Shown one piece after another: positions 1-44,842 of a stretch of DNA of 44,842 nt (the first letter of the stretch is position 1; the number at the start of each line of letters is the position of its first letter). Below the pieces are notes generated by a model. It was not told where the DNA came from and ran no database searches. It was given only the letters and a program-made list of their open reading frames with translations. Location: IMG/VR virus record IMGVR_UViG_3300042892_001013, positions 1 through 44,842 of that record. One strand, given 5' to 3'. A program made the translations under genes and the position numbers. Origin of the DNA: a virus.

Positions 1-83
1 ACTTTGTAGAATGTTAATTCGGATGTGTATTGAATTGTACCGCGAGCTACTGCTGTTGGATTTGTTCTTGTGAATGTTGCCAT
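1..83 (-). CDS. Partial CDS, N-terminus of an unidentified protein
   Basis: The gene starts with ATG at 83-81 and runs off the left edge, so only 27 codons are visible (MATFTRTNPTAVARG...). A good Shine-Dalgarno (AAGGAGA) lies about 8 nt upstream, and a TAAATA late-promoter box lies at 130-135 on the same strand. The Thr-rich N-terminus and the late promoter suggest a structural protein, but this is inference and no family is recognised. It lies downstream of the 169-1269 gene and has its own promoter. Confidence 0.6.
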   Translation of the reverse strand, partial: MATFTRTNPTAVARGTIQYTSELTFYK

Positions 84-129
84 GATATGTTCTCCTTAAA
101 TCAATAGTCCCGCTCCGGGACTGGCATAT

Positions 130-135
130 TATTTA
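130..135 (-). promoter_or_regulatory. T4-type late promoter box (TAAATA)
   Basis: The minus strand reads CTAAATAAT, 47 nt upstream of the ATG at 83. It matches the TATAAATA-like late promoter core of T4-type phages. It is placed for transcription of the partial gene at the left edge. Confidence 0.45.
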
Positions 136-168
136 GTCAGATTGGAAAAAACCGTGGTCTTAGACCTG

Positions 169-1269
169 TTAATCGGCTCGAAACGGAGTCCAGCGATCAC
201 GTGGCACTAATTTTGAACCGCCTGCAACATAGCCTTCACCACCGGGCTTACCACCTGTAGTTTGTTCTATGTCGCCGCCTGATGCATCTAGCTCACGAAT
301 TACTTCGTCTTTGGCCGCCATGATCTCACGCACTAGTTCAAACATCACATCCATGACTCCGGGGTGCAGTTCGCTGTGTGCCGCTATCTTGGCAGCTTTG
401 GCAGGAGTCTTTTGCTCAAAGGCCATAAAAGCTTCTGTGTTGATATTGTCCAGTTGTTTTGTTTTCGATTGGTTATTTACAAAAGTGTAAATTTCACTCT
501 GCAGATAGCCCATACCAGCAACAGGAGCTAACAATTTATCAATGGCCTGTTGATTTTTAGCCAGTGCTTCAATAGCAGCAATATTGTCTGCACCAACTGC
601 TGGTCTATAGCTAACACTGGTCAAGCCAAATACCTTTAGGTCTGGATTGCCACTAAACTGATCAGGATCGTCAAAGTCCGCACCTGTCTTGTCTCCAAAG
701 TAACCAAACACCTTGTGTGCCGCCACTGCTACCTTGGCCTTGGCCAATGCTCGACCAATTTCACTAGTGCCAGCAACAGAGTAAGTGGTTTGATTGGGAG
801 TAAATGTAATTTTGCCGTTAGCGCCGGCATATGGTTTGCCTGGATGGAATAGGATGTCTCCGTAGACATAACCTCGAAACTCTGCAGGAGTTGCACGTTC
901 AAATATGGGCCATAATGCTGCCATATCTCCGGCAAACTTCTCACGCCAATCTTCGCCTTTGCCACGACTCATGATAAACTGTTTGAGTTCGTCTGGGCTA
1001 GAACTTTTGCCTTCCTCACGTCCCCAGTTGTTTTTGCCTACCAGTCGGAAACTGCCATCATCCTCACGTCCCCAGTACACTGTGGGATTGCCGTCCCACT
1101 TGATCGTGATACTGGTTTCGGGACTGGCTAGATCTTTTAGTATTTTAATGGCCTTGTTTGCACCATTGGCTTCTGTGAATACAAGATCTTCTAGGTGGTT
1201 GAACTCACGGCCCACTTTCTTGGGTGCAGGGGCTGCTTCAGCTTCACGTAAAAATTCAAATGCTCTCAT
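169..1269 (-). CDS. Ligase-like KWDG protein (DUF6267-like), probable virion protein
   Basis: This 366-aa protein begins MRAFEFLREAEA, which resembles the T4 capsid-targeting sequence (MKTYQEFIxEA) with a possible prohead-protease site L-R-E|A at residues 8-10. Residues 55-60 (TIKWDG) look like the KxDG motif I of nucleotidyltransferase-fold ligases, with K57 as the candidate nucleotidyl-lysine. RGYVYGDIL (132-140) sits where motif III would be. The C-terminus has EGYV (345-348) and KLVPR (353-357), resembling motifs IV and V. I recall similar phage proteins classed as DUF6267. Whether it ligates anything is unknown. It overlaps the upstream nucleotidyltransferase gene by 4 nt (ATGA), so the two are probably co-translated and perhaps co-packaged. 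Confidence 0.7.
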   Translation of the reverse strand: MRAFEFLREAEAAPAPKKVGREFNHLEDLVFTEANGANKAIKILKDLASPETSITIKWDGNPTVYWGREDDGSFRLVGKNNWGREEGKSSSPDELKQFIMSRGKGEDWREKFAGDMAALWPIFERATPAEFRGYVYGDILFHPGKPYAGANGKITFTPNQTTYSVAGTSEIGRALAKAKVAVAAHKVFGYFGDKTGADFDDPDQFSGNPDLKVFGLTSVSYRPAVGADNIAAIEALAKNQQAIDKLLAPVAGMGYLQSEIYTFVNNQSKTKQLDNINTEAFMAFEQKTPAKAAKIAAHSELHPGVMDVMFELVREIMAAKDEVIRELDASGGDIEQTTGGKPGGEGYVAGGSKLVPRDRWTPFRAD

Positions 1270-2090
1270 TTAACTCGTTCCATCATTTTGCGAAACCAAG
1301 AGGGTGTTCCAGTTTGCGCACTTTCAAACGAGATTACGTTTTCCGGCAAGGTAATACCTTGCTTGCCCAATGTTTCTCTTGCGCCTGCAACTAGTTCTTC
1401 GTAGTTAGGCAATTTTTTAATAAAATCTAAAATGTTGTCCACTGATTTGATATCTTTAACTGTGGCTGTTTGTCCCAGCAACACCTTGGCAATTTGATTC
1501 CAGTCGTTGCCATTGGGTAGTAGTTCGTCTGTGGTAGCATTTAGTATTCCGTGCTTTGGACTGTACTTGATGCCGCGAGCACGAGCAATTGAACTCAATA
1601 GGATATGTCGATGTTCACCGCGATACTCGCCCTGTCCACCAATCATTGAGCCTTGTTGAAATTTAGGATTAGCTGAAAACATAAAGTCTGCTTGTACAAA
1701 TCCATTGTCCGGACTGCCTTTGATTGGCACCTTCCAGTGTACATTGTCTCCGCTGAGTTTGATGTTTTCTTTGCCAAATTGTGCAATGAGTTTTTCAGCG
1801 AATGATTTTTTATCCACTTCGTTGGCATCAACTGACAGGTCTAGATCACCTGAACTGTTCTTTTCAAAGGTGCCATCTGGATCTTCTTTGCGGCCTGTGG
1901 TACCTAGCCATTTAACCGGCTTCTTGTCATCAAGATGCTTTTCTTTGGTAAAGTCAAGACCTGTGATTTTTTCAATGTAGAGAATGGTTTCCTCTACGTC
2001 TCCTGTGGCAATACGCTGTGTTAGTGGTTGTTTTTCCGGGCCTTTGAATACGTTGCCGCCTTCTGACAGTTTACTGATCATTGCTTTCAT
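1266..2090 (-). CDS. Pol-beta-type nucleotidyltransferase-like protein
   Basis: A 274-aa protein with the layout of the DNA polymerase beta/poly(A) polymerase nucleotidyltransferase superfamily: a helical start, GTTG followed by SGDLDLSVD (two metal-binding Asp residues around 82-84), and a third carboxylate in FVQADFMF. A conserved-looking GEYRGEHRHIL stretch follows. The substrate is unknown; tRNA, RNA or protein are possible for this fold. The N-terminus MKAMISKLSEGG carries an L-S-E|G site like those cut by T4-type prohead protease, so it could be packaged and injected. It overlaps the genes on both sides (4 nt downstream, 20 nt upstream), indicating one operon. Confidence 0.65.
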   Translation of the reverse strand: MKAMISKLSEGGNVFKGPEKQPLTQRIATGDVEETILYIEKITGLDFTKEKHLDDKKPVKWLGTTGRKEDPDGTFEKNSSGDLDLSVDANEVDKKSFAEKLIAQFGKENIKLSGDNVHWKVPIKGSPDNGFVQADFMFSANPKFQQGSMIGGQGEYRGEHRHILLSSIARARGIKYSPKHGILNATTDELLPNGNDWNQIAKVLLGQTATVKDIKSVDNILDFIKKLPNYEELVAGARETLGKQGITLPENVISFESAQTGTPSWFRKMMERVK

Positions 2091-2355
2091 CCAATTTTTT
2101 CTTGAGTTTACGTGCTTCTGCTATTCTGCGAACACCACGTGTGAATTTTGCAGGATCTTGACCCTTGATTGCATTGATAAGTCTACGCTCAAGTTCGTCT
2201 GCTGAAGCAGAATCATAATTTTTATGAATACTTTCCAAGAGGTTAATAGCCGAATTGATGATGTTGGCAGCACGACTTTCTATCAACGAATCAGTGCTGC
2301 GCACATCGGCAATAGAATTTAGTTCCTGCAAAATCGATCTGGTTTGAAGCTTCAT
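2071..2355 (-). CDS. Small helical phage protein, unknown function
   Basis: A 94-aa protein, mostly charged amphipathic helix, ending in a basic stretch (RRIAEARKLKKKLDESNDQ). No family was recognised with confidence. It is the first gene of the minus-strand operon leading into the nucleotidyltransferase and KWDG genes. The first 20 codons of the downstream gene overlap its 3' end region. A TAAATA late box at 2374-2379 precedes it, with a weak SD (AGGAA). The N-terminus MKLQTRSILQELN contains L-Q-E, again resembling a T4-type processing site, though less clearly than in its neighbours. Confidence 0.65.
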   Translation of the reverse strand: MKLQTRSILQELNSIADVRSTDSLIESRAANIINSAINLLESIHKNYDSASADELERRLINAIKGQDPAKFTRGVRRIAEARKLKKKLDESNDQ

Positions 2356-2373
2356 TGAAATATTCCTATTGTG

Positions 2374-2379
2374 TATTTA
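2374..2379 (-). promoter_or_regulatory. Late promoter box for the 2355-169 operon
   Basis: The minus strand reads GTTAAATACAC, 18 nt before the ATG at 2355. It has the TAAATA core shared by thirteen sites in this window. Confidence 0.5.
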
Positions 2380-2415
2380 ACTCATTTTAAACAATAATAA
2401 CATTGTACTGAAAAA

Positions 2416-2429
2416 TGTGCGATCGCACA
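2416..2429. promoter_or_regulatory. Perfect 14-bp palindrome in a divergent intergenic region
   Basis: TGTGCGATCGCACA is self-complementary over 14 bp. It sits in the divergent gap between the minus-strand gene starting at 2355 and the plus-strand gene starting at 2489, just upstream of the late box at 2439. The position suits a dimeric regulator site. It also contains GATC, so Dam-type methylation could act there. Function is inferred only from symmetry and position. Confidence 0.4.
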
Positions 2430-2438
2430 AGAGCCGGA

Positions 2439-2444
2439 TAAATA
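2439..2444 (+). promoter_or_regulatory. Late promoter box (GATAAATAACT)
   Basis: A TAAATA core lies 45 nt upstream of the ATG at 2489. A perfect 7-bp inverted repeat (ACTCAGT...ACTGAGT, 2445-2464, 6-nt loop) follows directly, so the transcript would begin at or inside a small hairpin. Confidence 0.5.
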
Positions 2445-2488
2445 ACTCAGTAGAAACACTGAGTCTACACTAACACACAGGAAACACA

Positions 2489-2665
2489 ATGAAATTTTTA
2501 TCAGATCGAATGTTAGCTATTATGGAACGTCTATCCGAAATGTTCCCTGGATCCAGCTATCAAAGCCGCTTAGATCAATATCTAAGCACCAAAGGCATTA
2601 CCGATGCCGCACAACTCGAAAATTATATTCGACAATTCAACTCCCAAAAGGAATCTTATCTATGA
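2489..2665 (+). CDS. Small protein of 58 aa, DUF3563-like style
   Basis: Begins MKFLSDRMLAIMERLSE and ends IRQFNSQKESYL. The SD is AGGAAA, about 7 nt before the ATG. The pattern (short amphipathic start, then SYQSRLDQYL and a helical tail) recalls the small DUF3563-type proteins of proteobacteria, but I am not certain of the match. It overlaps the next gene by ATGA, so the two are translationally coupled. This is the first gene of a three-gene micro-operon with a late box upstream. Confidence 0.6.
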   Translation: MKFLSDRMLAIMERLSEMFPGSSYQSRLDQYLSTKGITDAAQLENYIRQFNSQKESYL

Positions 2666-2781
2666 AAACAATCTTAAACTCAATCTGGTCATTTTTAGAA
2701 TCATTTGCACAGGCCCGTGCTGCCGCAAGTCTTGCTCGTCAAGGTCGCATTGAAGAAGCCAAAGCCGTATACACAAACTAA
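2662..2781 (+). CDS. Small protein of 39 aa, unknown
   Basis: Begins MKTILNSIWSFLESFAQAR, continues ARQGRIEEAKAVY and ends at TAA (2779-2781). A hydrophobic/aromatic N-terminal helix is followed by an Arg/Ala-rich helix. It resembles small proteins widespread in proteobacteria that pair with DUF3563-type neighbours; this is a resemblance, not an assignment. It is coupled to the upstream gene by ATGA. The following gene starts immediately after its stop codon (TAAATG). Confidence 0.55.
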   Translation: MKTILNSIWSFLESFAQARAAASLARQGRIEEAKAVYTN

Positions 2782-2877
2782 ATGAACTACTTAGACACCG
2801 TAATAATGCTGTTACGCTGGAAACAACAAGGGTGGGAAGTACATCCTATAGTTGACGAATTTCACGGCTGGTTCTAA
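2782..2877 (+). CDS. Small protein of 31 aa, unknown
   Basis: Begins MNYLDTVIMLLRWKQQGWEV and ends HPIVDEFHGWF. Trp/His-rich and very short. The start follows the previous stop codon without a gap, so expression would depend on re-initiation. No family is known. Its 3' end lies against the late box and ATG of the hydrolase gene. It may be a real micro-protein or simply an open frame. Confidence 0.35.
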   Translation: MNYLDTVIMLLRWKQQGWEVHPIVDEFHGWF

Positions 2878-2882
2878 GCTAA

Positions 2883-2888
2883 TAAATA
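2883..2888 (+). promoter_or_regulatory. Late promoter box 5 nt before an ATG (leaderless)
   Basis: AATAAATA is followed by CTGGC and then the ATG at 2894. With T4 late-promoter geometry (box ending at about -6), transcription would start on the A of the ATG. No Shine-Dalgarno is present. This favours the start at 2894 over the in-frame upstream ATG at 2852. Confidence 0.55.
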
Positions 2889-2893
2889 CTGGC

Positions 2894-3469
2894 ATGAAAT
2901 TAGTGTATATACACGGTGCCAATGCCACCAGCGAGAGCTTCAATTACATCAAGAGTAAACTAGGCGACGGACTAGATATAAACTACGACAGTCGCAATGG
3001 GTTTGAAAACAACCTAAAAGATATGCAGTCTACGTTAGACGGGAATACTGATCTAGTGTTTGTTGCACATAGTCTAGGCGGTATCTATAGCCTGCATTTG
3101 GCCAATAGTATGCCCGATGCTGTTAAAGGTGCTGTTACTCTAAGCACACCATATGGTGGCGCCGAAGTGGCAGACTATGCCCAATACTTCTTGCCGTTCA
3201 GCAGACTGATGCGTGACATTGGTCCTAGTAGTTGGGTTATGAAACAGGCAAGAAACATCAAGATACAGCATCCTTGGACTAACATTGTAACAGTCAAAGG
3301 ACAAAGTGCATTCATGCATGAGCCCAATGATGGTGTTGTGACTATTGCTAGTCAGAAGCATCATGAGGATATGGAACTAGTAGAAGTAGATTATAACCAC
3401 TATGAGGTTGTGCTCAGTGACGTAGTGGTTAAACTTATTAAAGAACGAGTAAACAAGTTCAAGAAATAA
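2894..3469 (+). CDS. Alpha/beta-hydrolase fold esterase/lipase
   Basis: A 191-aa alpha/beta hydrolase. HGAN (7-10) is the oxyanion-hole region after the first strand, VAHSLGG gives the nucleophile elbow with Ser60, EPNDGVVT supplies the likely acid Asp146, and DYNHYEVV the catalytic His169. The spacing matches small lipase-like hydrolases. The substrate is unknown; a lipid or ester in the host envelope is plausible. The start was chosen at 2894 because the fold's first strand (MKLVYIHGAN) begins there and the late box fits it. A longer frame from 2852 would add 14 residues overlapping the previous small gene. It stands alone between late and early promoters. Confidence 0.75.
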   Translation: MKLVYIHGANATSESFNYIKSKLGDGLDINYDSRNGFENNLKDMQSTLDGNTDLVFVAHSLGGIYSLHLANSMPDAVKGAVTLSTPYGGAEVADYAQYFLPFSRLMRDIGPSSWVMKQARNIKIQHPWTNIVTVKGQSAFMHEPNDGVVTIASQKHHEDMELVEVDYNHYEVVLSDVVVKLIKERVNKFKK

Positions 3470-3470
3470 G

Positions 3471-3499
3471 TTGCTTTTAGATCATAGAGCATATATAAT
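3471..3499 (+). promoter_or_regulatory. Sigma70-type promoter (TTGCTT-17-TATAAT)
   Basis: -35 TTGCTT (3471-3476) and -10 TATAAT (3494-3499) with an exact 17-bp spacer, starting just after the hydrolase stop codon. It drives the 3557 gene through a leader of about 50 nt with SD CAGGAG. Confidence 0.7.
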
Positions 3500-3556
3500 A
3501 GTACATAGAGAAAAAGAAGTATCTATGTAAACAGACATTACACACAGGAGATTATT

Positions 3557-3832
3557 ATGTCAGAAATTTTTACAGCACCAAAGCTACCAGAAGTTAAATT
3601 CAACAAGAACGGATACGAAATTCGTACAGACATCTTGGGCATGGCCAAGAGCCTAGTACAAGACGACTTCCAAGCCAAGTTCCAAGGTTGGGAAATGACT
3701 GCTACTCGCGATGAGAAGACTGGTCAGATCGTTACTAAGGTAGACATGCCAACTTTCCCAGGACTTGATAAAGTTCTAGAAACAGCAGAGAAAATGTACG
3801 CATTTGTCAATGCTGGCGCTACCAAGAAGTAA
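3557..3832 (+). CDS. Conserved-looking phage protein of 91 aa, unknown function
   Basis: Begins MSEIFTAPKLPEVKF and contains NGYEIRTDILGMAKSLV, KFQGWEMTATRDEKTGQ and AEKMYAFVN. No enzymatic motif is evident and it looks like a compact alpha/beta protein. I recall similar proteins in T4-like marine phages, without a known role. It is a single-gene unit: its own sigma70 promoter (3471-3499), strong SD (CAGGAG), and an intrinsic terminator 40 nt after the stop codon. That isolated strong expression suggests an abundant product, by inference. Confidence 0.7.
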   Translation: MSEIFTAPKLPEVKFNKNGYEIRTDILGMAKSLVQDDFQAKFQGWEMTATRDEKTGQIVTKVDMPTFPGLDKVLETAEKMYAFVNAGATKK

Positions 3833-3871
3833 ATTATTAGCCGCATAGCGGTATATTATAATATAGTAAAT

Positions 3872-3897
3872 GAAAAAGGACCTTCGGGTCCTTTTTC
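3872..3897. terminator. Bidirectional intrinsic terminator with TTCG tetraloop
   Basis: An 11-bp stem (GAAAAAGGACC / GGTCCTTTTTC) closes a TTCG tetraloop. The 5' arm is A-rich and the 3' arm T-rich, so it can stop RNA from both strands. It separates the converging 3557 (+) and desaturase (-) genes and overlaps the desaturase stop codon (3897-3899). Confidence 0.9.
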
Positions 3898-4601
3898 TAT
3901 GTGCGTAACTTGGCCAGTCTTAAAAATTTAAATAGACTAAACCACATCCAACCTATGTCAAACTCAAACCAACGACGACTCAGCTTAGGATTAGCAGGAT
4001 CTAAGTGATGATTGTTGTGTAGTTCTTCACCGCCAATTAGTATGCCCCAAGGCACTATATTACGGCTGTGGTCTTTGGTTTCGCCATTGCGATAGCCCCA
4101 CCAGTGTCCGATGCCGTTGATAAATCCAGCGGCCCAGAACGGAATCCATAACATTTGTACACCCCACACCATAAACCCCCAAAGCCCAAATAACAATAAG
4201 TCTATGACTAGCATTAAGAGAATGCCTAGTTTGTGATGTGGGGTATACAACTTGCGTTCAATCCAGTCTTTGGGAGTGCCCATTCCGTATTTCATGATCA
4301 TGTCAGCATCTTTGCCAGCACGATTATAAAACTTGACTCCACCAAATACCAATGGCCAAATACCAAATACGTGTGGACTATGTGGATCACCTTCTACATC
4401 AGTATTTTGATGATGTTTACGGTGAATTGCTACCCATTGCTTAGTAGTCATGCCTGTGGTCATCCACAACCAAAAACGCATAAAATGGCTCAGGATTGGG
4501 TGAAATTCAATTCCTCTATGTGCTTGGTTTCTGTGTAGATATAGTGTGACACAGACTATTGTGATGTGCGTCATTACTAGGGTTGCGATTATTATAGTCA
4601 T
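3897..4601 (-). CDS. Fatty-acid (acyl-lipid/acyl-CoA delta-9-type) desaturase
   Basis: A 234-aa membrane desaturase with the three di-iron histidine boxes in order: HRNQAH (HxxxxH, near residue 23), HRKHH (HxxHH, about 60-64) and HNNHH (about 197-201). Hydrophobic segments lie at about 1-18, 38-50 and 128-160. Such enzymes insert a double bond into acyl chains and need an electron donor (ferredoxin or rubredoxin), none of which is encoded nearby. It would change host membrane fluidity, an auxiliary metabolic role. It is divergent from the HAD gene at 4651. No clear SD was seen. The bidirectional terminator overlaps its end. Confidence 0.85.
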   Translation of the reverse strand: MTIIIATLVMTHITIVCVTLYLHRNQAHRGIEFHPILSHFMRFWLWMTTGMTTKQWVAIHRKHHQNTDVEGDPHSPHVFGIWPLVFGGVKFYNRAGKDADMIMKYGMGTPKDWIERKLYTPHHKLGILLMLVIDLLLFGLWGFMVWGVQMLWIPFWAAGFINGIGHWWGYRNGETKDHSRNIVPWGILIGGEELHNNHHLDPANPKLSRRWFEFDIGWMWFSLFKFLRLAKLRT

Positions 4602-4616
4602 CTTTTACTTAGCCCG

Positions 4617-4645
4617 TTGACATAAGGGTTAAATTATGCTATAAT
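4617..4645 (+). promoter_or_regulatory. Consensus sigma70 promoter, leaderless start
   Basis: TTGACA (4617-4622), 17-bp spacer, TATAAT (4640-4645). The ATG of the HAD gene begins at 4651, five nt after the -10 box, so transcription should start at or next to the start codon and no SD can be present. Confidence 0.85.
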
Positions 4646-4650
4646 ATAGT

Positions 4651-5250
4651 ATGAAAAATAAACTTATACTCACAGACGCAGATGGAGTTTTGCTAGATTG
4701 GGAATGGGCATTCTCAGTTTGGATGCAAGAACGCGGTTACACTCTAACAGCAGACAACAAGAAAAGCTATTATCTGCATGATCACTACAATGAGCTAGAG
4801 GAACGGGATTCAAAGAAAGTTGTTAAAACTTTCAACGAGTCAGCAGCCATTGGCTTTCTTCCTGCTCTACGTGATTCAGCTCACTATGTTAAAAGACTGC
4901 ACGAAGAACACGGTTATGAATTCCGGGTGATCACAAGTCTAAGTCTAGACAAGAACGCAGGCAAACTGCGTGAAATGAATCTTCGTAAACTGTTTGGCAA
5001 TGCCATTGAAAGTGTTATTTGCCTGGACACAGGTGCAGACAAAGATTCAGCATTGGCTCCTTACAAGGCGAGTGGCATGTGGTGGATTGAAGACAAGCCT
5101 GCCAATGCCGATGTTGGCCACAGTCTAGGACTGCGCTCTATCCTTATTGAACACGGGCACAATATGCATCATGAATGTTCATACCCTGTGGTCAAGAACT
5201 GGCGCGAACTCTACGAACTAGTTTTAACTCCAGTATCTGGTGCTGTCTAA
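4651..5250 (+). CDS. HAD-superfamily phosphatase
   Basis: A 199-aa HAD hydrolase. Motif I is DADGVLLDWEW (nucleophile Asp8, acid Asp10), motif II is VITSLS, a lysine in the KNAGKLREM segment could be motif III, and motif IV is WWIEDKPANAD. The size and the DWEWAF start resemble phage 5'-nucleotidase-like HAD proteins, so a nucleotide phosphatase is the likeliest guess. Motif I starts only eight residues in, so the ATG at 4651 is fixed even though the promoter leaves no room for an SD. Its 3' end overlaps the convergent glycosyltransferase gene by 27 nt. Confidence 0.8.
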   Translation: MKNKLILTDADGVLLDWEWAFSVWMQERGYTLTADNKKSYYLHDHYNELEERDSKKVVKTFNESAAIGFLPALRDSAHYVKRLHEEHGYEFRVITSLSLDKNAGKLREMNLRKLFGNAIESVICLDTGADKDSALAPYKASGMWWIEDKPANADVGHSLGLRSILIEHGHNMHHECSYPVVKNWRELYELVLTPVSGAV

Positions 5251-5940
5251 ACTGTCCCAATAGGCTTTGTTGTTGCGATTGACAAAGTTTTTGACTAGAT
5301 ACTTGGCCATGCCCATATAGCCCATCTTCTTGAATCTACGACTGTCCTGACCAAAGTGATGTCGTATGATTCTAAACTTCTTAGGGCTGTACTTACGGCT
5401 CAAGAAGAAGTCTTCTGATGTTGCAAACTGCTCCGGAAAGCCGCCGTACTGTTCAAAGCGATCCCTGCGTGTTAGCATAAAAGCACCAACAGCAAAAGGA
5501 CTAACATATTTTAATACATGATTGATTAGGTTAAATGCTGTAAACCCAATCTTTGCTCGTAGGTCTCGATCATAGCATTTGATATTCAATCCTATGAGGT
5601 CTAGGTTCTTACGCTCTATCATGTCAACAGCATCTTGTATTACATTATCTTTAAAGAATCGCACATCAGCATCAATAAACAAGATATAGGGAGTAGTGAC
5701 CAGTTGTGCTCCATTGTTCTTGGCCAGCGAAACAGGCCCACCTTCAATGATTTCTACATTTAACTTGCCCTTTGCGGCTTGAATAACTTCACGAGTATTG
5801 TCTGTAGAACAATCAGCAATGATGATTCTAGTATCACCAATGTTTTGGCTGCGTAGAGAGTCTAGCAAATGGTGTATGTAGTTCTCCTCATTCTTGCAGG
5901 GAACCACAATGGTAATTTTATCGCTTATTGTCGTTTGCAT
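5224..5940 (-). CDS. Family 2 glycosyltransferase
   Basis: A 238-aa GT-A glycosyltransferase. ITIVVPCKNEENYI is the typical N-terminal strand, IIIADCSTDNT the nucleotide-binding region, YILFIDADVRF carries the DxD metal site, and ATSEDFFLSRK provides the ED motif. There is no large membrane domain, so it is a soluble or peripheral transferase adding a sugar from a nucleotide donor to an unknown acceptor such as surface glycan or lipid. SD AAGGTGG lies about 8 nt upstream. The LpxH-like gene lies just upstream on the same strand, giving an envelope theme. It overlaps the HAD gene tail-to-tail. Confidence 0.85.
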   Translation of the reverse strand: MQTTISDKITIVVPCKNEENYIHHLLDSLRSQNIGDTRIIIADCSTDNTREVIQAAKGKLNVEIIEGGPVSLAKNNGAQLVTTPYILFIDADVRFFKDNVIQDAVDMIERKNLDLIGLNIKCYDRDLRAKIGFTAFNLINHVLKYVSPFAVGAFMLTRRDRFEQYGGFPEQFATSEDFFLSRKYSPKKFRIIRHHFGQDSRRFKKMGYMGMAKYLVKNFVNRNNKAYWDSLDSTRYWS

Positions 5941-5961
5941 TGGCCTACCACCTTAAAATTT

Positions 5962-6846
5962 TTAAACTTCAGCTGCCACTTGAGGCTGCTTAGGACTTGC
6001 TCGCAGGTCTTTTGATCTTGGAACTGGAGTTCTACTCTGCCTGGTTGATCCTGGGGATCGTTTATATGTATCGCTGTCAGTATCAATAGCCACATCATCT
6101 CGCTCCTTGGTCCAAGTTATAATTTCCCAACGGCCGTTGTGGTGTTCTACAAGTGCAGTACACGATTCAACCCAGTCACCGTCATTCATATAAGTTACAC
6201 CGTTGATCTCTTTGATCTCTGCATGGTGTATGTGTCCGCATATGATTCCATCAAAGCCACGTTTCTTGCAATAGCCTGCTAGATTCTCTTCAAACTTGAA
6301 TATAAAGTCTACTGCTTTTTTAACCTTGTGCTTAAGAAATTTGCTAAGGCTAAAGTACCCAAAACCCATACGACGACGAATCCAATTAAATTTATTGTTG
6401 AGGCTAAGAATAAAGTCATAGGCCTTGTCTCCCAAGAACGCAATCCACGGTGCCAGTCTAGTAATGCCATCAAATAGGTCACCATGTGTAACTAGATAGT
6501 GTTTGCCGTCTGCACCTATATGTTCTATTTGATTGTGTATTTCTACTAGTCCAAATGAAAAGCCATACGGTATCATGGGTCTTAGAAACTCATCGTGATT
6601 GCCTGCTATGAATACCACACGAGTTCCACGCTTGGCGTGACCTAGTATTCTGCGTACCACATTAGTGTGGCTCTGCTTCCACCGCCATTTGTTCTGTTGT
6701 ATCTTCCAGGCGTCGATTATATCTCCCACAAGGTATAGTGTGTCACAACTATTATGCTTGAGGAAATTATTTAGTTGTCCAGCCTTGCAGTCTTTGGTAC
6801 CTAAGTGGACATCGCTTACAAAAATACTACGATAAGTCTTTTGCAT
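5962..6846 (-). CDS. LpxH-like metallophosphoesterase
   Basis: A 294-aa calcineurin-like phosphoesterase with all metal motifs in order: DVHLG (near residue 12), GDIIDAW, GNHDE, THGD and GHIHHAEI. The set and spacing match the UDP-2,3-diacylglucosamine diphosphatase (LpxH/YbbF) branch, which acts in lipid A synthesis at the inner-membrane face. The last 40 residues are a basic, Pro/Ser-rich tail not typical of LpxH. The start was taken as ATG 6846 rather than TTG 6849. A TAAATA late box lies 4 nt upstream, implying leaderless mRNA. Lipid A substrate is an inference from family; another phosphodiester is possible. Confidence 0.8.
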   Translation of the reverse strand: MQKTYRSIFVSDVHLGTKDCKAGQLNNFLKHNSCDTLYLVGDIIDAWKIQQNKWRWKQSHTNVVRRILGHAKRGTRVVFIAGNHDEFLRPMIPYGFSFGLVEIHNQIEHIGADGKHYLVTHGDLFDGITRLAPWIAFLGDKAYDFILSLNNKFNWIRRRMGFGYFSLSKFLKHKVKKAVDFIFKFEENLAGYCKKRGFDGIICGHIHHAEIKEINGVTYMNDGDWVESCTALVEHHNGRWEIITWTKERDDVAIDTDSDTYKRSPGSTRQSRTPVPRSKDLRASPKQPQVAAEV

Positions 6847-6850
6847 CAAA

Positions 6851-6856
6851 TATTTA
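6851..6856 (-). promoter_or_regulatory. Late promoter box 4 nt before an ATG
   Basis: The minus strand reads GTTAAATATTTG and then the ATG at 6846. No SD is present. Geometry predicts a leaderless transcript for the LpxH-like gene and the glycosyltransferase after it. Confidence 0.5.
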
Positions 6857-6879
6857 ACGAATATTCGATTACACTAAGA

Positions 6880-7527
6880 TTACAAAGTCATCAATTCGTC
6901 AACAAAGTCTAATAACAATGTGTGGTGGTGACCATTATGGTACAGACCCTGCATCCATGAATAGCCTTCATACCAATGAGGTTGACTTTCGGGATGACAG
7001 CCCATGATGCCTACATTGCCCTGTATAACAGCCATTGGATCACCGTTGGGATACAGACTCCATATCTTGGCTGTGTCAATGCCTGCACCTACTAGAGCAC
7101 AGCCATCATAGAAGAACATAGATTCTTCTTCACCCTGCCACAACACTCGTTGATTCTTGGCGTGTGGTCTGCGTGTGTCAGCACCTGGACGGGTAATGTA
7201 TTGTTCTGCACGAATGTCTTTGAGTAGATCAAGATAGTAATGTTCGGCCCAATAGGCTCCCATACAGATGCCTAGGTACCGGCCACCACCACGAACAAAT
7301 CTTTTGACTGCATCTCCATTCTCGCTGAATAGATAATCAAAACTACTGGCATCCCCTATGCCTCCGGGAATACAGATACAGTCTACATCGTCAAAGAAAT
7401 CCCGCTCAACTTCGTGGCGGGTGAATATTTTAAAACTGTAATGTGAGCCCAGGGCTTGCATAATCCCATTGCCGCTTTGCACACTGCACTTGGGTTGATG
7501 TAAGAATAACGCAATCTTTTTCATCAC
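6880..7527 (-). CDS. Glutamine-amidotransferase-like protein (BPL_N type)
   Basis: A 215-aa class I amidotransferase-like fold. CICIPGGIGDAS is the oxyanion strand, GGGRYLGICMGAYWA carries the nucleophile Cys in the elbow, and GCHPESQPHW carries the His with a nearby Glu. The sequence style (short, IPGG, GICMGAYWA) is that of the biotin-protein-ligase N-terminal domain family, whose reaction is not well defined. The synthase partner of a true amidotransferase is absent. It begins MMKKIALFLHQPKCS; the first or second Met could start it. It lies upstream of the LpxH-like gene but is separated by the late box, so it may be transcribed separately. Confidence 0.75.
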   Translation of the reverse strand: MMKKIALFLHQPKCSVQSGNGIMQALGSHYSFKIFTRHEVERDFFDDVDCICIPGGIGDASSFDYLFSENGDAVKRFVRGGGRYLGICMGAYWAEHYYLDLLKDIRAEQYITRPGADTRRPHAKNQRVLWQGEEESMFFYDGCALVGAGIDTAKIWSLYPNGDPMAVIQGNVGIMGCHPESQPHWYEGYSWMQGLYHNGHHHTLLLDFVDELMTL

Positions 7528-7545
7528 AGCTCTTTATGTTAGTGC

Positions 7546-7644
7546 TCACTTAGAACGCCATTCCCGGGCACGACTCCGATAACGTTCTGCCCAGCAGCCG
7601 GGCACACCAAGTAACGCAAGCGTTCCTAAGGTAGGTGTTCTATT
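7546..7644 (-). CDS. Possible small lipoprotein-like frame without a clear start
   Basis: An open frame from a stop at 7645-7647 to TGA at 7546-7548. It encodes TLALLGVPGCWAERYRSR and ends AREWRSK. A hydrophobic run followed by a Cys resembles the end of a lipoprotein signal, but there is no ATG. The only canonical alternative (a GTG) would leave 22 residues. It may be the decayed 3' part of a small envelope or spanin-like gene, or chance. It fills the gap between the nuclease and amidotransferase-like genes. Confidence 0.25.
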   Translation of the reverse strand, partial: NRTPTLGTLALLGVPGCWAERYRSRAREWRSK

Positions 7645-7650
7645 CTAAAA

Positions 7651-8091
7651 TTAATTGCACCAGCTTTGTTTAGCGTCACCGTAGTATTCACGAGCGTGAC
7701 CGTTGCTAATAAGTCCCTGTCTAATGCTCTGTCCGTTTACCAAGATATCTCCCAATATACGGCCACCAAACTTATCCCATCCATAGATAATAACTTGGTG
7801 CTTTGGGTGGGATTGTAGGGCTTGAGTTGTAAATTTACTCGCCAGTTGCGCTCGCTGGTCTTCTTGTGGACATTGAGCTCTGTGTCCTTTTTCCGGGGTG
7901 TCGACTCCGTAGATTCTAACAGCAAGTTCAGGTTTGAGCGGTAGTGGTAGAAAGGGAGCGGCGATTACAATAGTATCGCCATCACTCACTCTAATAACTT
8001 GTGCGTCATAAGTCGCTGACTTGGCAGGCATCTTGCCCTGTGCAAATGCTAGTACCGGGACTAACAATAATACGGCTAAAAATCTTTTCAT
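7651..8091 (-). CDS. Secreted thermonuclease-like (SNase) protein
   Basis: A 146-aa protein with a Sec signal (MKRFLAVLLLVPVLAFAQ) followed by a staphylococcal-nuclease domain. VIRVSDGDTIVI gives the calcium-site Asp residues (37 and 39), VRIYGVDTPE gives Arg59 and Glu67, and KFGGRILGDI gives Arg111. These match the R35/E43/R87 set of SNase. It should cut DNA or RNA outside the cytoplasm, in the periplasm or at lysis. Roles could include degrading host or competing DNA; this is inference. It is preceded by a late box at 8113-8118 and SD TGGAG. Confidence 0.85.
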   Translation of the reverse strand: MKRFLAVLLLVPVLAFAQGKMPAKSATYDAQVIRVSDGDTIVIAAPFLPLPLKPELAVRIYGVDTPEKGHRAQCPQEDQRAQLASKFTTQALQSHPKHQVIIYGWDKFGGRILGDILVNGQSIRQGLISNGHAREYYGDAKQSWCN

Positions 8092-8112
8092 ATAAACTCC
8101 AATAAGTGCTAG

Positions 8113-8118
8113 TATTTA
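8113..8118 (-). promoter_or_regulatory. Late promoter box (GAATAAATACTAGC)
   Basis: TAAATA core on the minus strand, 21 nt upstream of the nuclease ATG at 8091, overlapping the stop codon of the upstream 8116-8751 gene. Confidence 0.45.
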
Positions 8119-8751
8119 TTCGTATGTAACAGTGTCTGAGTCACCTAGACGCCATTTAGGGTTCTGTTCAACCACCCACTTCTTAGTGGCCACTTTGAAG
8201 TCTGGGTGCAGCATTTCTTTGGGATTGCTGGCGGCATCAAAGAATCTGCAGCGATTGTTGGGCTGTGCGGCATACTGTCCGTTGTCTAGTTCGATAAAGT
8301 TAAAGCTCTTGTGATCTTCAGGCCATTCTGAATATGTGGTGTCTATGATGTTCATGTCAGGTGCGGCATTGTCCACTGTGAACAAGTATTTGCCCTTGTG
8401 TAGCTGACGATCCTTGGCATAGAACTCACAGCTGAGATTGCGTAGAAATGCTTTCTGGATCACAGCTATGTCATAGCTGAAACAATCCCAAATCTGTAAG
8501 GTGTCCAATGATAGGAACTTGTCCGACTCTAAGTCAGTGTTTCTACTCACATAGGCATGTAGGGGCAGCTTGTCATAGAGAGCACCGTATCTGGGCAAAT
8601 AGCTTTCTATGCGGAATGCTTGACTGCGTAGGCTCTTGATACTAACCCAGATGCAGGGTTCATACTCTCCGTATCCTGATTTAAAATCGTAGAGAAATTC
8701 TCGTCTTACAAAACAATGTACAGGTGGCAGATTAGCCACTAAGAAACTCAT
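8116..8751 (-). CDS. Conserved phage protein of 211 aa, unknown function
   Basis: Begins MSFLVANLPPVHCFVRREFL and contains YGALYDKLPLHAYV, LDTLQIWDCFSYD, GKYLFTVDNAAPD and FNFIELDNGQYAAQPNN. I recall related proteins in several large aquatic phages, always unannotated. The frame is open 12 codons further up, but 8751 is preferred because its ATG overlaps the stop of the Cys-rich gene (TAATG) and has an SD-like GAGG 10 nt upstream. It is translated from the same late operon as the adhesin-like and Cys-rich genes and is probably cytoplasmic. Confidence 0.7.
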   Translation of the reverse strand: MSFLVANLPPVHCFVRREFLYDFKSGYGEYEPCIWVSIKSLRSQAFRIESYLPRYGALYDKLPLHAYVSRNTDLESDKFLSLDTLQIWDCFSYDIAVIQKAFLRNLSCEFYAKDRQLHKGKYLFTVDNAAPDMNIIDTTYSEWPEDHKSFNFIELDNGQYAAQPNNRCRFFDAASNPKEMLHPDFKVATKKWVVEQNPKWRLGDSDTVTYE

Positions 8752-8909
8752 TAGTTGTAGCCTCGTTGAATACCTTTGTCTACACAATCACTACATTCAC
8801 AGTCCGGGCAATCGCAGCCGTCTGTCATACAGCTGAATCCGCAGTGTGCGGTACACCAGCAGGTGCATTTGGGTTTTAGTCGTTGATATGTTTCTGTTTC
8901 TTCAGTCAT
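8751..8909 (-). CDS. Cys-rich, metallothionein-like 52-aa protein
   Basis: This small gene encodes a 52-aa protein with ten Cys between residues 15 and 42: C15, C17, C19, C23, C27, C32, C34, C37, C39, C42, with His22 among them. The pattern CxCxC...C...C....CxCxxCxCxxC has the density of metallothioneins or multi-zinc/iron clusters, with no hydrophobic core or signal peptide. It probably binds metal in the cytoplasm or in the virion. Its stop overlaps the next start (TAATG), and it starts 1 nt after the adhesin-like gene ends, so all three are one unit. No known family is assigned. Confidence 0.7.
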   Translation of the reverse strand: MTEETETYQRLKPKCTCWCTAHCGFSCMTDGCDCPDCECSDCVDKGIQRGYN

Positions 8910-8910
8910 A

Positions 8911-9879
8911 TTAGAATCCGTTAGTGGCTGAGTTGTAGAACAGTTTACCTGTCCAAGTCGATGTTTTAGCCTGTGTACTAGATGCCCAACTAACTGTCAT
9001 TGTTCCTGGGCCTGTTAGGTTACCAAACATAACACGGAAAGGATAATAGATGTTTGCGGTCATTGCAACGGTTCCGCTCACTTCTACAGGACCGTGAAGG
9101 CCGCCATTCTGTACAATAGCATTGGTATGAGTATATCCAGTGATGGCATTCGGGCCTATCCACATATAACTAGCATCGTCGGTGTTGGTGTAGAATGTAT
9201 AGGTATCTGTAGTAGGTGCTAAGAAGTATCCTGTTAGCATAATACTACTATACTCTGGTAGGCTGGATAAGTTTAAACTTGTATAGACACCTTGAGACGT
9301 TGCGGCATAGGTGTCAAAAAATGTTAGATCATCGTTAGCCGGAGTAAAATCAGTACCAAAGTAGCCATTAGCATTCGTTGTGCCGGTTACTGTGCGATGA
9401 TAAACTCCAGATGTAAATGTAATAGCTGCAACGTTGATCCACGGACGTCCTTGTAGCAATCCTCCAGTATTAGGATTATCATCTGCGTCAGTGGCATAGG
9501 TGTCCGGTAATAGAGTGATATCAAAAGTGTTGTTCACCCGATAGTAAGGTTTAGTTGTGTCGCCAAATGCTTGCTTTTTTGCCTGAGCAATATATAATTT
9601 TCTCAGCTGCCGTTCTTGTTTACTTTCATTTTGTTGTGGAGTACATAACACAGTATCACCGTCTACCAGCCCCATTGCTGATAACTTTGTAGAACTATCA
9701 CCAAAGGTAATGCTATTTTTGCTAGGATCACTTAAGAGACTCCAGTGATAATAATCTGCTGGTAGTCCTTCGTCTGTGGCAATGGCTGTGATTAGTGTGT
9801 CAACGGTGGCAGTGGCCAATGTTATTCCGGTAACGCTACGTTTTGTTCCGGTTAGTCCCCAATAGTTTATATCGGCCAT
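8911..9879 (-). CDS. Virion adhesin-like protein with GLEYA/PA14-type domain
   Basis: A 322-aa Thr/Tyr/Gly-rich protein. Residues 15-80 resemble a ubiquitin-like beta-grasp layout, ending SAMGLVDGDTVLCTP. A charged linker (NESKQERQLRKLY) and a middle segment follow. Residues ~210-310 (LTGYFLAPTTDTYTFYTNTD, then ASYMWIGPNA, YYPFRVMFGNL, TMTVSWASS) match the sugar-binding GLEYA/PA14 fold. It has no signal peptide, so it is likely a tail- or capsid-attached glycan-binding protein. SD AGGTGG is present. It lies between the 76-aa and Cys-rich genes in a late operon. Confidence 0.7.
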   Translation of the reverse strand: MADINYWGLTGTKRSVTGITLATATVDTLITAIATDEGLPADYYHWSLLSDPSKNSITFGDSSTKLSAMGLVDGDTVLCTPQQNESKQERQLRKLYIAQAKKQAFGDTTKPYYRVNNTFDITLLPDTYATDADDNPNTGGLLQGRPWINVAAITFTSGVYHRTVTGTTNANGYFGTDFTPANDDLTFFDTYAATSQGVYTSLNLSSLPEYSSIMLTGYFLAPTTDTYTFYTNTDDASYMWIGPNAITGYTHTNAIVQNGGLHGPVEVSGTVAMTANIYYPFRVMFGNLTGPGTMTVSWASSTQAKTSTWTGKLFYNSATNGF

Positions 9880-9881
9880 TA

Positions 9882-10112
9882 TTACATACCACCTAGTTGT
9901 CTAATACGTGCAATTTCTTCTTTTGCAGGATCACCTTGCTTTTGCATAAAACCTACGATTTGATCATAGTCAGCCATAGTAACAACACCCTCTTGTGATA
10001 ATTTGATCACAGCTTCTGCAACATCATGCAGGTCAGCATCTTGTTTGACATCTTCGCGAGCCAGCTCTAGCAGGCGTATAAACAAGGGTACATCTAATTT
10101 AACTATATCCAT
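9882..10112 (-). CDS. Small helical phage protein of 76 aa, unknown
   Basis: Begins [20 protein letters not shown] and contains [18 protein letters not shown] and [16 protein letters not shown] compact all-helical protein of a type I recall from several phages. The acidic helices and position just before a virion adhesin gene suggest a chaperone or assembly role, but nothing proves it. It is first in the minus-strand late operon, with a TAAATA box at 10132-10137 and SD GAGGA. The next gene starts 2 nt after its stop codon. Confidence 0.65.
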
Positions 10113-10131
10113 TTCAAAATCCTCAGTCTAA

Positions 10132-10137
10132 TATTTA
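10132..10137 (-). promoter_or_regulatory. Late promoter box for the 10112-8116 operon
   Basis: The minus strand reads GCTAAATATTAG, 19 nt before the ATG at 10112. It is back to back with the plus-strand box at 10144, so one 50-bp gap drives two late units. Confidence 0.5.
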
Positions 10138-10143
10138 GCAGGT

Positions 10144-10149
10144 TAAATA
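10144..10149 (+). promoter_or_regulatory. Late promoter box for the ALAS gene
   Basis: GTTAAATACACTTACT precedes the ATG at 10158, with 8 nt between box and ATG and no SD. A leader of only a few nt is predicted. Confidence 0.5.
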
Positions 10150-10157
10150 CACTTACT

Positions 10158-11369
10158 ATGATAAACAAAGCTCCCTTTAATGCTCTACTAAAAAATCTTA
10201 AAGACACTGGCAAATATCGTGTGTTTAACGATATCATCCGCGAAAAGGGCAAGTTCCCTTCAGCTATGTGGTACGGTCCCTATAATATCAAAACTATCAC
10301 AAACTGGTGTAGCAATGATTATCTAGGTATGGGCCAGCATAAAGTTGTACTAGATGCCATGCATACTGCACTAGATCACACAGGAGCAGGCAGCGGAGGC
10401 ACTCGCAATATTGCAGGCACCAGTCACTATCACGTGGCTCTAGAACACGAACTAGCCACCTTGCACAACAAAGCTAAGGCCTTGCTGTTTAGTTCAGCCT
10501 ATGTGGCCAACGAGTGGACATTAATTGCTTTAAGCAAGATCATACCCAACATACATTTTGTATCAGACAGTGAGAACCACAACAGCCTAGTCATAGGTAT
10601 GGTACACAGTCGTGCTCCAAAGACTGTGTTTCGTCACAACGATCTCAATCACCTAGAAGATATATTAACCAGCATACAGCTCACAGGCAATACACCCTGT
10701 ATAGTATTTGAATCAGTTTACTCAATGGATGGCGATGTTGGACACATCAAAGAAATCTGCGATCTAGCAGATCGTTATGGTGCTATAACATATATCGATG
10801 AAGTTCATGCGGTAGGACTCTATGGTCCCCACGGTGGTGGGAAAGTTGAAGAGCTTGGGCTACAATCCCGTATTGACATAGTCAATGGTACATTAGGGAA
10901 AGCCTATGGAGTCCAAGGTGGTTATATAGCTGCCGATGTAGAAGTCATTGACGCCATCCGTTCAGTAGCTGCGGGCTTTATCTTTACCACAAGTATGAGT
11001 CCTGTAAGTTGTGCTGGTGCCCTGGCTGCGGTCAAGTACCTAAAGGATCACAATGAATTGCGTGACAAACATCAAGAACGGGCTCGTAAGCTCAAGCATA
11101 GATTATCTGTGGCCGGTATGCCTGCAATGGAATGTACTACCACTCACATTGTACCTATCCTAGTAGGAGAAGCTGTTCGCTGTAAAGCCATCAGTGATGA
11201 ACTGCTCAACGAACACAACATCTACATACAGCCTATCAACAATCCCACAGTTGCCGTAGGAACGGAGCGGTTGCGTATTGCTCCCACTCCGTTTCACGAT
11301 GATGGTATGATTGAAGATCTGATTACGGCGCTGACTGCTTCATTTGCGTGTCACCCGGCGCAAGTCTAA
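10158..11369 (+). CDS. hemA: 5-aminolevulinate synthase (Shemin pathway)
   Basis: This 403-aa PLP-dependent alpha-oxoamine synthase condenses glycine and succinyl-CoA to 5-aminolevulinate, the first step of heme and tetrapyrrole synthesis. [31 protein letters not shown] and [13 protein letters not shown] are ALAS signatures. [13 protein letters not shown] holds the PLP Asp214 and His217, and [16 protein letters not shown] holds the Schiff-base Lys248. From memory this is the same lysine number as in the Rhodobacter enzyme, and the length is typical, so it is probably active. The Shemin route is alphaproteobacterial, which points to such a host. It has a late box and no SD. The 3' end overlaps the convergent cupin gene by 47 nt. 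Confidence 0.92.
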
Positions 11370-11706
11370 AACGATCTTCTGCATAGTCTCCAGTACCAAC
11401 TTCAAATATCACACTGTTGGCCACTAGAGATTCTACTTGATGTGGTCCTAGCTGCCCAAAGTCAGCAGTCTGTCCTTCTTCTAGCACAGCTTCTTTTACT
11501 TCTCCGGTGGCAACATCGATAAATTTAACTTTGAACTTGCCTGCATTCACAAACCAACTCTTGGCTTTTTCTTTGTGAAACACCAAACTGGTCTTGGCCC
11601 CTGCACGTTCAAATACCAATAGTTTGCCGCAGTATTTGTCGTTGTTGGCAAACACCAATTCAAATCCCCAACCCTTGTCTATTTTACCCAATGTCTGTAA
11701 GTTCAT
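11323..11706 (-). CDS. Cupin-fold protein
   Basis: A 127-aa single-domain cupin. [20 protein letters not shown] resembles the start of sugar-isomerase-type cupins, [20 protein letters not shown] is the first cupin motif (His..., Glu), and [11 protein letters not shown] the second. The first motif has only a reduced set of metal ligands, so activity is uncertain; mannose-6-phosphate-isomerase-like or a binding role are options. It is translationally coupled to clpP: the ATG at 11706 overlaps the clpP stop codon (TAATG). The pairing may mean its product works with, or is simply co-expressed with, the protease. Its end runs into the ALAS 3' end. Confidence 0.75.
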
Positions 11707-12290
11707 TATCTCTCCGTTATAATTTTGTCGATGAGTCCGTAGGCCAATGCTTCATCAGCACTCATAAATTTGTCTCGTTCCATATCAGCAGTCATCTGTG
11801 CAAAAGTTTTGCCCTGGCTGTTGTGTTTGACATAGATTTCAGTCAATGTCTTTTTCATTTTAATAATCTCTTCAACTTGAATCTGCATATCTGTGGCCTG
11901 TCCGCGAGCACCGCCACTGGGTTGATGAATCATGTGTCGAGCATTGGGCAACATAAAACGTTTGCCTTTGGCTCCGGCAGTGGCCAACAATGATCCCATT
12001 GAACAGGCCTGTCCCATAACATAGGTTGATACATCGGGTTTGATAAATTGCATGGTGTCATAGATGCTCATACCCGATGTGACAACTCCACCGGGACTGT
12101 TGATAAACAGGCTGATGTCTTTGTCTGGATTTTCACTTTCTAGAAATAGTAATTGGGCTACAATAACATTGGCCATTTGATCCTCTACAGGACCATTCAG
12201 CATGATAATTCTTTCTTTGAGCAGTCGGCTGTAAATGTCGTAGGCTCGTTCGCCTTTACTAGATGATTCAATTACCATTGGTACTAACAT
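11706..12290 (-). CDS. clpP: ClpP-type serine protease
   Basis: A 194-aa ClpP. INSPGG is the conserved loop, GQACSMGS holds nucleophile Ser97, [13 protein letters not shown] holds His122, and [12 protein letters not shown] holds Asp173: a complete triad at canonical spacing. The short N-terminus ([20 protein letters not shown]) corresponds to the mature enzyme. No ClpX or ClpA is encoded in the window, so it would rely on a host unfoldase or act in virion maturation. SD AAAGGA lies upstream of the ATG at 12290. It forms an operon with the cupin and faces the HNH gene across a promoter-rich gap. Confidence 0.93.
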
Positions 12291-12342
12291 TCGCTAATCC
12301 TTTTATAAATTTGTTGTATCATATATTTTATACAAATTTGTC

Positions 12343-12371
12343 TTGCTTTGCAAGTAATCTGAGTGTATAAT
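12343..12371 (+). promoter_or_regulatory. Sigma70-type promoter (TTGCTT-17-TATAAT)
   Basis: -35 TTGCTT 12343-12348 and -10 TATAAT 12366-12371. Together with the late-type box at 12384 it gives the HNH gene both early and late control. An imperfect inverted repeat (AAATTTGT...ACAAATTT, 12307-12340) lies upstream, on the clpP side. Confidence 0.6.
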
Positions 12372-12383
12372 GATGCTATATGT

Positions 12384-12389
12384 TAAATA
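12384..12389 (+). promoter_or_regulatory. Late promoter box upstream of the HNH gene
   Basis: GTTAAATACTTG, 29 nt before the ATG at 12419, just downstream of a sigma70-type promoter. Confidence 0.4.
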
Positions 12390-12418
12390 CTTGTCCGATA
12401 GATGATTAGTAAATCAAA

Positions 12419-12934
12419 ATGAGCAGTACACTTTTATTAAACGCAGATATGCAACCCGTGAGCCTACTTCCACTGAGTGTGGTCGAATGGCAGGAAGCCA
12501 TCAGATATATGGTCCTAGACAAGGTCAAGGTGCTTGAATGGCACGAAGATTGGATAGTACACAGTGCTAGATGGCAGACTCGTGTGCCTGCGGTGATCAT
12601 GTTGAATCAATATCAAAAACCCAAGCACACTATGAGATTAAGCAAACGCAACATATTTCTGCGTGATGCCTACACCTGCCAATATTGTGGCATCGCAGTC
12701 ACAGAAGTCACTGCCACGTTGGATCACGTACTGCCTGTGAGCAAAGGTGGCAAGACCACTTGGGAAAACTCCGCCACTGCCTGCAAGAGCTGCAACTACA
12801 AGAAAGCAGCTCACGTGGGCAAGATGAAGCCAAAGATCACACCCTACAAGCCTACATTTTGGGATCTAGTGGCTAAACGCCGAGATAGAGGCTATCATTT
12901 TCATCACCCCAGCTGGTCCAACTATTTAGGCTAA
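12419..12934 (+). CDS. HNH endonuclease family protein
   Basis: A 171-aa protein with a phage/cyanobacterial-type HNH domain. The N-terminal 70 residues (MSSTLLLNADMQPVSLLPLS ...) are the usual extension. CQYCG, TLDHVLPVSKGGKTTWEN and ACKSCNYKKA make the zinc-bound HNH core with paired CxxC and the catalytic His in LDHV. It could nick DNA as a homing-like nuclease or help packaging; it stands alone and not within an intron. Its TAA stop is part of the TAAATA late box of the following gene, an economical overlap. Confidence 0.85.
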   Translation: MSSTLLLNADMQPVSLLPLSVVEWQEAIRYMVLDKVKVLEWHEDWIVHSARWQTRVPAVIMLNQYQKPKHTMRLSKRNIFLRDAYTCQYCGIAVTEVTATLDHVLPVSKGGKTTWENSATACKSCNYKKAAHVGKMKPKITPYKPTFWDLVAKRRDRGYHFHHPSWSNYLG

Positions 12935-12937
12935 ATA
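12932..12937 (+). promoter_or_regulatory. Late promoter box overlapping a stop codon, 5 nt before an ATG
   Basis: The TAA stop codon of the HNH gene is the first half of TAAATA. After it come TTACT and the ATG at 12943, exactly the spacing seen at 2894 and 40837, predicting transcription from the start codon. Confidence 0.6.
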
Positions 12938-12942
12938 TTACT

Positions 12943-14460
12943 ATGAGATTTTTTGAATTCCTATTAGTTGAAGCCCAAGGCGGAATGTGGGACCGCATGT
13001 TAGAGAAAAAATCTGGTGCAAATATCCAGTTTCTCAACGGTAATCAAACCTACGAACTTGTTGATGTTGCAGTGTTCCCGCAAGATCAACGATTAAAATA
13101 CGAACCTGATCCAGAAAACCCAGAAACTCCAGCCACTGACTCTATGAAGTTAGATATAGATCAATACCTTCAAGAACAAGGAGCGGCTGTACAAAAATAC
13201 ATAGGGGCCAAGAACAACTCCGGTGCTGCAATGGTGGTAATTATTGGTGATCAGAATAAGAAAATAGCATTTGTTAAATTTGTCAAAGAAAAGAAATCAG
13301 TTCATCCTCCAATATATTGGCAGACCAGCGTGTTTACTCAAGATACAGGATGGAGTCAGACTGGCAAGGGCAAGTCGGCTACAGCCAAGGCCGCTGAAGT
13401 AAAAATCAGTCCGTATGATTTTGTTAGACCTGGACGATATCAGATAACAGCTCTCCCTGGACTAATCGCTCAAAATCTAAATGCTCGCCCGGATACCTAT
13501 CCGCAAAATCTCAAAGTAGGATTGCCTGCTCTCATAGACGATTTAATCAACAACACAGGGCCTGTGCCTAATCTAGAACAATATGCTGATCAAGTTGAAG
13601 TGGTATTTGGTGAGTCAGCCGCGCCCATAGCGTTGGCCTTAAACAAACGAGTCAGCGGATCGTATAGTGATGCTGAACAGAATCTACTGGGTCCATTAGG
13701 ACTAACTTGGGGTGATTTTACCGAAGTTTCTTTTGGAGCTTTTGGCGAGAAGATTGGTGATTCTTTTTTGTATGCCGGTGACACCAAAATAATTATCAGC
13801 AGCAAGAATAAAACAGGTGGAGCACCGGCCAGCCTTACTGGTGCCATGGAAACCATAGACAAGTATCCGGAAGAGTTTGGTCCAGGCACCAAGTTTTATA
13901 AAAAATATTCGCCAATATTATCTACCTTTGAAGTGCTGCATAAAAATCAAGCAATTCCCGGAGTATTGGCTGCATGTGTACTGCAACAGATTATCACTGA
14001 AGAAGAAAAAGATTTTATTGTCAGCATCTATGGCAAAGGCACAGGCACTGAACAAGACCTACAAAACTATCCTAATTTGCCAACTGTCTACAAGGCCAAG
14101 GCATTTTTAGGAGCACCTATCACAAACAAAGCAGGCAAGTCGGTGATTTCAAACATAGGTGTAGATCTCAGCAATGCCAAATTTCAAATGGGCTACCATT
14201 TGTTAGGCAATTGCGCTAAACTGTTAAAATTTAAACTCAATGAAAATTCATCGCTGATGACTGATTTTTTCAAGGCTGTTCTCAACAAGTCGCAAATGGT
14301 ACAGGTCTATACTGACACTGAACGATCTTCAAAGGGTATCAAGTTTAACGATTTCAATGTGGTATGGCCTCCCACATTTGCTGGCAAAATAGCTATCGAG
14401 TCAGATCATTACACATCTAACGCTAAACCCTCCAAAAAAATTAGTTTTGTGTTCAAATAA
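12943..14460 (+). CDS. Large probable internal virion protein, unknown function
   Basis: A 505-aa protein starting MRFFEFLLVEAQGG, very like the MRAFEFLREA start of the 366-aa protein and like T4 capsid-targeting peptides, with a possible protease site L-V-E|A. The body is soluble alpha/beta with no certain family. The segment DSFLYAGDTKIIISSKNKTG (about residues 270-290) has the strand-loop-lysine look of PD-(D/E)xK nucleases, which is only a suggestion. It has its own leaderless late promoter. A packaged, co-injected effector or head protein is my best reading. Confidence 0.65.
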   Translation: MRFFEFLLVEAQGGMWDRMLEKKSGANIQFLNGNQTYELVDVAVFPQDQRLKYEPDPENPETPATDSMKLDIDQYLQEQGAAVQKYIGAKNNSGAAMVVIIGDQNKKIAFVKFVKEKKSVHPPIYWQTSVFTQDTGWSQTGKGKSATAKAAEVKISPYDFVRPGRYQITALPGLIAQNLNARPDTYPQNLKVGLPALIDDLINNTGPVPNLEQYADQVEVVFGESAAPIALALNKRVSGSYSDAEQNLLGPLGLTWGDFTEVSFGAFGEKIGDSFLYAGDTKIIISSKNKTGGAPASLTGAMETIDKYPEEFGPGTKFYKKYSPILSTFEVLHKNQAIPGVLAACVLQQIITEEEKDFIVSIYGKGTGTEQDLQNYPNLPTVYKAKAFLGAPITNKAGKSVISNIGVDLSNAKFQMGYHLLGNCAKLLKFKLNENSSLMTDFFKAVLNKSQMVQVYTDTERSSKGIKFNDFNVVWPPTFAGKIAIESDHYTSNAKPSKKISFVFK

Positions 14461-14490
14461 CCACAATCCAATCATCCACTCACAAACTGG

Positions 14491-14519
14491 TTGACAACCA
14501 ACCCCTAATGTAGTATACT
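14491..14519 (+). promoter_or_regulatory. Sigma70 promoter for the DNA ligase operon
   Basis: TTGACA 14491-14496, 17-bp spacer, TATACT 14514-14519. The leader of about 25 nt carries SD TTAGGAG (14537-14543). Confidence 0.8.
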
Positions 14520-14549
14520 AGTAGCATAGTAAACGATTAGGAGTTGATT

Positions 14550-15863
14550 TTGCGAACACAACCAGAATTCATTATTCGGCAATTGGAAATCCACAATAGC
14601 CGTATTAATAAAGAACAGATACTCGAAGCTGCCGTTGAAGAAGGTCTAGACGAATTCTTCGAAGGACTTAGAATGTGTTTGGATAACTTGTACACCTTTG
14701 GTGTTAAACAGGTTCCCACAAAAGATAAAGCTGAAGGACAAGGTCTTAGCTGGACTAACTTTGTTGAGCTCGCGGACAGTCTTTATCGCCGTAAACTTAC
14801 AGGGCACGATGCCCGTGATGCTATTCAACTGGCCATGGATGTGGCTACGCAAGGGCAGTGGAACGATTGGTATCGTCGTATACTGATCAAGGATTTGCGC
14901 TGTGGTGTCAGCGAGAAAACAGTCAACAAGGTACTCAAGGGCAAAACTATTGCATCTGTACCTGTGTTTGAATGTATGCTGGCACACGACGGTGCCAATC
15001 ACGAAAAGAAGATCACAGGTAAGAAACTGCTTGAGCCTAAGTTGGATGGTGTTCGTGCTATCACTGTAGTAGACTACGAATCCAAAACTGTTACCATGTA
15101 CACACGCAATGGTAAAGTTCTTGAAAACTTTGCACACATCACTAGTTACCTAGAAGGCTATATCGAAGAGATTGGTCGCAGTATGGTATTTGACGGTGAA
15201 GTTGTTAGTCATTCATTCCAGGACCTCATGAAACAGGTTCATCGTAAGAGTAATGTGCAGGCACAGGATGCTCGTTTATGTTTGTTCGATGCTGTTCCAC
15301 TTGTAGAGTTTAAAGCTGGCAAGAGTGTGATGGGACAACGTCGACGTTCCAATCTACTAAAGAATTGGGCTAACATCTTTGCAGACAGCGGGTGCGTTGA
15401 GATCATTCCGCAGATTGAAGTCAACCTAGATGAGTTTGTAGGTGACATTGAATATCGAGACTACAACAAGAAAATGGTTGCTGAAGGTTTCGAAGGCATT
15501 ATGATTAAGGATCCAGAGGCCAAATATGAATGTAAAAGATCTGTTTCGTGGCTTAAACAAAAACCCTTTATCGAAGTTAGCCTTTCGATCACATCCGTGG
15601 AAGAAGGTACCGGAAGAAATGTTGGACGCCTTGGTGCTTTGGTCTGCGAGGGCGTCGATGATGATAAGACAATTTGCGTCAATGTGGGCAGTGGTTTTAG
15701 TGACGGGGATCGTGATTCTTATTGGCAAGAACGTGATACAGTGGTTGGACAGGTAGTGGAAGTACGTGCCGATGCTGTTACACAGAATCAAGACGGAACC
15801 TACAGTCTACGCTTTCCACGCTTCCTACGATTCCGTGGCTTTAAAGCTGGAGAAAAAATCTAA
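14550..15863 (+). CDS. ATP-dependent DNA ligase (T4 gp30-like)
   Basis: A 437-aa ligase sealing nicks in phage DNA replication and repair. Motif I is LEPKLDGVRA with nucleotidyl-lysine K164, motif III MVFDGEVVS, motif IV EGFEGIMIKDP, motif V WLKQKP; a helical N-terminal domain and a C-terminal OB domain complete the T4 gp30 layout. The start is TTG at 14550: the SD AGGAG ends at 14543, giving a 6-nt spacer, while the in-frame TTG at 14544 would directly abut the SD. A sigma70 promoter precedes it. The stop overlaps the next start (TAATG). All motifs are intact, so it should be active. Confidence 0.93.
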   Translation: MRTQPEFIIRQLEIHNSRINKEQILEAAVEEGLDEFFEGLRMCLDNLYTFGVKQVPTKDKAEGQGLSWTNFVELADSLYRRKLTGHDARDAIQLAMDVATQGQWNDWYRRILIKDLRCGVSEKTVNKVLKGKTIASVPVFECMLAHDGANHEKKITGKKLLEPKLDGVRAITVVDYESKTVTMYTRNGKVLENFAHITSYLEGYIEEIGRSMVFDGEVVSHSFQDLMKQVHRKSNVQAQDARLCLFDAVPLVEFKAGKSVMGQRRRSNLLKNWANIFADSGCVEIIPQIEVNLDEFVGDIEYRDYNKKMVAEGFEGIMIKDPEAKYECKRSVSWLKQKPFIEVSLSITSVEEGTGRNVGRLGALVCEGVDDDKTICVNVGSGFSDGDRDSYWQERDTVVGQVVEVRADAVTQNQDGTYSLRFPRFLRFRGFKAGEKI

Positions 15864-16129
15864 TGAAAGAACAAATTGGATTTATCCGTTGGTGGTTCTC
15901 AAAGTTGGAAATATGGCAATGGATCTTGTTGGCTAGCCTAGTTTTTAATGTAGGCAGTCTGTTCGCTATAGGCACAGAAATATCGTCTGGTATGAATTTA
16001 GTTGGAATGATTCTACTGCTGATAGTATTTTTTAAATGGTTTGTTTTGGATTCTTTAAAGACCAGTTGGACTCGTTATAAAGAACAGCGAAATACTTTAC
16101 TAACCACTATCAAAGACAGCGACAAATAA
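15863..16129 (+). CDS. Small inner-membrane protein with two TM segments
   Basis: An 88-aa protein with two hydrophobic helices (about residues 19-38 and 45-64) and a basic cytoplasmic-looking tail (SWTRYKEQRNTLLTTIKDSDK). No family was recognised. It is coupled to the DNA ligase stop codon (TAATG) and read in the same early operon. Phage early membrane proteins often alter the host envelope or block superinfection, but no motif supports a specific role here. Confidence 0.7.
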   Translation: MKEQIGFIRWWFSKLEIWQWILLASLVFNVGSLFAIGTEISSGMNLVGMILLLIVFFKWFVLDSLKTSWTRYKEQRNTLLTTIKDSDK

Positions 16130-16130
16130 A

Positions 16131-16382
16131 ATGGCATACGATTTCACAGAATTAAACAAAGTGGTTGCCAATTGGACCACTGACGATACCACAAGATTCA
16201 GACTTCCTAAATCTAAACCAAACAATATTATTCTGAACAACAAGGGAGTTGAGATGCTTCGTGTTGCTGAAGATGGATTCTATGTTCGCGGCACAAAGGT
16301 TCCTGTAGATGACAAGGAAGCTGCCACAGTTTATACAGCCTTTAAAGAGTTCCTTGTTTGGAGCAGATTGAGCAGAGAATGA
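16131..16382 (+). CDS. Small phage protein of 83 aa, unknown
   Basis: Begins MAYDFTELNKVVANWTTDDT and contains LPKSKPNNIILNN and EDGFYVRGTKVPVDD. The pattern (a short strand, a GF-V-R-G-KVP hairpin, then a helix) recalls small unannotated proteins of T4-like phages that start around an ILLNN/EMLRV core. It follows the membrane-protein gene by 1 nt. Its TGA overlaps the ATG of the lipoprotein gene. No signal peptide or catalytic motif is evident. Confidence 0.65.
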   Translation: MAYDFTELNKVVANWTTDDTTRFRLPKSKPNNIILNNKGVEMLRVAEDGFYVRGTKVPVDDKEAATVYTAFKEFLVWSRLSRE

Positions 16383-16657
16383 AACCACTATTACTTGTTC
16401 TACTATTATCTGGCTGTGCAACTGCACAGCACAACAGTGCTAGTCCAAATCACCCAATTCAACCACTTCAGGTTGATTGTAGATATGGAAACATGATGTC
16501 AGCAGATCTAGAAACAATAATTTCTAATCCGCAAATTGAAAATCCCACTTGGCAGGGGACCTTTGCTACGATATCTGGTAACCAAACTGCCATACAACGA
16601 ACACAATCAGCAAAGGTAGTCTTATGGACAATAAGAACACAATGTCAAGGCTTCTAA
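16379..16657 (+). CDS. Small lipoprotein
   Basis: A 92-aa protein with a short lipoprotein signal: MKPLLLVLLLSGCATAQ, lipobox LLSGC with Cys13 as the lipidated residue. The mature part has two further Cys (in VDCRYGN and RTQCQGF), perhaps disulfide-bonded. ATG 16379 was chosen because it overlaps the upstream stop codon (ATGA) and gives a clean signal. A longer frame from 16358 would put a hydrophilic extension in front. No family is known. It is one of at least four exported or lipidated products in this operon. Confidence 0.7.
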   Translation: MKPLLLVLLLSGCATAQHNSASPNHPIQPLQVDCRYGNMMSADLETIISNPQIENPTWQGTFATISGNQTAIQRTQSAKVVLWTIRTQCQGF

Positions 16658-17208
16658 TTGGTTTGGTGTTGCTGTCAGCCGCAACTGCGCAGGCAGAGTG
16701 TTATACTCGCTCGTCTACCGTGAGCAAACTGACTTCATCAATTGAACAGATTGCAGATGTAGAACGAAAGGTGTTACCAGAAGGCAACGGTAAGAACTTG
16801 TGCCGAATTACATTTCGAGCCTATATCAATAACAAATGGCATACTGCTCAAGGTGAGGAAATTGGCAGTGTCAATGACAGTTTGGATACTATCTGTGCCA
16901 AGGCGTTGAATTCCGGGCGTGTGAGTATTTTGGAATCTGTAAGTGGTACTAAAATTACCGGCAGTCAAGAATTGATTTGCACAGATGAACCCAAACCTAA
17001 ACACAAGGCCACAGTATCTGTAGGTGATTTGATTTGGGAAAGTGAAGTTCAAGTGCATCCTGCCTACAAAGATATATTTAGATACAGAGGCAGTTTCTGT
17101 AAATGGTTTATTGAATCCAAACCCGATATTGGAAAAGTTGATATGCAACAAGGAATTATTTGTCGAAGTCCCGATCAAAAGGTTTGGCGAGTGGTTGACA
17201 AGTGGTAA
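16624..17208 (+). CDS. Exported Cys-containing protein, unknown function
   Basis: A 194-aa protein with a signal peptide: MSRLLIGLVLLSAATAQAEC after an optional six-residue start (MDNKNT). ATG 16624 has an SD-like AAAGG; ATG 16642 would give the more typical signal. The mature protein has five or more Cys spread along a beta-rich sequence (CYTRSS, NLCRITF, TICAKAL, LICTDE, SFCKWF, IICRSPD), fitting a disulfide-bonded periplasmic protein. No family was recognised. It overlaps the lipoprotein gene by 34 nt. A sigma70 promoter for the next genes lies inside its 3' end. Confidence 0.65.
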   Translation: MDNKNTMSRLLIGLVLLSAATAQAECYTRSSTVSKLTSSIEQIADVERKVLPEGNGKNLCRITFRAYINNKWHTAQGEEIGSVNDSLDTICAKALNSGRVSILESVSGTKITGSQELICTDEPKPKHKATVSVGDLIWESEVQVHPAYKDIFRYRGSFCKWFIESKPDIGKVDMQQGIICRSPDQKVWRVVDKW

Positions 17209-17223
17209 TTTTCACAGTATAAT
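17195..17223 (+). promoter_or_regulatory. Consensus sigma70 promoter inside a gene end
   Basis: TTGACA 17195-17200 lies within the last codons of the upstream gene; a 17-bp spacer and TATAAT (17218-17223) follow. It drives the 17251 / entericidin-like / LPP20-like genes. Confidence 0.85.
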
Positions 17224-17250
17224 ATATACTTCACACACAGAAAGGTAGAT

Positions 17251-17379
17251 ATGAGAAACTTTATTATAGGCACAGTCTTTGGACTTATCCTAGCAACTGT
17301 TGGATTCTCCGGCATTGCTCGGATGTTGGACAATGGAGTAGACACAGTTAAAACACACAGTAAGGAGATGGCAAAATGA
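17251..17379 (+). CDS. Small single-TM protein of 42 aa
   Basis: Begins MRNFIIGTVFGLILATVGFS and continues GIARMLDNGVDTVKTHSKEM. One Gly-rich transmembrane helix with a short soluble tail. It resembles small membrane proteins seen in other phage genomes, without an assigned role. SD AAGG is present. The TGA stop overlaps the next ATG (ATGA), coupling it to the entericidin-like lipoprotein. Confidence 0.6.
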   Translation: MRNFIIGTVFGLILATVGFSGIARMLDNGVDTVKTHSKEMAK

Positions 17380-17504
17380 AAACAGTAATTTTAAGTTTAG
17401 TACTAATGACACTTACTGCTTGTGGTACAATTGGTGGCGCTGTTTCGGGGGCAGGTGAAGATTTAAACAAGGCTGGCAATTACATTAAGAAAGTAGGAAT
17501 CTAA
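17376..17504 (+). CDS. Entericidin-like small lipoprotein
   Basis: A 42-aa protein: MKTVILSLVLMTLTACGTIG, then GAVSGAGEDLNKAGNYIKK and a short end. Lipobox LTAC with Cys16, then a Gly/Ala-rich amphipathic stretch, closely follow the entericidin (EcnA/EcnB) pattern of bacterial toxin/antidote lipoproteins that act at the cell membrane. The resemblance is in size, lipobox position and the G-A-G-x-D motif; activity is not shown. It is coupled to the upstream TM protein (ATGA) and followed 1 nt later by an LPP20-like lipoprotein gene. Confidence 0.65.
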   Translation: MKTVILSLVLMTLTACGTIGGAVSGAGEDLNKAGNYIKKVGI

Positions 17505-17505
17505 G

Positions 17506-18279
17506 ATGAAAAAGACACTAATAACATTATGCGTGTTGGCGGTACTGAGCGGTTGTAGTAGTACAAAACTTTCGCCTAATTCTCCTATTGCTAGTCCTAC
17601 TCCAGCAGTAACTAAAGATCAAACTGTACCTGCGCAAGGTAGAGCAGAAGCACCGTTGACTATTGATCTACCTAGTTGGTATGTCAAGGCTCCGGCAAGT
17701 ACAGAAGAATATGTATTTGTCACAGGCACAGCAGTTAGTTCAGACTTGTCAATGAGTCGAGCTAAGGCCATGCTCGATGCGCAACATCAATTAGCAGACA
17801 AGATCAACGGAGTTATTGATTCTGTGTTCCGTCAAAGTCGAAAGGACAGTGCTGGTACAGTGACCAACGACTACTCAAGTCTCATGATCCGCAAGACTAT
17901 TACCGATACAGCATTGACTGGTCATCATTTAGAGGACAGCCGGGTTATATCCGAGAATCGTGCGTATCGTACATTTGTATTAATTCGCTATCCAATGGGC
18001 GATACTAATCGTTTGCTCAAAGACAAACTGCAACGTGAAACAATAAAGCAGGATAGTGACGAGGCAATTGATCGTGAGATTAATAAAAATACTAAAAAGC
18101 AGGTATCTGAGACACAGATTACACCTGTGGTATTGCCACAGATTACACCTGTGGCAGTTAGCAGGGTTCAACCACAGGATTTAAATCTGTTGCAGGTCGA
18201 CAACGAAGAATATAAAAAGCGTCGAGACGAAGCACTACAGAAGCCAGGTGCTGTTGTAGGTAATATTACACTGCGTTGA
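17506..18279 (+). CDS. LPP20-like outer-membrane lipoprotein
   Basis: A 257-aa protein with lipoprotein signal MKKTLITLCVLAVLSGCSST (lipobox LSGC, Cys17), a Pro/Thr linker, and a domain with LPSWYVKAPASTEEYVFVTG, SMSRAKAMLDAQHQLA and RAYRTFVLIRYPMG. That order (P.W, GTA, Ala-rich helix, strand) is typical of the LPP20 lipoprotein family. The tail carries two copies of ITPV from 18-nt DNA repeats (18113-18154). Homologues sit in the outer membrane. A phage copy might coat the host surface or exclude other phages, by inference. Confidence 0.7.
   Translation: MKKTLITLCVLAVLSGCSSTKLSPNSPIASPTPAVTKDQTVPAQGRAEAPLTIDLPSWYVKAPASTEEYVFVTGTAVSSDLSMSRAKAMLDAQHQLADKINGVIDSVFRQSRKDSAGTVTNDYSSLMIRKTITDTALTGHHLEDSRVISENRAYRTFVLIRYPMGDTNRLLKDKLQRETIKQDSDEAIDREINKNTKKQVSETQITPVVLPQITPVAVSRVQPQDLNLLQVDNEEYKKRRDEALQKPGAVVGNITLR
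18113..18154 (+). repeat. Two 18-nt direct repeats inside the LPP20-like gene
   Basis: CACAGATTACACCTGTGG occurs at 18113-18130 and 18137-18154 (24-nt period, in frame, eight codons). Each unit is partly palindromic (CACAG/CTGTG). It encodes the repeated QITPV peptide and could vary in copy number by slippage. Confidence 0.7.
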
Positions 18280-18295
18280 TTGTTAGGTATTAAAA

Positions 18296-18646
18296 ATGCG
18301 TTATTACATCGTCAGTTGGGATCAGCAGGGTGTAGAGTTTTTTGAAGAGATCACAGAACATCATCCTGACAATTGGGCCAAGGATCATTTGTTTGACACC
18401 ATCAAACAAAACAAGCGGGTAGAAAAGCCCATGAGCTTTAGTATTCAATCATTGAAACTTCGTGCCCAATTCAACAGTCATCGCCACTATGAAATCTACG
18501 TATTCACCAGCAATGACGACATTACAAAAACAGATATTCAAGATTGGTTCACTACAGATGCTCAGAGCTTTGCCAATTGGGTACGCAAGAATTACAGCTA
18601 CAAGATCTGGGATGAACGAGCCACAGAGCAAGCAGTAATTGTATGA
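18296..18646 (+). CDS. Phage protein of 116 aa, unknown
   Basis: Begins MRYYIVSWDQQGVEFFEEIT and contains FSIQSLKLRAQFNSHRHYEI, VFTSNDDITKTDIQDWF and FANWVRKNYSYKIWDER. An alpha/beta protein with Trp/Tyr-rich conserved-looking blocks, without a catalytic signature that I recognise. Its TGA overlaps the ATG of the first paralogue in the following tandem family (ATGA), so it is translated as the lead-in to that array. Confidence 0.6.
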   Translation: MRYYIVSWDQQGVEFFEEITEHHPDNWAKDHLFDTIKQNKRVEKPMSFSIQSLKLRAQFNSHRHYEIYVFTSNDDITKTDIQDWFTTDAQSFANWVRKNYSYKIWDERATEQAVIV

Positions 18647-18861
18647 ACCTACGAATTGATAAACTAATTGATGATGCTAGGTTGACTGCTGTGGCGGAGA
18701 TGTTTGAGGTTGAATTGACCAAGTTTGCCGAGTTGATTGTGGCAGAATGTATTCAGACTATTCAGATGGGTATCACTCGTGATGGCCACAATACTGAAAA
18801 GTATCAAAGGTCAATTAAACACATTAAACAGATTAAAGAACATTTCGGAGTTGAAGAATGA
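18643..18861 (+). CDS. Tandem-family small protein 1 (FAELIV...FGVEE)
   Basis: A 72-aa member of a small-protein family repeated at least six times here: MNLRIDKLIDDARL, then KFAELIVAECIQ, then IKEHFGVEE. The family plan is an N-terminal helix (usually MNERIRELAxQAG), a central FAELIVxEC segment and a C-terminal FGVEE. I recall similar unannotated proteins in many large phages. The single Cys in the central motif is conserved in all copies. The terminal FGVEE codons form the SD and start of the next gene. Confidence 0.7.
   Translation: MNLRIDKLIDDARLTAVAEMFEVELTKFAELIVAECIQTIQMGITRDGHNTEKYQRSIKHIKQIKEHFGVEE
18844..18861 (+). repeat. SD/stop/start cassette, copy 1
   Basis: TTCGGAGTTGAAGAATGA. 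It encodes FGVEE-stop of one gene, supplies GGAG as SD, and contains the ATG (18858) of the next gene with a 7-nt spacer. Confidence 0.85.
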
Positions 18862-19094
18862 ACGACAGAATTCGTGAACTATACCAACAAGCCCATAGCA
18901 TACGACACCATGACGGTGATCCTATGCGGGACGGTAATCCACCTACTGTTTATTGGCAAGGTGAAAAGAGTGCTAAAAAGTTCGCCCAGTTGATTGTTCA
19001 GGAATGTGCAAGTATGGTAGATCTTCATGGTCGATGGATTTTGTATGATAAACTTGCTGTAAAAATTAAACGAGAGTTCGGAGTTGAAGAATGA
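18858..19094 (+). CDS. Tandem-family small protein 2
   Basis: A 78-aa paralogue: MNDRIRELYQQAHSIRHHDG, AKKFAQLIVQECASMVD, KREFGVEE. Compared with copy 1 it has a longer variable linker with DGDPMRDGNPP. It starts within the preceding cassette and ends in another. Unknown function; soluble and probably helical. Confidence 0.7.
   Translation: MNDRIRELYQQAHSIRHHDGDPMRDGNPPTVYWQGEKSAKKFAQLIVQECASMVDLHGRWILYDKLAVKIKREFGVEE
19077..19094 (+). repeat. SD/stop/start cassette, copy 2
   Basis: Identical 18-mer to copy 1; gives the ATG at 19091 of the coiled-coil gene. Confidence 0.85.
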
Positions 19095-19288
19095 ACAATG
19101 ATGAAGATCCTCAGCGAGAAAAAATCTTTGAACTTCTCCAAGAGATTATATATTTAAAAGGACAGATAACTTATCTGCAGGAACAATTAAGCAGCGTAGA
19201 AGATGACCGGGATAATAGAATTGATCGGTATGAAAAACAAGTTGCTGACCTTGAACAACAATTGGGCAATGCCCTATTTCGGAGTTGA
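19091..19288 (+). CDS. Coiled-coil small protein, not of the tandem family
   Basis: A 65-aa charged coiled coil (KIFELLQEIIYLKGQITYLQ, then SSVEDDRDNRIDRYEKQVAD) ending ALFRS. It is flanked by the same cassettes as the paralogues, but it runs into the downstream cassette in a different frame: TTT CGG AGT TGA is read instead of TTC GGA GTT GAA GAA TGA. Either it replaced a family member by recombination at the cassettes, or a frameshift moved its end. Confidence 0.65.
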   Translation: MNNDEDPQREKIFELLQEIIYLKGQITYLQEQLSSVEDDRDNRIDRYEKQVADLEQQLGNALFRS

Positions 19289-19295
19289 AGAATGA
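19278..19295 (+). repeat. SD/stop/start cassette, copy 3, out of frame upstream
   Basis: The same 18-mer as copies 1 and 2, but the upstream gene reads it in another frame and stops at 19286-19288. The downstream ATG (19292) and its SD are preserved. This shows that the DNA, not the FGVEE peptide, is conserved here. Confidence 0.85.
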
Positions 19296-19585
19296 TTGTT
19301 CCAGATTTAATCAAAGCCGTTGAATCAGGTTGGGAGAAATCCAGACTTGAAGGACTTAAAATTCAAGGAAAACATCGTATGAACGAACGAATTAAAGAAC
19401 TTGCTAGACAGGCAGGACTAATTGCACCCTATGGTAGTGATCGTGAAGAGTTGAGTGATTTTGATTACAGAGAATTCGCCGAGTTGATTGTGAAAGAATG
19501 CGCCGGAAAAGTTGATTGGATCCTTGCCGAAGGTGGTAAGACACAGGGTGATTTGATTCGGGAACATTTCGGAGTTGAAGAATGA
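19292..19585 (+). CDS. Tandem-family small protein 3 with N-terminal extension
   Basis: A 97-aa frame: an extra 29 residues (MIVPDLIKAVESGWEKSRLE ...) precede the standard MNERIKELARQAGLI, EFAELIVKECAGKVD and REHFGVEE. ATG 19292 lies in the cassette, while ATG 19379 has its own SD-like AAGGA 8 nt away, so translation could begin at either. The extension may be the remnant of another small gene fused in frame. The C-terminal cassette is intact. Confidence 0.65.
   Translation: MIVPDLIKAVESGWEKSRLEGLKIQGKHRMNERIKELARQAGLIAPYGSDREELSDFDYREFAELIVKECAGKVDWILAEGGKTQGDLIREHFGVEE
19568..19585 (+). repeat. SD/stop/start cassette, copy 4
   Basis: Identical 18-mer; its ATG (19582) starts a 25-aa membrane peptide gene. 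Confidence 0.85.
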
Positions 19586-19659
19586 GTTTTATTTTAGGAT
19601 TCATTGCAGGTTACATAGTAGCAGCTATCATATATGCATACCGTTCAAATGAAGATTAA
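19582..19659 (+). CDS. 25-aa single-TM peptide
   Basis: MSFILGFIAGYIVAAIIYAY followed by RSNED. A bare transmembrane helix, started from the cassette of the preceding gene. SD and ATG are as good as for its neighbours, so it is probably translated. Function is unknown; its lack of relation to the paralogues again shows that the cassette serves any gene placed after it. Confidence 0.55.
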   Translation: MSFILGFIAGYIVAAIIYAYRSNED

Positions 19660-19673
19660 AGGACAACGACAGA

Positions 19674-19907
19674 ATGAATGAACGAATTCGACAACTTGCT
19701 GAACAGGCTGGGCTAACCACGGTTGCTGATGTCTACCTTATGAAGAAATATATGCCTAACGAAGTAAAGTTCGCCGAGTTGATTGTGCAGGAATGCGCTA
19801 ATATTGCACGTAATGTGGGAAACATTTCTGAACCCGATGACTGGGCGCTGGATAGATGCTATGAGATTGAACAAAGAATTCAAGACCGTTTTGGAGTTGA
19901 AGAATGA
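19674..19907 (+). CDS. Tandem-family small protein 4
   Basis: A 77-aa paralogue: MNERIRQLAEQAGLTTVADV, KFAELIVQECANIA, QDRFGVEE. It is the one copy not started by a cassette; a fresh SD (AAAGGAC) lies upstream. The linker holds NISEPDDWALDRCYEIE. Function unknown. Confidence 0.7.
   Translation: MNERIRQLAEQAGLTTVADVYLMKKYMPNEVKFAELIVQECANIARNVGNISEPDDWALDRCYEIEQRIQDRFGVEE
19890..19907 (+). repeat. SD/stop/start cassette, copy 5
   Basis: TTTGGAGTTGAAGAATGA, one synonymous change from copy 1; ATG 19904 follows. Confidence 0.8.
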
Positions 19908-20095
19908 AAAAAGATTGGGACACCCAAGAACAATCAGATATGTTTGACAAGTTTCTTGACGACACATCGGATTCAAGGTCGCAAACTTGGAAAGGTTGGC
20001 ACGGCCGCCGTGCGCACGGTTACGATGAACTAGAATGGGAAGCATTTCAGTATGGATGGAATGCCGCAAAGGTATGTTTTGGAGTTAAAGAATGA
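19904..20095 (+). CDS. Small protein with family tail only (FGVKE)
   Basis: A 63-aa protein: MKKDWDTQEQSDMFDKFLDD, then DELEWEAFQYGWNAAKVCFG and VKE. The body is unrelated to the tandem family (it has an AFQYGWNAA motif common in phage small proteins), but the last codons are the same cassette with one change. This mixture suggests modular exchange at the cassette. Function unknown. Confidence 0.65.
   Translation: MKKDWDTQEQSDMFDKFLDDTSDSRSQTWKGWHGRRAHGYDELEWEAFQYGWNAAKVCFGVKE
20078..20095 (+). repeat. SD/stop/start cassette, copy 6
   Basis: TTTGGAGTTAAAGAATGA; encodes FGVKE-stop and gives ATG 20092. Confidence 0.75.
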
Positions 20096-20325
20096 ACATA
20101 GATCACGGTGCGATATTTCAACAATGTGTATACGATGCAGATAATCGGTTTGTTGATTTAACACTCAGACCGGTTGCTGTGAATTCCCGTACATTTATGC
20201 TTACTATGACAGACACATCCAACGATGCAGAAATGGACATGATGATTGAACTTTATCTCACAGAAGAAAATTTGAAAAAAGTGATTTACCGTTTGATAAA
20301 TGTATTAGAAGGTATTGGAAAATGA
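20092..20325 (+). CDS. Small protein of 77 aa, unknown
   Basis: Begins MNIDHGAIFQQCVYDADNRF, contains VDLTLRPVAVNSRTFML and ends LINVLEGIGK. Beta-rich start and helical end. Not a member of the tandem family, although it sits inside the array. Its end (GGAAAATGA) gives the start of the next gene, but without the cassette. Function unknown. Confidence 0.6.
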   Translation: MNIDHGAIFQQCVYDADNRFVDLTLRPVAVNSRTFMLTMTDTSNDAEMDMMIELYLTEENLKKVIYRLINVLEGIGK

Positions 20326-20561
20326 ACGAACGAATCATAGAACTGGCTGACCACGCAAAAGAATATGCCAATCAGTGTACAAAGGATCTTGACGGTGACA
20401 TTTCTTGGCACTGGATGGACTATTACACTGAAAAGTTCGCCGAGTTGATTGTTGAGGAATGTCTCTACATTGTCGAAGGTGAAGATGATGGTAGTGCTGA
20501 TACTAAAAGTGTTCGATTGGCAATGATAAGAATGAAACAACATTTCGGAGTTATAGAATGA
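20322..20561 (+). CDS. Tandem-family small protein 5
   Basis: A 79-aa paralogue: MNERIIELADHAKEYANQCT, EKFAELIVEECLYIVE, KQHFGVIE. The variable middle contains DGDISWHWMDYY, echoed in copy 6 (DGHIDWHTQF), so these two are the closest pair. The cassette at the end is altered by one codon (GTT ATA GAA). Confidence 0.7.
   Translation: MNERIIELADHAKEYANQCTKDLDGDISWHWMDYYTEKFAELIVEECLYIVEGEDDGSADTKSVRLAMIRMKQHFGVIE
20544..20561 (+). repeat. SD/stop/start cassette, copy 7
   Basis: TTCGGAGTTATAGAATGA; ATG 20558 starts the 81-aa gene. The SD and spacing are unchanged although the peptide changes to FGVIE. Confidence 0.75.
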
Positions 20562-20803
20562 ATCAAGTCCCGCTCAAAGCACACGAAGAATGGGCCCAGC
20601 AGAGAGTAGAAATTGCCCGGCGTGACACCGATCAGGCCTTGCATTTGGTTGCAATGGCGCATTTGAATTTGATGCAACATCTCAAGTACGGATTTGACCC
20701 AAAGACTGCACACAGCACCTTGATCAGCGTGGGACAAATATATCCTAAACTAAAAGCAAAGATGAATGACTTGACTCGAGAGTTAGAGAATAAAAACGGT
20801 TGA
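20558..20803 (+). CDS. Small helical protein of 81 aa
   Basis: MNQVPLKAHEEWAQQRVEIA, then HLVAMAHLNLMQHLKYGFDP and KMNDLTRELENKNG. All-helical, charged, no known family. It starts from cassette copy 7. Its TGA stop forms part of the TTGACA -35 box of the RNA ligase promoter, marking the end of the array's transcription unit or a new start within it. Confidence 0.6.
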   Translation: MNQVPLKAHEEWAQQRVEIARRDTDQALHLVAMAHLNLMQHLKYGFDPKTAHSTLISVGQIYPKLKAKMNDLTRELENKNG

Positions 20804-20828
20804 CATTAAATGATATTGAGTGTATAAT
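20800..20828 (+). promoter_or_regulatory. Consensus sigma70 promoter for the RNA ligase gene
   Basis: TTGACA 20800-20805 (containing the upstream TGA stop), 17-bp spacer, TATAAT 20823-20828. The leader has AAAGGA before the ATG at 20861. Confidence 0.85.
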
Positions 20829-20860
20829 ATACACTTAGACAGTTAATCAAAGGACTTGAT

Positions 20861-21886
20861 ATGAGGAAGTTAGCAACCATTAGGAAGATTGATGCACTGC
20901 GTCCTATCCCGGATGCTGATGCTATCGAATGTGCAGTCGTAGGTGGATGGACGGCTGTGGTTAAGAAGGGTGAATATGCCGCAGGTGATCTTGCTGTGTA
21001 CTGCGAAATCGATTCTTGGATTCCTCACGCACTGGCACCATTTTTGAGCAAGGGCAAGGAGCCCAGAGTGTTTGATGGTATTCAAGGCGAACGTCTGCGT
21101 ACAATGAAGCTTCGAGGACAGTTGAGCCAGGGGCTGTTGTTGCCATTGTCTACATTGACTATGATAGATTCGGAACTATTTGAAGGACTCGATGTATCAT
21201 TTCCACTAGGCATTGTGAAATACGAAGCCCCCATCCCAGCACAATTGGCAGGAGAAGTCAAGGGCATGTTCCCAGGTTGGATTCAAAAGACTGACCAAGA
21301 ACGTGTTCAAAACTTGAAAGAAGAATTGGACTACTGGCTTAGAGAACAACACGTTTGGGAAGTTACTGAAAAGCTGGATGGCAGCTCAATGACTGTGTAT
21401 CTGCGTGATGGAGAGTTTGGTGTGTGTTCACGTAATCTTGAACTCAAGCCCAGCGAAACCAACAGCCTGTGGAAGGTTGCAGTACGCAATGATTTGGAGT
21501 TGAAGCTTCGTCGTGCCGATCGTAATCTTGCACTGCAAGGTGAGTTGATTGGAGAAGGTATCCAAGGTAATCCATACAAGCAAAAAGGACAGGAATTTTT
21601 CTTGTTTGATATCTACGACATCGATACCAGCAAGTACTTTACTCCTGCCGAACGCAAGGCATTTGTTCAAGAACACGACATCAAACACGTGCCTGTGCTG
21701 GCATTTGGGGCTGAACTGTCAGATACCCTAGGAGTCAACAGCATTGACGGAATTCTGCGTTTTGCAGAAGGTAAATCAGTTATGGGAATGATAGGTTGTG
21801 AACGTGAAGGCGTTGTGTTTAAAAGCAAGGCCATGCAATGTTCGTTCAAGGCGATCTCTAATAAATTTTTGTTAAAAAGTGAATAA
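20861..21886 (+). CDS. RNA ligase, Rnl5 (DraRnl) type
   Basis: A 341-aa ATP-dependent RNA ligase. An N-terminal OB-like domain (MRKLATIRKIDALRPIPDAD ...) precedes the adenylyltransferase core: motif I VTEKLDGSSMTVY with Lys171, motif III-like ALQGELIGEGIQGN, a FFLFDIYD strand, motif IV EREGVVFKS and motif V SFKAISNKFL. N-terminal OB plus this core is the Deinococcus Rnl5 arrangement, which seals nicked duplexes with a 3'-OH RNA end. It may repair tRNAs cut by host defence nucleases, consistent with the phage tRNA genes. It has its own strong promoter. Confidence 0.88.
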   Translation: MRKLATIRKIDALRPIPDADAIECAVVGGWTAVVKKGEYAAGDLAVYCEIDSWIPHALAPFLSKGKEPRVFDGIQGERLRTMKLRGQLSQGLLLPLSTLTMIDSELFEGLDVSFPLGIVKYEAPIPAQLAGEVKGMFPGWIQKTDQERVQNLKEELDYWLREQHVWEVTEKLDGSSMTVYLRDGEFGVCSRNLELKPSETNSLWKVAVRNDLELKLRRADRNLALQGELIGEGIQGNPYKQKGQEFFLFDIYDIDTSKYFTPAERKAFVQEHDIKHVPVLAFGAELSDTLGVNSIDGILRFAEGKSVMGMIGCEREGVVFKSKAMQCSFKAISNKFLLKSE

Positions 21887-21892
21887 GATATT

Positions 21893-22135
21893 ATGAAAAC
21901 GAGCGGAACACCCTCAAGCTCTAGCCCGGGCATAACGGGCTTTATCGAAATATTCGAAGGTCGACTGAATAAGATGAAGTTGCATCTTAAAGAAGAATTG
22001 AGCAAAGCCAAACACGAACGAAATCGTAAGCTGATCAAAAGTCAGTTGGCTGAGGCCCGCAAACTTAACCGGACACTGAAAGACATGCGTAATGCCAATA
22101 CCCGACTGTGTCCACATTGCGGAGAGAAGCTATGA
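21893..22135 (+). CDS. Small protein with C-terminal CxxC zinc half-site
   Basis: An 80-aa frame. The body (EGRLNKMKLHLKEELSKAKH ... RTLKDMRNAN) is a basic helix ending RLCPHCGEKL, a half zinc ribbon that could dimerise. Related phage proteins, as I recall them, begin near the F-EGRL-K region, so the Ser/Pro start (MKTSGTPSSSSPG) looks like poorly conserved leader; an alternative ATG is at 21974. A GC-rich hairpin (21923-21941) lies inside the first codons. Function unknown, perhaps nucleic-acid binding. Confidence 0.6.
   Translation: MKTSGTPSSSSPGITGFIEIFEGRLNKMKLHLKEELSKAKHERNRKLIKSQLAEARKLNRTLKDMRNANTRLCPHCGEKL
21923..21941 (+). terminator. Hairpin that may act as attenuator after the RNA ligase
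   Basis: AGCCCG ... CGGGCT, a 6-bp GC-rich stem with a 7-nt loop, then TTAT. It sits 37 nt after the ligase stop codon and inside the start of the next frame. The U-tract is weak, so termination is only partial or doubtful. Confidence 0.3.
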
Positions 22136-22251
22136 CAGAAGGAGAACGAGCAGGACGCTGGGCTATGCTGTATATCTATACGGTGTTGTTTGCTTTATGG
22201 TTTAATATTGTCGCCATTGCGGTCTGGCATATCAAGGAGTGGTTTTTATGA
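22132..22251 (+). CDS. 39-aa single-TM protein
   Basis: MTEGERAGRWAMLYIYTVLF, then ALWFNIVAIAVWHIKEWFL. Short acidic N-terminus and one long Trp-rich membrane helix. It is coupled by ATGA at both ends (with the zinc half-site gene and with tandem-family protein 6). Unknown function. Confidence 0.6.
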   Translation: MTEGERAGRWAMLYIYTVLFALWFNIVAIAVWHIKEWFL

Positions 22252-22580
22252 ACGAAAGAATTAGAGAACTTGCTAAACAGGCTGGTGATTATGTAAATGA
22301 AGTATATACACCGCCTGTAAGATCCAAGACTCCGGGTAAGATTTGGGAAGATGGTCACATTGATTGGCATACACAGTTTAACGAAAAATTCGCCCGGTTG
22401 ATTGTGACAGAATGTTGTCAAGCATTAAATCCCATGTTGCGTGACATGATTAGTCGCGGACAGGGAGTAGACATGGTTAAACAACATTTTGAAATGAATC
22501 TCAACGAAATCACAACGGCCATGCTGGACCGTACGATTAACCAATGTGAACAACAATTAGCGGAGAAGAAGAATGACTGA
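22248..22580 (+). CDS. Tandem-family small protein 6 with extra C-terminus
   Basis: A 110-aa paralogue: MNERIRELAKQAGDYVNEVY, EKFARLIVTECCQAL, then, instead of FGVEE, VKQHFEMNLNEITTAMLDRT and a Gln-rich end. ATG 22248 overlaps the upstream stop codon and has SD AAGGAG. It lies 1.7 kb away from the main array and lacks the cassette, so it probably represents an older duplicate or the ancestral form. Confidence 0.7.
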   Translation: MNERIRELAKQAGDYVNEVYTPPVRSKTPGKIWEDGHIDWHTQFNEKFARLIVTECCQALNPMLRDMISRGQGVDMVKQHFEMNLNEITTAMLDRTINQCEQQLAEKKND

Positions 22581-22770
22581 TAGATTTGATTTAGAACAAC
22601 AAATTATGGACTGCTGGAAGATCACTGATGACATTCCCATGATGGAAGCTCAAGGTGCCAATACCGCAGACATGACCTCATTGGCCTGTGTTTATGAATA
22701 CAAGTTCAAACAACTGTGGGCTACCTTTGAAACTATGATTGCCGAACGGCAGTTCAAGGACACACAATGA
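22573..22770 (+). CDS. Small phage protein of 65 aa (MTDRFDLEQQIM type)
   Basis: MTDRFDLEQQIMDCWKITDD, then YEYKFKQLWATFETMIAER. I recall proteins with this same start in numerous phages, always of unknown function. Helical and acidic, with a Trp-containing central motif. It overlaps the preceding gene by 8 nt and the following one by ATGA, so it is part of one early operon. Confidence 0.7.
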   Translation: MTDRFDLEQQIMDCWKITDDIPMMEAQGANTADMTSLACVYEYKFKQLWATFETMIAERQFKDTQ

Positions 22771-22943
22771 CACTTAGCGAAATATATATCAGCGTATGGT
22801 TTATGTCGTTGATATTTTTTACTATAACAACAGGTCTATCTATGTATGAGACCGAGGGAGTATTGGCAACAACTATATTCACTTCTATGATGAGTGTGGT
22901 ATTTGTTATTTCTTTGTTTGCAACTGTGTTTTTAATTACCTAA
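22767..22943 (+). CDS. 58-aa two-TM membrane protein
   Basis: MTLSEIYISVWFMSLIFFTI, a short acidic loop (SMYETEGV), and a second helix (MMSVVFVISLFATVFLIT). Coupled to the upstream gene by ATGA. No family. It could be an anti-host membrane factor or a holin-like protein, but its location with early genes argues against lysis. Confidence 0.55.
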   Translation: MTLSEIYISVWFMSLIFFTITTGLSMYETEGVLATTIFTSMMSVVFVISLFATVFLIT

Positions 22944-22953
22944 AGGATATAAA

Positions 22954-23469
22954 ATGATTAATATGAAAGAATGGATGGAATTGGTTGGTTATCGAATTAC
23001 AGAGGGTAGTGCATACGGCTGGCAATGCTATGGTTCTGATGCATATGCATTAGATTCGTGGAATGGTGATCACGACGGGCATAGTTTCACAGTCATCTTT
23101 GATACCAAAGACCAAACAGTTTACGAAGTGCAGGTACACGACTATGTGCATAATCGTGCATACCGTATGATCAATCCAGACTTCCAAAAGAAAAATAAAA
23201 AAGAAGCTCGTCGTCGAGACGTCAACAAAGACGAAGCCTGGGACGATGTCAATTATATTGATCTAGAAGTAGATGACGACTTTATCCAAAAGTGTTTGGC
23301 TATTCAAGCAGGTGAAGATTATGATACAAAAGTGTCAGTTCCGTTGGAACTAGAAGATGATAAAATGTTTGAACTTATGCGTATGGCACACGAACAGGAC
23401 ATTACTCTAAACCAGCTGGTAGAAAATATACTGCGTAATATGATTGCCGAAAAAGAAATTACTGTTTAG
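22954..23469 (+). CDS. Phage protein with RHH-like C-terminus
   Basis: A 171-aa protein. The N-terminal domain (KEWMELVGYRITEGSAYGWQ ... DYVHNRAYRMINPDF) is unrecognised. A basic/acidic linker follows, and the end KVSVPLELEDDKMFELMRMA ... TLNQLVENILRNMI has the strand-helix-helix look of ribbon-helix-helix proteins. It might bind DNA and regulate early genes. SD AAGGA. Its last 11 nt overlap the convergent radical SAM gene, the boundary between plus-strand early and minus-strand clusters. Confidence 0.65.
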   Translation: MINMKEWMELVGYRITEGSAYGWQCYGSDAYALDSWNGDHDGHSFTVIFDTKDQTVYEVQVHDYVHNRAYRMINPDFQKKNKKEARRRDVNKDEAWDDVNYIDLEVDDDFIQKCLAIQAGEDYDTKVSVPLELEDDKMFELMRMAHEQDITLNQLVENILRNMIAEKEITV

Positions 23470-24346
23470 TAGCTTGGATGTCAAAGCCGTTGCGACAGGC
23501 ATCGGCTTTGCAAATTATAGAGTTTTGAACCCCTGTAAATTCTATTCCTAGTTTTCCAACAAGGCCACCTTGACCACAGTGGCCTCGTTTTATACGGCCC
23601 CAGGCATCAACGATTAGTTGTTCAACGCCGGCCATACACTGTTGTCCGGGAAACGTATTCTTTTTCTCAAGCATAAGAGTTTGAAAGTCTGAAAATTCTT
23701 CTTCTCCTGTGTCATTAACGTAAATCAAATCTCCGTGTTGGCGTTTTAATTTTACAGCGTGTTCAAGTTTGTATTCCATCGGCTGTTTGTTAATAGCGGG
23801 ATCTTCAAACAGCATCTTTCTATGAACGAGTTGATCGGGCCACATTTTTTTTATTTTAGTAATAGTATCTTCTAATTCTTGCCATCGGTCCGGCAACATA
23901 CTCACTGTTATACTTACGTTTACATTTTTCTTTTTAGCAGCATATAAGCATAGCATAAAATGACTGATCGGAGTGTGTTCTGAATGTACTTCTAGATTTA
24001 TACTGTCAACTGTATCTAACAGGGTTTTCCATTCTGCAATAGGCATACTGGCATTGGTTCGTATGCATACGTTACTGTTTTTTGTCTTGATGTGTTTTAT
24101 CAAATCCACAAGCCAGGGCCACTGAGTAACTTCCCCTCCTGTAAAATAATAATTACAGGTTTTGCCTAGGGTTTTGGCAAAGTCACTAACTTGATCAACA
24201 AATTTCAAACAGTGTTCGATGTTTGGCAAGTCAATACTGCCACTTTTTATAATATCAGGACAATAACTGCAATTGTAATTGCAGTGATTCATCAACCACC
24301 AGTCGATATAGAAATATCGATTGTCTCTAATACTGCGAAGTTGCAT
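23459..24346 (-). CDS. Radical SAM protein A
   Basis: A 295-aa radical SAM enzyme. CNYNCSYC (C22, C26, C29) binds the 4Fe-4S cluster, YYFTGGEVTQW is the SAM-binding GGE motif, and the C-terminal third has Cys residues (QQCMAGVEQ, KRGHCGQ, CKADACRNG) like a SPASM/twitch auxiliary cluster. Auxiliary-cluster enzymes usually modify peptides or proteins; the substrate here is unknown. It is the most downstream gene of the minus-strand cluster, directly abutting the AlgH-like gene, and overlaps the early plus-strand operon by 11 nt. Confidence 0.85.
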   Translation of the reverse strand: MQLRSIRDNRYFYIDWWLMNHCNYNCSYCPDIIKSGSIDLPNIEHCLKFVDQVSDFAKTLGKTCNYYFTGGEVTQWPWLVDLIKHIKTKNSNVCIRTNASMPIAEWKTLLDTVDSINLEVHSEHTPISHFMLCLYAAKKKNVNVSITVSMLPDRWQELEDTITKIKKMWPDQLVHRKMLFEDPAINKQPMEYKLEHAVKLKRQHGDLIYVNDTGEEEFSDFQTLMLEKKNTFPGQQCMAGVEQLIVDAWGRIKRGHCGQGGLVGKLGIEFTGVQNSIICKADACRNGFDIQATKQ

Positions 24347-24904
24347 CTAGGCCATCCAACTGTCAGTGGCCTGTTCTCCGCATAACTGCGTGGATTCTAT
24401 CCACATCTCTTTGGTATTCGTTTCTAAAAGCCAAACTGGATCAGGTGTTTTTAAAGTCAGCCAGCTTTGTTGTCTGCTCCACGGCGGATCGCCTAGTAGC
24501 TCGCCTTCAAGTTGTCCTGGGCCCCAGCTGCTTTGTCCAAAAAATATTCTAAAACGCTCTGGATAATCGTTGTCGGCTAGATGATGAAACATACCAACAT
24601 TGCTGGTCATTGACCAATCGGCATTGATCCTATGTGTTGAATCCATCTTCCAATCACTGTGATGTAACATCCATACTGTGTTGAGTCCCACTGGACCACC
24701 CCAATAGAGATTGAAATCTTGAGCCAGCTCTATGTTTATTTCTTTGAGGACGCTGTTTATTGAATGGCTTGTTGGGCGATTTACACAGAGTGCCAGAGAA
24801 CCTCGATTTGTACTATGAGTGACCAGTAACACTGTTTTGTCAAATCTTGAATCGCTCATGTTAGGAGGAGATATTAATAAATCTCCTTTTTCGATTCTAT
24901 GCAT
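24347..24904 (-). CDS. AlgH/YqgE (UPF0301) family protein
   Basis: A 185-aa protein matching the AlgH/YqgE family: GDLLISPPNMSDSRFDKTVL, GSLALCVNRPT, LYWGGPVGLNTVWMLH, and WGPGQLEGELLGDPPW. Bacterial members are regulatory or chaperone-like proteins of uncertain action, not enzymes. Full length and all blocks are present, so it is probably functional. It sits between the small basic protein and radical SAM A without gaps. A host-derived copy could influence redox or envelope regulation; this is not shown. Confidence 0.85.
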   Translation of the reverse strand: MHRIEKGDLLISPPNMSDSRFDKTVLLVTHSTNRGSLALCVNRPTSHSINSVLKEINIELAQDFNLYWGGPVGLNTVWMLHHSDWKMDSTHRINADWSMTSNVGMFHHLADNDYPERFRIFFGQSSWGPGQLEGELLGDPPWSRQQSWLTLKTPDPVWLLETNTKEMWIESTQLCGEQATDSWMA

Positions 24905-24910
24905 TCTAGA

Positions 24911-25153
24911 TCAACTCCAGTCTGGAAGTGGGCCGCCATATTTCTTGCCCTTGATTCTTTTGCCTTTTACTGTGGTGCGCTCATTGCCAATCTTGTGTGA
25001 TTTATTGCCGTGTCGACCACGATAGCCTTGGCTCTTGCAGCTGGCCAGTTGACTGGCACCTAGTGCAGCATTGGGTTTGCCGCTCGTGCAAAGAGCTCGG
25101 CTCGCGGGCTCTTCGTCTAATTCTTTGTTTTGGATAACTTCAAATATTCGCAT
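24911..25153 (-). CDS. Small basic protein, possible internal virion protein
   Basis: An 80-aa protein, MRIFEVIQNKELDEEPASRA, then ALGASQLASCKSQGYRGRHG and a Lys/Gly-rich end KGKKYGGPLPDWS. The start MRIFEVI matches MRAFEFL and MRFFEFL of the two candidate virion proteins. Related phage proteins with LASCK-x-GYR and GPLPD are in my memory without function. A TAAATA late box sits 4 nt before the ATG, giving a leaderless mRNA. A basic, late, DNA-binding internal head protein fits. A frame open 30 codons further up is ignored because promoter and N-terminal motif fix this ATG. Confidence 0.65.
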   Translation of the reverse strand: MRIFEVIQNKELDEEPASRALCTSGKPNAALGASQLASCKSQGYRGRHGNKSHKIGNERTTVKGKRIKGKKYGGPLPDWS

Positions 25154-25157
25154 CAAG

Positions 25158-25163
25158 TATTTA
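25158..25163 (-). promoter_or_regulatory. Late promoter box inside the radical SAM cluster
   Basis: The minus strand reads CTAATAAATACTTG and then the ATG at 25153 (4-nt gap). It directly follows the stop codon of radical SAM B and restarts transcription for the 25153-23459 genes. Confidence 0.55.
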
Positions 25164-26333
25164 TTAGGATTCAAAAGTTTTGTCGCCGGGCCAAAGAGGC
25201 AGTTTGGTACCTGGCGCTCTTTTAGGTATTTTACTGTCTGCACTGCTTACACAGCTAGGACTAATACAAGGTTTAGGGCCGTCAAAAAGCTGAAATCCTG
25301 TTTCTATATTACCTAACGGTGCATCGTGGCAACTATAGCTACGTTTAATGCTGCCGTCTGGTTCACGTATAATAATGCCTCTGTAGCCGCTTGAGCATTC
25401 CCAATCTGTAAACTTGTTAAAATTAAAAGCATTGAACCGTTCAGCTTGATCCATGTACCAAATCTTCTGTTCTTTATCTACGAACTCTACTTGAAAATGC
25501 TGTGGTATTTTACTGTGTTCTTGCTTGTAAATAGGATCTGGTGTTTTAAAGAATTTGGGTTCAGGACGTTTAACTAACTTGGTCTTGGTTGCTTTATCTT
25601 CAGTGAAGGCACGTTGCGGCATACCGTTGTGTAGACGTTTTAACATGTCAGGAGTATATCCATCAACTACACGACTAGCAGTGGGATCACTCTGAGGCTT
25701 TAGTGTAACATTGATGCCTTGATTGTGAAAGAACAGAGCATTTTCAAAATCACGTTCAAACCATTCAGGAACCATAACCTGATTAATAGTTATTTGAACA
25801 TCGTGTTGCTGGCATAGTATTAGTTTGTCGGCAAACTCCTGCATCTTCTCGGGTGTGTCTACGTGTTCTGTATGTAAACTAGCAGTGATACTAGCACGAT
25901 GAAATTTACTAACAGCAGGACAATACTTTTCTTCAAACCATTTAAGTGGTCTACTCATATTGCTAGTCATGTGTACGCTAGTATAGTTTGTGTTTGCTAC
26001 ATCATCATTTAGATAATTAAGGATATCAATATAACCAGGATGGAAGGTAGGCTCGCCGCCACTAAGACTAAAATGAAAACTGTTAAAATTGCGTTCTCTA
26101 GCTTGTCGTTTGATTTCATCTATTGTGCGTAAACACAGTTCGGTTGGTCTGTGGTCTTTTGTATCACTGCGGGCATAGGGCCAGCAATAGCTACAACGGT
26201 AATTACAATAACGTCCTAACAGCCAACTGACTGTAAAGAGATCTTTGTACAACATTGTACGTTGTCCTACACGAACAATATCGTTGTAGGGTATTTGGGT
26301 AAAGTCGTAGGCCGACCAACTTAAATCATTCAT
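25164..26333 (-). CDS. Radical SAM protein B
   Basis: A 389-aa radical SAM enzyme: CNYRCSYC (C43, C47, C50), FHFSLSGGEPTFHPG, and a C-terminal Cys set (WECSSGYRG, RSYSCHDAP, KPCISPSCVSS) that probably holds an auxiliary Fe-S cluster. The core/tail order is conventional. A basic 25-residue tail ends it (KIPKRAPGTKLPLWPGD). It overlaps the SDR gene by 8 nt, indicating coupled translation. The substrate is unknown; a peptide or protein is favoured by the auxiliary-cluster Cys. Confidence 0.85.
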   Translation of the reverse strand: MNDLSWSAYDFTQIPYNDIVRVGQRTMLYKDLFTVSWLLGRYCNYRCSYCWPYARSDTKDHRPTELCLRTIDEIKRQARERNFNSFHFSLSGGEPTFHPGYIDILNYLNDDVANTNYTSVHMTSNMSRPLKWFEEKYCPAVSKFHRASITASLHTEHVDTPEKMQEFADKLILCQQHDVQITINQVMVPEWFERDFENALFFHNQGINVTLKPQSDPTASRVVDGYTPDMLKRLHNGMPQRAFTEDKATKTKLVKRPEPKFFKTPDPIYKQEHSKIPQHFQVEFVDKEQKIWYMDQAERFNAFNFNKFTDWECSSGYRGIIIREPDGSIKRSYSCHDAPLGNIETGFQLFDGPKPCISPSCVSSADSKIPKRAPGTKLPLWPGDKTFES

Positions 26334-26880
26334 AAGGTTGTTGTAACGGATCTATACTAATTTCATTTACACAAATATCTTTTGGTTGTTCTACAATCCA
26401 TTTAATATATAGTGCGGCTTGAACAATGTCTAAACATTTTCTTGTAGGATGTTTAGATTGTACATTTGTTAAACTTCCAAAACTAACTAAGGTAATTTTA
26501 GGACCGTTATCCCAAACACCATTCATACCTAGTGTATTGCAGTAGTCTCTCAATGCTTTCTTTTCTGCGTTATACAACCAAGCGCCGCCTTTCTTCACAC
26601 GGTCAGTGGTAGATCCTATGCAAATGATTTGAAGTCTATGATTATTCTCTGTACATTTTTTGTAAACTGCATCTAATAAAATAGTTTGATTAAATTTATG
26701 TAAAGCACTACAGTTTATAAAGATATCATAATCTAATGTGAGATCCGCTAGTTTTTTCTGATCATCATTTTTTGTTAGATCAAAGCCTGTAGTACGGCTA
26801 GCAAAAAAAACATCTGGGTACAATTTAAATAATTCGGCAGCAAGGCCGTAATTTTTATTTCCTGCTACTAGTATTTTCAT
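26326..26880 (-). CDS. Short-chain dehydrogenase/reductase-like protein
   Basis: A 184-aa, SDR-like Rossmann protein. MKILVAGNKNYGLAAELF is a modified nucleotide-binding loop, YDIFINCSALH the N-S/A-G-type strand, IICIGSTTD the Ser of the triad, and WLYNAEKKAL the YxxxK pair (about Y103/K107). It is shorter than a typical 250-aa SDR, ending soon after the substrate loop. It could reduce or epimerise an intermediate made by neighbouring enzymes. It overlaps the genes on both sides (8 and 26 nt). Confidence 0.75.
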   Translation of the reverse strand: MKILVAGNKNYGLAAELFKLYPDVFFASRTTGFDLTKNDDQKKLADLTLDYDIFINCSALHKFNQTILLDAVYKKCTENNHRLQIICIGSTTDRVKKGGAWLYNAEKKALRDYCNTLGMNGVWDNGPKITLVSFGSLTNVQSKHPTRKCLDIVQAALYIKWIVEQPKDICVNEISIDPLQQPYE

Positions 26881-28036
26881 ATGATAATTCTGGTATTAAA
26901 GTTGCTAGATCTTGGTTGCGAGACTTGTCTAGTGCGTTTGTATAATGATAAAACTTAGGAAGTTTATGACTCCAGTCTTCTGCATTCATATAATCAATAA
27001 TTCCTTTGACTTTATCTATATGCAGATAAGGTTCTAATAATTTAACCACTTGTTCTTTTAGATGCTGTGGCAAGACCCGGATGTTTAATTCTTCCGGGTG
27101 ATTTAAAATATTAAAATAAATTCTATGTCCGTAGGGAACTGCCCAATCTATTAATTCGTTGAGGCGAAGTATATTATACATCTGTACTGTGCAATGGATC
27201 TCTATTGAACAATTTTTTAATGTTCTTATCTTTTCAAAGTTTTCTTGGATATGCTGCCAACTGCTGGGAAATCTAATATAACGATCAAGTTCTCCTGTTG
27301 CATCAATAGAACAATTCAATTGTACACGTTTAAAATGCGTCCACCGATCTAATAAATGTTTTGGAACATTAGTAAGATTTGTGTTGTATTTCAATCTAAT
27401 ATTTTTAGCAGTACCCCTATCTATAAAATAATCCAAGAGTTTGTGCTGTGCTTTAATAATTGTTGGCTCGCCGCCTGTTAGATATATTTCTTCTACAGTG
27501 TCAGCAATAAGATATAAATTTTCCCAAGTTTTTTCTCTTTCAGGCCAATCCATGTTGTTTAATCTATTGTATTCGCTTTGACTAAGAACTTCTCCTATCA
27601 AGGGCCATTCTGCTGTCCACATATTACTAGCATAAGGATTACACATACGACATTTTAGATTACACAAATTACTTAATCGAATGTCAACATATCTAATATT
27701 AAATGTCGCCTGGATCGGATACTCTCGGTCCGTCCCCCATTTATCGTTGGCTGCTTGTCTTGCACTTTTAATACCTGCATCTTCTTCTCGAAAACATCTA
27801 ACGCACATGTCAGGTCGTTCTCCATCTAAAAACTGCTGTCTTATTTTTGTATATGTAGGACTATTCCAAGCTTCTAACATATCATCACGTTGTATTTGAT
27901 ATGACGAGCCAGGACTTTTTAAAATGTTATTGTTTTTGGGATCGCTGTTGCAACAAACACGTAAATTTCCGCTGGCATTTGTAGCCAAATGCATCCATGG
28001 CAATACACAGAATGTTTTAGAAGTTATTTCATCCAT
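26855..28036 (-). CDS. Radical SAM protein C, SPASM-first layout
   Basis: A 393-aa enzyme whose N-terminal ~85 residues have the SPASM-like pattern (FCVLPWMHLATNASGN, CC at 28-29, EAWNSPTY, MCVRC at 78-81), followed by the radical SAM core with CNLKCRMC (C125, C129, C132) and YLTGGEPTII. In textbook SPASM proteins this Cys domain is C-terminal, so the order is permuted. Three other genes in the cluster share this plan. It overlaps the genes on both sides. Likely acts on a peptide or protein substrate, unknown. Confidence 0.85.
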   Translation of the reverse strand: MDEITSKTFCVLPWMHLATNASGNLRVCCNSDPKNNNILKSPGSSYQIQRDDMLEAWNSPTYTKIRQQFLDGERPDMCVRCFREEDAGIKSARQAANDKWGTDREYPIQATFNIRYVDIRLSNLCNLKCRMCNPYASNMWTAEWPLIGEVLSQSEYNRLNNMDWPEREKTWENLYLIADTVEEIYLTGGEPTIIKAQHKLLDYFIDRGTAKNIRLKYNTNLTNVPKHLLDRWTHFKRVQLNCSIDATGELDRYIRFPSSWQHIQENFEKIRTLKNCSIEIHCTVQMYNILRLNELIDWAVPYGHRIYFNILNHPEELNIRVLPQHLKEQVVKLLEPYLHIDKVKGIIDYMNAEDWSHKLPKFYHYTNALDKSRNQDLATLIPELSYENTSSRK

Positions 28037-29259
28037 TTTTTTAAAAACTCAAATTTTTCAAACGTTTCATCTCTTGCGCCGTCAAGTGTTTTATTATACT
28101 CTAAAAACTTATTCCATTTAGTGTTATCATATTGTTCAGATCCATTAAAAAATCTAACAACATCTCTAATACTATTGCCTACATTTAATTGTAAACCGTT
28201 CAAGTTGTCTTGATGTTTTAGATAAGATTCTAGTTTTACTTTAATTTCTTGCCGGGCTTCACCGGTCCAGATTCTACTGTCTAAGAACTTTGGCCAAGTG
28301 ACAAAATGAACTCCTGTGAACACCTTCATATTTTTGAACCATTCGAACGTTTCGGGGACATAGTAAATGTTCAGCGCCTGTACTGTTATTTTTCCCTGTA
28401 TAAAAACATTAGGTAATTCTTTCTGCAATAGTCTTATGTTATCTTCGATTACTTTGCTATCTGCTCCTGATCTAATATATTCATTAAGATCTGGAGGCCC
28501 ATCTAAACTCACTGCTGCAATAACTTTTTTAAATTTTTTCCAGTAATCAACTACATTGTATTTTTTATTAGATAGCATACTTAAATTAGTTGCATAATTT
28601 AAAGTAATCTTATCAGCGCGATGCATTACACTTTCAAGAATTCTATAATGATCATTGTCGTATAAAGGTTCGCCGCCCGCAAACCAAATTTCATCTACAT
28701 TACTCATCAACTCTGGTAAGTTTTCAAAAAATTCTTCCGGATAACTCTTTAACAATGATTTTTTAGTTAGATTAAGATCTATCATTTCTTGTTGCCAACT
28801 ATCTTCGTGTAGGTGTGATATTTTTTTATAATCTTCAAACCAACGTGTACTATCCATAGGGTGGCACATACGACATTTAAAATTGCAAAGATTGCTAAGT
28901 TTAAATTCTATCCAAGTAGGCTTATTGTTTAAACTATAATCTTCGTTAATAGATTTTAAATTTGTTTCTGCATTAATTACCTGTCTGCCCACTGAAGAGC
29001 TGTTGTACTTCATACGAAGACTTTGGGCGCCAACATCTTCCAGTTTCCAGCAGACATCACAGCGTTCGTTTCTAACGCCGTTTATAAGGTCGTTGCGAAG
29101 CTGTTTCATTTCTTCGTTGTTCCAGGCCTGAAGCAAAGTTTCTTTTTTAATATTTGATAATGCTGGCAAACTTCTGCAGCAGGCCTTTATACTACCGTCA
29201 GTTTTAGTAGATAGGTGTGTAAACGGAGCAATACAAAAAGTTTCTTTTTTTACATCCAT
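28024..29259 (-). CDS. Radical SAM protein D, SPASM-first layout
   Basis: A 411-aa paralogue of C. N-terminal FCIAPFTHLSTKTDG, CC (27-28), LQAWNNEEM, CDVC (67-70); core CNFKCRMC (C125, C129, C132, the same positions as in C), and WFAGGEPLYD. It continues through the usual barrel strands (VSLDGPPDLNEYIRSG, ALNIYYV). It overlaps radical SAM C by 13 nt and the oxygenase fusion by 10 nt, so expression is tightly linked. Confidence 0.85.
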   Translation of the reverse strand: MDVKKETFCIAPFTHLSTKTDGSIKACCRSLPALSNIKKETLLQAWNNEEMKQLRNDLINGVRNERCDVCWKLEDVGAQSLRMKYNSSSVGRQVINAETNLKSINEDYSLNNKPTWIEFKLSNLCNFKCRMCHPMDSTRWFEDYKKISHLHEDSWQQEMIDLNLTKKSLLKSYPEEFFENLPELMSNVDEIWFAGGEPLYDNDHYRILESVMHRADKITLNYATNLSMLSNKKYNVVDYWKKFKKVIAAVSLDGPPDLNEYIRSGADSKVIEDNIRLLQKELPNVFIQGKITVQALNIYYVPETFEWFKNMKVFTGVHFVTWPKFLDSRIWTGEARQEIKVKLESYLKHQDNLNGLQLNVGNSIRDVVRFFNGSEQYDNTKWNKFLEYNKTLDGARDETFEKFEFLKKWMK

Positions 29260-31217
29260 CCGCCTTCTCCGTGTATAATCATATGGTATCTTGTCTCGTT
29301 GCTTTTATTAATTACAATATGGAAATAGCCAATTCTTATTCTATTGGTATCACCAGCCTCCCAAGGAACCTGTCCTAAGTATTCCCAATTCTTGTTCCAA
29401 AAATGCATTTCGCAGCCTTCTGGATTGATTATAGCCATGTTGGTTGCCCAGGTATTTGGATCAGGATTATCAGAATGCAGTCCTATCATTCCGCCTGGAT
29501 CTAGCTTCATTATTCGAAGTCTATGGTATCTGTCTTTAAACTTGTTTTCTTTAAACCAATTAACCAAGTTTGGGCAGTGTTCAATTGCTTCTTGAGTCCA
29601 TTCGTAGGGAGCTGAGTCATTATTGTCATAGCCGTACACTTCATACCCTTCAGTTTTATCATACCCTAATCCGTGCAATACAAAACTTGACCAACCTCTG
29701 TGTAATTGCACTCCTTTAACATAATTATCACTTCTATGACGTGTGAATAAATTAAGATTCTCTAAAGATTTGATCTCATCAACAAAGTCTTTGTAGGGTA
29801 ATTTAATGTCAATTGTTTTGTAAAAATTTCCCACAGCATTCGGTAAACTATTTGGTCCGGAACTTCTATGATTGTTGATTCCAACGCCTGACCAAGAAAA
29901 ATTTAAATTATAGGATAGCAGTTCTGTTAGGTAAGCCTGAAGACTGTCGTCTCGATACAGTTGAGTTAAACTAGGAATGTAGCGTAGTACATTACTAAAC
30001 CAAACATAGGGATGACTAGAAGTTTTCACGGCCTGTTTAATATTATCGTCTAGATGAATTATATCACCTTTAACAAAGTGAAAATTACAAGTTTTAATAA
30101 TATTCCATTTTTCTTTAATTTCAAATAGAAGTTTATCTTCATCTACTGATTGGCCTTTTGAACCAAATCTAATTAGACTATAGTCTTTGTTAAATTCTTC
30201 AACAATGTCTGAATAGCTGTCAAAGTTATAAAGATTATCTAAAATGTATTTTTGAAAGTCTAGACAGTTTTGATTTACATCAACAAAATAGATATTTGAA
30301 TTAGGCTGAAGATCAAATTTCGCAAGATAACTCCACGGAATAATTCCGCTGGCCACAGCAATAAAACAATCAACTTTTAAATTGTTATCAATTGATGTAG
30401 ATTCTGTATTATAGGCCCAAAATCCTGCTTCGGGATTTAATAATGTTTTCCATTTGATTAAAAATTCTTTGTGGCCTTTTACTTGCGTTTCTATTTTGTT
30501 AATTTCAGATAACGGTTTATCTATCAATGCTTCGAGATCATTTGGTCTATTTAAATGATAGGTATAAGTTCTATTGTTTCTAAGTTCTTGAGGTAAGTTG
30601 TGTACAGTGTAATTTTTGTTAATAACAAATTTAATTAGATCATGAAAAAGACAAAATTCTGAATTTTTCTTTTCTATTTGCACAGTTTCTTCAGTTCCTT
30701 TTTTTATCCACAAAGGAGTATAGTTGTCGTGTATATTTGATTCACTTCGGTCGATTAGCGGCCAACTGGTATCACTATATTCAAATGTCTCTTCTATTGT
30801 AAAACCCTCAGTTACTATGTCGGTTATAACTCTCTTAGAAATTATAAGGCATTGCTCATGCAATCCAAAGAAAGATTTCCAGTTATTGTTTTTAATTGAA
30901 TGATCGATGATATGTCCAGCTATTGCAGGATCTGTTTTTATAAATTCTAATAGACCGTTGGCTACAGGGACTGGATTTAAGAAAATAGTTCCCGATGGTA
31001 CTATAAACAAAAAATCTGCAGATTCTATACTTGCCTGTTTTATTATTGTGTTTATATTATCCGAAGCAATAATAGAACTGGCAGTACTATTATCTATTAC
31101 TTCTTTTGCCAAAGTATCACCGGTTGTCTTTGACCAATAAAAGGTTAGATCAGCAAAACTTTTTGTTATTCCTTTTGCTAATTTTCTAGTATCCCAGTAT
31201 CCAAACAGTATTTTCAT
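29250..31217 (-). CDS. Three-part protein: GT-like, methyltransferase-like, 2OG-Fe(II) oxygenase
   Basis: A 655-aa protein. Residues 1-190 look like a GT-A-type Rossmann domain (MKILFGYWDTRKLAKGI ... ADFLFIVPSGTIF) lacking a DxD. Residues ~270-440 look like a SAM-dependent methyltransferase fold (VDCFIAVASGIIPW, NIYFVDVNQNCLDF, FVKGDIIHL). The C-terminus is an aspartyl/asparaginyl beta-hydroxylase-type oxygenase: GLHSDNPDP (H581, D583), YFHIVIN (H633), ETRYHM (R643). ATG 31217 has SD AAGGA. The hydroxylase part, among radical SAM enzymes, suggests hydroxylation of a peptide residue or small intermediate. Confidence 0.7.
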   Translation of the reverse strand: MKILFGYWDTRKLAKGITKSFADLTFYWSKTTGDTLAKEVIDNSTASSIIASDNINTIIKQASIESADFLFIVPSGTIFLNPVPVANGLLEFIKTDPAIAGHIIDHSIKNNNWKSFFGLHEQCLIISKRVITDIVTEGFTIEETFEYSDTSWPLIDRSESNIHDNYTPLWIKKGTEETVQIEKKNSEFCLFHDLIKFVINKNYTVHNLPQELRNNRTYTYHLNRPNDLEALIDKPLSEINKIETQVKGHKEFLIKWKTLLNPEAGFWAYNTESTSIDNNLKVDCFIAVASGIIPWSYLAKFDLQPNSNIYFVDVNQNCLDFQKYILDNLYNFDSYSDIVEEFNKDYSLIRFGSKGQSVDEDKLLFEIKEKWNIIKTCNFHFVKGDIIHLDDNIKQAVKTSSHPYVWFSNVLRYIPSLTQLYRDDSLQAYLTELLSYNLNFSWSGVGINNHRSSGPNSLPNAVGNFYKTIDIKLPYKDFVDEIKSLENLNLFTRHRSDNYVKGVQLHRGWSSFVLHGLGYDKTEGYEVYGYDNNDSAPYEWTQEAIEHCPNLVNWFKENKFKDRYHRLRIMKLDPGGMIGLHSDNPDPNTWATNMAIINPEGCEMHFWNKNWEYLGQVPWEAGDTNRIRIGYFHIVINKSNETRYHMIIHGEGGWM

Positions 31218-31218
31218 A

Positions 31219-32343
31219 TTAGTCCTTGTATAGGTATTCAAAACAAGTTCTATGATCTAATCCTCTTAGCTCATCTATTTTATTCAAATATTCTTTTAGT
31301 TCTTTTAGTTTTTGTGGATCGTGTTTGAGATTTTTAGTCATATTTTTAATTCTATCATTGGGATCATTTTTATATTGTGCTGTTATTTGATCTATTACAC
31401 TGTGTGGTAAAGCATCCAATGTCATAAAGATTGGCCAAAATATAATACTTACATTAAAGTTAAGTGAAAAATTAAATTGATTTGAGTATAATCTAATTTT
31501 ATCAATTTCAAAAATATTTAAAGCACCCACTGCTATTTGTAATTTGACCTTGATATTTTTTGATCTTGTAGAAAGCAGTTTATAATTTTCTAAAAGGCTG
31601 TCATGATTTGTGGGGAATCGTATATATTCATTAATTTGTTTGCCGCCATCTATGCTTAGGCTTAGATTAACTTGTTCAAAATGAGACCACATATCGATCC
31701 ACTCTTGATCGATGTAAGTTCCGTTGGTATCATACCAAAGAACAATATTTTTTGCTAGATCTTTTTCAATTAAAAATTCTATAATTTGTCTATGTTTTTT
31801 TATTAGTAAAGGTTCTCCTCCACTAAAGTACAACACTCGTACCTTTGGAACCCATTCTTGATAGTTGTCTAAAAAACTAGGATGTAGGGGCCAGCGAACA
31901 TTTTCATCCTTCTTAAAAAATTTGAGATGTTCAAAATTTTCATATTCATCATACCATGTATTGCTGTTGTCAGGAGTACACATTATACATTTTAAATTAC
32001 ACAGATTCCCCAATCTCAAATCAACTGCCCATGGAAAATCAACGGCCTGTGTTGGATACGATTTTTTTTCTATTTGAGACCATTTTTGATTTTCAAAACT
32101 TCGACGGCTTGGAATACTTTTTTCTTCGTTAAGTCTACAGGTATCACACTCTGTGGGCCATTTGTTGTTTAAAAATTGTTCTCGAACACGTTGATAATCT
32201 TGACCTTGCCATATGTCTTCTAGGCTATTTTTGTTTACATGAAGATTGCCTAGTGTCTTTGATTGACAACACAGTCTAACTTTTCCGTGATTGGTTGTAC
32301 TTAAATTAACAAAAGGTGCTACACAAAATATATTTTTATTCAT
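31219..32343 (-). CDS. Radical SAM protein E, SPASM-first layout
   Basis: A 374-aa paralogue: FCVAPFVNLSTTNHG, CC (25-26), EDIWQGQDY, CDTC (66-69), then CNLKCIMC (C115, C119, C122) and YFSGGEPLLI. Shorter than D, chiefly by a smaller linker. It has very A+T-rich codon use. It overlaps radical SAM F by 8 nt, and its stop is followed by TATG, the start of the oxygenase fusion. Confidence 0.85.
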   Translation of the reverse strand: MNKNIFCVAPFVNLSTTNHGKVRLCCQSKTLGNLHVNKNSLEDIWQGQDYQRVREQFLNNKWPTECDTCRLNEEKSIPSRRSFENQKWSQIEKKSYPTQAVDFPWAVDLRLGNLCNLKCIMCTPDNSNTWYDEYENFEHLKFFKKDENVRWPLHPSFLDNYQEWVPKVRVLYFSGGEPLLIKKHRQIIEFLIEKDLAKNIVLWYDTNGTYIDQEWIDMWSHFEQVNLSLSIDGGKQINEYIRFPTNHDSLLENYKLLSTRSKNIKVKLQIAVGALNIFEIDKIRLYSNQFNFSLNFNVSIIFWPIFMTLDALPHSVIDQITAQYKNDPNDRIKNMTKNLKHDPQKLKELKEYLNKIDELRGLDHRTCFEYLYKD

Positions 32344-33736
32344 TAAAAATATCCTTCATTTCTGGAAAAGTATCATAGAAAGATATTCCTCTATGTGCAT
32401 CTATTTTTTCTAGATAGTCTTTCATTTCCGGCAATCGTTGACTCCAGTCTTCTGACTTCATAAAGCTGATCATGCCTCGAAGTCGTTTCACTCCGTAGCT
32501 GTTTGCTAGCCAACGTTCTTTAGTTATCTTTCCTCTATCTTTTTCAGATAGACACAATTCCCAGTTTTCTTCAAACCAAGGAATAAACTCTTCGTACTTG
32601 CGTTCACATTCATCTTTGAACCATTGTGGCAATACTTTTACATTTAAGAAAGCTGGCCAATAGACAAAGTGATAGTTTATACCTCCTGCTCCTAACGGCC
32701 ACATATTAACTTTCTTGAAGTTCTGTTGCAGTTTCCATTTCAAGAAGTCTGGAATGTAATATATGTTTAGGGCATTTACAGCGCAGGCAATAGTTACTTC
32801 TACATTGTCTGTGGTCTGCTCGTCAAGTATACGGAATACTTGTTGTGTACGTTCCCACTTGCTGGGATACCGAATGTATTCATTCATAGCACCTATGCTG
32901 TCTACGCTGTAATGGAATCGTACAATTTTAAAGTGGCTCCATAACTCAAACAGATCTTCACGCCATTCTACTCCATTGCTGTTGTAGCGAATCTCAATGT
33001 CTTTGGCACGACCCTGTCGAATAATCTCTTCCAGGATCTCGTAGTGTTCGTCGATGATTAGGGGTTCTCCGCCTGCAAAGTAAACCTGTTGCATATGTGG
33101 AATCTGTTCATAGAACTGTTGCCAGAACACAGGATTTTGTTTGTGCCAATTATAACTACTGCCGTTGATACTGCCCTTGTTATCCCATTGCCATATTTTT
33201 TTAACTCCCTCACTTTCCAGTGTGGGGAACACCTTCTGCCAATCTTTGATCCAGCCACTGCTGTCATGTGGGCTGCACATGATACAGGCCAATTGGCATT
33301 TGGTTCCAAAACGTAGATCAATGTAGGCCAGCTGTGGGGGAACACTACCGTCTTCGTTGGTTTCGTTGATCAACTTGTCTACGCTTACACGTTGTTTCCA
33401 ATACTCAGTTTCCCATTGACGTTTGCTATTATGACCAGCAGCTTCTTCTTTATAACATTTAGTACAGCTAGGAGGTTGTTCGCCGGCCAACATCTGCTTA
33501 CGCACATTCTTCATGTAGTTGCTATTCCAAGCTGTTTGAAAGTCTGTGTTGTTGAGATTGCTTGGGAGACCTTCGTCGTCTTTGAGTACTCCTACTTGTG
33601 CTCCTCCAAGTTTTTTATCGTTGCTGGCACCTACTCCACTGGCATTGGCTGTACAGCACACTCGCATACTGCCGTCTGGTCGAGTGCTTAGATGTACCCA
33701 GGGTAGGATACAAAATGTTTTACTAGGATAACTCAA
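32336..33736 (-). CDS. Radical SAM protein F, SPASM-first layout
   Basis: A 466-aa paralogue, the longest: FCILPWVHLSTRPDGSMRVC, CC (27-28), a ~40-residue insert rich in Gly/Asn, CTKC (91-94), core CQLACIMC (C147, C151, C154), YFAGGEPLII. An extra ~40 residues follow the ALNIYYI block. Its first 25 residues are nearly the same as those of the collapsed remnant at 34519, so that remnant came from an F-like gene. It lies 1 nt after the FkbM gene. Confidence 0.87.
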   Translation of the reverse strand: MSYPSKTFCILPWVHLSTRPDGSMRVCCTANASGVGASNDKKLGGAQVGVLKDDEGLPSNLNNTDFQTAWNSNYMKNVRKQMLAGEQPPSCTKCYKEEAAGHNSKRQWETEYWKQRVSVDKLINETNEDGSVPPQLAYIDLRFGTKCQLACIMCSPHDSSGWIKDWQKVFPTLESEGVKKIWQWDNKGSINGSSYNWHKQNPVFWQQFYEQIPHMQQVYFAGGEPLIIDEHYEILEEIIRQGRAKDIEIRYNSNGVEWREDLFELWSHFKIVRFHYSVDSIGAMNEYIRYPSKWERTQQVFRILDEQTTDNVEVTIACAVNALNIYYIPDFLKWKLQQNFKKVNMWPLGAGGINYHFVYWPAFLNVKVLPQWFKDECERKYEEFIPWFEENWELCLSEKDRGKITKERWLANSYGVKRLRGMISFMKSEDWSQRLPEMKDYLEKIDAHRGISFYDTFPEMKDIFNE

Positions 33737-33737
33737 T

Positions 33738-34376
33738 TTATGACCTTACAAAAAATAGATTAAAATTCTCAACCCTATGAACTTCCCAACCTAACGGTTT
33801 CATAAAATTAACAAATCGCCAGAAAGGAACATCCGATTCAATACAAATGAGCTCTAATTCTGTTAGAGTCTCCCACGGAATACTAACCATTAACTCAAGA
33901 TTAAATGATTCAACATCTATACTTATAAAATTATAATTAGTATTATGAAATATATCTTTTACTTTTATAGTATCTACTATAGTTTCTAATACTTTACCGT
34001 AATAAATGTTTTCATTTCTCAATATTTCTTTAGTGGAGTGTTCAAAAGAAAACCCGCCAACACCATTGCCGACTTCAAAGTGATCCATTCGATGTGTTTC
34101 GTAGAATTTCATTTGAGCTGGATAGTTATTGGGAACCGCAGCAGCTTCTATCAGTCTTATATTTGTTGTTAGATTTCTTTCTTCATAGTTGCTTTTTAAT
34201 CTTTTAAACACCCAAGGAGAAGGTTCAATGACAGTACCCTGCCAACCTAGTTCAGCTAGAGCAAGAGTGTTGCTTGCCGCCACACCATCAAATGCACCTA
34301 TGTCTAGATAACGGCCTATGCGTCCGTTAAAGAAATTTAATATAATTTCTTGTTCGTTGTTTTGTGAATATTTCAT
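33738..34376 (-). CDS. FkbM-type methyltransferase
   Basis: A 212-aa FkbM-family SAM-dependent methyltransferase: RYLDIGAFDGVAASNTLALA binds SAM, GTVIEPSPWVFKRLK follows, then YNFISIDVESFNLELM. FkbM enzymes O-methylate sugars, polyketides or other small molecules, often in surface glycan loci. Its ATG overlaps the stop of the 48-aa remnant (ATGA). Its first 16 codons are repeated 991 bp away as a stub at 35302-35367, evidence of a local duplication. Confidence 0.85.
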   Translation of the reverse strand: MKYSQNNEQEIILNFFNGRIGRYLDIGAFDGVAASNTLALAELGWQGTVIEPSPWVFKRLKSNYEERNLTTNIRLIEAAAVPNNYPAQMKFYETHRMDHFEVGNGVGGFSFEHSTKEILRNENIYYGKVLETIVDTIKVKDIFHNTNYNFISIDVESFNLELMVSIPWETLTELELICIESDVPFWRFVNFMKPLGWEVHRVENFNLFFVRS

Positions 34377-34442
34377 ATTTTAAATTTTCGTGCTTTCATA
34401 TCGTGTGTGCAGAAACAAGAATTAAATGGACATCTTACAGGT
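34329..34442 (-). repeat. 114-nt direct repeat, copy A
   Basis: It matches copy B (35320-35433) with offset 991. The first 98 nt (34329-34426) are identical and three mismatches follow. It covers the 3' end of a radical SAM frame and the 5' end of the FkbM gene. Confidence 0.95.
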
Positions 34443-34519
34443 ATACTGCCATCGGGTCTAGTGCTAAGGTGTACCCAGGGTAAGATACACCAAGTTTTTG
34501 AAGGATATTTTGATTGCAT
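34373..34519 (-). pseudogene. Collapsed radical SAM gene, 48 codons
   Basis: An in-frame chimera. Residues 1-26 (YPSKTWCILPWVHLSTRPDG within it) match the N-terminus of SPASM-first radical SAM F. Residues 29-48 (RCPFNSCFCTHDMKARKFKI) equal the C-terminus of radical SAM G. Everything between, about 350 codons including the CxxxCxxC core, is missing. It ends by ATGA overlap with FkbM. It has no radical SAM activity, but could still be translated as a five-Cys peptide. It lies within and next to direct-repeat copy A, so recombination is the likely cause. Confidence 0.8.
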
Positions 34520-34529
34520 GTAATATGTA

Positions 34530-35300
34530 TTAAATAATTTTTTTAAGAGATTCGTTTATGATTTCTCCTAATTTTTTATTTCCTAGATTAGAAAAATGTC
34601 TGAGATAAGATCTAGGCAGCTCGATTTCCGAACTTAAATTCTTCAATGAATCATTTTTAATTTCATAGTATAAATTTGATGGCAAATCTAATCGAGTGGC
34701 CTTTGGCAAATTTTCAGAATTGGCATGCGGTTCAAATAATGAAAATACAAAAGATTTTAAATTATATTGTTCTATAGTTTGATTTATATAAGCCAAAGAA
34801 AATTTAACTAAATTTTTGTATGTAATTGATTCTAATATATCAAGTTTAAAATCAGTTGGTAAGGATGGGATTCCATAGTGATGTTCGCATATAGCGTCCA
34901 AGGTAGTAGGATTCTTTGAAAATACAGATTGCGGAGGGATAGAAAAAGCAGACCTGTGTTTTATTAACAGCTCTCTTCCCTCAATCTCTTTAGATGAATC
35001 TTCTCGCCAAGAAAAATCTTGTTTTCTTAAAACAAATCGAGGTTCTGAAGTTTCCTGAATAATTAACATCGAGTAATCTTTTAATTTGCCGTTGGAATGC
35101 AAATCGTTGAGAGTCTCAGCAAAAGTGGTATAGCCACCACCACCATATGCAAAAACATCAATTTCTAAATCTTTTAAGCATTTTAAAGAATCATACCATC
35201 CGTACGATGAAACAATGCTCTCTTTAATTGATGATTTTTCATCTCTAGCGTAAGAACCTTGAGTAAGACTACATCCTAATATTAAAACTTTTTTACTCAT
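34530..35300 (-). CDS. SGNH/GDSL-type hydrolase-like protein
   Basis: A 256-aa protein. VLILGCSLTQGSYARDE gives block I with the candidate nucleophile Ser11, YGGGGYTTF the block-II Gly, and the end YLRHFSNLGNKKLGEIINES the block-V His with the usual following Gly and helix. SGNH enzymes remove acyl groups from sugars or lipids. ATG 35300 has SD AAGGA; a seven-residue upstream extension is less likely. The gene lies precisely between the two direct-repeat copies, so it seems to have been inserted between radical SAM G and FkbM. Confidence 0.65.
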   Translation of the reverse strand: MSKKVLILGCSLTQGSYARDEKSSIKESIVSSYGWYDSLKCLKDLEIDVFAYGGGGYTTFAETLNDLHSNGKLKDYSMLIIQETSEPRFVLRKQDFSWREDSSKEIEGRELLIKHRSAFSIPPQSVFSKNPTTLDAICEHHYGIPSLPTDFKLDILESITYKNLVKFSLAYINQTIEQYNLKSFVFSLFEPHANSENLPKATRLDLPSNLYYEIKNDSLKNLSSEIELPRSYLRHFSNLGNKKLGEIINESLKKII

Positions 35301-35301
35301 C

Positions 35302-35367
35302 TTATTTTTCCTTGATAACAAAGAAATTTAATATAATTTCTTGTTCGTTGTTTTGTGAATATTTCAT
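35302..35367 (-). pseudogene. 5' stub of the FkbM methyltransferase gene
   Basis: The frame encodes MKYSQNNEQEIILNFF, identical to the FkbM N-terminus at 34376, then diverges (VIKEK) and stops at 35302-35304. It starts by ATGA overlap with the stop codon of radical SAM G, the same junction that the complete copy has with the remnant. It lies in direct-repeat copy B and marks the original G-FkbM junction. Confidence 0.85.
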
Positions 35368-35433
35368 ATTTTAAATTTTCGTGCTTTCATATCGTGTGTG
35401 CAGAAACAAGAATTAAACGGGCATCTTACCGGT
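35320..35433 (-). repeat. 114-nt direct repeat, copy B
   Basis: Partner of copy A (34329-34442), 98 nt identical (35320-35417) and three mismatches thereafter. It contains the end of radical SAM G and the FkbM stub. Recombination between the copies would delete 991 bp, including the SGNH gene. Confidence 0.95.
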
Positions 35434-36389
35434 TCAAAGGGCCAAGTTAGTTCATCAAGATTATCTCTCTTCCAATTTCCTATTGGTGGACGTACATAAC
35501 ACATGGCATCCCTTCGTATGTCTCCATTTTGTTCTAGATATAATGTATCTATACCAACAAAACAATTCCATCCCTTCCAATTATTTTGTTTTAGAGAAAT
35601 AACTTCTTCAGCGTTTTGTATCTTGATTTCTTTGGTAACTGAGTTTCGCCATAATGTACTTTCCCAATTGGGTCCTTTTGGGGTATTTATTACCTTGCCG
35701 GCCTTGGGAAAGAATGTTGGATTGTCTTCTAACCATTTCCATTCTAGATCAGAATAAGGCCATCGATCATGGTTGCCTTGTTCCCCTATTAATGTTAACG
35801 GTCTTGCTCGTATTAATTCAAACTTGCCATTTTCTACCATATAGTCAATGGTGTCTAAACACTTTTGCCAATGACTGGGTAACATCAGCATCAGTGCATG
35901 ACTTTTTACATTGTTTTCTGTCAGTACATTCAATACATCAGTGCAATGTTCCTTTTCTGCAAACTCTGCATGAACACTCAAGGTAATATATTCAAAATAT
36001 TTTCCATACTCTTGCCACCATCTAACAGTTCTAACTCCGTTGGTAACTAGACAAACAGTATTACCTAAAGAATATATTAATTCTATAACTCTTTCAATGT
36101 CTTTCCAAAGTGTTACTTCTCCGCCTAGCAGTTCAAATTGAATTTTCTTCTTGTTGTAGGGGGCACTTTTATATATCTGATCAATTTTATTAATAATTTT
36201 AGCAGCCTGTTCATAACTGGGCCAAGGGTATGTTCCGTCTTTACATCCTGGGGGGCAATAAACACAATTATTGGTACAGATGTTTCCTACCTGAAAACAA
36301 ACTCTGAGATAATCTGATTGCTCTGCTGTTTGTTGATCAAAAGGTTTGGTATTTTTTAATAACCATTGATTGTAGACATCAGTTGTCAT
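35364..36389 (-). CDS. Radical SAM protein G
   Basis: A 341-aa enzyme with conventional order: CTNNCVYC (C38, C42, C45), FELLGGEVTLW, a long barrel, then an auxiliary-cluster tail (WNCFVGIDT, DAMCYVRPP, RCPFNSCFC). The Cys after the cluster motif (PPGC) is unusual. Its 3' 70 nt are repeated 991 bp downstream as part of the remnant. It begins at ATG 36389, overlapping a short frame with a similar Cys tail. Substrate unknown; peptide-type by analogy. Confidence 0.85.
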   Translation of the reverse strand: MTTDVYNQWLLKNTKPFDQQTAEQSDYLRVCFQVGNICTNNCVYCPPGCKDGTYPWPSYEQAAKIINKIDQIYKSAPYNKKKIQFELLGGEVTLWKDIERVIELIYSLGNTVCLVTNGVRTVRWWQEYGKYFEYITLSVHAEFAEKEHCTDVLNVLTENNVKSHALMLMLPSHWQKCLDTIDYMVENGKFELIRARPLTLIGEQGNHDRWPYSDLEWKWLEDNPTFFPKAGKVINTPKGPNWESTLWRNSVTKEIKIQNAEEVISLKQNNWKGWNCFVGIDTLYLEQNGDIRRDAMCYVRPPIGNWKRDNLDELTWPFEPVRCPFNSCFCTHDMKARKFKI

Positions 36390-36450
36390 TAGTAATTTTT
36401 CTCTCTCTTATATCGTGTATGCATACACATCCCATATCTACATATTTCAC
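36379..36450 (-). CDS. 23-codon frame resembling a radical SAM C-terminal tail
   Basis: Starts GTG at 36450 with SD AAGGAG inside the end of radical SAM H. It encodes VKYVDMGCVCIHDIRERKIT and then NDN, and ends at 36379. The block CVCIHDIRERK matches CFCTHDMKARK at the end of radical SAM G. It is either the decayed tail of a lost radical SAM gene or a small coupled peptide. It overlaps the G start by 11 nt. Confidence 0.4.
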   Translation of the reverse strand: MKYVDMGCVCIHDIRERKITNDN

Positions 36451-37616
36451 TTAAATTGCTCCTTGAATGCATCATATTTAGTACCGCAGGTTTTAGCACA
36501 GACTGCCAGTTTGCCGTCAGCACAACTAGATTTGCCCCAACTCTCGGGAATAACTTCTTGAAAGTATCTGCCATCAACTATGCTTTCTAGACTGTGATCA
36601 ATGGCATTTAATGTGTCTTTGCCCACTTCATCGATGGCCGTCCATATTTGACCACCGTGCTCATTCCAATACCAAACATACATCTGATTGGCTGTCCAGC
36701 AGCAGGGTTGTACAATGCCCTCTGCTGAAATGTAAAGACTTTTTTCTTCTTGCACCTTGCATTTTATTTCTGCTTCGTCCCAGACACGTTCCATGGGTTT
36801 TTTCTTTAGAGGGTCTCTGTGGAACGTCTGTGAGTACAGCGTGTCTTTTACATCGACCACTCTGCTGGGCAAAAACTTCAAGGGTTGATTGTTTTTACTG
36901 ATCTTGCTGAGTTCGTCGATTACTGAATTTCTGTATTTGGGATTGGTTGGAGGTTGCAACAGTGTAGTAGCCAGTCCTCGACGATTGGCAGCCTGATGCA
37001 TTTCTTTGGTCATCCCGCTGCTATTACTGAAAAATCTAGCAGACTTCTTGTATTGGAAACGCTCAAAACCCATGTCTTTGCTAAGAGCTTCTGCAGCTTC
37101 TACCTGATGTTCATTGTGAGCAAACACAATGTAGTCCCAACGAGCACGACCACCTGCGGCAATAAAAGCTCGTGCATTTTCCATTATCTTTGACCATACA
37201 GTGCCCTGTCGGTACAGGTGGTTAGTGTCTTCTAGGCCGTCTAGACTGAATACCACATAGCCCTTGGGTCCTATCACCCGAGCCAACTCTGCCCACCATT
37301 CAGGTCGCTTGGCTGAAGCATTAGTATGCATACTAAGGTTGATGTTGGGGTTGGTAGTTCTAAAATAACTCAGTGCTTCTAGAGTATCTCGAGCTGCGAT
37401 TGGATCTCCAAAATTGCCGCAGAGATAGATCCTATCCAACTGCCTAACAAACTCAGGATCAAATATCTTTTCTATGGCTGCTAGATCAAGTTCAGCGGCG
37501 GGCATCTGTGGGTTAACTTCTCCCCCATTGATGTTGCGTGAGCACATGGGACAACTGGCATTACAGGCTGCTGTGATTTCTAGATGTACTGTTTTAATTT
37601 CGTTGTATCTGTACAT
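36447..37616 (-). CDS. Radical SAM/SPASM protein H
   Basis: A 389-aa SPASM-type radical SAM enzyme in the usual order: LEITAACNASCPMCSRN (C18, C22, C25), LCGNFGDPIA in place of GGE, VVFSLDGLEDTNHLYRQG, then SPASM-like IVQPCCWTA, SSCADGKLAVCAKTCG. Enzymes with GNFGDP-like motifs are frequent in phages and cyanobacteria and of unknown substrate. ATG 37616 is chosen because it starts 2 nt after the stop codon of the upstream gene; a frame four codons longer overlaps it. It is the first radical SAM gene of the cluster in transcription order. Confidence 0.88.
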   Translation of the reverse strand: MYRYNEIKTVHLEITAACNASCPMCSRNINGGEVNPQMPAAELDLAAIEKIFDPEFVRQLDRIYLCGNFGDPIAARDTLEALSYFRTTNPNINLSMHTNASAKRPEWWAELARVIGPKGYVVFSLDGLEDTNHLYRQGTVWSKIMENARAFIAAGGRARWDYIVFAHNEHQVEAAEALSKDMGFERFQYKKSARFFSNSSGMTKEMHQAANRRGLATTLLQPPTNPKYRNSVIDELSKISKNNQPLKFLPSRVVDVKDTLYSQTFHRDPLKKKPMERVWDEAEIKCKVQEEKSLYISAEGIVQPCCWTANQMYVWYWNEHGGQIWTAIDEVGKDTLNAIDHSLESIVDGRYFQEVIPESWGKSSCADGKLAVCAKTCGTKYDAFKEQFK

Positions 37617-37618
37617 GA

Positions 37619-37978
37619 TCAATCCCAATACATTTTATTGTTCTGTTGATAAAAATAATCTTTTTTAACATTAAGCATATCTAGGTAATCTACTCTATGA
37701 TGCATCCCTATGCCATTCTTATTGGCAGTCAATCTTACATAGTTAGCAGAACCGGCCTCAGGACGAGCAGTAGTTGTTTTATGTAGAATACTCCAGTGTA
37801 CTCCAGAATAAACTGCATTGATGCCCTGTGGTTTATCCCAGGTACTGATGAATTCGTTGAACTCGTCAATGGTAAAGGAATATTCAGTTACCAAAGAATC
37901 ACTGATCCTTACACTGAAACTCACCTTGTTTTTTTCTTTAAACAGGTATATTTTTAAATTGCTGGAGAAGGCTAACAT
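37619..37978 (-). CDS. Protein of 119 aa, unknown
   Basis: MLAFSSNLKIYLFKEKNKVS, then DEFNEFISTWDKPQGINAVY and MHHRVDYLDMLNVKKDYFY. An alpha/beta protein; the block HKTTTARPEAGSANYV is distinctive but not of a family I know. It is encoded between the 73-aa gene (3 nt upstream) and radical SAM H (2 nt downstream). The tight spacing shows it belongs to the cluster, perhaps as an accessory or substrate-binding factor. Confidence 0.6.
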   Translation of the reverse strand: MLAFSSNLKIYLFKEKNKVSFSVRISDSLVTEYSFTIDEFNEFISTWDKPQGINAVYSGVHWSILHKTTTARPEAGSANYVRLTANKNGIGMHHRVDYLDMLNVKKDYFYQQNNKMYWD

Positions 37979-37981
37979 TTA

Positions 37982-38203
37982 TTATTCTACTATCAGTTTA
38001 ACATCTCGACCCGGTCCTGTGCAACTGGGAAGATCACCGTACTGAGCCACATAGTCTCGGATCACGGCCTTGTACCAGTTTTCGCTGTTGTGATGAGCCT
38101 GCTGATTGTACTTGTAGATGGCATTGTTGGTGGCTTCAAACACAGTCATTGCCCGTGCAGATTCTTTCTGCAGAGTTCTAAGATCCAACAGGTCCAAGTT
38201 CAT
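37982..38203 (-). CDS. Small helical protein of 73 aa, unknown
   Basis: MNLDLLDLRTLQKESARAMT, then NAIYKYNQQAHHNSENWYKA and GDLPSCTGPGRDVKLIVE. ATG 38203 overlaps the upstream stop codon (TGATG); a TTG one codon earlier is less likely. The middle helix with NSENWYKAVI is reminiscent of small adaptor proteins. Position after the repeat-methyltransferase gene suggests co-expression only. Confidence 0.6.
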   Translation of the reverse strand: MNLDLLDLRTLQKESARAMTVFEATNNAIYKYNQQAHHNSENWYKAVIRDYVAQYGDLPSCTGPGRDVKLIVE

Positions 38204-39651
38204 CAAACTCTGCCTATCAACATCACACGTTTGTAGCCCTTGAGCTGAAGCTCTCCGGCAAATAGCACTTCACGCATGGGGAACTTTTTCATCATGTGAT
38301 CTACACTGTGTACACAGTTCACATGCTCGGGTATATCAAATAGGTTGTTGCTCTGTATGGCCACAATGGGATCACTGTCTAGTTGCTTGAAGCGCAGCTG
38401 GTGAAACCATTCTTCGGTCATATGCTCTGCTGAAGTGTTGATGATCAAATCAGGCAGGAACTTTTCACTGTATGCTGTACCATCTCGAAAGTTCTCCACA
38501 CTCCACTCATAGCCGTTTTTGTGCAGGGTCAATTGGTTAATATCGGTACACACTGCTTTGACCTTGTGTTCAGTGAGATTGTCTAGATTAAACACATAGT
38601 CCGAAGTTTCACAGGCTGCTCGATCTAGTTCTAGTACTCGCATCTTGCGATAGGTCAACTGCTGTTTGTAGATGTTTTTTAATTGGCCAAACCAGCCTGC
38701 CATAACCAACACATTGTGATATGTTACATTGAGATTGGCCAACTCTTGTACCAGCCAAATTTTGCTCTTGATCTGGCTGCGGCTAAAGGCATCTTGAAGG
38801 GCTGAACTGTCTAGATCGAGTTTTAGATATCTCATGATACTTCTAAAGATTGAGTCATGGGGGAATTGTCTATCTAATTTGGCCAATTGAGTTTTAACTG
38901 TAAACTCAGCAAAGTCTTCTTGACTCATGCTTCTTAGAATTTTTGCAGTTTCTGTGCCTAATTCTTCCAGCCCTTGTATTTTCAACATATTGGTGCTGTG
39001 CAGTAACAATGCTTTATAAATGTCTTTGATGTCAACCGAAGTTCTTGTGTTATGGCACAGACTGGCTAGATCACGTAAAATTGCCTGTTCTTTTTCTGGT
39101 TGAGTAACAGTTGCGCGAGATTTTATAAAGTTGGTATTGTACAGTAGAATTGATTTGTAAACTGCTTCTGAAACTGGTTCACTTTTATTGATGCTGTGAC
39201 ATAGGTCAGCTAGATCACTCAACTCTTGACTGTTTGAAGTGGTTTTAAGAACTCGTGTGCAGTAGTTCAATAATATTCGATAAACTTGTTCAGTGTCTGC
39301 ACCCGATTTATTGATGCTGTGACATAGGTCAGCTAGATCACTCAACTCTTGACTGTTTGAAGTGGTTTTAAGAACTCGTGTGCAGTAGTTCAATAGTATT
39401 CGATAAACTTGTTCAGTGTCTGCACCCGATTTATTGATGCTGTGAACAAGATCAGCTAGATCTCGCAACTCAGGGGGCAAGGTGGCAGACAGATAGCGTA
39501 GATGTGATCGTGTGAGTTCCAGCTTGGGGTCTTCGCTCTGTAGGCCACGGGCCACGGAATGCACAAGATCTGCTGCCGTGGGATGTCCAATATACTTGAG
39601 GTATTCTTCCAGACCCAACAAGAACTCACTGCGATTGGCTGTTTCGGTCAT
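38203..39651 (-). CDS. Repeat protein with C-terminal methyltransferase-like fold
   Basis: A 482-aa protein. Residues ~57-185 hold repeats of a 41-residue helical unit (DLADLCHSINKSGADTEQVY, then RILLNYCTRVLKTTSNSQEL), two nearly identical copies flanked by diverged ones. The C-terminal half looks like a class I methyltransferase: VTYHNVLVMAGWFGQL, RKMRVLELDRAACE, VKAVCTDINQLTL, LIINTSAEHMTEEWF. The helical repeats could bind protein and the fold could transfer methyl. The repeats are near-perfect at DNA level, so copy number may vary. It overlaps the next start by 1 nt and the upstream GT gene by 4 nt. Confidence 0.65.
   Translation of the reverse strand: MTETANRSEFLLGLEEYLKYIGHPTAADLVHSVARGLQSEDPKLELTRSHLRYLSATLPPELRDLADLVHSINKSGADTEQVYRILLNYCTRVLKTTSNSQELSDLADLCHSINKSGADTEQVYRILLNYCTRVLKTTSNSQELSDLADLCHSINKSEPVSEAVYKSILLYNTNFIKSRATVTQPEKEQAILRDLASLCHNTRTSVDIKDIYKALLLHSTNMLKIQGLEELGTETAKILRSMSQEDFAEFTVKTQLAKLDRQFPHDSIFRSIMRYLKLDLDSSALQDAFSRSQIKSKIWLVQELANLNVTYHNVLVMAGWFGQLKNIYKQQLTYRKMRVLELDRAACETSDYVFNLDNLTEHKVKAVCTDINQLTLHKNGYEWSVENFRDGTAYSEKFLPDLIINTSAEHMTEEWFHQLRFKQLDSDPIVAIQSNNLFDIPEHVNCVHSVDHMMKKFPMREVLFAGELQLKGYKRVMLIGRV
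39185..39436 (-). repeat. 123-bp tandem repeat (41 codons)
   Basis: The phrase TTATTGATGCTGTGA (plus strand) recurs at 39185 and 39308 (and as TTATTGATGCTGTGAACAA at 39431), exact 123-bp spacing. The two full units differ by only a few bases, for example TAATATT versus TAGTATT. It lies in the methyltransferase-like repeat protein gene and is a slippage or recombination hot spot. Confidence 0.9.
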
Positions 39652-40559
39652 GGTCGCAGTCTCCGGGGTTCTACTCGTTCAGGCTGGTGAAACACTGATT
39701 TAAACCACTTGCTCTGGGCTGGTGTAAGGGGTTCAGGTTCTATGGCCATGCCCAAACGGTTGCGCAGTTCCACACCCAGATCTCGAATATATCCCTGGGG
39801 GTCAGCTAGGTCTCGGACTTCTTCGTGCCATATGTGATCTAGGTGATCAAATGACTGTACCTGGCTATGATCCCAGTCTGTGAGCATGGCTCTGTGTAGA
39901 CCCTGACGAGCACCCATGATGGCCCAGGCAGCATTCTGCTGATCCAGACCCACCTGCAGCCACACAGTGAGTCTATCCCAATTGACCTTGGCCATACTGC
40001 TGCGCCACTCAGCAGGATTCTTGATCAGCTGGCCATTGACCAGAGCCATCTTGACCCCTTCGCGAAAGCCCGCTCGCCAGGCCTGATGGGGTGTGTGATT
40101 GATCAAGCTGGTGCTCCATATGCCGGGCATGAGCACATAGTCTAGATGCCAGCAAAAGTCCACAGCCGCTGAGCCCGAGGAGACAGCTTCGTGTGTCTGC
40201 ATGGCGTGTACCACATGTCTGGGCCATAACTTGATGCCCCCATTGCCATAGGTCAAGCCGTTTATGACATTGAGCGAGCTGAAACTGAGCACACTTGAAT
40301 CAACATTCCAGCTTGAATCAAATGACCAGGTCTGATTGAAAAATTTGGGATTGATCTGATTGTCCCCATCCACAGTGATCATGTGTGTGCCTTCAGTGAT
40401 ATCAGCACAGGCCTTGTGCGCCCGATCTGAACCTTTGATGCCGTGTACACGCTGTGCCCAAGGGCATATGTTCCGCAAGTGAGCCCAGTTGGCTTCTGCA
40501 TTGGGCTCATCATAGCTCAAATACACAATGTCGATGTCTGTTACAGTAAAGGTTGTCAT
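39648..40559 (-). CDS. GT-A-like glycosyltransferase
   Basis: A 303-aa protein: DIDIVYLSYDEPNAEANWAH, RVHGIKGSDRAHKACADITE, HMITVDGDNQINPKFF. The nucleotide-binding strand and VDGDN (DxD-like) point to a GT-A glycosyltransferase; the second half (GYIRDLGVELRNRLGM) is unassigned. Similar proteins occur next to phage radical SAM and methyltransferase genes as I recall. A late box sits 4 nt before the ATG, so it leads a leaderless transcript into the cluster. More G+C-rich than genes at 26-36 kb. Confidence 0.65.
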   Translation of the reverse strand: MTTFTVTDIDIVYLSYDEPNAEANWAHLRNICPWAQRVHGIKGSDRAHKACADITEGTHMITVDGDNQINPKFFNQTWSFDSSWNVDSSVLSFSSLNVINGLTYGNGGIKLWPRHVVHAMQTHEAVSSGSAAVDFCWHLDYVLMPGIWSTSLINHTPHQAWRAGFREGVKMALVNGQLIKNPAEWRSSMAKVNWDRLTVWLQVGLDQQNAAWAIMGARQGLHRAMLTDWDHSQVQSFDHLDHIWHEEVRDLADPQGYIRDLGVELRNRLGMAIEPEPLTPAQSKWFKSVFHQPERVEPRRLRP

Positions 40560-40563
40560 GGAG

Positions 40564-40569
40564 TATTTA
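40564..40569 (-). promoter_or_regulatory. Late promoter box 4 nt before an ATG
   Basis: The minus strand reads GTTAAATACTCC and then the ATG at 40559. No separate SD except that CTCC lacks one. It could drive the whole minus-strand cluster down to radical SAM B. Confidence 0.55.
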
Positions 40570-40621
40570 ACTGGTCACATAATTCTACCAGCCACAAAGT
40601 GGCGCGAAGCGAGCAAAATTT

Positions 40622-40837
40622 TCACACTAGATCTAGATTGTACTGACGAGTGAGTTCTGGATAGGCCAAAGCAAACAACACTTGATATTTGACGGGCACA
40701 AAGTAGTCTATGGCATCTTGACGTATACTGATATAGCCTCCGTGACGCTGTACAAACTGCCATACTAGTTCGCAGTCAAGATCAGTGATCCAAGCCTGAT
40801 AACGATAGCACACAATGGTTGCTTCTGGATGTTGCAT
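40622..40837 (-). CDS. Small protein of 71 aa, unknown
   Basis: MQHPEATIVCYRYQAWITDL, then QFVQRHGGYISIRQDAIDYF and PELTRQYNLDLV. Small alpha/beta protein without known family. It is the first minus-strand gene after the control region. A late box 5 nt before its ATG predicts leaderless mRNA. Confidence 0.6.
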   Translation of the reverse strand: MQHPEATIVCYRYQAWITDLDCELVWQFVQRHGGYISIRQDAIDYFVPVKYQVLFALAYPELTRQYNLDLV

Positions 40838-40842
40838 TGAGT

Positions 40843-40848
40843 TATTTA
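40843..40848 (-). promoter_or_regulatory. Late promoter box 5 nt before an ATG
   Basis: The minus strand reads GTGTAAATAACTCA and then the ATG at 40837. Same geometry as 2883 and 12932. Confidence 0.55.
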
Positions 40849-40897
40849 CACCAAAAGATTTGAACTAGATTAAACAGATATAACGCCAATACAGCAT

Positions 40898-40913
40898 ATA
40901 GGCCCCGCTGCTG
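40898..40913 (+). repeat. 16-nt element, copy 1
   Basis: ATAGGCCCCGCTGCTG. Followed by ATAGTTA; a -10-like TAGTTA lies at 40915 but no good -35 precedes it. Confidence 0.85.
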
Positions 40914-41077
40914 ATAGTTAGAGTATAGCGTGTATAGCAAGTGCGTGTGCGTGTATATGTATGATATAGTGTACAAGTGTGGCTGCGTGTATAGCGTAGG
41001 GTATATTATAGTGTATATGTATGTGTGTAGAGTGATAAGGCTCAAGGCTGCGTTGACCCTCTGGCTAAAAGCACATA

Positions 41078-41106
41078 TTGGCAATAGGCCCCGCTGCTGA
41101 TATATT
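41078..41106 (+). promoter_or_regulatory. Sigma70-like promoter with the 16-nt element as spacer
   Basis: TTGGCA (41078-41083), then the element in the 17-bp spacer, then TATATT (41101-41106). No gene starts within 330 bp, so it may make a leader or small RNA. Confidence 0.5.
41084..41099 (+). repeat. 16-nt element, copy 2
   Basis: ATAGGCCCCGCTGCTG, exact match to copies 1 and 3; it lies wholly between -35 and -10 of the 41078-41106 promoter. Confidence 0.9.
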
Positions 41107-41219
41107 GGTATTATAGTGAATTATAGAGAACTATAGAGAATTATCGTGGGAGACAGTGTATAGAGTGGGAGACTGGGTGGCACCATTTAAACTATGCCTC
41201 ACATACCACGGTGTGTCAA

Positions 41220-41246
41220 AGTGCAAAATAGTGCAATAAAGTGCAA
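41220..41246 (+). repeat. Three AGTGCAA iterons at 10-bp period
   Basis: AGTGCAA begins at 41220, 41230 and 41240, one helical turn apart, so a protein could bind all three on the same face. Typical of iteron-like origin or regulator sites; function is inferred. Confidence 0.6.
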
Positions 41247-41372
41247 TTCTGCCAACCAAACGACCCAATCGGCCTAGTTTTAACCGTGGTCTAACGGTGC
41301 TACCAGTATTTATTCATACTAAATCCACGGTCTAATAGCAGCGACTTAGACTATATAGGACCGTAAACCCAC

Positions 41373-41401
41373 TTGACACACATAGGCCCCGCTGCTGTAT
41401 A
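41373..41401 (+). promoter_or_regulatory. Sigma70-like promoter with the 16-nt element
   Basis: TTGACA (41373-41378) and TGTATA (41396-41401), 17 bp apart. The element (41382-41397) fills the spacer. It serves the 41440 gene. Confidence 0.5.
41382..41397 (+). repeat. 16-nt element, copy 3
   Basis: ATAGGCCCCGCTGCTG between the promoter elements of the first early gene. Confidence 0.9.
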
Positions 41402-41439
41402 TGTGATCTCTTACAGTAAATACACTATAGGAGCGAACC

Positions 41440-41667
41440 TTGAGTCAGAATCACATACAGGCCATAGCAGATCACATACAACACACTGTAGCTGTATTAA
41501 ATCCTCACGGTGATACTAGACTTAATACCCTATATACACAGGGATTCATACTGGGACATCTGGCATCAATCTTCTCAAACGATGCCATACTGTATAGAGA
41601 GTTCCTGGAACACTGTGAAACTATTGCTCAAAAACAACACAAAAAGATTGACACACACCGCAAATGA
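41440..41667 (+). CDS. Small protein of 75 aa, unknown, TTG start
   Basis: MSQNHIQAIADHIQHTVAVL, then TQGFILGHLASIFSND and REFLEHCETIAQKQHKK. Start is TTG at 41440 with SD AGGAGCG six nt ahead; no ATG is in frame nearby. All-helical. It is the first gene of the early region, behind the promoter containing the 16-nt element. Function unknown. Confidence 0.65.
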   Translation: MSQNHIQAIADHIQHTVAVLNPHGDTRLNTLYTQGFILGHLASIFSNDAILYREFLEHCETIAQKQHKKIDTHRK

Positions 41668-41676
41668 TCATATAAT
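41648..41676 (+). promoter_or_regulatory. Consensus sigma70 promoter
   Basis: TTGACA 41648-41653 (inside the end of the upstream gene), 17-bp spacer, TATAAT 41671-41676. Drives the 41722 gene and probably the tRNA genes. Confidence 0.85.
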
Positions 41677-41721
41677 ATACATATGCTGAAGAAGAAGTTG
41701 TTATTATCTAGGAGCAGAGAA

Positions 41722-42006
41722 ATGACATTACCAGATGAGAGATACCGTGCTGTACAGTATGCACAACAGTTTCTACAACGACTAGCGGGTGGGGAATATC
41801 CCCGTGTGCCCAAGGCAGTTCGTGCGGAAGCTCGCAGCATACTCAGACACTATCCTAATGCTTGGGACATGACTCGTGCAACAGAGACATCGCCGGAGGT
41901 GTTTCAGGAACACATGGAACCCTTATATCGCATGATCAAGCAGCGTGAACTAGAACAGCAGATTAAAGTCAAACTGGAGTTCGTCAAAAGTATCGAGACA
42001 AAGTAG
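41722..42006 (+). CDS. BPSL0761-like small protein
   Basis: A 94-aa protein: MTLPDERYRAVQYAQQFLQR, then PRVPKAVRAEARSILRHYPN and SPEVFQEHMEPLY. The P-DERYRA start and the RVP-VR--A--LLRHYP motif are those of a small proteobacterial family (BPSL0761-like) of unknown role. ATG 41722 has SD AGGAG with a 7-nt spacer; the frame opens 13 codons earlier, at an ATG that would be leaderless relative to the promoter. Followed by three tRNA genes. Confidence 0.75.
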   Translation: MTLPDERYRAVQYAQQFLQRLAGGEYPRVPKAVRAEARSILRHYPNAWDMTRATETSPEVFQEHMEPLYRMIKQRELEQQIKVKLEFVKSIETK

Positions 42007-42014
42007 CAGCATAC

Positions 42015-42092
42015 GGGCCCCTAGCTCATGTTGGTTAGAGCAGTGGACTCATAATCCATTGGTGCCGTGTTCGACTCACGGGGGGCCCACCA
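42015..42092 (+). tRNA. tRNA with CAT anticodon (Met or Ile2)
   Basis: Acceptor GGGCCCC pairs with GGGGCCC; D stem GCTC/GAGC; anticodon loop CTCATAA; T arm CCGTG-TTCGACT-CACGG; encoded ACCA end. The paired 1-72 position argues against initiator tRNA. CAT could be elongator Met, or Ile(AUA) if the C is lysidinylated. Confidence 0.9.
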
Positions 42093-42110
42093 AACATTGC
42101 AGCACACAAT

Positions 42111-42187
42111 CAGCCCTTAGCTCAGTTGGATAGAGCAACAGCCTTCTAAGCTGTAGGCCACTGGTTCGAATCCAGTAGGGCTGGCCA
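42111..42187 (+). tRNA. tRNA-Arg (TCT)
   Basis: Acceptor CAGCCCT/AGGGCTG, D stem GCTC/GAGC, anticodon stem ACAGC/GCTGT with loop CTTCTAA (anticodon TCT, reading AGA/AGG), T arm ACTGG-TTCGAAT-CCAGT, encoded CCA. It supports use of AGA, which is more common in phage than in many G+C-rich hosts. Confidence 0.93.
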
Positions 42188-42203
42188 GGTTAACAGCAGC
42201 AAC

Positions 42204-42290
42204 ACCCGGATGGTGAAATAGGTAGACACAAGAGACTTAAAATCTCTCGCTGGCAACAGCGTGCCGGTTCGATTCCGGCTCCGGGTACCA
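42204..42290 (+). tRNA. tRNA-Leu (TAA)
   Basis: Class II tRNA: acceptor ACCCGGA/TCCGGGT, anticodon stem AGAGA/TCTCT with loop CTTAAAA (anticodon TAA), a long variable arm (GCTGGCAACAGC), T arm GCCGG-TTCGATT-CCGGC, encoded CCA. It reads UUA. Confidence 0.93.
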
Positions 42291-42424
42291 CGTACACCTG
42301 CAGCTTGAGCAGCATCCACAGTGCTGCGCAGCAAAGGAGAGTGCCGCAGCTGAGCCCAATTTGTGGCATTTTGGCTACATTTTGGCAGCATGTGACACAG
42401 CACGTGTCGCGAACGAGAAACCCT

Positions 42425-42449
42425 AGACTCATCAGGGTCTAGTCCCTTT
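42425..42449 (+). terminator. Weak intrinsic terminator after the tRNA genes
   Basis: CTAGAC ... GTCTAG (6-bp stem, 8-nt loop), then TCCCTTTT. It fits the end of the tRNA transcript, just before the next promoter at 42453. The T-tract is interrupted by C, so efficiency is doubtful. No gene was seen between 42291 and 42452. Confidence 0.4.
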
Positions 42450-42452
42450 TGG

Positions 42453-42481
42453 TTGACGGTTCAGCCAAAGTGCGCTATAAT
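42453..42481 (+). promoter_or_regulatory. Sigma70 promoter, leaderless start
   Basis: TTGACG 42453-42458, 17-bp spacer, TATAAT 42476-42481. ATG 42488 lies at the expected transcription start and no SD exists. Confidence 0.8.
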
Positions 42482-42487
42482 AGCGAC

Positions 42488-42826
42488 ATGGACACAAAAA
42501 ACACTCCCCGTAAAAAGCGCACAGACCGCAATCATATCATATATGAGTTGCGTGTTGCGGGCGGCAATTACATAGGCGTCACAGCTAAGACTGAGACTAC
42601 TATTAATAAGAGCGTGCTGGCTCGTGCGGCCAAGCACTTCTATCGTGCCAAAAAGGAAGCTAAGGATTGGGCTCTGTGTCATGCATTGCGCACTCTCAGC
42701 GACAAGAGCGAGATAGAAGTATTGGTACACGAAGTAGTTCGCGGCAAGGCGGCTGCCCACAAGCGTGAAGTAGAACTTCGCCGTGCCATTAACCCTACAC
42801 TGAATACGGATGTTCGTGGGGACTGA
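42488..42826 (+). CDS. GIY-YIG-like nuclease-fold protein
   Basis: A 112-aa protein. HIIYELRVAGGNYIGVTAKT matches the GIY-YIG start (IYEL for GIY, YIG for YIG), followed by a helix with Arg residues (LARAAKHFYRAKKEAKD) and an end (EVELRRAINPTLNTDVRG) with the Glu and Asn positions of the family. It could nick DNA or RNA. Start ATG 42488 is the first residue of a leaderless mRNA. The longer frame to 42449 overlaps the promoter and is rejected. Confidence 0.7.
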   Translation: MDTKNTPRKKRTDRNHIIYELRVAGGNYIGVTAKTETTINKSVLARAAKHFYRAKKEAKDWALCHALRTLSDKSEIEVLVHEVVRGKAAAHKREVELRRAINPTLNTDVRGD

Positions 42827-42855
42827 TTGACAAGGTGACCGTTTGGTGCTATAAT
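42827..42855 (+). promoter_or_regulatory. Consensus sigma70 promoter
   Basis: TTGACA 42827-42832, 17-bp spacer, TATAAT 42850-42855; leader ends with AAAGGAGCG before ATG 42883. Confidence 0.9.
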
Positions 42856-42882
42856 AGACACATAGACAACAAAGGAGCGGCA

Positions 42883-43164
42883 ATGAAACAAGATTACACC
42901 ATGTACATCTACAAAGCAGACAAGCGCACCAAAACGGGCGAGCGTCTGTTTAGTACTACAGTATGGCAAGACCGTACTGCAGAAGCTATGCGCAACGAGT
43001 GCAATGGACTCTACTGGCTGTACCCTGCAACCCAGGGCTGGCGCTTTGAGTACTTCCCTACAATGAAGACTGTGACCAACTTGATGTCGGGTGCAGAGAT
43101 CCAAATAGCACACGACACTCCGCGGAGTTGTGATCCTTCAAGCGAACTCTACTGGAGCATGTGA
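42883..43164 (+). CDS. Early phage protein of 93 aa, unknown
   Basis: MKQDYTMYIYKADKRTKTGE, then LFSTTVWQDRTAEAMRN, EYFPTMKTVTNLMSG and AHDTPRSCDPSSELYWSM. I recall related unannotated proteins in other large phages; the end (IAHDTP--CDPS-E-YWSM) is distinctive. SD AGGAGCG. The TGA overlaps the next ATG (TGATG). Unknown function, possibly host takeover because of early expression. Confidence 0.7.
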   Translation: MKQDYTMYIYKADKRTKTGERLFSTTVWQDRTAEAMRNECNGLYWLYPATQGWRFEYFPTMKTVTNLMSGAEIQIAHDTPRSCDPSSELYWSM

Positions 43165-43364
43165 TGATCAAATGGGAATGCCAGATGTTCTACAAGGACA
43201 AACTGTACTCAGGACACTATTGGGGTGACGAGCTCAGCTTGGCTAGGGCTCGTCGCAAGGTTGCGGAACTGCAACGTATGCATCCACCAATGCGATTTGT
43301 ATTGACAGATTGGCAAAAAGGCAGTATAATTAGCATAGACAAACACACAAAGGAATTGGCATGA
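43164..43364 (+). CDS. Early protein of 66 aa, unknown
   Basis: MIKWECQMFYKDKLYSGHYW, then LARARRKVAELQRMHPPMRF and QKGSIISIDKHTKELA. ATG 43164 is coupled to the previous stop codon. Its 3' part contains a complete sigma70 promoter (43302-43330), so coding and promoter information overlap. No known family. Confidence 0.65.
   Translation: MIKWECQMFYKDKLYSGHYWGDELSLARARRKVAELQRMHPPMRFVLTDWQKGSIISIDKHTKELA
43302..43330 (+). promoter_or_regulatory. Consensus sigma70 promoter inside a coding sequence
   Basis: TTGACA 43302-43307, 17-bp spacer, TATAAT 43325-43330, all within the 66-aa gene. Drives the 43361 gene. Confidence 0.85.
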
Positions 43365-43750
43365 CTAGACACTACGAAGAACTGGCTGTATACGAACGCG
43401 AAGGCTACGAGATCATCGTGGACAAGACCTGGGAAGATATCAGTGTTGCAGACTGCTTTGATGACACTCAGTTCGACATTGCAGAAATCAACCACAACAT
43501 TGAACACGGCCACTTGGATTGGTTCGTGTTGCGGGTACGTGTCTTAGTTGAAGGACTTGAGCTGGATTCAGAACACTTGGGCGGTATGCTCTACGAAGAT
43601 GCTAGAGAGTGTTTGACAGACGGTACGGCAGAAGATCTCATTGAGCAGAGCTTGGCCAATGCTAAACAGCAGGTGTACAGACTCTACAGGAAGTTCCAGG
43701 ACTTGAGCTGGGAACTAGATGCTGCAGGGGTTGACAGGTCCACAGTTTGA
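43361..43750 (+). CDS. Early acidic phage protein of 129 aa
   Basis: MTRHYEELAVYEREGYEIIV, then DDTQFDIAEINHNIEHGHLD, WFVLRVRVLVEGLELDSEHL and YEDARECLTDGTAEDL. Acidic, helical, with a strongly patterned HGHLDWFVLRV block that I remember from phage genomes without a role. Acidity and early expression would suit a DNA-mimic or RNA-polymerase-binding factor, but this is speculative. Coupled to the previous gene by ATGA. Confidence 0.7.
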   Translation: MTRHYEELAVYEREGYEIIVDKTWEDISVADCFDDTQFDIAEINHNIEHGHLDWFVLRVRVLVEGLELDSEHLGGMLYEDARECLTDGTAEDLIEQSLANAKQQVYRLYRKFQDLSWELDAAGVDRSTV

Positions 43751-43759
43751 AGCTATAAT
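43731..43759 (+). promoter_or_regulatory. Consensus sigma70 promoter
   Basis: TTGACA 43731-43736, 17-bp spacer, TATAAT 43754-43759; leader with AAAGGAGCG before ATG 43787. Confidence 0.9.
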
Positions 43760-43786
43760 AGATACTTAGACACAAAGGAGCGCGAT

Positions 43787-44041
43787 ATGATTACAGCAGA
43801 CACAATAAAGGTACTTGCCACCTATTCACCACAGTACCTGACTAAGGCCGCACAGCTGGCAGGCTGGAAAGGTGCTAACTTCACAGCCTGTAAGTTCCTG
43901 GGCATTACCAACGGCGGACAGTTCTGCTACCAAGCAGTCTTTCCAGTCAAGGGCGGAACAGATAGTACTAAAGTGTTTCTCAGCTATGACCACGATGAGG
44001 ATAGGGTTATTGCTGACATTCAGTTGACAGAACTGTCATAA
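43787..44041 (+). CDS. Early protein of 84 aa, unknown
   Basis: MITADTIKVLATYSPQYLTK, AGWKGANFTACKFLGITN, GGQFCYQAVFPVKGG, then VFLSYDHDEDRVIAD. Small alpha/beta protein without known family; strong SD and promoter. The TTGACA of the next promoter lies within its last codons. Confidence 0.65.
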   Translation: MITADTIKVLATYSPQYLTKAAQLAGWKGANFTACKFLGITNGGQFCYQAVFPVKGGTDSTKVFLSYDHDEDRVIADIQLTELS

Positions 44042-44052
44042 GCTGTTATAAT
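44024..44052 (+). promoter_or_regulatory. Consensus sigma70 promoter
   Basis: TTGACA 44024-44029, 17-bp spacer, TATAAT 44047-44052; leader with TTAGGAGCG before ATG 44085. Confidence 0.9.
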
Positions 44053-44084
44053 TGATACTTACACAAACACATTAGGAGCGACAA

Positions 44085-44570
44085 ATGGGAACACGAAGCA
44101 CAATTGCGCTAGAGTACGCAGACGGCACAGTCCAGCAGGTCTACTGCCACTGGGACGGCTATTTGGCACACAACGGGCAGATCTTGCTCAAGCACTATTC
44201 AAACCCGTTCATCTTGCGTGACTTGATTGACTTGGGAGACATTAGTTCACTGGGCAAGATTGTAGGCACTAAGCACCCCTTCAGCCCACACGAGGGCGAT
44301 ACACAGAAGGCATTGTACGAAGCGGCTCAGGCACAGGGTGCAACTACATTCTACGGACGTGATCGTGGCGAGACAGGTACGAGTGCCAGAAAGTTCAAAG
44401 ACTATGAACACTTTTTGATCGATGGTCAATGGGAAGAATACGACTACATCCTGCGCAATGACAACGGTGTAGCTGTTTGGTTTGTATCCGATCACGACGG
44501 AGACTTTGTTACACTGGAGTCCGCTATCATGGACGAACAAGATCGTATTGCACAAGAGGAGACAGCATGA
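44085..44570 (+). CDS. Conserved phage protein (MGTRSTIALEYADG type)
   Basis: A 161-aa protein: MGTRSTIALEYADGTVQQVY, CHWDGYLAHNGQILLKHYSN, then FYGRDRGETGTSARKF and EEYDYILRND. I remember this start and the YCHWDGY block in several phages, unannotated. The Trp/His/Tyr-rich core suggests a compact beta protein. It is coupled to the 61-aa gene by ATGA. Function unknown. Confidence 0.75.
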   Translation: MGTRSTIALEYADGTVQQVYCHWDGYLAHNGQILLKHYSNPFILRDLIDLGDISSLGKIVGTKHPFSPHEGDTQKALYEAAQAQGATTFYGRDRGETGTSARKFKDYEHFLIDGQWEEYDYILRNDNGVAVWFVSDHDGDFVTLESAIMDEQDRIAQEETA

Positions 44571-44752
44571 GCGCGATTAAAGATCTAGCCTACGACATTG
44601 AACAACTGTACATTGAGGGCTTCAACAGTCGTGCCATTGCGGCAGAACTAGAGTGCCCTATTGAGATTGTATTGGGTGCGCTGGCAGAGATGAGCGTTGA
44701 GGATGTGGCAGATCAGCCACACGAAGAATACAGTCCCTACTACGGGGCTTGA
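44567..44752 (+). CDS. 61-aa HTH-like early protein
   Basis: MSAIKDLAYDIEQLYIEGFN, then SRAIAAELECPIEIVLGALA and DQPHEEYSPYYGA. The middle has the helix-turn-helix pattern of simple DNA-binding domains (G-NSRAIAAEL-CPIEIV). I recall phage relatives with the same acidic end. It may regulate the early promoters. Its TGA is part of the next TTGACA. Confidence 0.7.
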   Translation: MSAIKDLAYDIEQLYIEGFNSRAIAAELECPIEIVLGALAEMSVEDVADQPHEEYSPYYGA

Positions 44753-44777
44753 CACATTGAGCTTTCTTTGCTATAAT
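44749..44777 (+). promoter_or_regulatory. Consensus sigma70 promoter
   Basis: TTGACA 44749-44754 (includes the upstream TGA), 17-bp spacer, TATAAT 44772-44777; leader with CAGGAGCG before ATG 44809. Confidence 0.9.
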
Positions 44778-44808
44778 AGAGACTTACTAACACACAGGAG
44801 CGAACAAA

Positions 44809-44842
44809 ATGGCTACACTAGTTGAGATTACAGAAGGTGCTT
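44809..44842 (+). CDS. Partial early gene at the right edge
   Basis: ATG 44809 with SD CAGGAGCG and its own promoter. Eleven codons are visible (MATLVEITEGA). Identity cannot be judged. Confidence 0.6.
   Translation, partial: MATLVEITEGA

Follow-up and report, generated by a model that had tools for sequence, protein, structure and literature searches.

Conserved core and exchangeable cassettes in a multi-radical-SAM island of aquatic phages

Radical SAM modules have been known in T4-like phages since 2010, from Campylobacter phages and pelagimyophages. The T4-related Campylobacter phages CP220 and CPt10 carry several radical SAM and glycosyltransferase-like genes and an amidinotransferase gene as an interchangeable module, which follows a putative base plate lysozyme gene at a distance of a few genes (PMC2853527). 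The host recognition cluster of pelagimyophages, of which Mosig EXVC030M is a cultured example, is hypervariable and lies beside tail-fibre genes (PMC7029224). The T4-like environmental genome TARA_ERS488813_N000010 contains 12 radical SAM genes, which were treated as Fe-S proteins and not as a pathway (PMC5332604). Our literature search retrieved no tested function for the radical SAM modules of T4-like phages, no characterised member of the N-terminal twitch radical SAM family NF033640, and no description of a fixed core, of its counterpart in predators or of an insertion footprint. Here we define a conserved core, show that cassettes are exchanged around it, report its link to fibre genes in many relatives, and find the same core in Bdellovibrionota chromosomes. 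The search for a function is thereby narrowed to testable genes (rS6, rS2, rS8, GTlike and the fibre-block family fam 21).

The DNA analyzed, hereafter the window, is a stretch of 44,842 nt from the IMG/VR virus record IMGVR_UViG_3300042892_001013 and covers part of the genome of an aquatic phage. The T4 capsid gene gp23 was found in 15 of 23 large relatives and had no match in a 72.6-kb contig near-identical to the window (G022). The viral, rather than chromosomal, origin of the window follows from the IMG/VR record and from gp23 in the large relatives, and kinship with the latter suggests that its own phage is a T4-like myovirus. As in CP220 and CPt10, a T4-related phage would thus carry an interchangeable multi-radical-SAM module. 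However, the proteins are only distantly related (24% over part of rS8), rS6 and rS2 have no orthologous match in CP220, and neither a conserved core nor a chromosomal counterpart was described for the Campylobacter module (PMC2853527). The pelagimyophage cluster resembles the island in its glycosyltransferases and in cassettes of the Asp_Arg_Hydrox, nitroreductase, carbamoyltransferase and radical SAM kinds, but Mosig EXVC030M matches only 1 of 76 cassette families, has fewer radical SAM genes and contains no match to rS6 or rS2. TARA_ERS488813_N000010, compared by description, is likewise T4-like with many radical SAM genes.

Genes of the island

Related loci were collected with rS6 as the query (80 loci, at least 69% identity) and, independently, by a search anchored on rS8 (33 loci). 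The genes of the island in the window, with their occurrence among the 80 loci, are as follows.

39648..40559, minus strand: GTlike, conserved island head gene, GT-A fold with DxD (VDGDN)
38203..39651, minus strand: MTlike, conserved Rossmann/methyltransferase-like protein, 65/80 loci; methyltransferase reading by eye
37982..38206, minus strand: u74, conserved 74-aa protein, 42/80 loci
37619..37978, minus strand: u119, conserved small protein, 10/80 loci by tblastn, 12 loci by clustering
36447..37628, minus strand: rS8, core radical SAM gene with a GNxGDP motif, PF04055 1e-8
35364..36389, minus strand: rS7, cassette radical SAM gene, PF04055
34530..35300, minus strand: SGNH-like hydrolase gene, inserted cassette between direct repeats; SGNH by motif only
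33738..34376, minus strand: FkbM-type methyltransferase, PF05050 4.4e-7
32336..33736, minus strand: rS6, core N-twitch radical SAM gene, NF033640 437 bits
31219..32343, minus strand: rS5, cassette N-twitch radical SAM gene, NF033640 304 bits
29250..31241, minus strand: fusion of GT-like, Rossmann/MT-like and Asp/Asn beta-hydroxylase parts, PF05118 1.1e-6 at 488-656
28024..29259, minus strand: rS4, cassette N-twitch radical SAM gene, NF033640 339 bits
26855..28036, minus strand: rS3, cassette N-twitch radical SAM gene, NF033640 402 bits
26326..26880, minus strand: SDR-like Rossmann protein, 27/80 loci; one sub-threshold NCBIfam match
25164..26333, minus strand: rS2, core radical SAM gene, PF04055 1.5e-12
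24911..25153, minus strand: 80-aa basic small ORF, motif PNAALGA..SCKSQG..KYGGPLPDW
24347..24904, minus strand: AlgH/DUF179 protein, PF02622 1.3e-31
23459..24346, minus strand: rS1, radical SAM gene, PF04055 31.5 bits

The eight radical SAM genes, within 23459-37628, are open frames that each match PF04055 above the cut-off and contain CxxxCxxC (8/8). A reading of the window by sequence only had counted seven intact genes and an eighth harboring GNFGDP. The genes are present as described, but all eight are intact: decay of the eighth, rS8, was rejected since GN[LYF]GDP is a family trait found in 74 of 93 relatives. Four of the proteins (rS3, rS4, rS5 and rS6) are full-length members of NF033640, scoring 304-437 bits for a curated cut-off of 170 bits. 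Scores were below this cut-off for rS1 (21.6 bits), rS2 (39.7) and rS8 (50.9), and rS7 was not among the matches. rS6 shows the highest conservation of all island genes (dN/dS 0.02-0.04), and rS2 displays four conserved C-terminal Cys (68-91% over 18 aligned relatives).

The AF2 model of GTlike (pLDDT 90.6) matched GT-A transferases (VIA Z 9.9 over 137 residues; Foldseek 1e-4), and D64 and D66 were invariant in 27 relatives. Nucleotidyltransferases, to which the GT-A fold is also common, were among the fold matches. GTlike is therefore assigned to the GT-A glycosyltransferases by fold and DxD, with putative sugar transfer. MTlike contains N-terminal 41-aa tandem repeats (39158-39471) and had no match in a PDB profile search. 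Profiles of rS6, rS2, GTlike, MTlike and the fibre-block families 13 and 14, when compared with solved structures, gave no strong relatives, the best being SkfB, viperin, anSME and glycogenin, all at marginal E-values. Among the tailoring enzymes proposed from sequence only, AlgH, FkbM and the C-terminal Asp/Asn hydroxylase of the fusion were recovered, whereas the SDR, the SGNH-like gene and the GT/MT parts of the fusion had no Pfam support and are read by eye or motif. The 80-aa ORF, also with no Pfam match, has a copy 77% identical in locus L004. Besides a contig near-identical to the window (L001), AlgH was found only in the L004 type of relative. A GtrB-like GT2 gene is present at 5224-5940, away from the island.

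A fixed frame, exchangeable cassettes and an insertion footprint

The island is modular: a fixed frame consisting of GTlike, MTlike, rS8, rS6 and rS2 encloses exchangeable AT-rich cassettes. rS8 was matched in 80/80 loci, its clustered family covering 79. Reciprocally, rS6 was present in the rS8-anchored loci wherever the DNA reached far enough (at least 55% in 27 of 33 and 46% in one, the remaining five being cut off). The 34 complete related islands contain 4-10 radical SAM genes each (median 7), mostly overlapping and on one strand, indicating that their clustering is not due to chance. In all, 293 of 426 adjacent junctions overlap and 406 join genes of the same strand, as the earlier reading had noted for the window. 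Its proposal of a single linked tailoring pathway is likewise borne out by synteny over the two sets of loci, by purifying selection (island dN/dS 0.02-0.22) and by the undecayed state of the enzyme genes.

Exchange of cassettes is apparent in loci L003, L004 and L005, in which rS6 and rS2 are 92-97% and 93-96% identical, respectively, yet enclose unrelated genes. The cassette families include amidinotransferase-like, carbamoyltransferase-like, PP-loop and nitroreductase proteins and Asp/Asn hydroxylases; sugar-nucleotide genes are few (single UDPG/GDP-mannose dehydrogenase and CTP_transf_3 families). In the window, the AT-rich part of the island has a GC content of 0.30-0.39 versus 0.40-0.47 in its surroundings. 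The separate acquisition suggested from this composition agrees with the relatives, since the core is richer in GC than the cassettes in 30 of 31 islands.

One cassette insertion, that of the SGNH-like gene, left a footprint in the window, consisting of a duplicated junction and a scar.

35320..35433, minus strand: direct repeat copy 1, 114 nt, rS7 end and first 48 nt of FkbM (truncated copy)
34373..34519, minus strand: scar, vestigial 48-aa chimeric ORF, rS6-like start joined to rS7 end
34329..34442, minus strand: direct repeat copy 2, 114 nt, rS7 end joined to FkbM start

The repeat copies are 97% identical and spaced by 991 nt. In the scar, about 23 initial codons of an rS6-like gene (77% over 81 nt) run into the final 22 codons of rS7 (98% over 109 nt).

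Fibre genes and the possible product of the pathway

Roughly one in two rS8-anchored loci has a block of families 44-21-15-13-14-24 directly upstream of GTlike-MTlike-u74-rS8. In many relatives, this block shares the orientation of the island and brings its own transferases. Family 44 matches a PHROG tail-fibre family (E 7e-9), and families 13 and 14 weakly resemble glycogenin (E 0.04). Family 21 was present in 15/15 phage records searched, although in one (G001) it is located far from the island on the opposite strand. The fold search with its model returned no significant PDB match and three BFVD matches, one named as an uncharacterised protein of an uncultured phage; gene position suggests that it is a virion fibre. 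None of the six families was found in the window. Thus, a hypervariable island beside tail-fibre genes, the pelagimyophage arrangement, was seen in many relatives and not in the window fragment. The statement that no substrate gene is obvious accordingly holds for the window, but the relatives offer the upstream block as a candidate.

Our preferred reading, which we hold tentatively, is that the island encodes a cytoplasmic pathway for variable, probably sugar-type decoration, most likely of phage fibre proteins. The core would perform fixed steps, and recombination would swap cassettes (radical SAM enzymes, oxygenases, FkbM, SGNH-like and others) between core genes, so that the product varies. 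The sugar-derived decoration would be built in the cytoplasm, where the acceptor is expected since all island enzymes look soluble, and attached to the proteins of families 44 and 21, encoded just upstream in many relatives. It may vary receptor binding or shield the fibres. Phages could in this manner vary the chemistry, besides the sequence, of structures displayed to hosts.

The sequence-only reading had offered a peptide, a virion protein or a surface glycan as substrate, of which a virion protein is still the likeliest candidate. A rather unlikely purpose is to remodel the surface of the infected host, through O-antigen or capsule conversion, and so to block superinfection. The same role was proposed for the glycosyltransferases of pelagimyophages (PMC7029224). 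The hypervariability of the island near tail fibres, its glycosyltransferases, FkbM and occasional sugar-nucleotide genes, and the GtrB-like GT2 elsewhere in the window are in keeping with it. To our knowledge, however, the known conversion systems require membrane partners. No flippase, polymerase or initiating transferase of this kind was seen in the islands: none of the 441 island proteins has more than one predicted membrane segment, and the initiating phosphoglycosyltransferase PF02397 was absent from all 17 phage records searched. SPASM/twitch radical SAM enzymes frequently modify peptides, and Asp/Asn hydroxylases are encoded alongside, so that direct modification of side chains or backbone, in u74 or a virion protein, could be envisaged. 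We consider this equally unlikely, since only 4 of 426 junctions are roomy enough (at least 150 nt) for an unlisted precursor gene, and no recurrent small ORF resembling a precursor with leader and variable core was found. u74 adjoins rS8 in most u74-bearing loci and rS2 in L059, but it is missing from about half of the loci and is conserved over its whole length, without conserved Cys, making it an improbable RiPP precursor.

Production of a free small molecule (antibiotic-like or aminocyclitol-like) has a still lower probability. The mix of amidinotransferase-like, carbamoyltransferase-like, PP-loop and nitroreductase cassettes recalls natural-product clusters, and several of these families also occur in Bdellovibrionota clusters, but we recognised no gene for transport or resistance, and the linkage of the island to the fibre block argues against such a product. 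Modification of phage DNA bases is very improbable. Phage DNA hypermodification is known, and several relatives have ThyX or ThyA next to the island in convergent orientation. However, we recognised in the island none of the kinases, glycosylases or transferases known from hypermodification, and cassettes flanked by near-identical core genes differ more than would be expected if they made a genome-wide base.

The same core in predatory bacteria

Chromosomes of some Bdellovibrionota, which are predatory bacteria, carry the same core (rS6 52-60%, rS2 56-65%, rS8 42-49%), and 19 of the 76 non-core cassette families recur in their clusters. In contrast to the phage islands, the occurrence is patchy (15/144 and 5/129 genomes) and the fibre block was found beside the core in a single case, the Bdellovibrionales G038/L120 (rS6-GTlike-rS2-fam21-15-13-14-fam3 behind pheT), whose rS6 is the neighbour of the phage clade in the tree. 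T4-like prophages were rejected as the source of the Bdellovibrionota copies, as no gp23 was found in the Bdellovibrionota genomes. Our literature search on Bdellovibrio radical SAM enzymes yielded nothing on function. Family 21 is missing from most core-bearing Bdellovibrionota (all of G024-G034), in which the acceptor must therefore differ. We may speculate, with little confidence, that radical-SAM glyco-tailoring common to phages and predatory bacteria chemically diversifies host- or prey-binding fibres, the core writing the attachment and the cassettes the variable end groups; it would then be a chemical counterpart of tail-fibre variation.

In the rS6 tree, in which the outgroups are very long, the phage sequences form one clade (100/98) within bacterial diversity. 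The gp23-bearing rS6 contigs assigned to Gammaproteobacteria (L115) and Chloroflexi (L118) MAGs are probably phage. rS6 was also detected on Neisseriaceae (L101), Acidimicrobiaceae (L119) and Planctomycetota (L102) contigs, of phage or bacterial origin.

Gene content of the island

The window, a virus record of 44.8 kb in IMG/VR, carries its eight radical SAM genes (rS1 to rS8) in a single island, arranged as follows.

40559 down to 23459, minus strand: GTlike, MTlike, u74, u119, rS8, rS7, SGNH-like, FkbM, rS6, rS5, fusion (663-aa product), rS4, rS3, SDR-like, rS2, small ORF, AlgH, rS1

The sequence-only reading had distinguished seven intact radical SAM genes from an odd eighth, rS8, harboring GNFGDP. 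The motif is real, but all eight genes contain CxxxCxxC and exceeded the Pfam cut-off in a profile search; four are full members of the N-twitch family NF033640. Decay of rS8 was ruled out since the motif is kept as GN[LYF]GDP in 74 of 93 relatives. Among the partner enzymes named in the same reading, Pfam matches backed AlgH, FkbM, and, at the C terminus of the fusion, the hydroxylase domain; the names SDR and SGNH, and those given to the N-terminal portion of the fusion, were suggested by motifs. The N-terminal half of MTlike contains 41-aa tandem repeats (39158-39471; 123 nt, up to 89% identical). A small basic ORF adjoining rS2 (24911-25153; SGKPNAALGA-SCKSQG-KYGGPLPDW-type motif) matched no Pfam family and is 77% conserved in one related locus, L004.

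Conserved core and exchangeable cassettes

Scanning with rS6 produced 128 viral contig matches, of which the best 80 were retained. Among these, T4 gp23 was present in 15 of 23 large contigs (up to 400 kb), and a 181-kb relative encoded gp20, gp21, gp23, gp18, and gp17 in addition to gp6/gp25-like genes. The 34 complete islands contained 4 to 10 radical SAM genes (median 7) within 9-17 kb. Of 426 gene junctions, 293 were overlapping and 406 same-strand. The proposal that these genes are linked rather than scattered was borne out with rS8 as a separate query: rS6 was nearby in 28 of 33 loci (at least 55% identity in 27, 46% in one), the contig ending before the rS6 position in the remaining five. 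Linkage is thus not an effect of the query.

In loci L003, L004, and L005, rS6 and rS2 were 92-97% and 93-96% identical to those of the window, respectively, and no close relative of rS3, rS4, rS5, fusion, FkbM, or rS7 was found; L002 retained all six. The GC content of the core (GTlike, MTlike, rS8, rS6, and rS2) exceeded that of the intervening genes in 30 of 31 unique islands (means 0.372 versus 0.329; Wilcoxon p ~2e-9, the islands not being fully independent). In rS6 and rS2 the dN/dS ratio was 0.02-0.04; among other genes it reached 0.22. Represented among the cassette genes are Asp/Asn hydroxylases, nitroreductases, methyltransferases of the FkbM and other types, the GDSL and QueC/PP-loop families, and single sugar-nucleotide families.

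Both copies of a 114-nt direct repeat (35320-35433 and 34329-34442; 97% identical, spacing 991 nt) span a junction between the rS7 end and the FkbM start, an order that persists in L002. Between the copies are the SGNH-like gene and a chimeric 48-aa ORF whose rS6-like start continues into the end of rS7. On the simplest reading, a segment was inserted that comprised the SGNH-like gene and the 5' part of an rS6-like gene, and the target junction was duplicated in the process; we infer both mechanism and donor.

An interchangeable five-gene radical SAM module was described in Campylobacter phages CP220/CPt10 in 2010 (PMC2853527), a T4-like genome with 12 radical SAM genes in 2017 (PMC5332604), and radical SAM cassettes in the pelagimyophage host recognition cluster in 2020 (PMC7029224). 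The searchable open-access literature yielded no earlier account of the conserved core, its Bdellovibrionota counterpart, or the insertion footprint.

Counterpart in predatory bacteria

When genome contigs were scanned, MAGs from Bdellovibrionia and Bacteriovoracia proved to contain orthologues of rS6, many flanked by relatives of rS8, rS2, GTlike, and MTlike. The distribution of the core is uneven (rS2 in 15/144 and 5/129 genomes of the two classes), and gp23 was absent from Bdellovibrionota genomes carrying it. In the rS6 tree, phages formed a single clade (100/98), with L120 and L102 branching beside it. Nineteen of 76 phage cassette families recurred in Bdellovibrionota radical SAM regions, versus one each in the cultured pelagimyophage Mosig and in CP220, the compared regions being unequal in size. 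Genome G038 carries rS6, GTlike, rS2, and families 21, 15, 13, 14, and 3 behind pheT (named by eye). Prey recognition by Bdellovibrio bacteriovorus uses phage-fibre-like MAT proteins (PMC10769870).

Large separate radical SAM clusters (L159-L167) occur in Bdellovibrionota genomes G024, G030, G034, and G032, which have up to 24 rS6-profile matches each; these clusters contain PP-loop, carbamoyltransferase-like, and amidinotransferase-like genes. Misbinning of phage DNA probably explains contigs L118 and L115, which encode both gp23 and rS6 and were assigned to Chloroflexi and Gammaproteobacteria MAGs.

Proposed product of the island

Roughly half of the rS8-anchored loci show the order fam44-fam21-fam15-fam13-fam14-fam24-GTlike-MTlike-u74-rS8, to the extent that their sequence covers it; the window contains none of these six fibre-block families. 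Family 44 had a match to a tail-fibre family in PHROG (7e-9) and a weak one to Peptidase_G2. Family 21, to which no family was assigned, was found in 15/15 phage records searched, mostly co-oriented with the island and upstream of it (distant and on the opposite strand in G001). GTlike has an invariant DxD and a predicted GT-A fold (pLDDT 90.6, Z 9.9); the glycogenin likeness of families 13 and 14 is marginal only.

Rivals to the reading favored below are a change of the host surface, direct modification of a protein, a small molecule, and modification of DNA. Assembly of a surface polysaccharide is opposed by the lack of proteins with at least two predicted membrane segments (0/441 island proteins, simple hydropathy scan) and of PF02397 transferases in 17 phage records, both of which point to an acceptor that would be cytoplasmic. 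Almost no space is left for an unlisted peptide precursor (4/426 junctions with a gap of at least 150 nt). We therefore favor, tentatively and at somewhat less than even chance, a variable, probably sugar-derived decoration put on phage fibre proteins.

Elsewhere, the window encodes a PA14/GLEYA-domain protein (8911-9879), a possible carbohydrate-binding adhesin, and a class I/II aminotransferase (10158-11369; PF00155, 1e-59). Three consecutive plus-strand tRNA genes (42015-42290; Met-CAT, Arg-TCT, Leu-TAA) overlap a minus-strand ORF at 42146 that is probably an artefact. The 255-kb record of Vibrio phage K566 (L081) has four clustered genes annotated as radical SAM, with PagP and nicotinamide phosphoribosyltransferase nearby.

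Follow-up and report, generated by a model that had tools for sequence, protein, structure and literature searches.

Mosaic joints in tailed-phage genomes are made by illegitimate recombination, in which a novel junction of separate gene sets is formed close to or exactly at a gene boundary. Such mosaicism of phages is well known; to our knowledge, intermediates are rarely caught, and clean end products are usually observed. A hypervariable host recognition cluster has been described in pelagimyophages, two of which differ from each other by radical SAM gene cassettes [PMC7029224]. It was the only paper judged relevant to the genomic context in our literature search, and no paper pairing a twitch domain-containing radical SAM protein with a phage was found with the terms searched.

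In the present study, we analyzed a stretch of viral DNA of 44,842 nucleotides (IMG/VR record IMGVR_UViG_3300042892_001013; hereafter, the window), which contains two copies of a 114-bp sequence with a gene for a putative SGNH-fold hydrolase between them. The repeats lie in a slot bordered by two conserved radical SAM genes, H and F. This slot is like the cluster of pelagimyophages and cyanomyophages, as the parts of that paper considered here describe it, in being a variable accessory-gene region in aquatic phages. Unlike the present locus, neither a fixed H-F slot nor a direct-repeat joint is resolved in those parts of the paper. The likeness concerns the kind of region, and we claim no pelagimyophage or T4-like assignment for this phage. 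The locus also differs from ordinary mosaic joints in that one boundary sequence is duplicated and the remnants of both gene ends are readable. We consider it likely that the 991-bp unit is the scar of a recombination of two slot alleles, in which H-G-SGNH-F' was joined to Gtail-FkbM-F. The best reading of this joining is that related phages recombined illegitimately in a hypervariable region of a kind already known.

Gene order and direct repeat

All genes of the slot lie on the minus strand. H (36447-37628; Pfam PF04055, E 1e-08) encodes a radical SAM protein and forms the left border of the slot. The right border is F (32336-33736), a gene for a twitch-domain radical SAM protein that matches NF033640 (E 6.8e-131) with 437 bits, above the curated cut-off of 170. 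H-F pairs are also found in relatives. H is followed by a decayed G2 tail (36390-36446), G2 being a second gene of the G type, and then by G (35364-36389), which encodes a radical SAM protein of 341 amino acid residues (PF04055, E 7.6e-10) and was absent from the named phage records searched. After the SGNH gene (34530-35300, with its ATG at 35300; 256 residues) and a short ORF comes an intact gene for an FkbM-family methyltransferase (33738-34376; 212 residues), whose matches to PF05050 (E 4.4e-07, 30.6 bits) and TIGR01444 (E 1.3e-12, 48.4 bits) are above the curated cut-offs (22.7 and 37.7 bits, respectively).

Each of the two joints around the SGNH gene carries a short ORF. Between G and the SGNH gene is a 21-codon ORF with the FkbM head (35302-35367), the TAA stop codon of which is located one nucleotide before the SGNH ATG. 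The first-pass annotation described a stub of 16 codons; these 16 codons are indeed common with FkbM, but five extra codons follow before the TAA. Between the SGNH gene and FkbM is a 48-codon ORF (34373-34519), earlier taken for a collapsed radical SAM frame. It is instead an intact chimera, in which the head of an F-like gene, F' (26 codons, 34519-34443), is fused in frame to a G tail (22 codons, 34442-34373). F' is thus not a full-length gene; only the 26 codons are left, without the radical SAM core. The G stop codon overlaps the ATG of the FkbM stub (ATGA), and the stop codon of the chimera overlaps the ATG of intact FkbM in the identical manner. As judged from the sequence, the short ORFs at both joints lead into the next start codon, and expression of the SGNH and FkbM genes was probably spared thereby.

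The direct repeat proposed in the first-pass annotation was confirmed. Copy A (34329-34442) consists of the last 22 codons of the G tail and the first 16 codons of intact FkbM, and copy B (35320-35433) of the G tail and the first 16 codons of the FkbM stub, both on the minus strand. The copies have an offset of 991 and agree at 111 of the 114 positions, with no mismatch in the first 98 bp and three in the last 16 bp. Such crowding has a p value of 0.002 for the given end and 0.005 for either end. All three are at third codon positions and synonymous in the G-tail frame. The 98 identical bases suggest that the duplication may be recent; gene conversion could give the same identity. Only two families of direct repeats of 100 bp or longer were found in the window among the matches listed, so that a chance origin of the 114-bp repeat is negligible. 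The other family is a tandem repeat within the ORF at 38203-39651. There, 123-bp units (39158-39403) are 89% identical, with a third copy at about 74%, and encode a protein repeat of roughly 41 residues. The corresponding proteins of two relatives described below are shorter (408 residues in L141 and 276 in L004), which suggests that the repeat number may change between relatives.

In the unit between the copies (34443-35319), the SGNH gene is the sole long ORF, and no ORF for a transposase, integrase, or recombinase was found. No inverted repeats of 30 bp or longer were detected in the window. Thus, the unit has neither of the features by which we would have recognized a mobile element, namely a transposase or integrase, or terminal inverted repeats of at least 30 bp.

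A second contig, IMGVR_UViG_3300034082_001676 (the twin contig), corresponds to positions 1-38117 of the window with no mismatches over 38,117 bp, and possibly comes from the same sample. It carries the repeat in the same arrangement, and its ends differ from those of the window. The unit, supposed in the first-pass annotation to be unstable, has its long form in both contigs; a form with the 991-bp deletion was not found among the contigs. The twin contig contains ribonucleotide reductase genes, and the window contains a DNA ligase gene. Elsewhere in the window, an aspartyl/asparaginyl beta-hydroxylase domain (PF05118, E 1e-06) forms the C-terminal part of a long protein encoded among radical SAM genes (29250-31223), and an AlgH-like (DUF179) gene (24347-24904; PF02622, E 1.3e-31) adjoins the radical SAM cluster. 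Short plus-strand sequences at 18697-22283 have common repeated motifs (families D1 to D3) and resemble tandem small related genes.

Predicted fold of the SGNH gene product

The product of the SGNH gene matched no Pfam family up to an E value of 10 and no NCBIfam model, and PF13472 was not found anywhere in the window up to the same value. A divergent member of the SGNH/GDSL superfamily may lack such a match. A PHROGs match to an unnamed family (E 0.046) and a match in PDB sequences to initiation factor 2 (E 0.012) were both taken as chance.

Structure prediction from the single sequence gave a pLDDT of 36.5. With an alignment of 12 sequences, the AlphaFold2 model had a pLDDT of 66 and a pTM of 0.66. 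This model was aligned with Escherichia coli TesA over 158 residues (Z 14.3, rmsd 2.8), and GDSL/SGNH enzymes dominated the best 50 VIA-align rows. Foldseek gave a metagenomic lipase (E 1.2e-05), and SGNH-domain proteins in a viral structure library also matched the model. The protein has a GCSLTQG motif near the N-terminus and a His residue near the C-terminus. Ser13 (block I) and His237 (block V), numbered according to the first sequence, are invariant in the 12 aligned proteins. The other 11 proteins were chosen from related loci with a regular expression for the motif (13 hits, one of which was dropped); conservation of the Ser motif is thus built in, because the motif was the selection rule, while the common Arg and His residues are not. 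One of the 11 proteins, L108, by itself matches Lipase_GDSL at a borderline level (E 0.0002), slightly short of the cut-off.

The classical motif of SGNH/GDSL enzymes includes DxxH. The present protein is like members of the SGNH/GDSL superfamily, such as E. coli TesA, in its predicted fold, a GxSxTxG-type motif, and the C-terminal His, and differs from them in lacking a family profile match and in that Asp is not at the usual DxxH place. The model supports an SGNH three-layer fold for the gene product, which is a candidate hydrolase. The original naming of the gene is therefore upheld by the predicted fold, without support from sequence profiles.

No donor of the SGNH gene was found by tblastn in 50,697 phage records, with E values up to 0.01 and up to 10, nor in genome contigs or, the twin contig aside, in the viral collection. 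These searches used exact 8-residue seeds or a single sequence, a procedure that misses distant relatives. Within them, the twin contig was the only source of homologues close in sequence.

The cargo slot in related phages

We collected slot loci by a scan for F heads (at least 119 stretches), a scan for H (33 loci), and from other searches. The H-F pair was found at a minimum of 111 loci, of which at least 87 are distinct by sequence, with near-duplicates remaining among the 87. Among the matches listed for the distinct slots, the gap between H and F ranges from -1 to 5,030 nt; it is shorter than 300 nt in 14 slots, and cargo is present in 73. The order of H and F is constant in related contigs, and between them there is either nothing or a differing set of genes. 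The first 74 slots gave 82 non-redundant cargo proteins. Among the matches listed, 39 of them are assigned to radical SAM by Pfam, two to FkbM, two to asparagine synthase, two to NifU, and one to sulfotransferase.

We counted SGNH-like genes by motif. Among 69 slots in which no more than 300 nt separate the end of the last gene from F, seven have such a gene in this last place, compared with 0 of 58 other cargo genes (among the matches listed). The seven include the window, counted via F', as well as L074 and L088, which are mutually alike. An additional SGNH-like gene, in L123 and outside this count, is located 62 nt before F. Because SGNH-like genes take the last place before F, the window up to the F' head resembles a slot with H, another gene, SGNH, and F.

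A search for long repeats in 74 distinct slots gave 11 rows in 9 slots; the 114-bp repeat was the only near-identical one among the matches listed, and all the others were 67-89% identical. Short near-exact repeats were seen in 6 of 60 slots with a gap of at least 300 nt, and they are at gene joints only in the window and L007; for the other slots, the positions were judged from coordinates only. Stubs of the F head, G tail, or FkbM head in ORFs shorter than 150 codons were found only in this phage among the loci collected (seven loci, all from the twin contig). As a near-identical long repeat occurs in 1 of the 74 slots, we make no claim of a general scar mechanism across slots.

The genome IMGVR_UViG_3300032295_001031 (L004, also designated G002) has contiguous H-G2-G-FkbM-F with the ATGA overlap at the G/FkbM boundary and no SGNH gene. 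The first-pass annotation had called for a comparison with relatives in which G and FkbM are adjacent without the SGNH gene, and had assumed an ancestral G-FkbM pair that was later split; L004 provides this unsplit arrangement. The L004 counterparts are 70% (G) and 71% (FkbM) identical to those of the window. L004 also has an intact G2, to the tail of which the G2 remnant is identical at 42 of 57 positions (over a stretch in 36390-36446 and the end of H). This remnant suggests a second, smaller scar, and hence that turnover in the slot may have been repeated. In L004 itself, G2 (3921-4945) is flanked by a 28-bp repeat (26/28) that reaches across the H/G2 joint, and behind G2 is a stub of 10 codons that is similar to the G2 head.

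The nearest relative is not the same on both sides of the joint. Identity to L004 at fourfold sites is 93/278 for the five genes upstream of the joint versus 448/791 for the eight genes downstream (Fisher p 2.6e-11), and 22/72 for G versus 28/47 for FkbM (p 0.002). Three upstream genes are nearer to IMGVR_UViG_3300032217_000333 (L141; 163/300) than to L004 (67/189; p 6e-05). L141 differs in its cargo gene and in the genes that follow F. F itself does not discriminate among the relatives, since it is about equally near to L004 (72/137), L044 (77/142), and L141 (75/129). The earlier view of a purely local event is thus not supported: the nearest relative changes at the repeat from one flank to the other, and at least two phage lineages therefore contributed.

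The F' head (65 bp) is closest to the F gene of L044 (58/65), followed by resident F (53/65) and by L095, L054, and L025 (52/65 each), among the matches listed. It has Trp at a position where resident F has Phe; among 63 F heads obtained by pattern, 57 have Phe and 6 have Trp (among the matches listed). The viral collection has the YPSKTW form of the head in five stretches, one of which is F'. Where F' switches to the G tail, L044 simply continues as F. The above identities disfavor a local tandem duplication in which F' would stem from resident F. The proposal that the SGNH gene came with the start of an F-like gene is supported, and that start is not a copy of the resident gene.

Origin of the 991-bp unit

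Under the allele join, one allele, ending in SGNH-F and carrying the KTWCILPW type of F, would have been joined during co-infection to another that ended in G-FkbM-F. F' would have been broken after its 26th codon, and G ahead of its last 22 codons. Because both alleles would have held the same G-tail/FkbM-head joint, it would now be doubled as the 114-bp repeat. An end-to-end fusion of this kind, to which we give somewhat less than an even chance, accounts for the F' head, the switch of nearest relative, and the three mismatches. Against it, no genome with the postulated parental order H-G-SGNH-F was found, and 98 perfect bp between two parents require recent shared ancestry or gene conversion. 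The preference of SGNH-like genes for the place before F is modest, with some near-duplicate slots (L074 and L088) in the count, and the comparison of the F' and F heads rests on 65 bp. At all three mismatch sites, copy A has the base of L004. However, the G tail of copy A is identical to G of copy B at the protein level, differs from L004 in four of nine residues at its start, and is closer to copy B than to L004 beyond those sites; descent of copy A from an L004-like genome thus rests on three bases.

The perfect identity is explained more directly by a fresh duplication. In such a simple insertion, an 877-bp SGNH-F' piece was patched into resident G-FkbM by staggered repair or template switching, with duplication of a 114-bp target, and the mosaic step at that site would be an earlier, unrelated event. 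The uninterrupted G-FkbM-F of L004 fits this explanation. The crowding of the three mismatches at one end and the agreement of copy A with L004 do not, and the switch of nearest relative would have to fall on the same joint; we regard the simple insertion as slightly less probable than the fusion. It is unlikely that a resident G-FkbM-F module was duplicated in tandem and then underwent internal deletions, with the SGNH gene arriving separately. The order G, FkbM head, F head, G tail, FkbM, F does fit two copies of a module, but a single recent duplication would make F' and the repeat equally alike, whereas the F' head is nearer to the other F type even though the repeat core is perfect. The adjacency of SGNH and F also recurs in other slots.

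Perfect repeats of 98 bp can mislead assemblers, the contig is derived from a metagenome, and the twin contig may share its sample. Two co-existing phage variants might therefore have been joined artificially through the repeat. We consider this very improbable: the two contigs agree although their ends differ, the three mismatches mark each copy, the ORFs at both junctions stay open, and the F'/G-tail and FkbM-head/SGNH joints fall outside the shared sequence. The repeats might, alternatively, serve a regulated and reversible loss of the SGNH gene. A deletion between them would restore G-FkbM exactly, and the 28-bp repeat around G2 in L004 is a similar arrangement. However, the unit has no recombinase ORF, no deletion form was seen among the contigs, and comparable repeats are rare in the other slots, so that a purposeful excisable cassette appears the most remote of the explanations.

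If two slot alleles were joined as we propose, the composite could be resolved in two directions. Deletion of 991 bp by recombination of the 98-bp repeats with each other would give back G-FkbM-F, and a crossover from the F' head to the F head would leave G-SGNH-F. It is conceivable, though quite unlikely, that the locus is a natural two-way switch, by which one population holds two modification gene sets and sorts into either; the 98-bp repeats would then lead to the FkbM form, and the F'/F heads (65 bp, 82%) to the SGNH form.

The join itself is ordinary phage mosaicism, and it exposes a slot in which genes are recurrently swapped. As the locus still displays both parental gene ends, it documents accessory-gene exchange in a region rich in radical SAM genes. 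The H-F slot, with at least 87 distinct sequences, is a defined place to study the products of the cluster and the turnover of cargo. If this type of scar recurs, the mechanism of cargo exchange would become testable.
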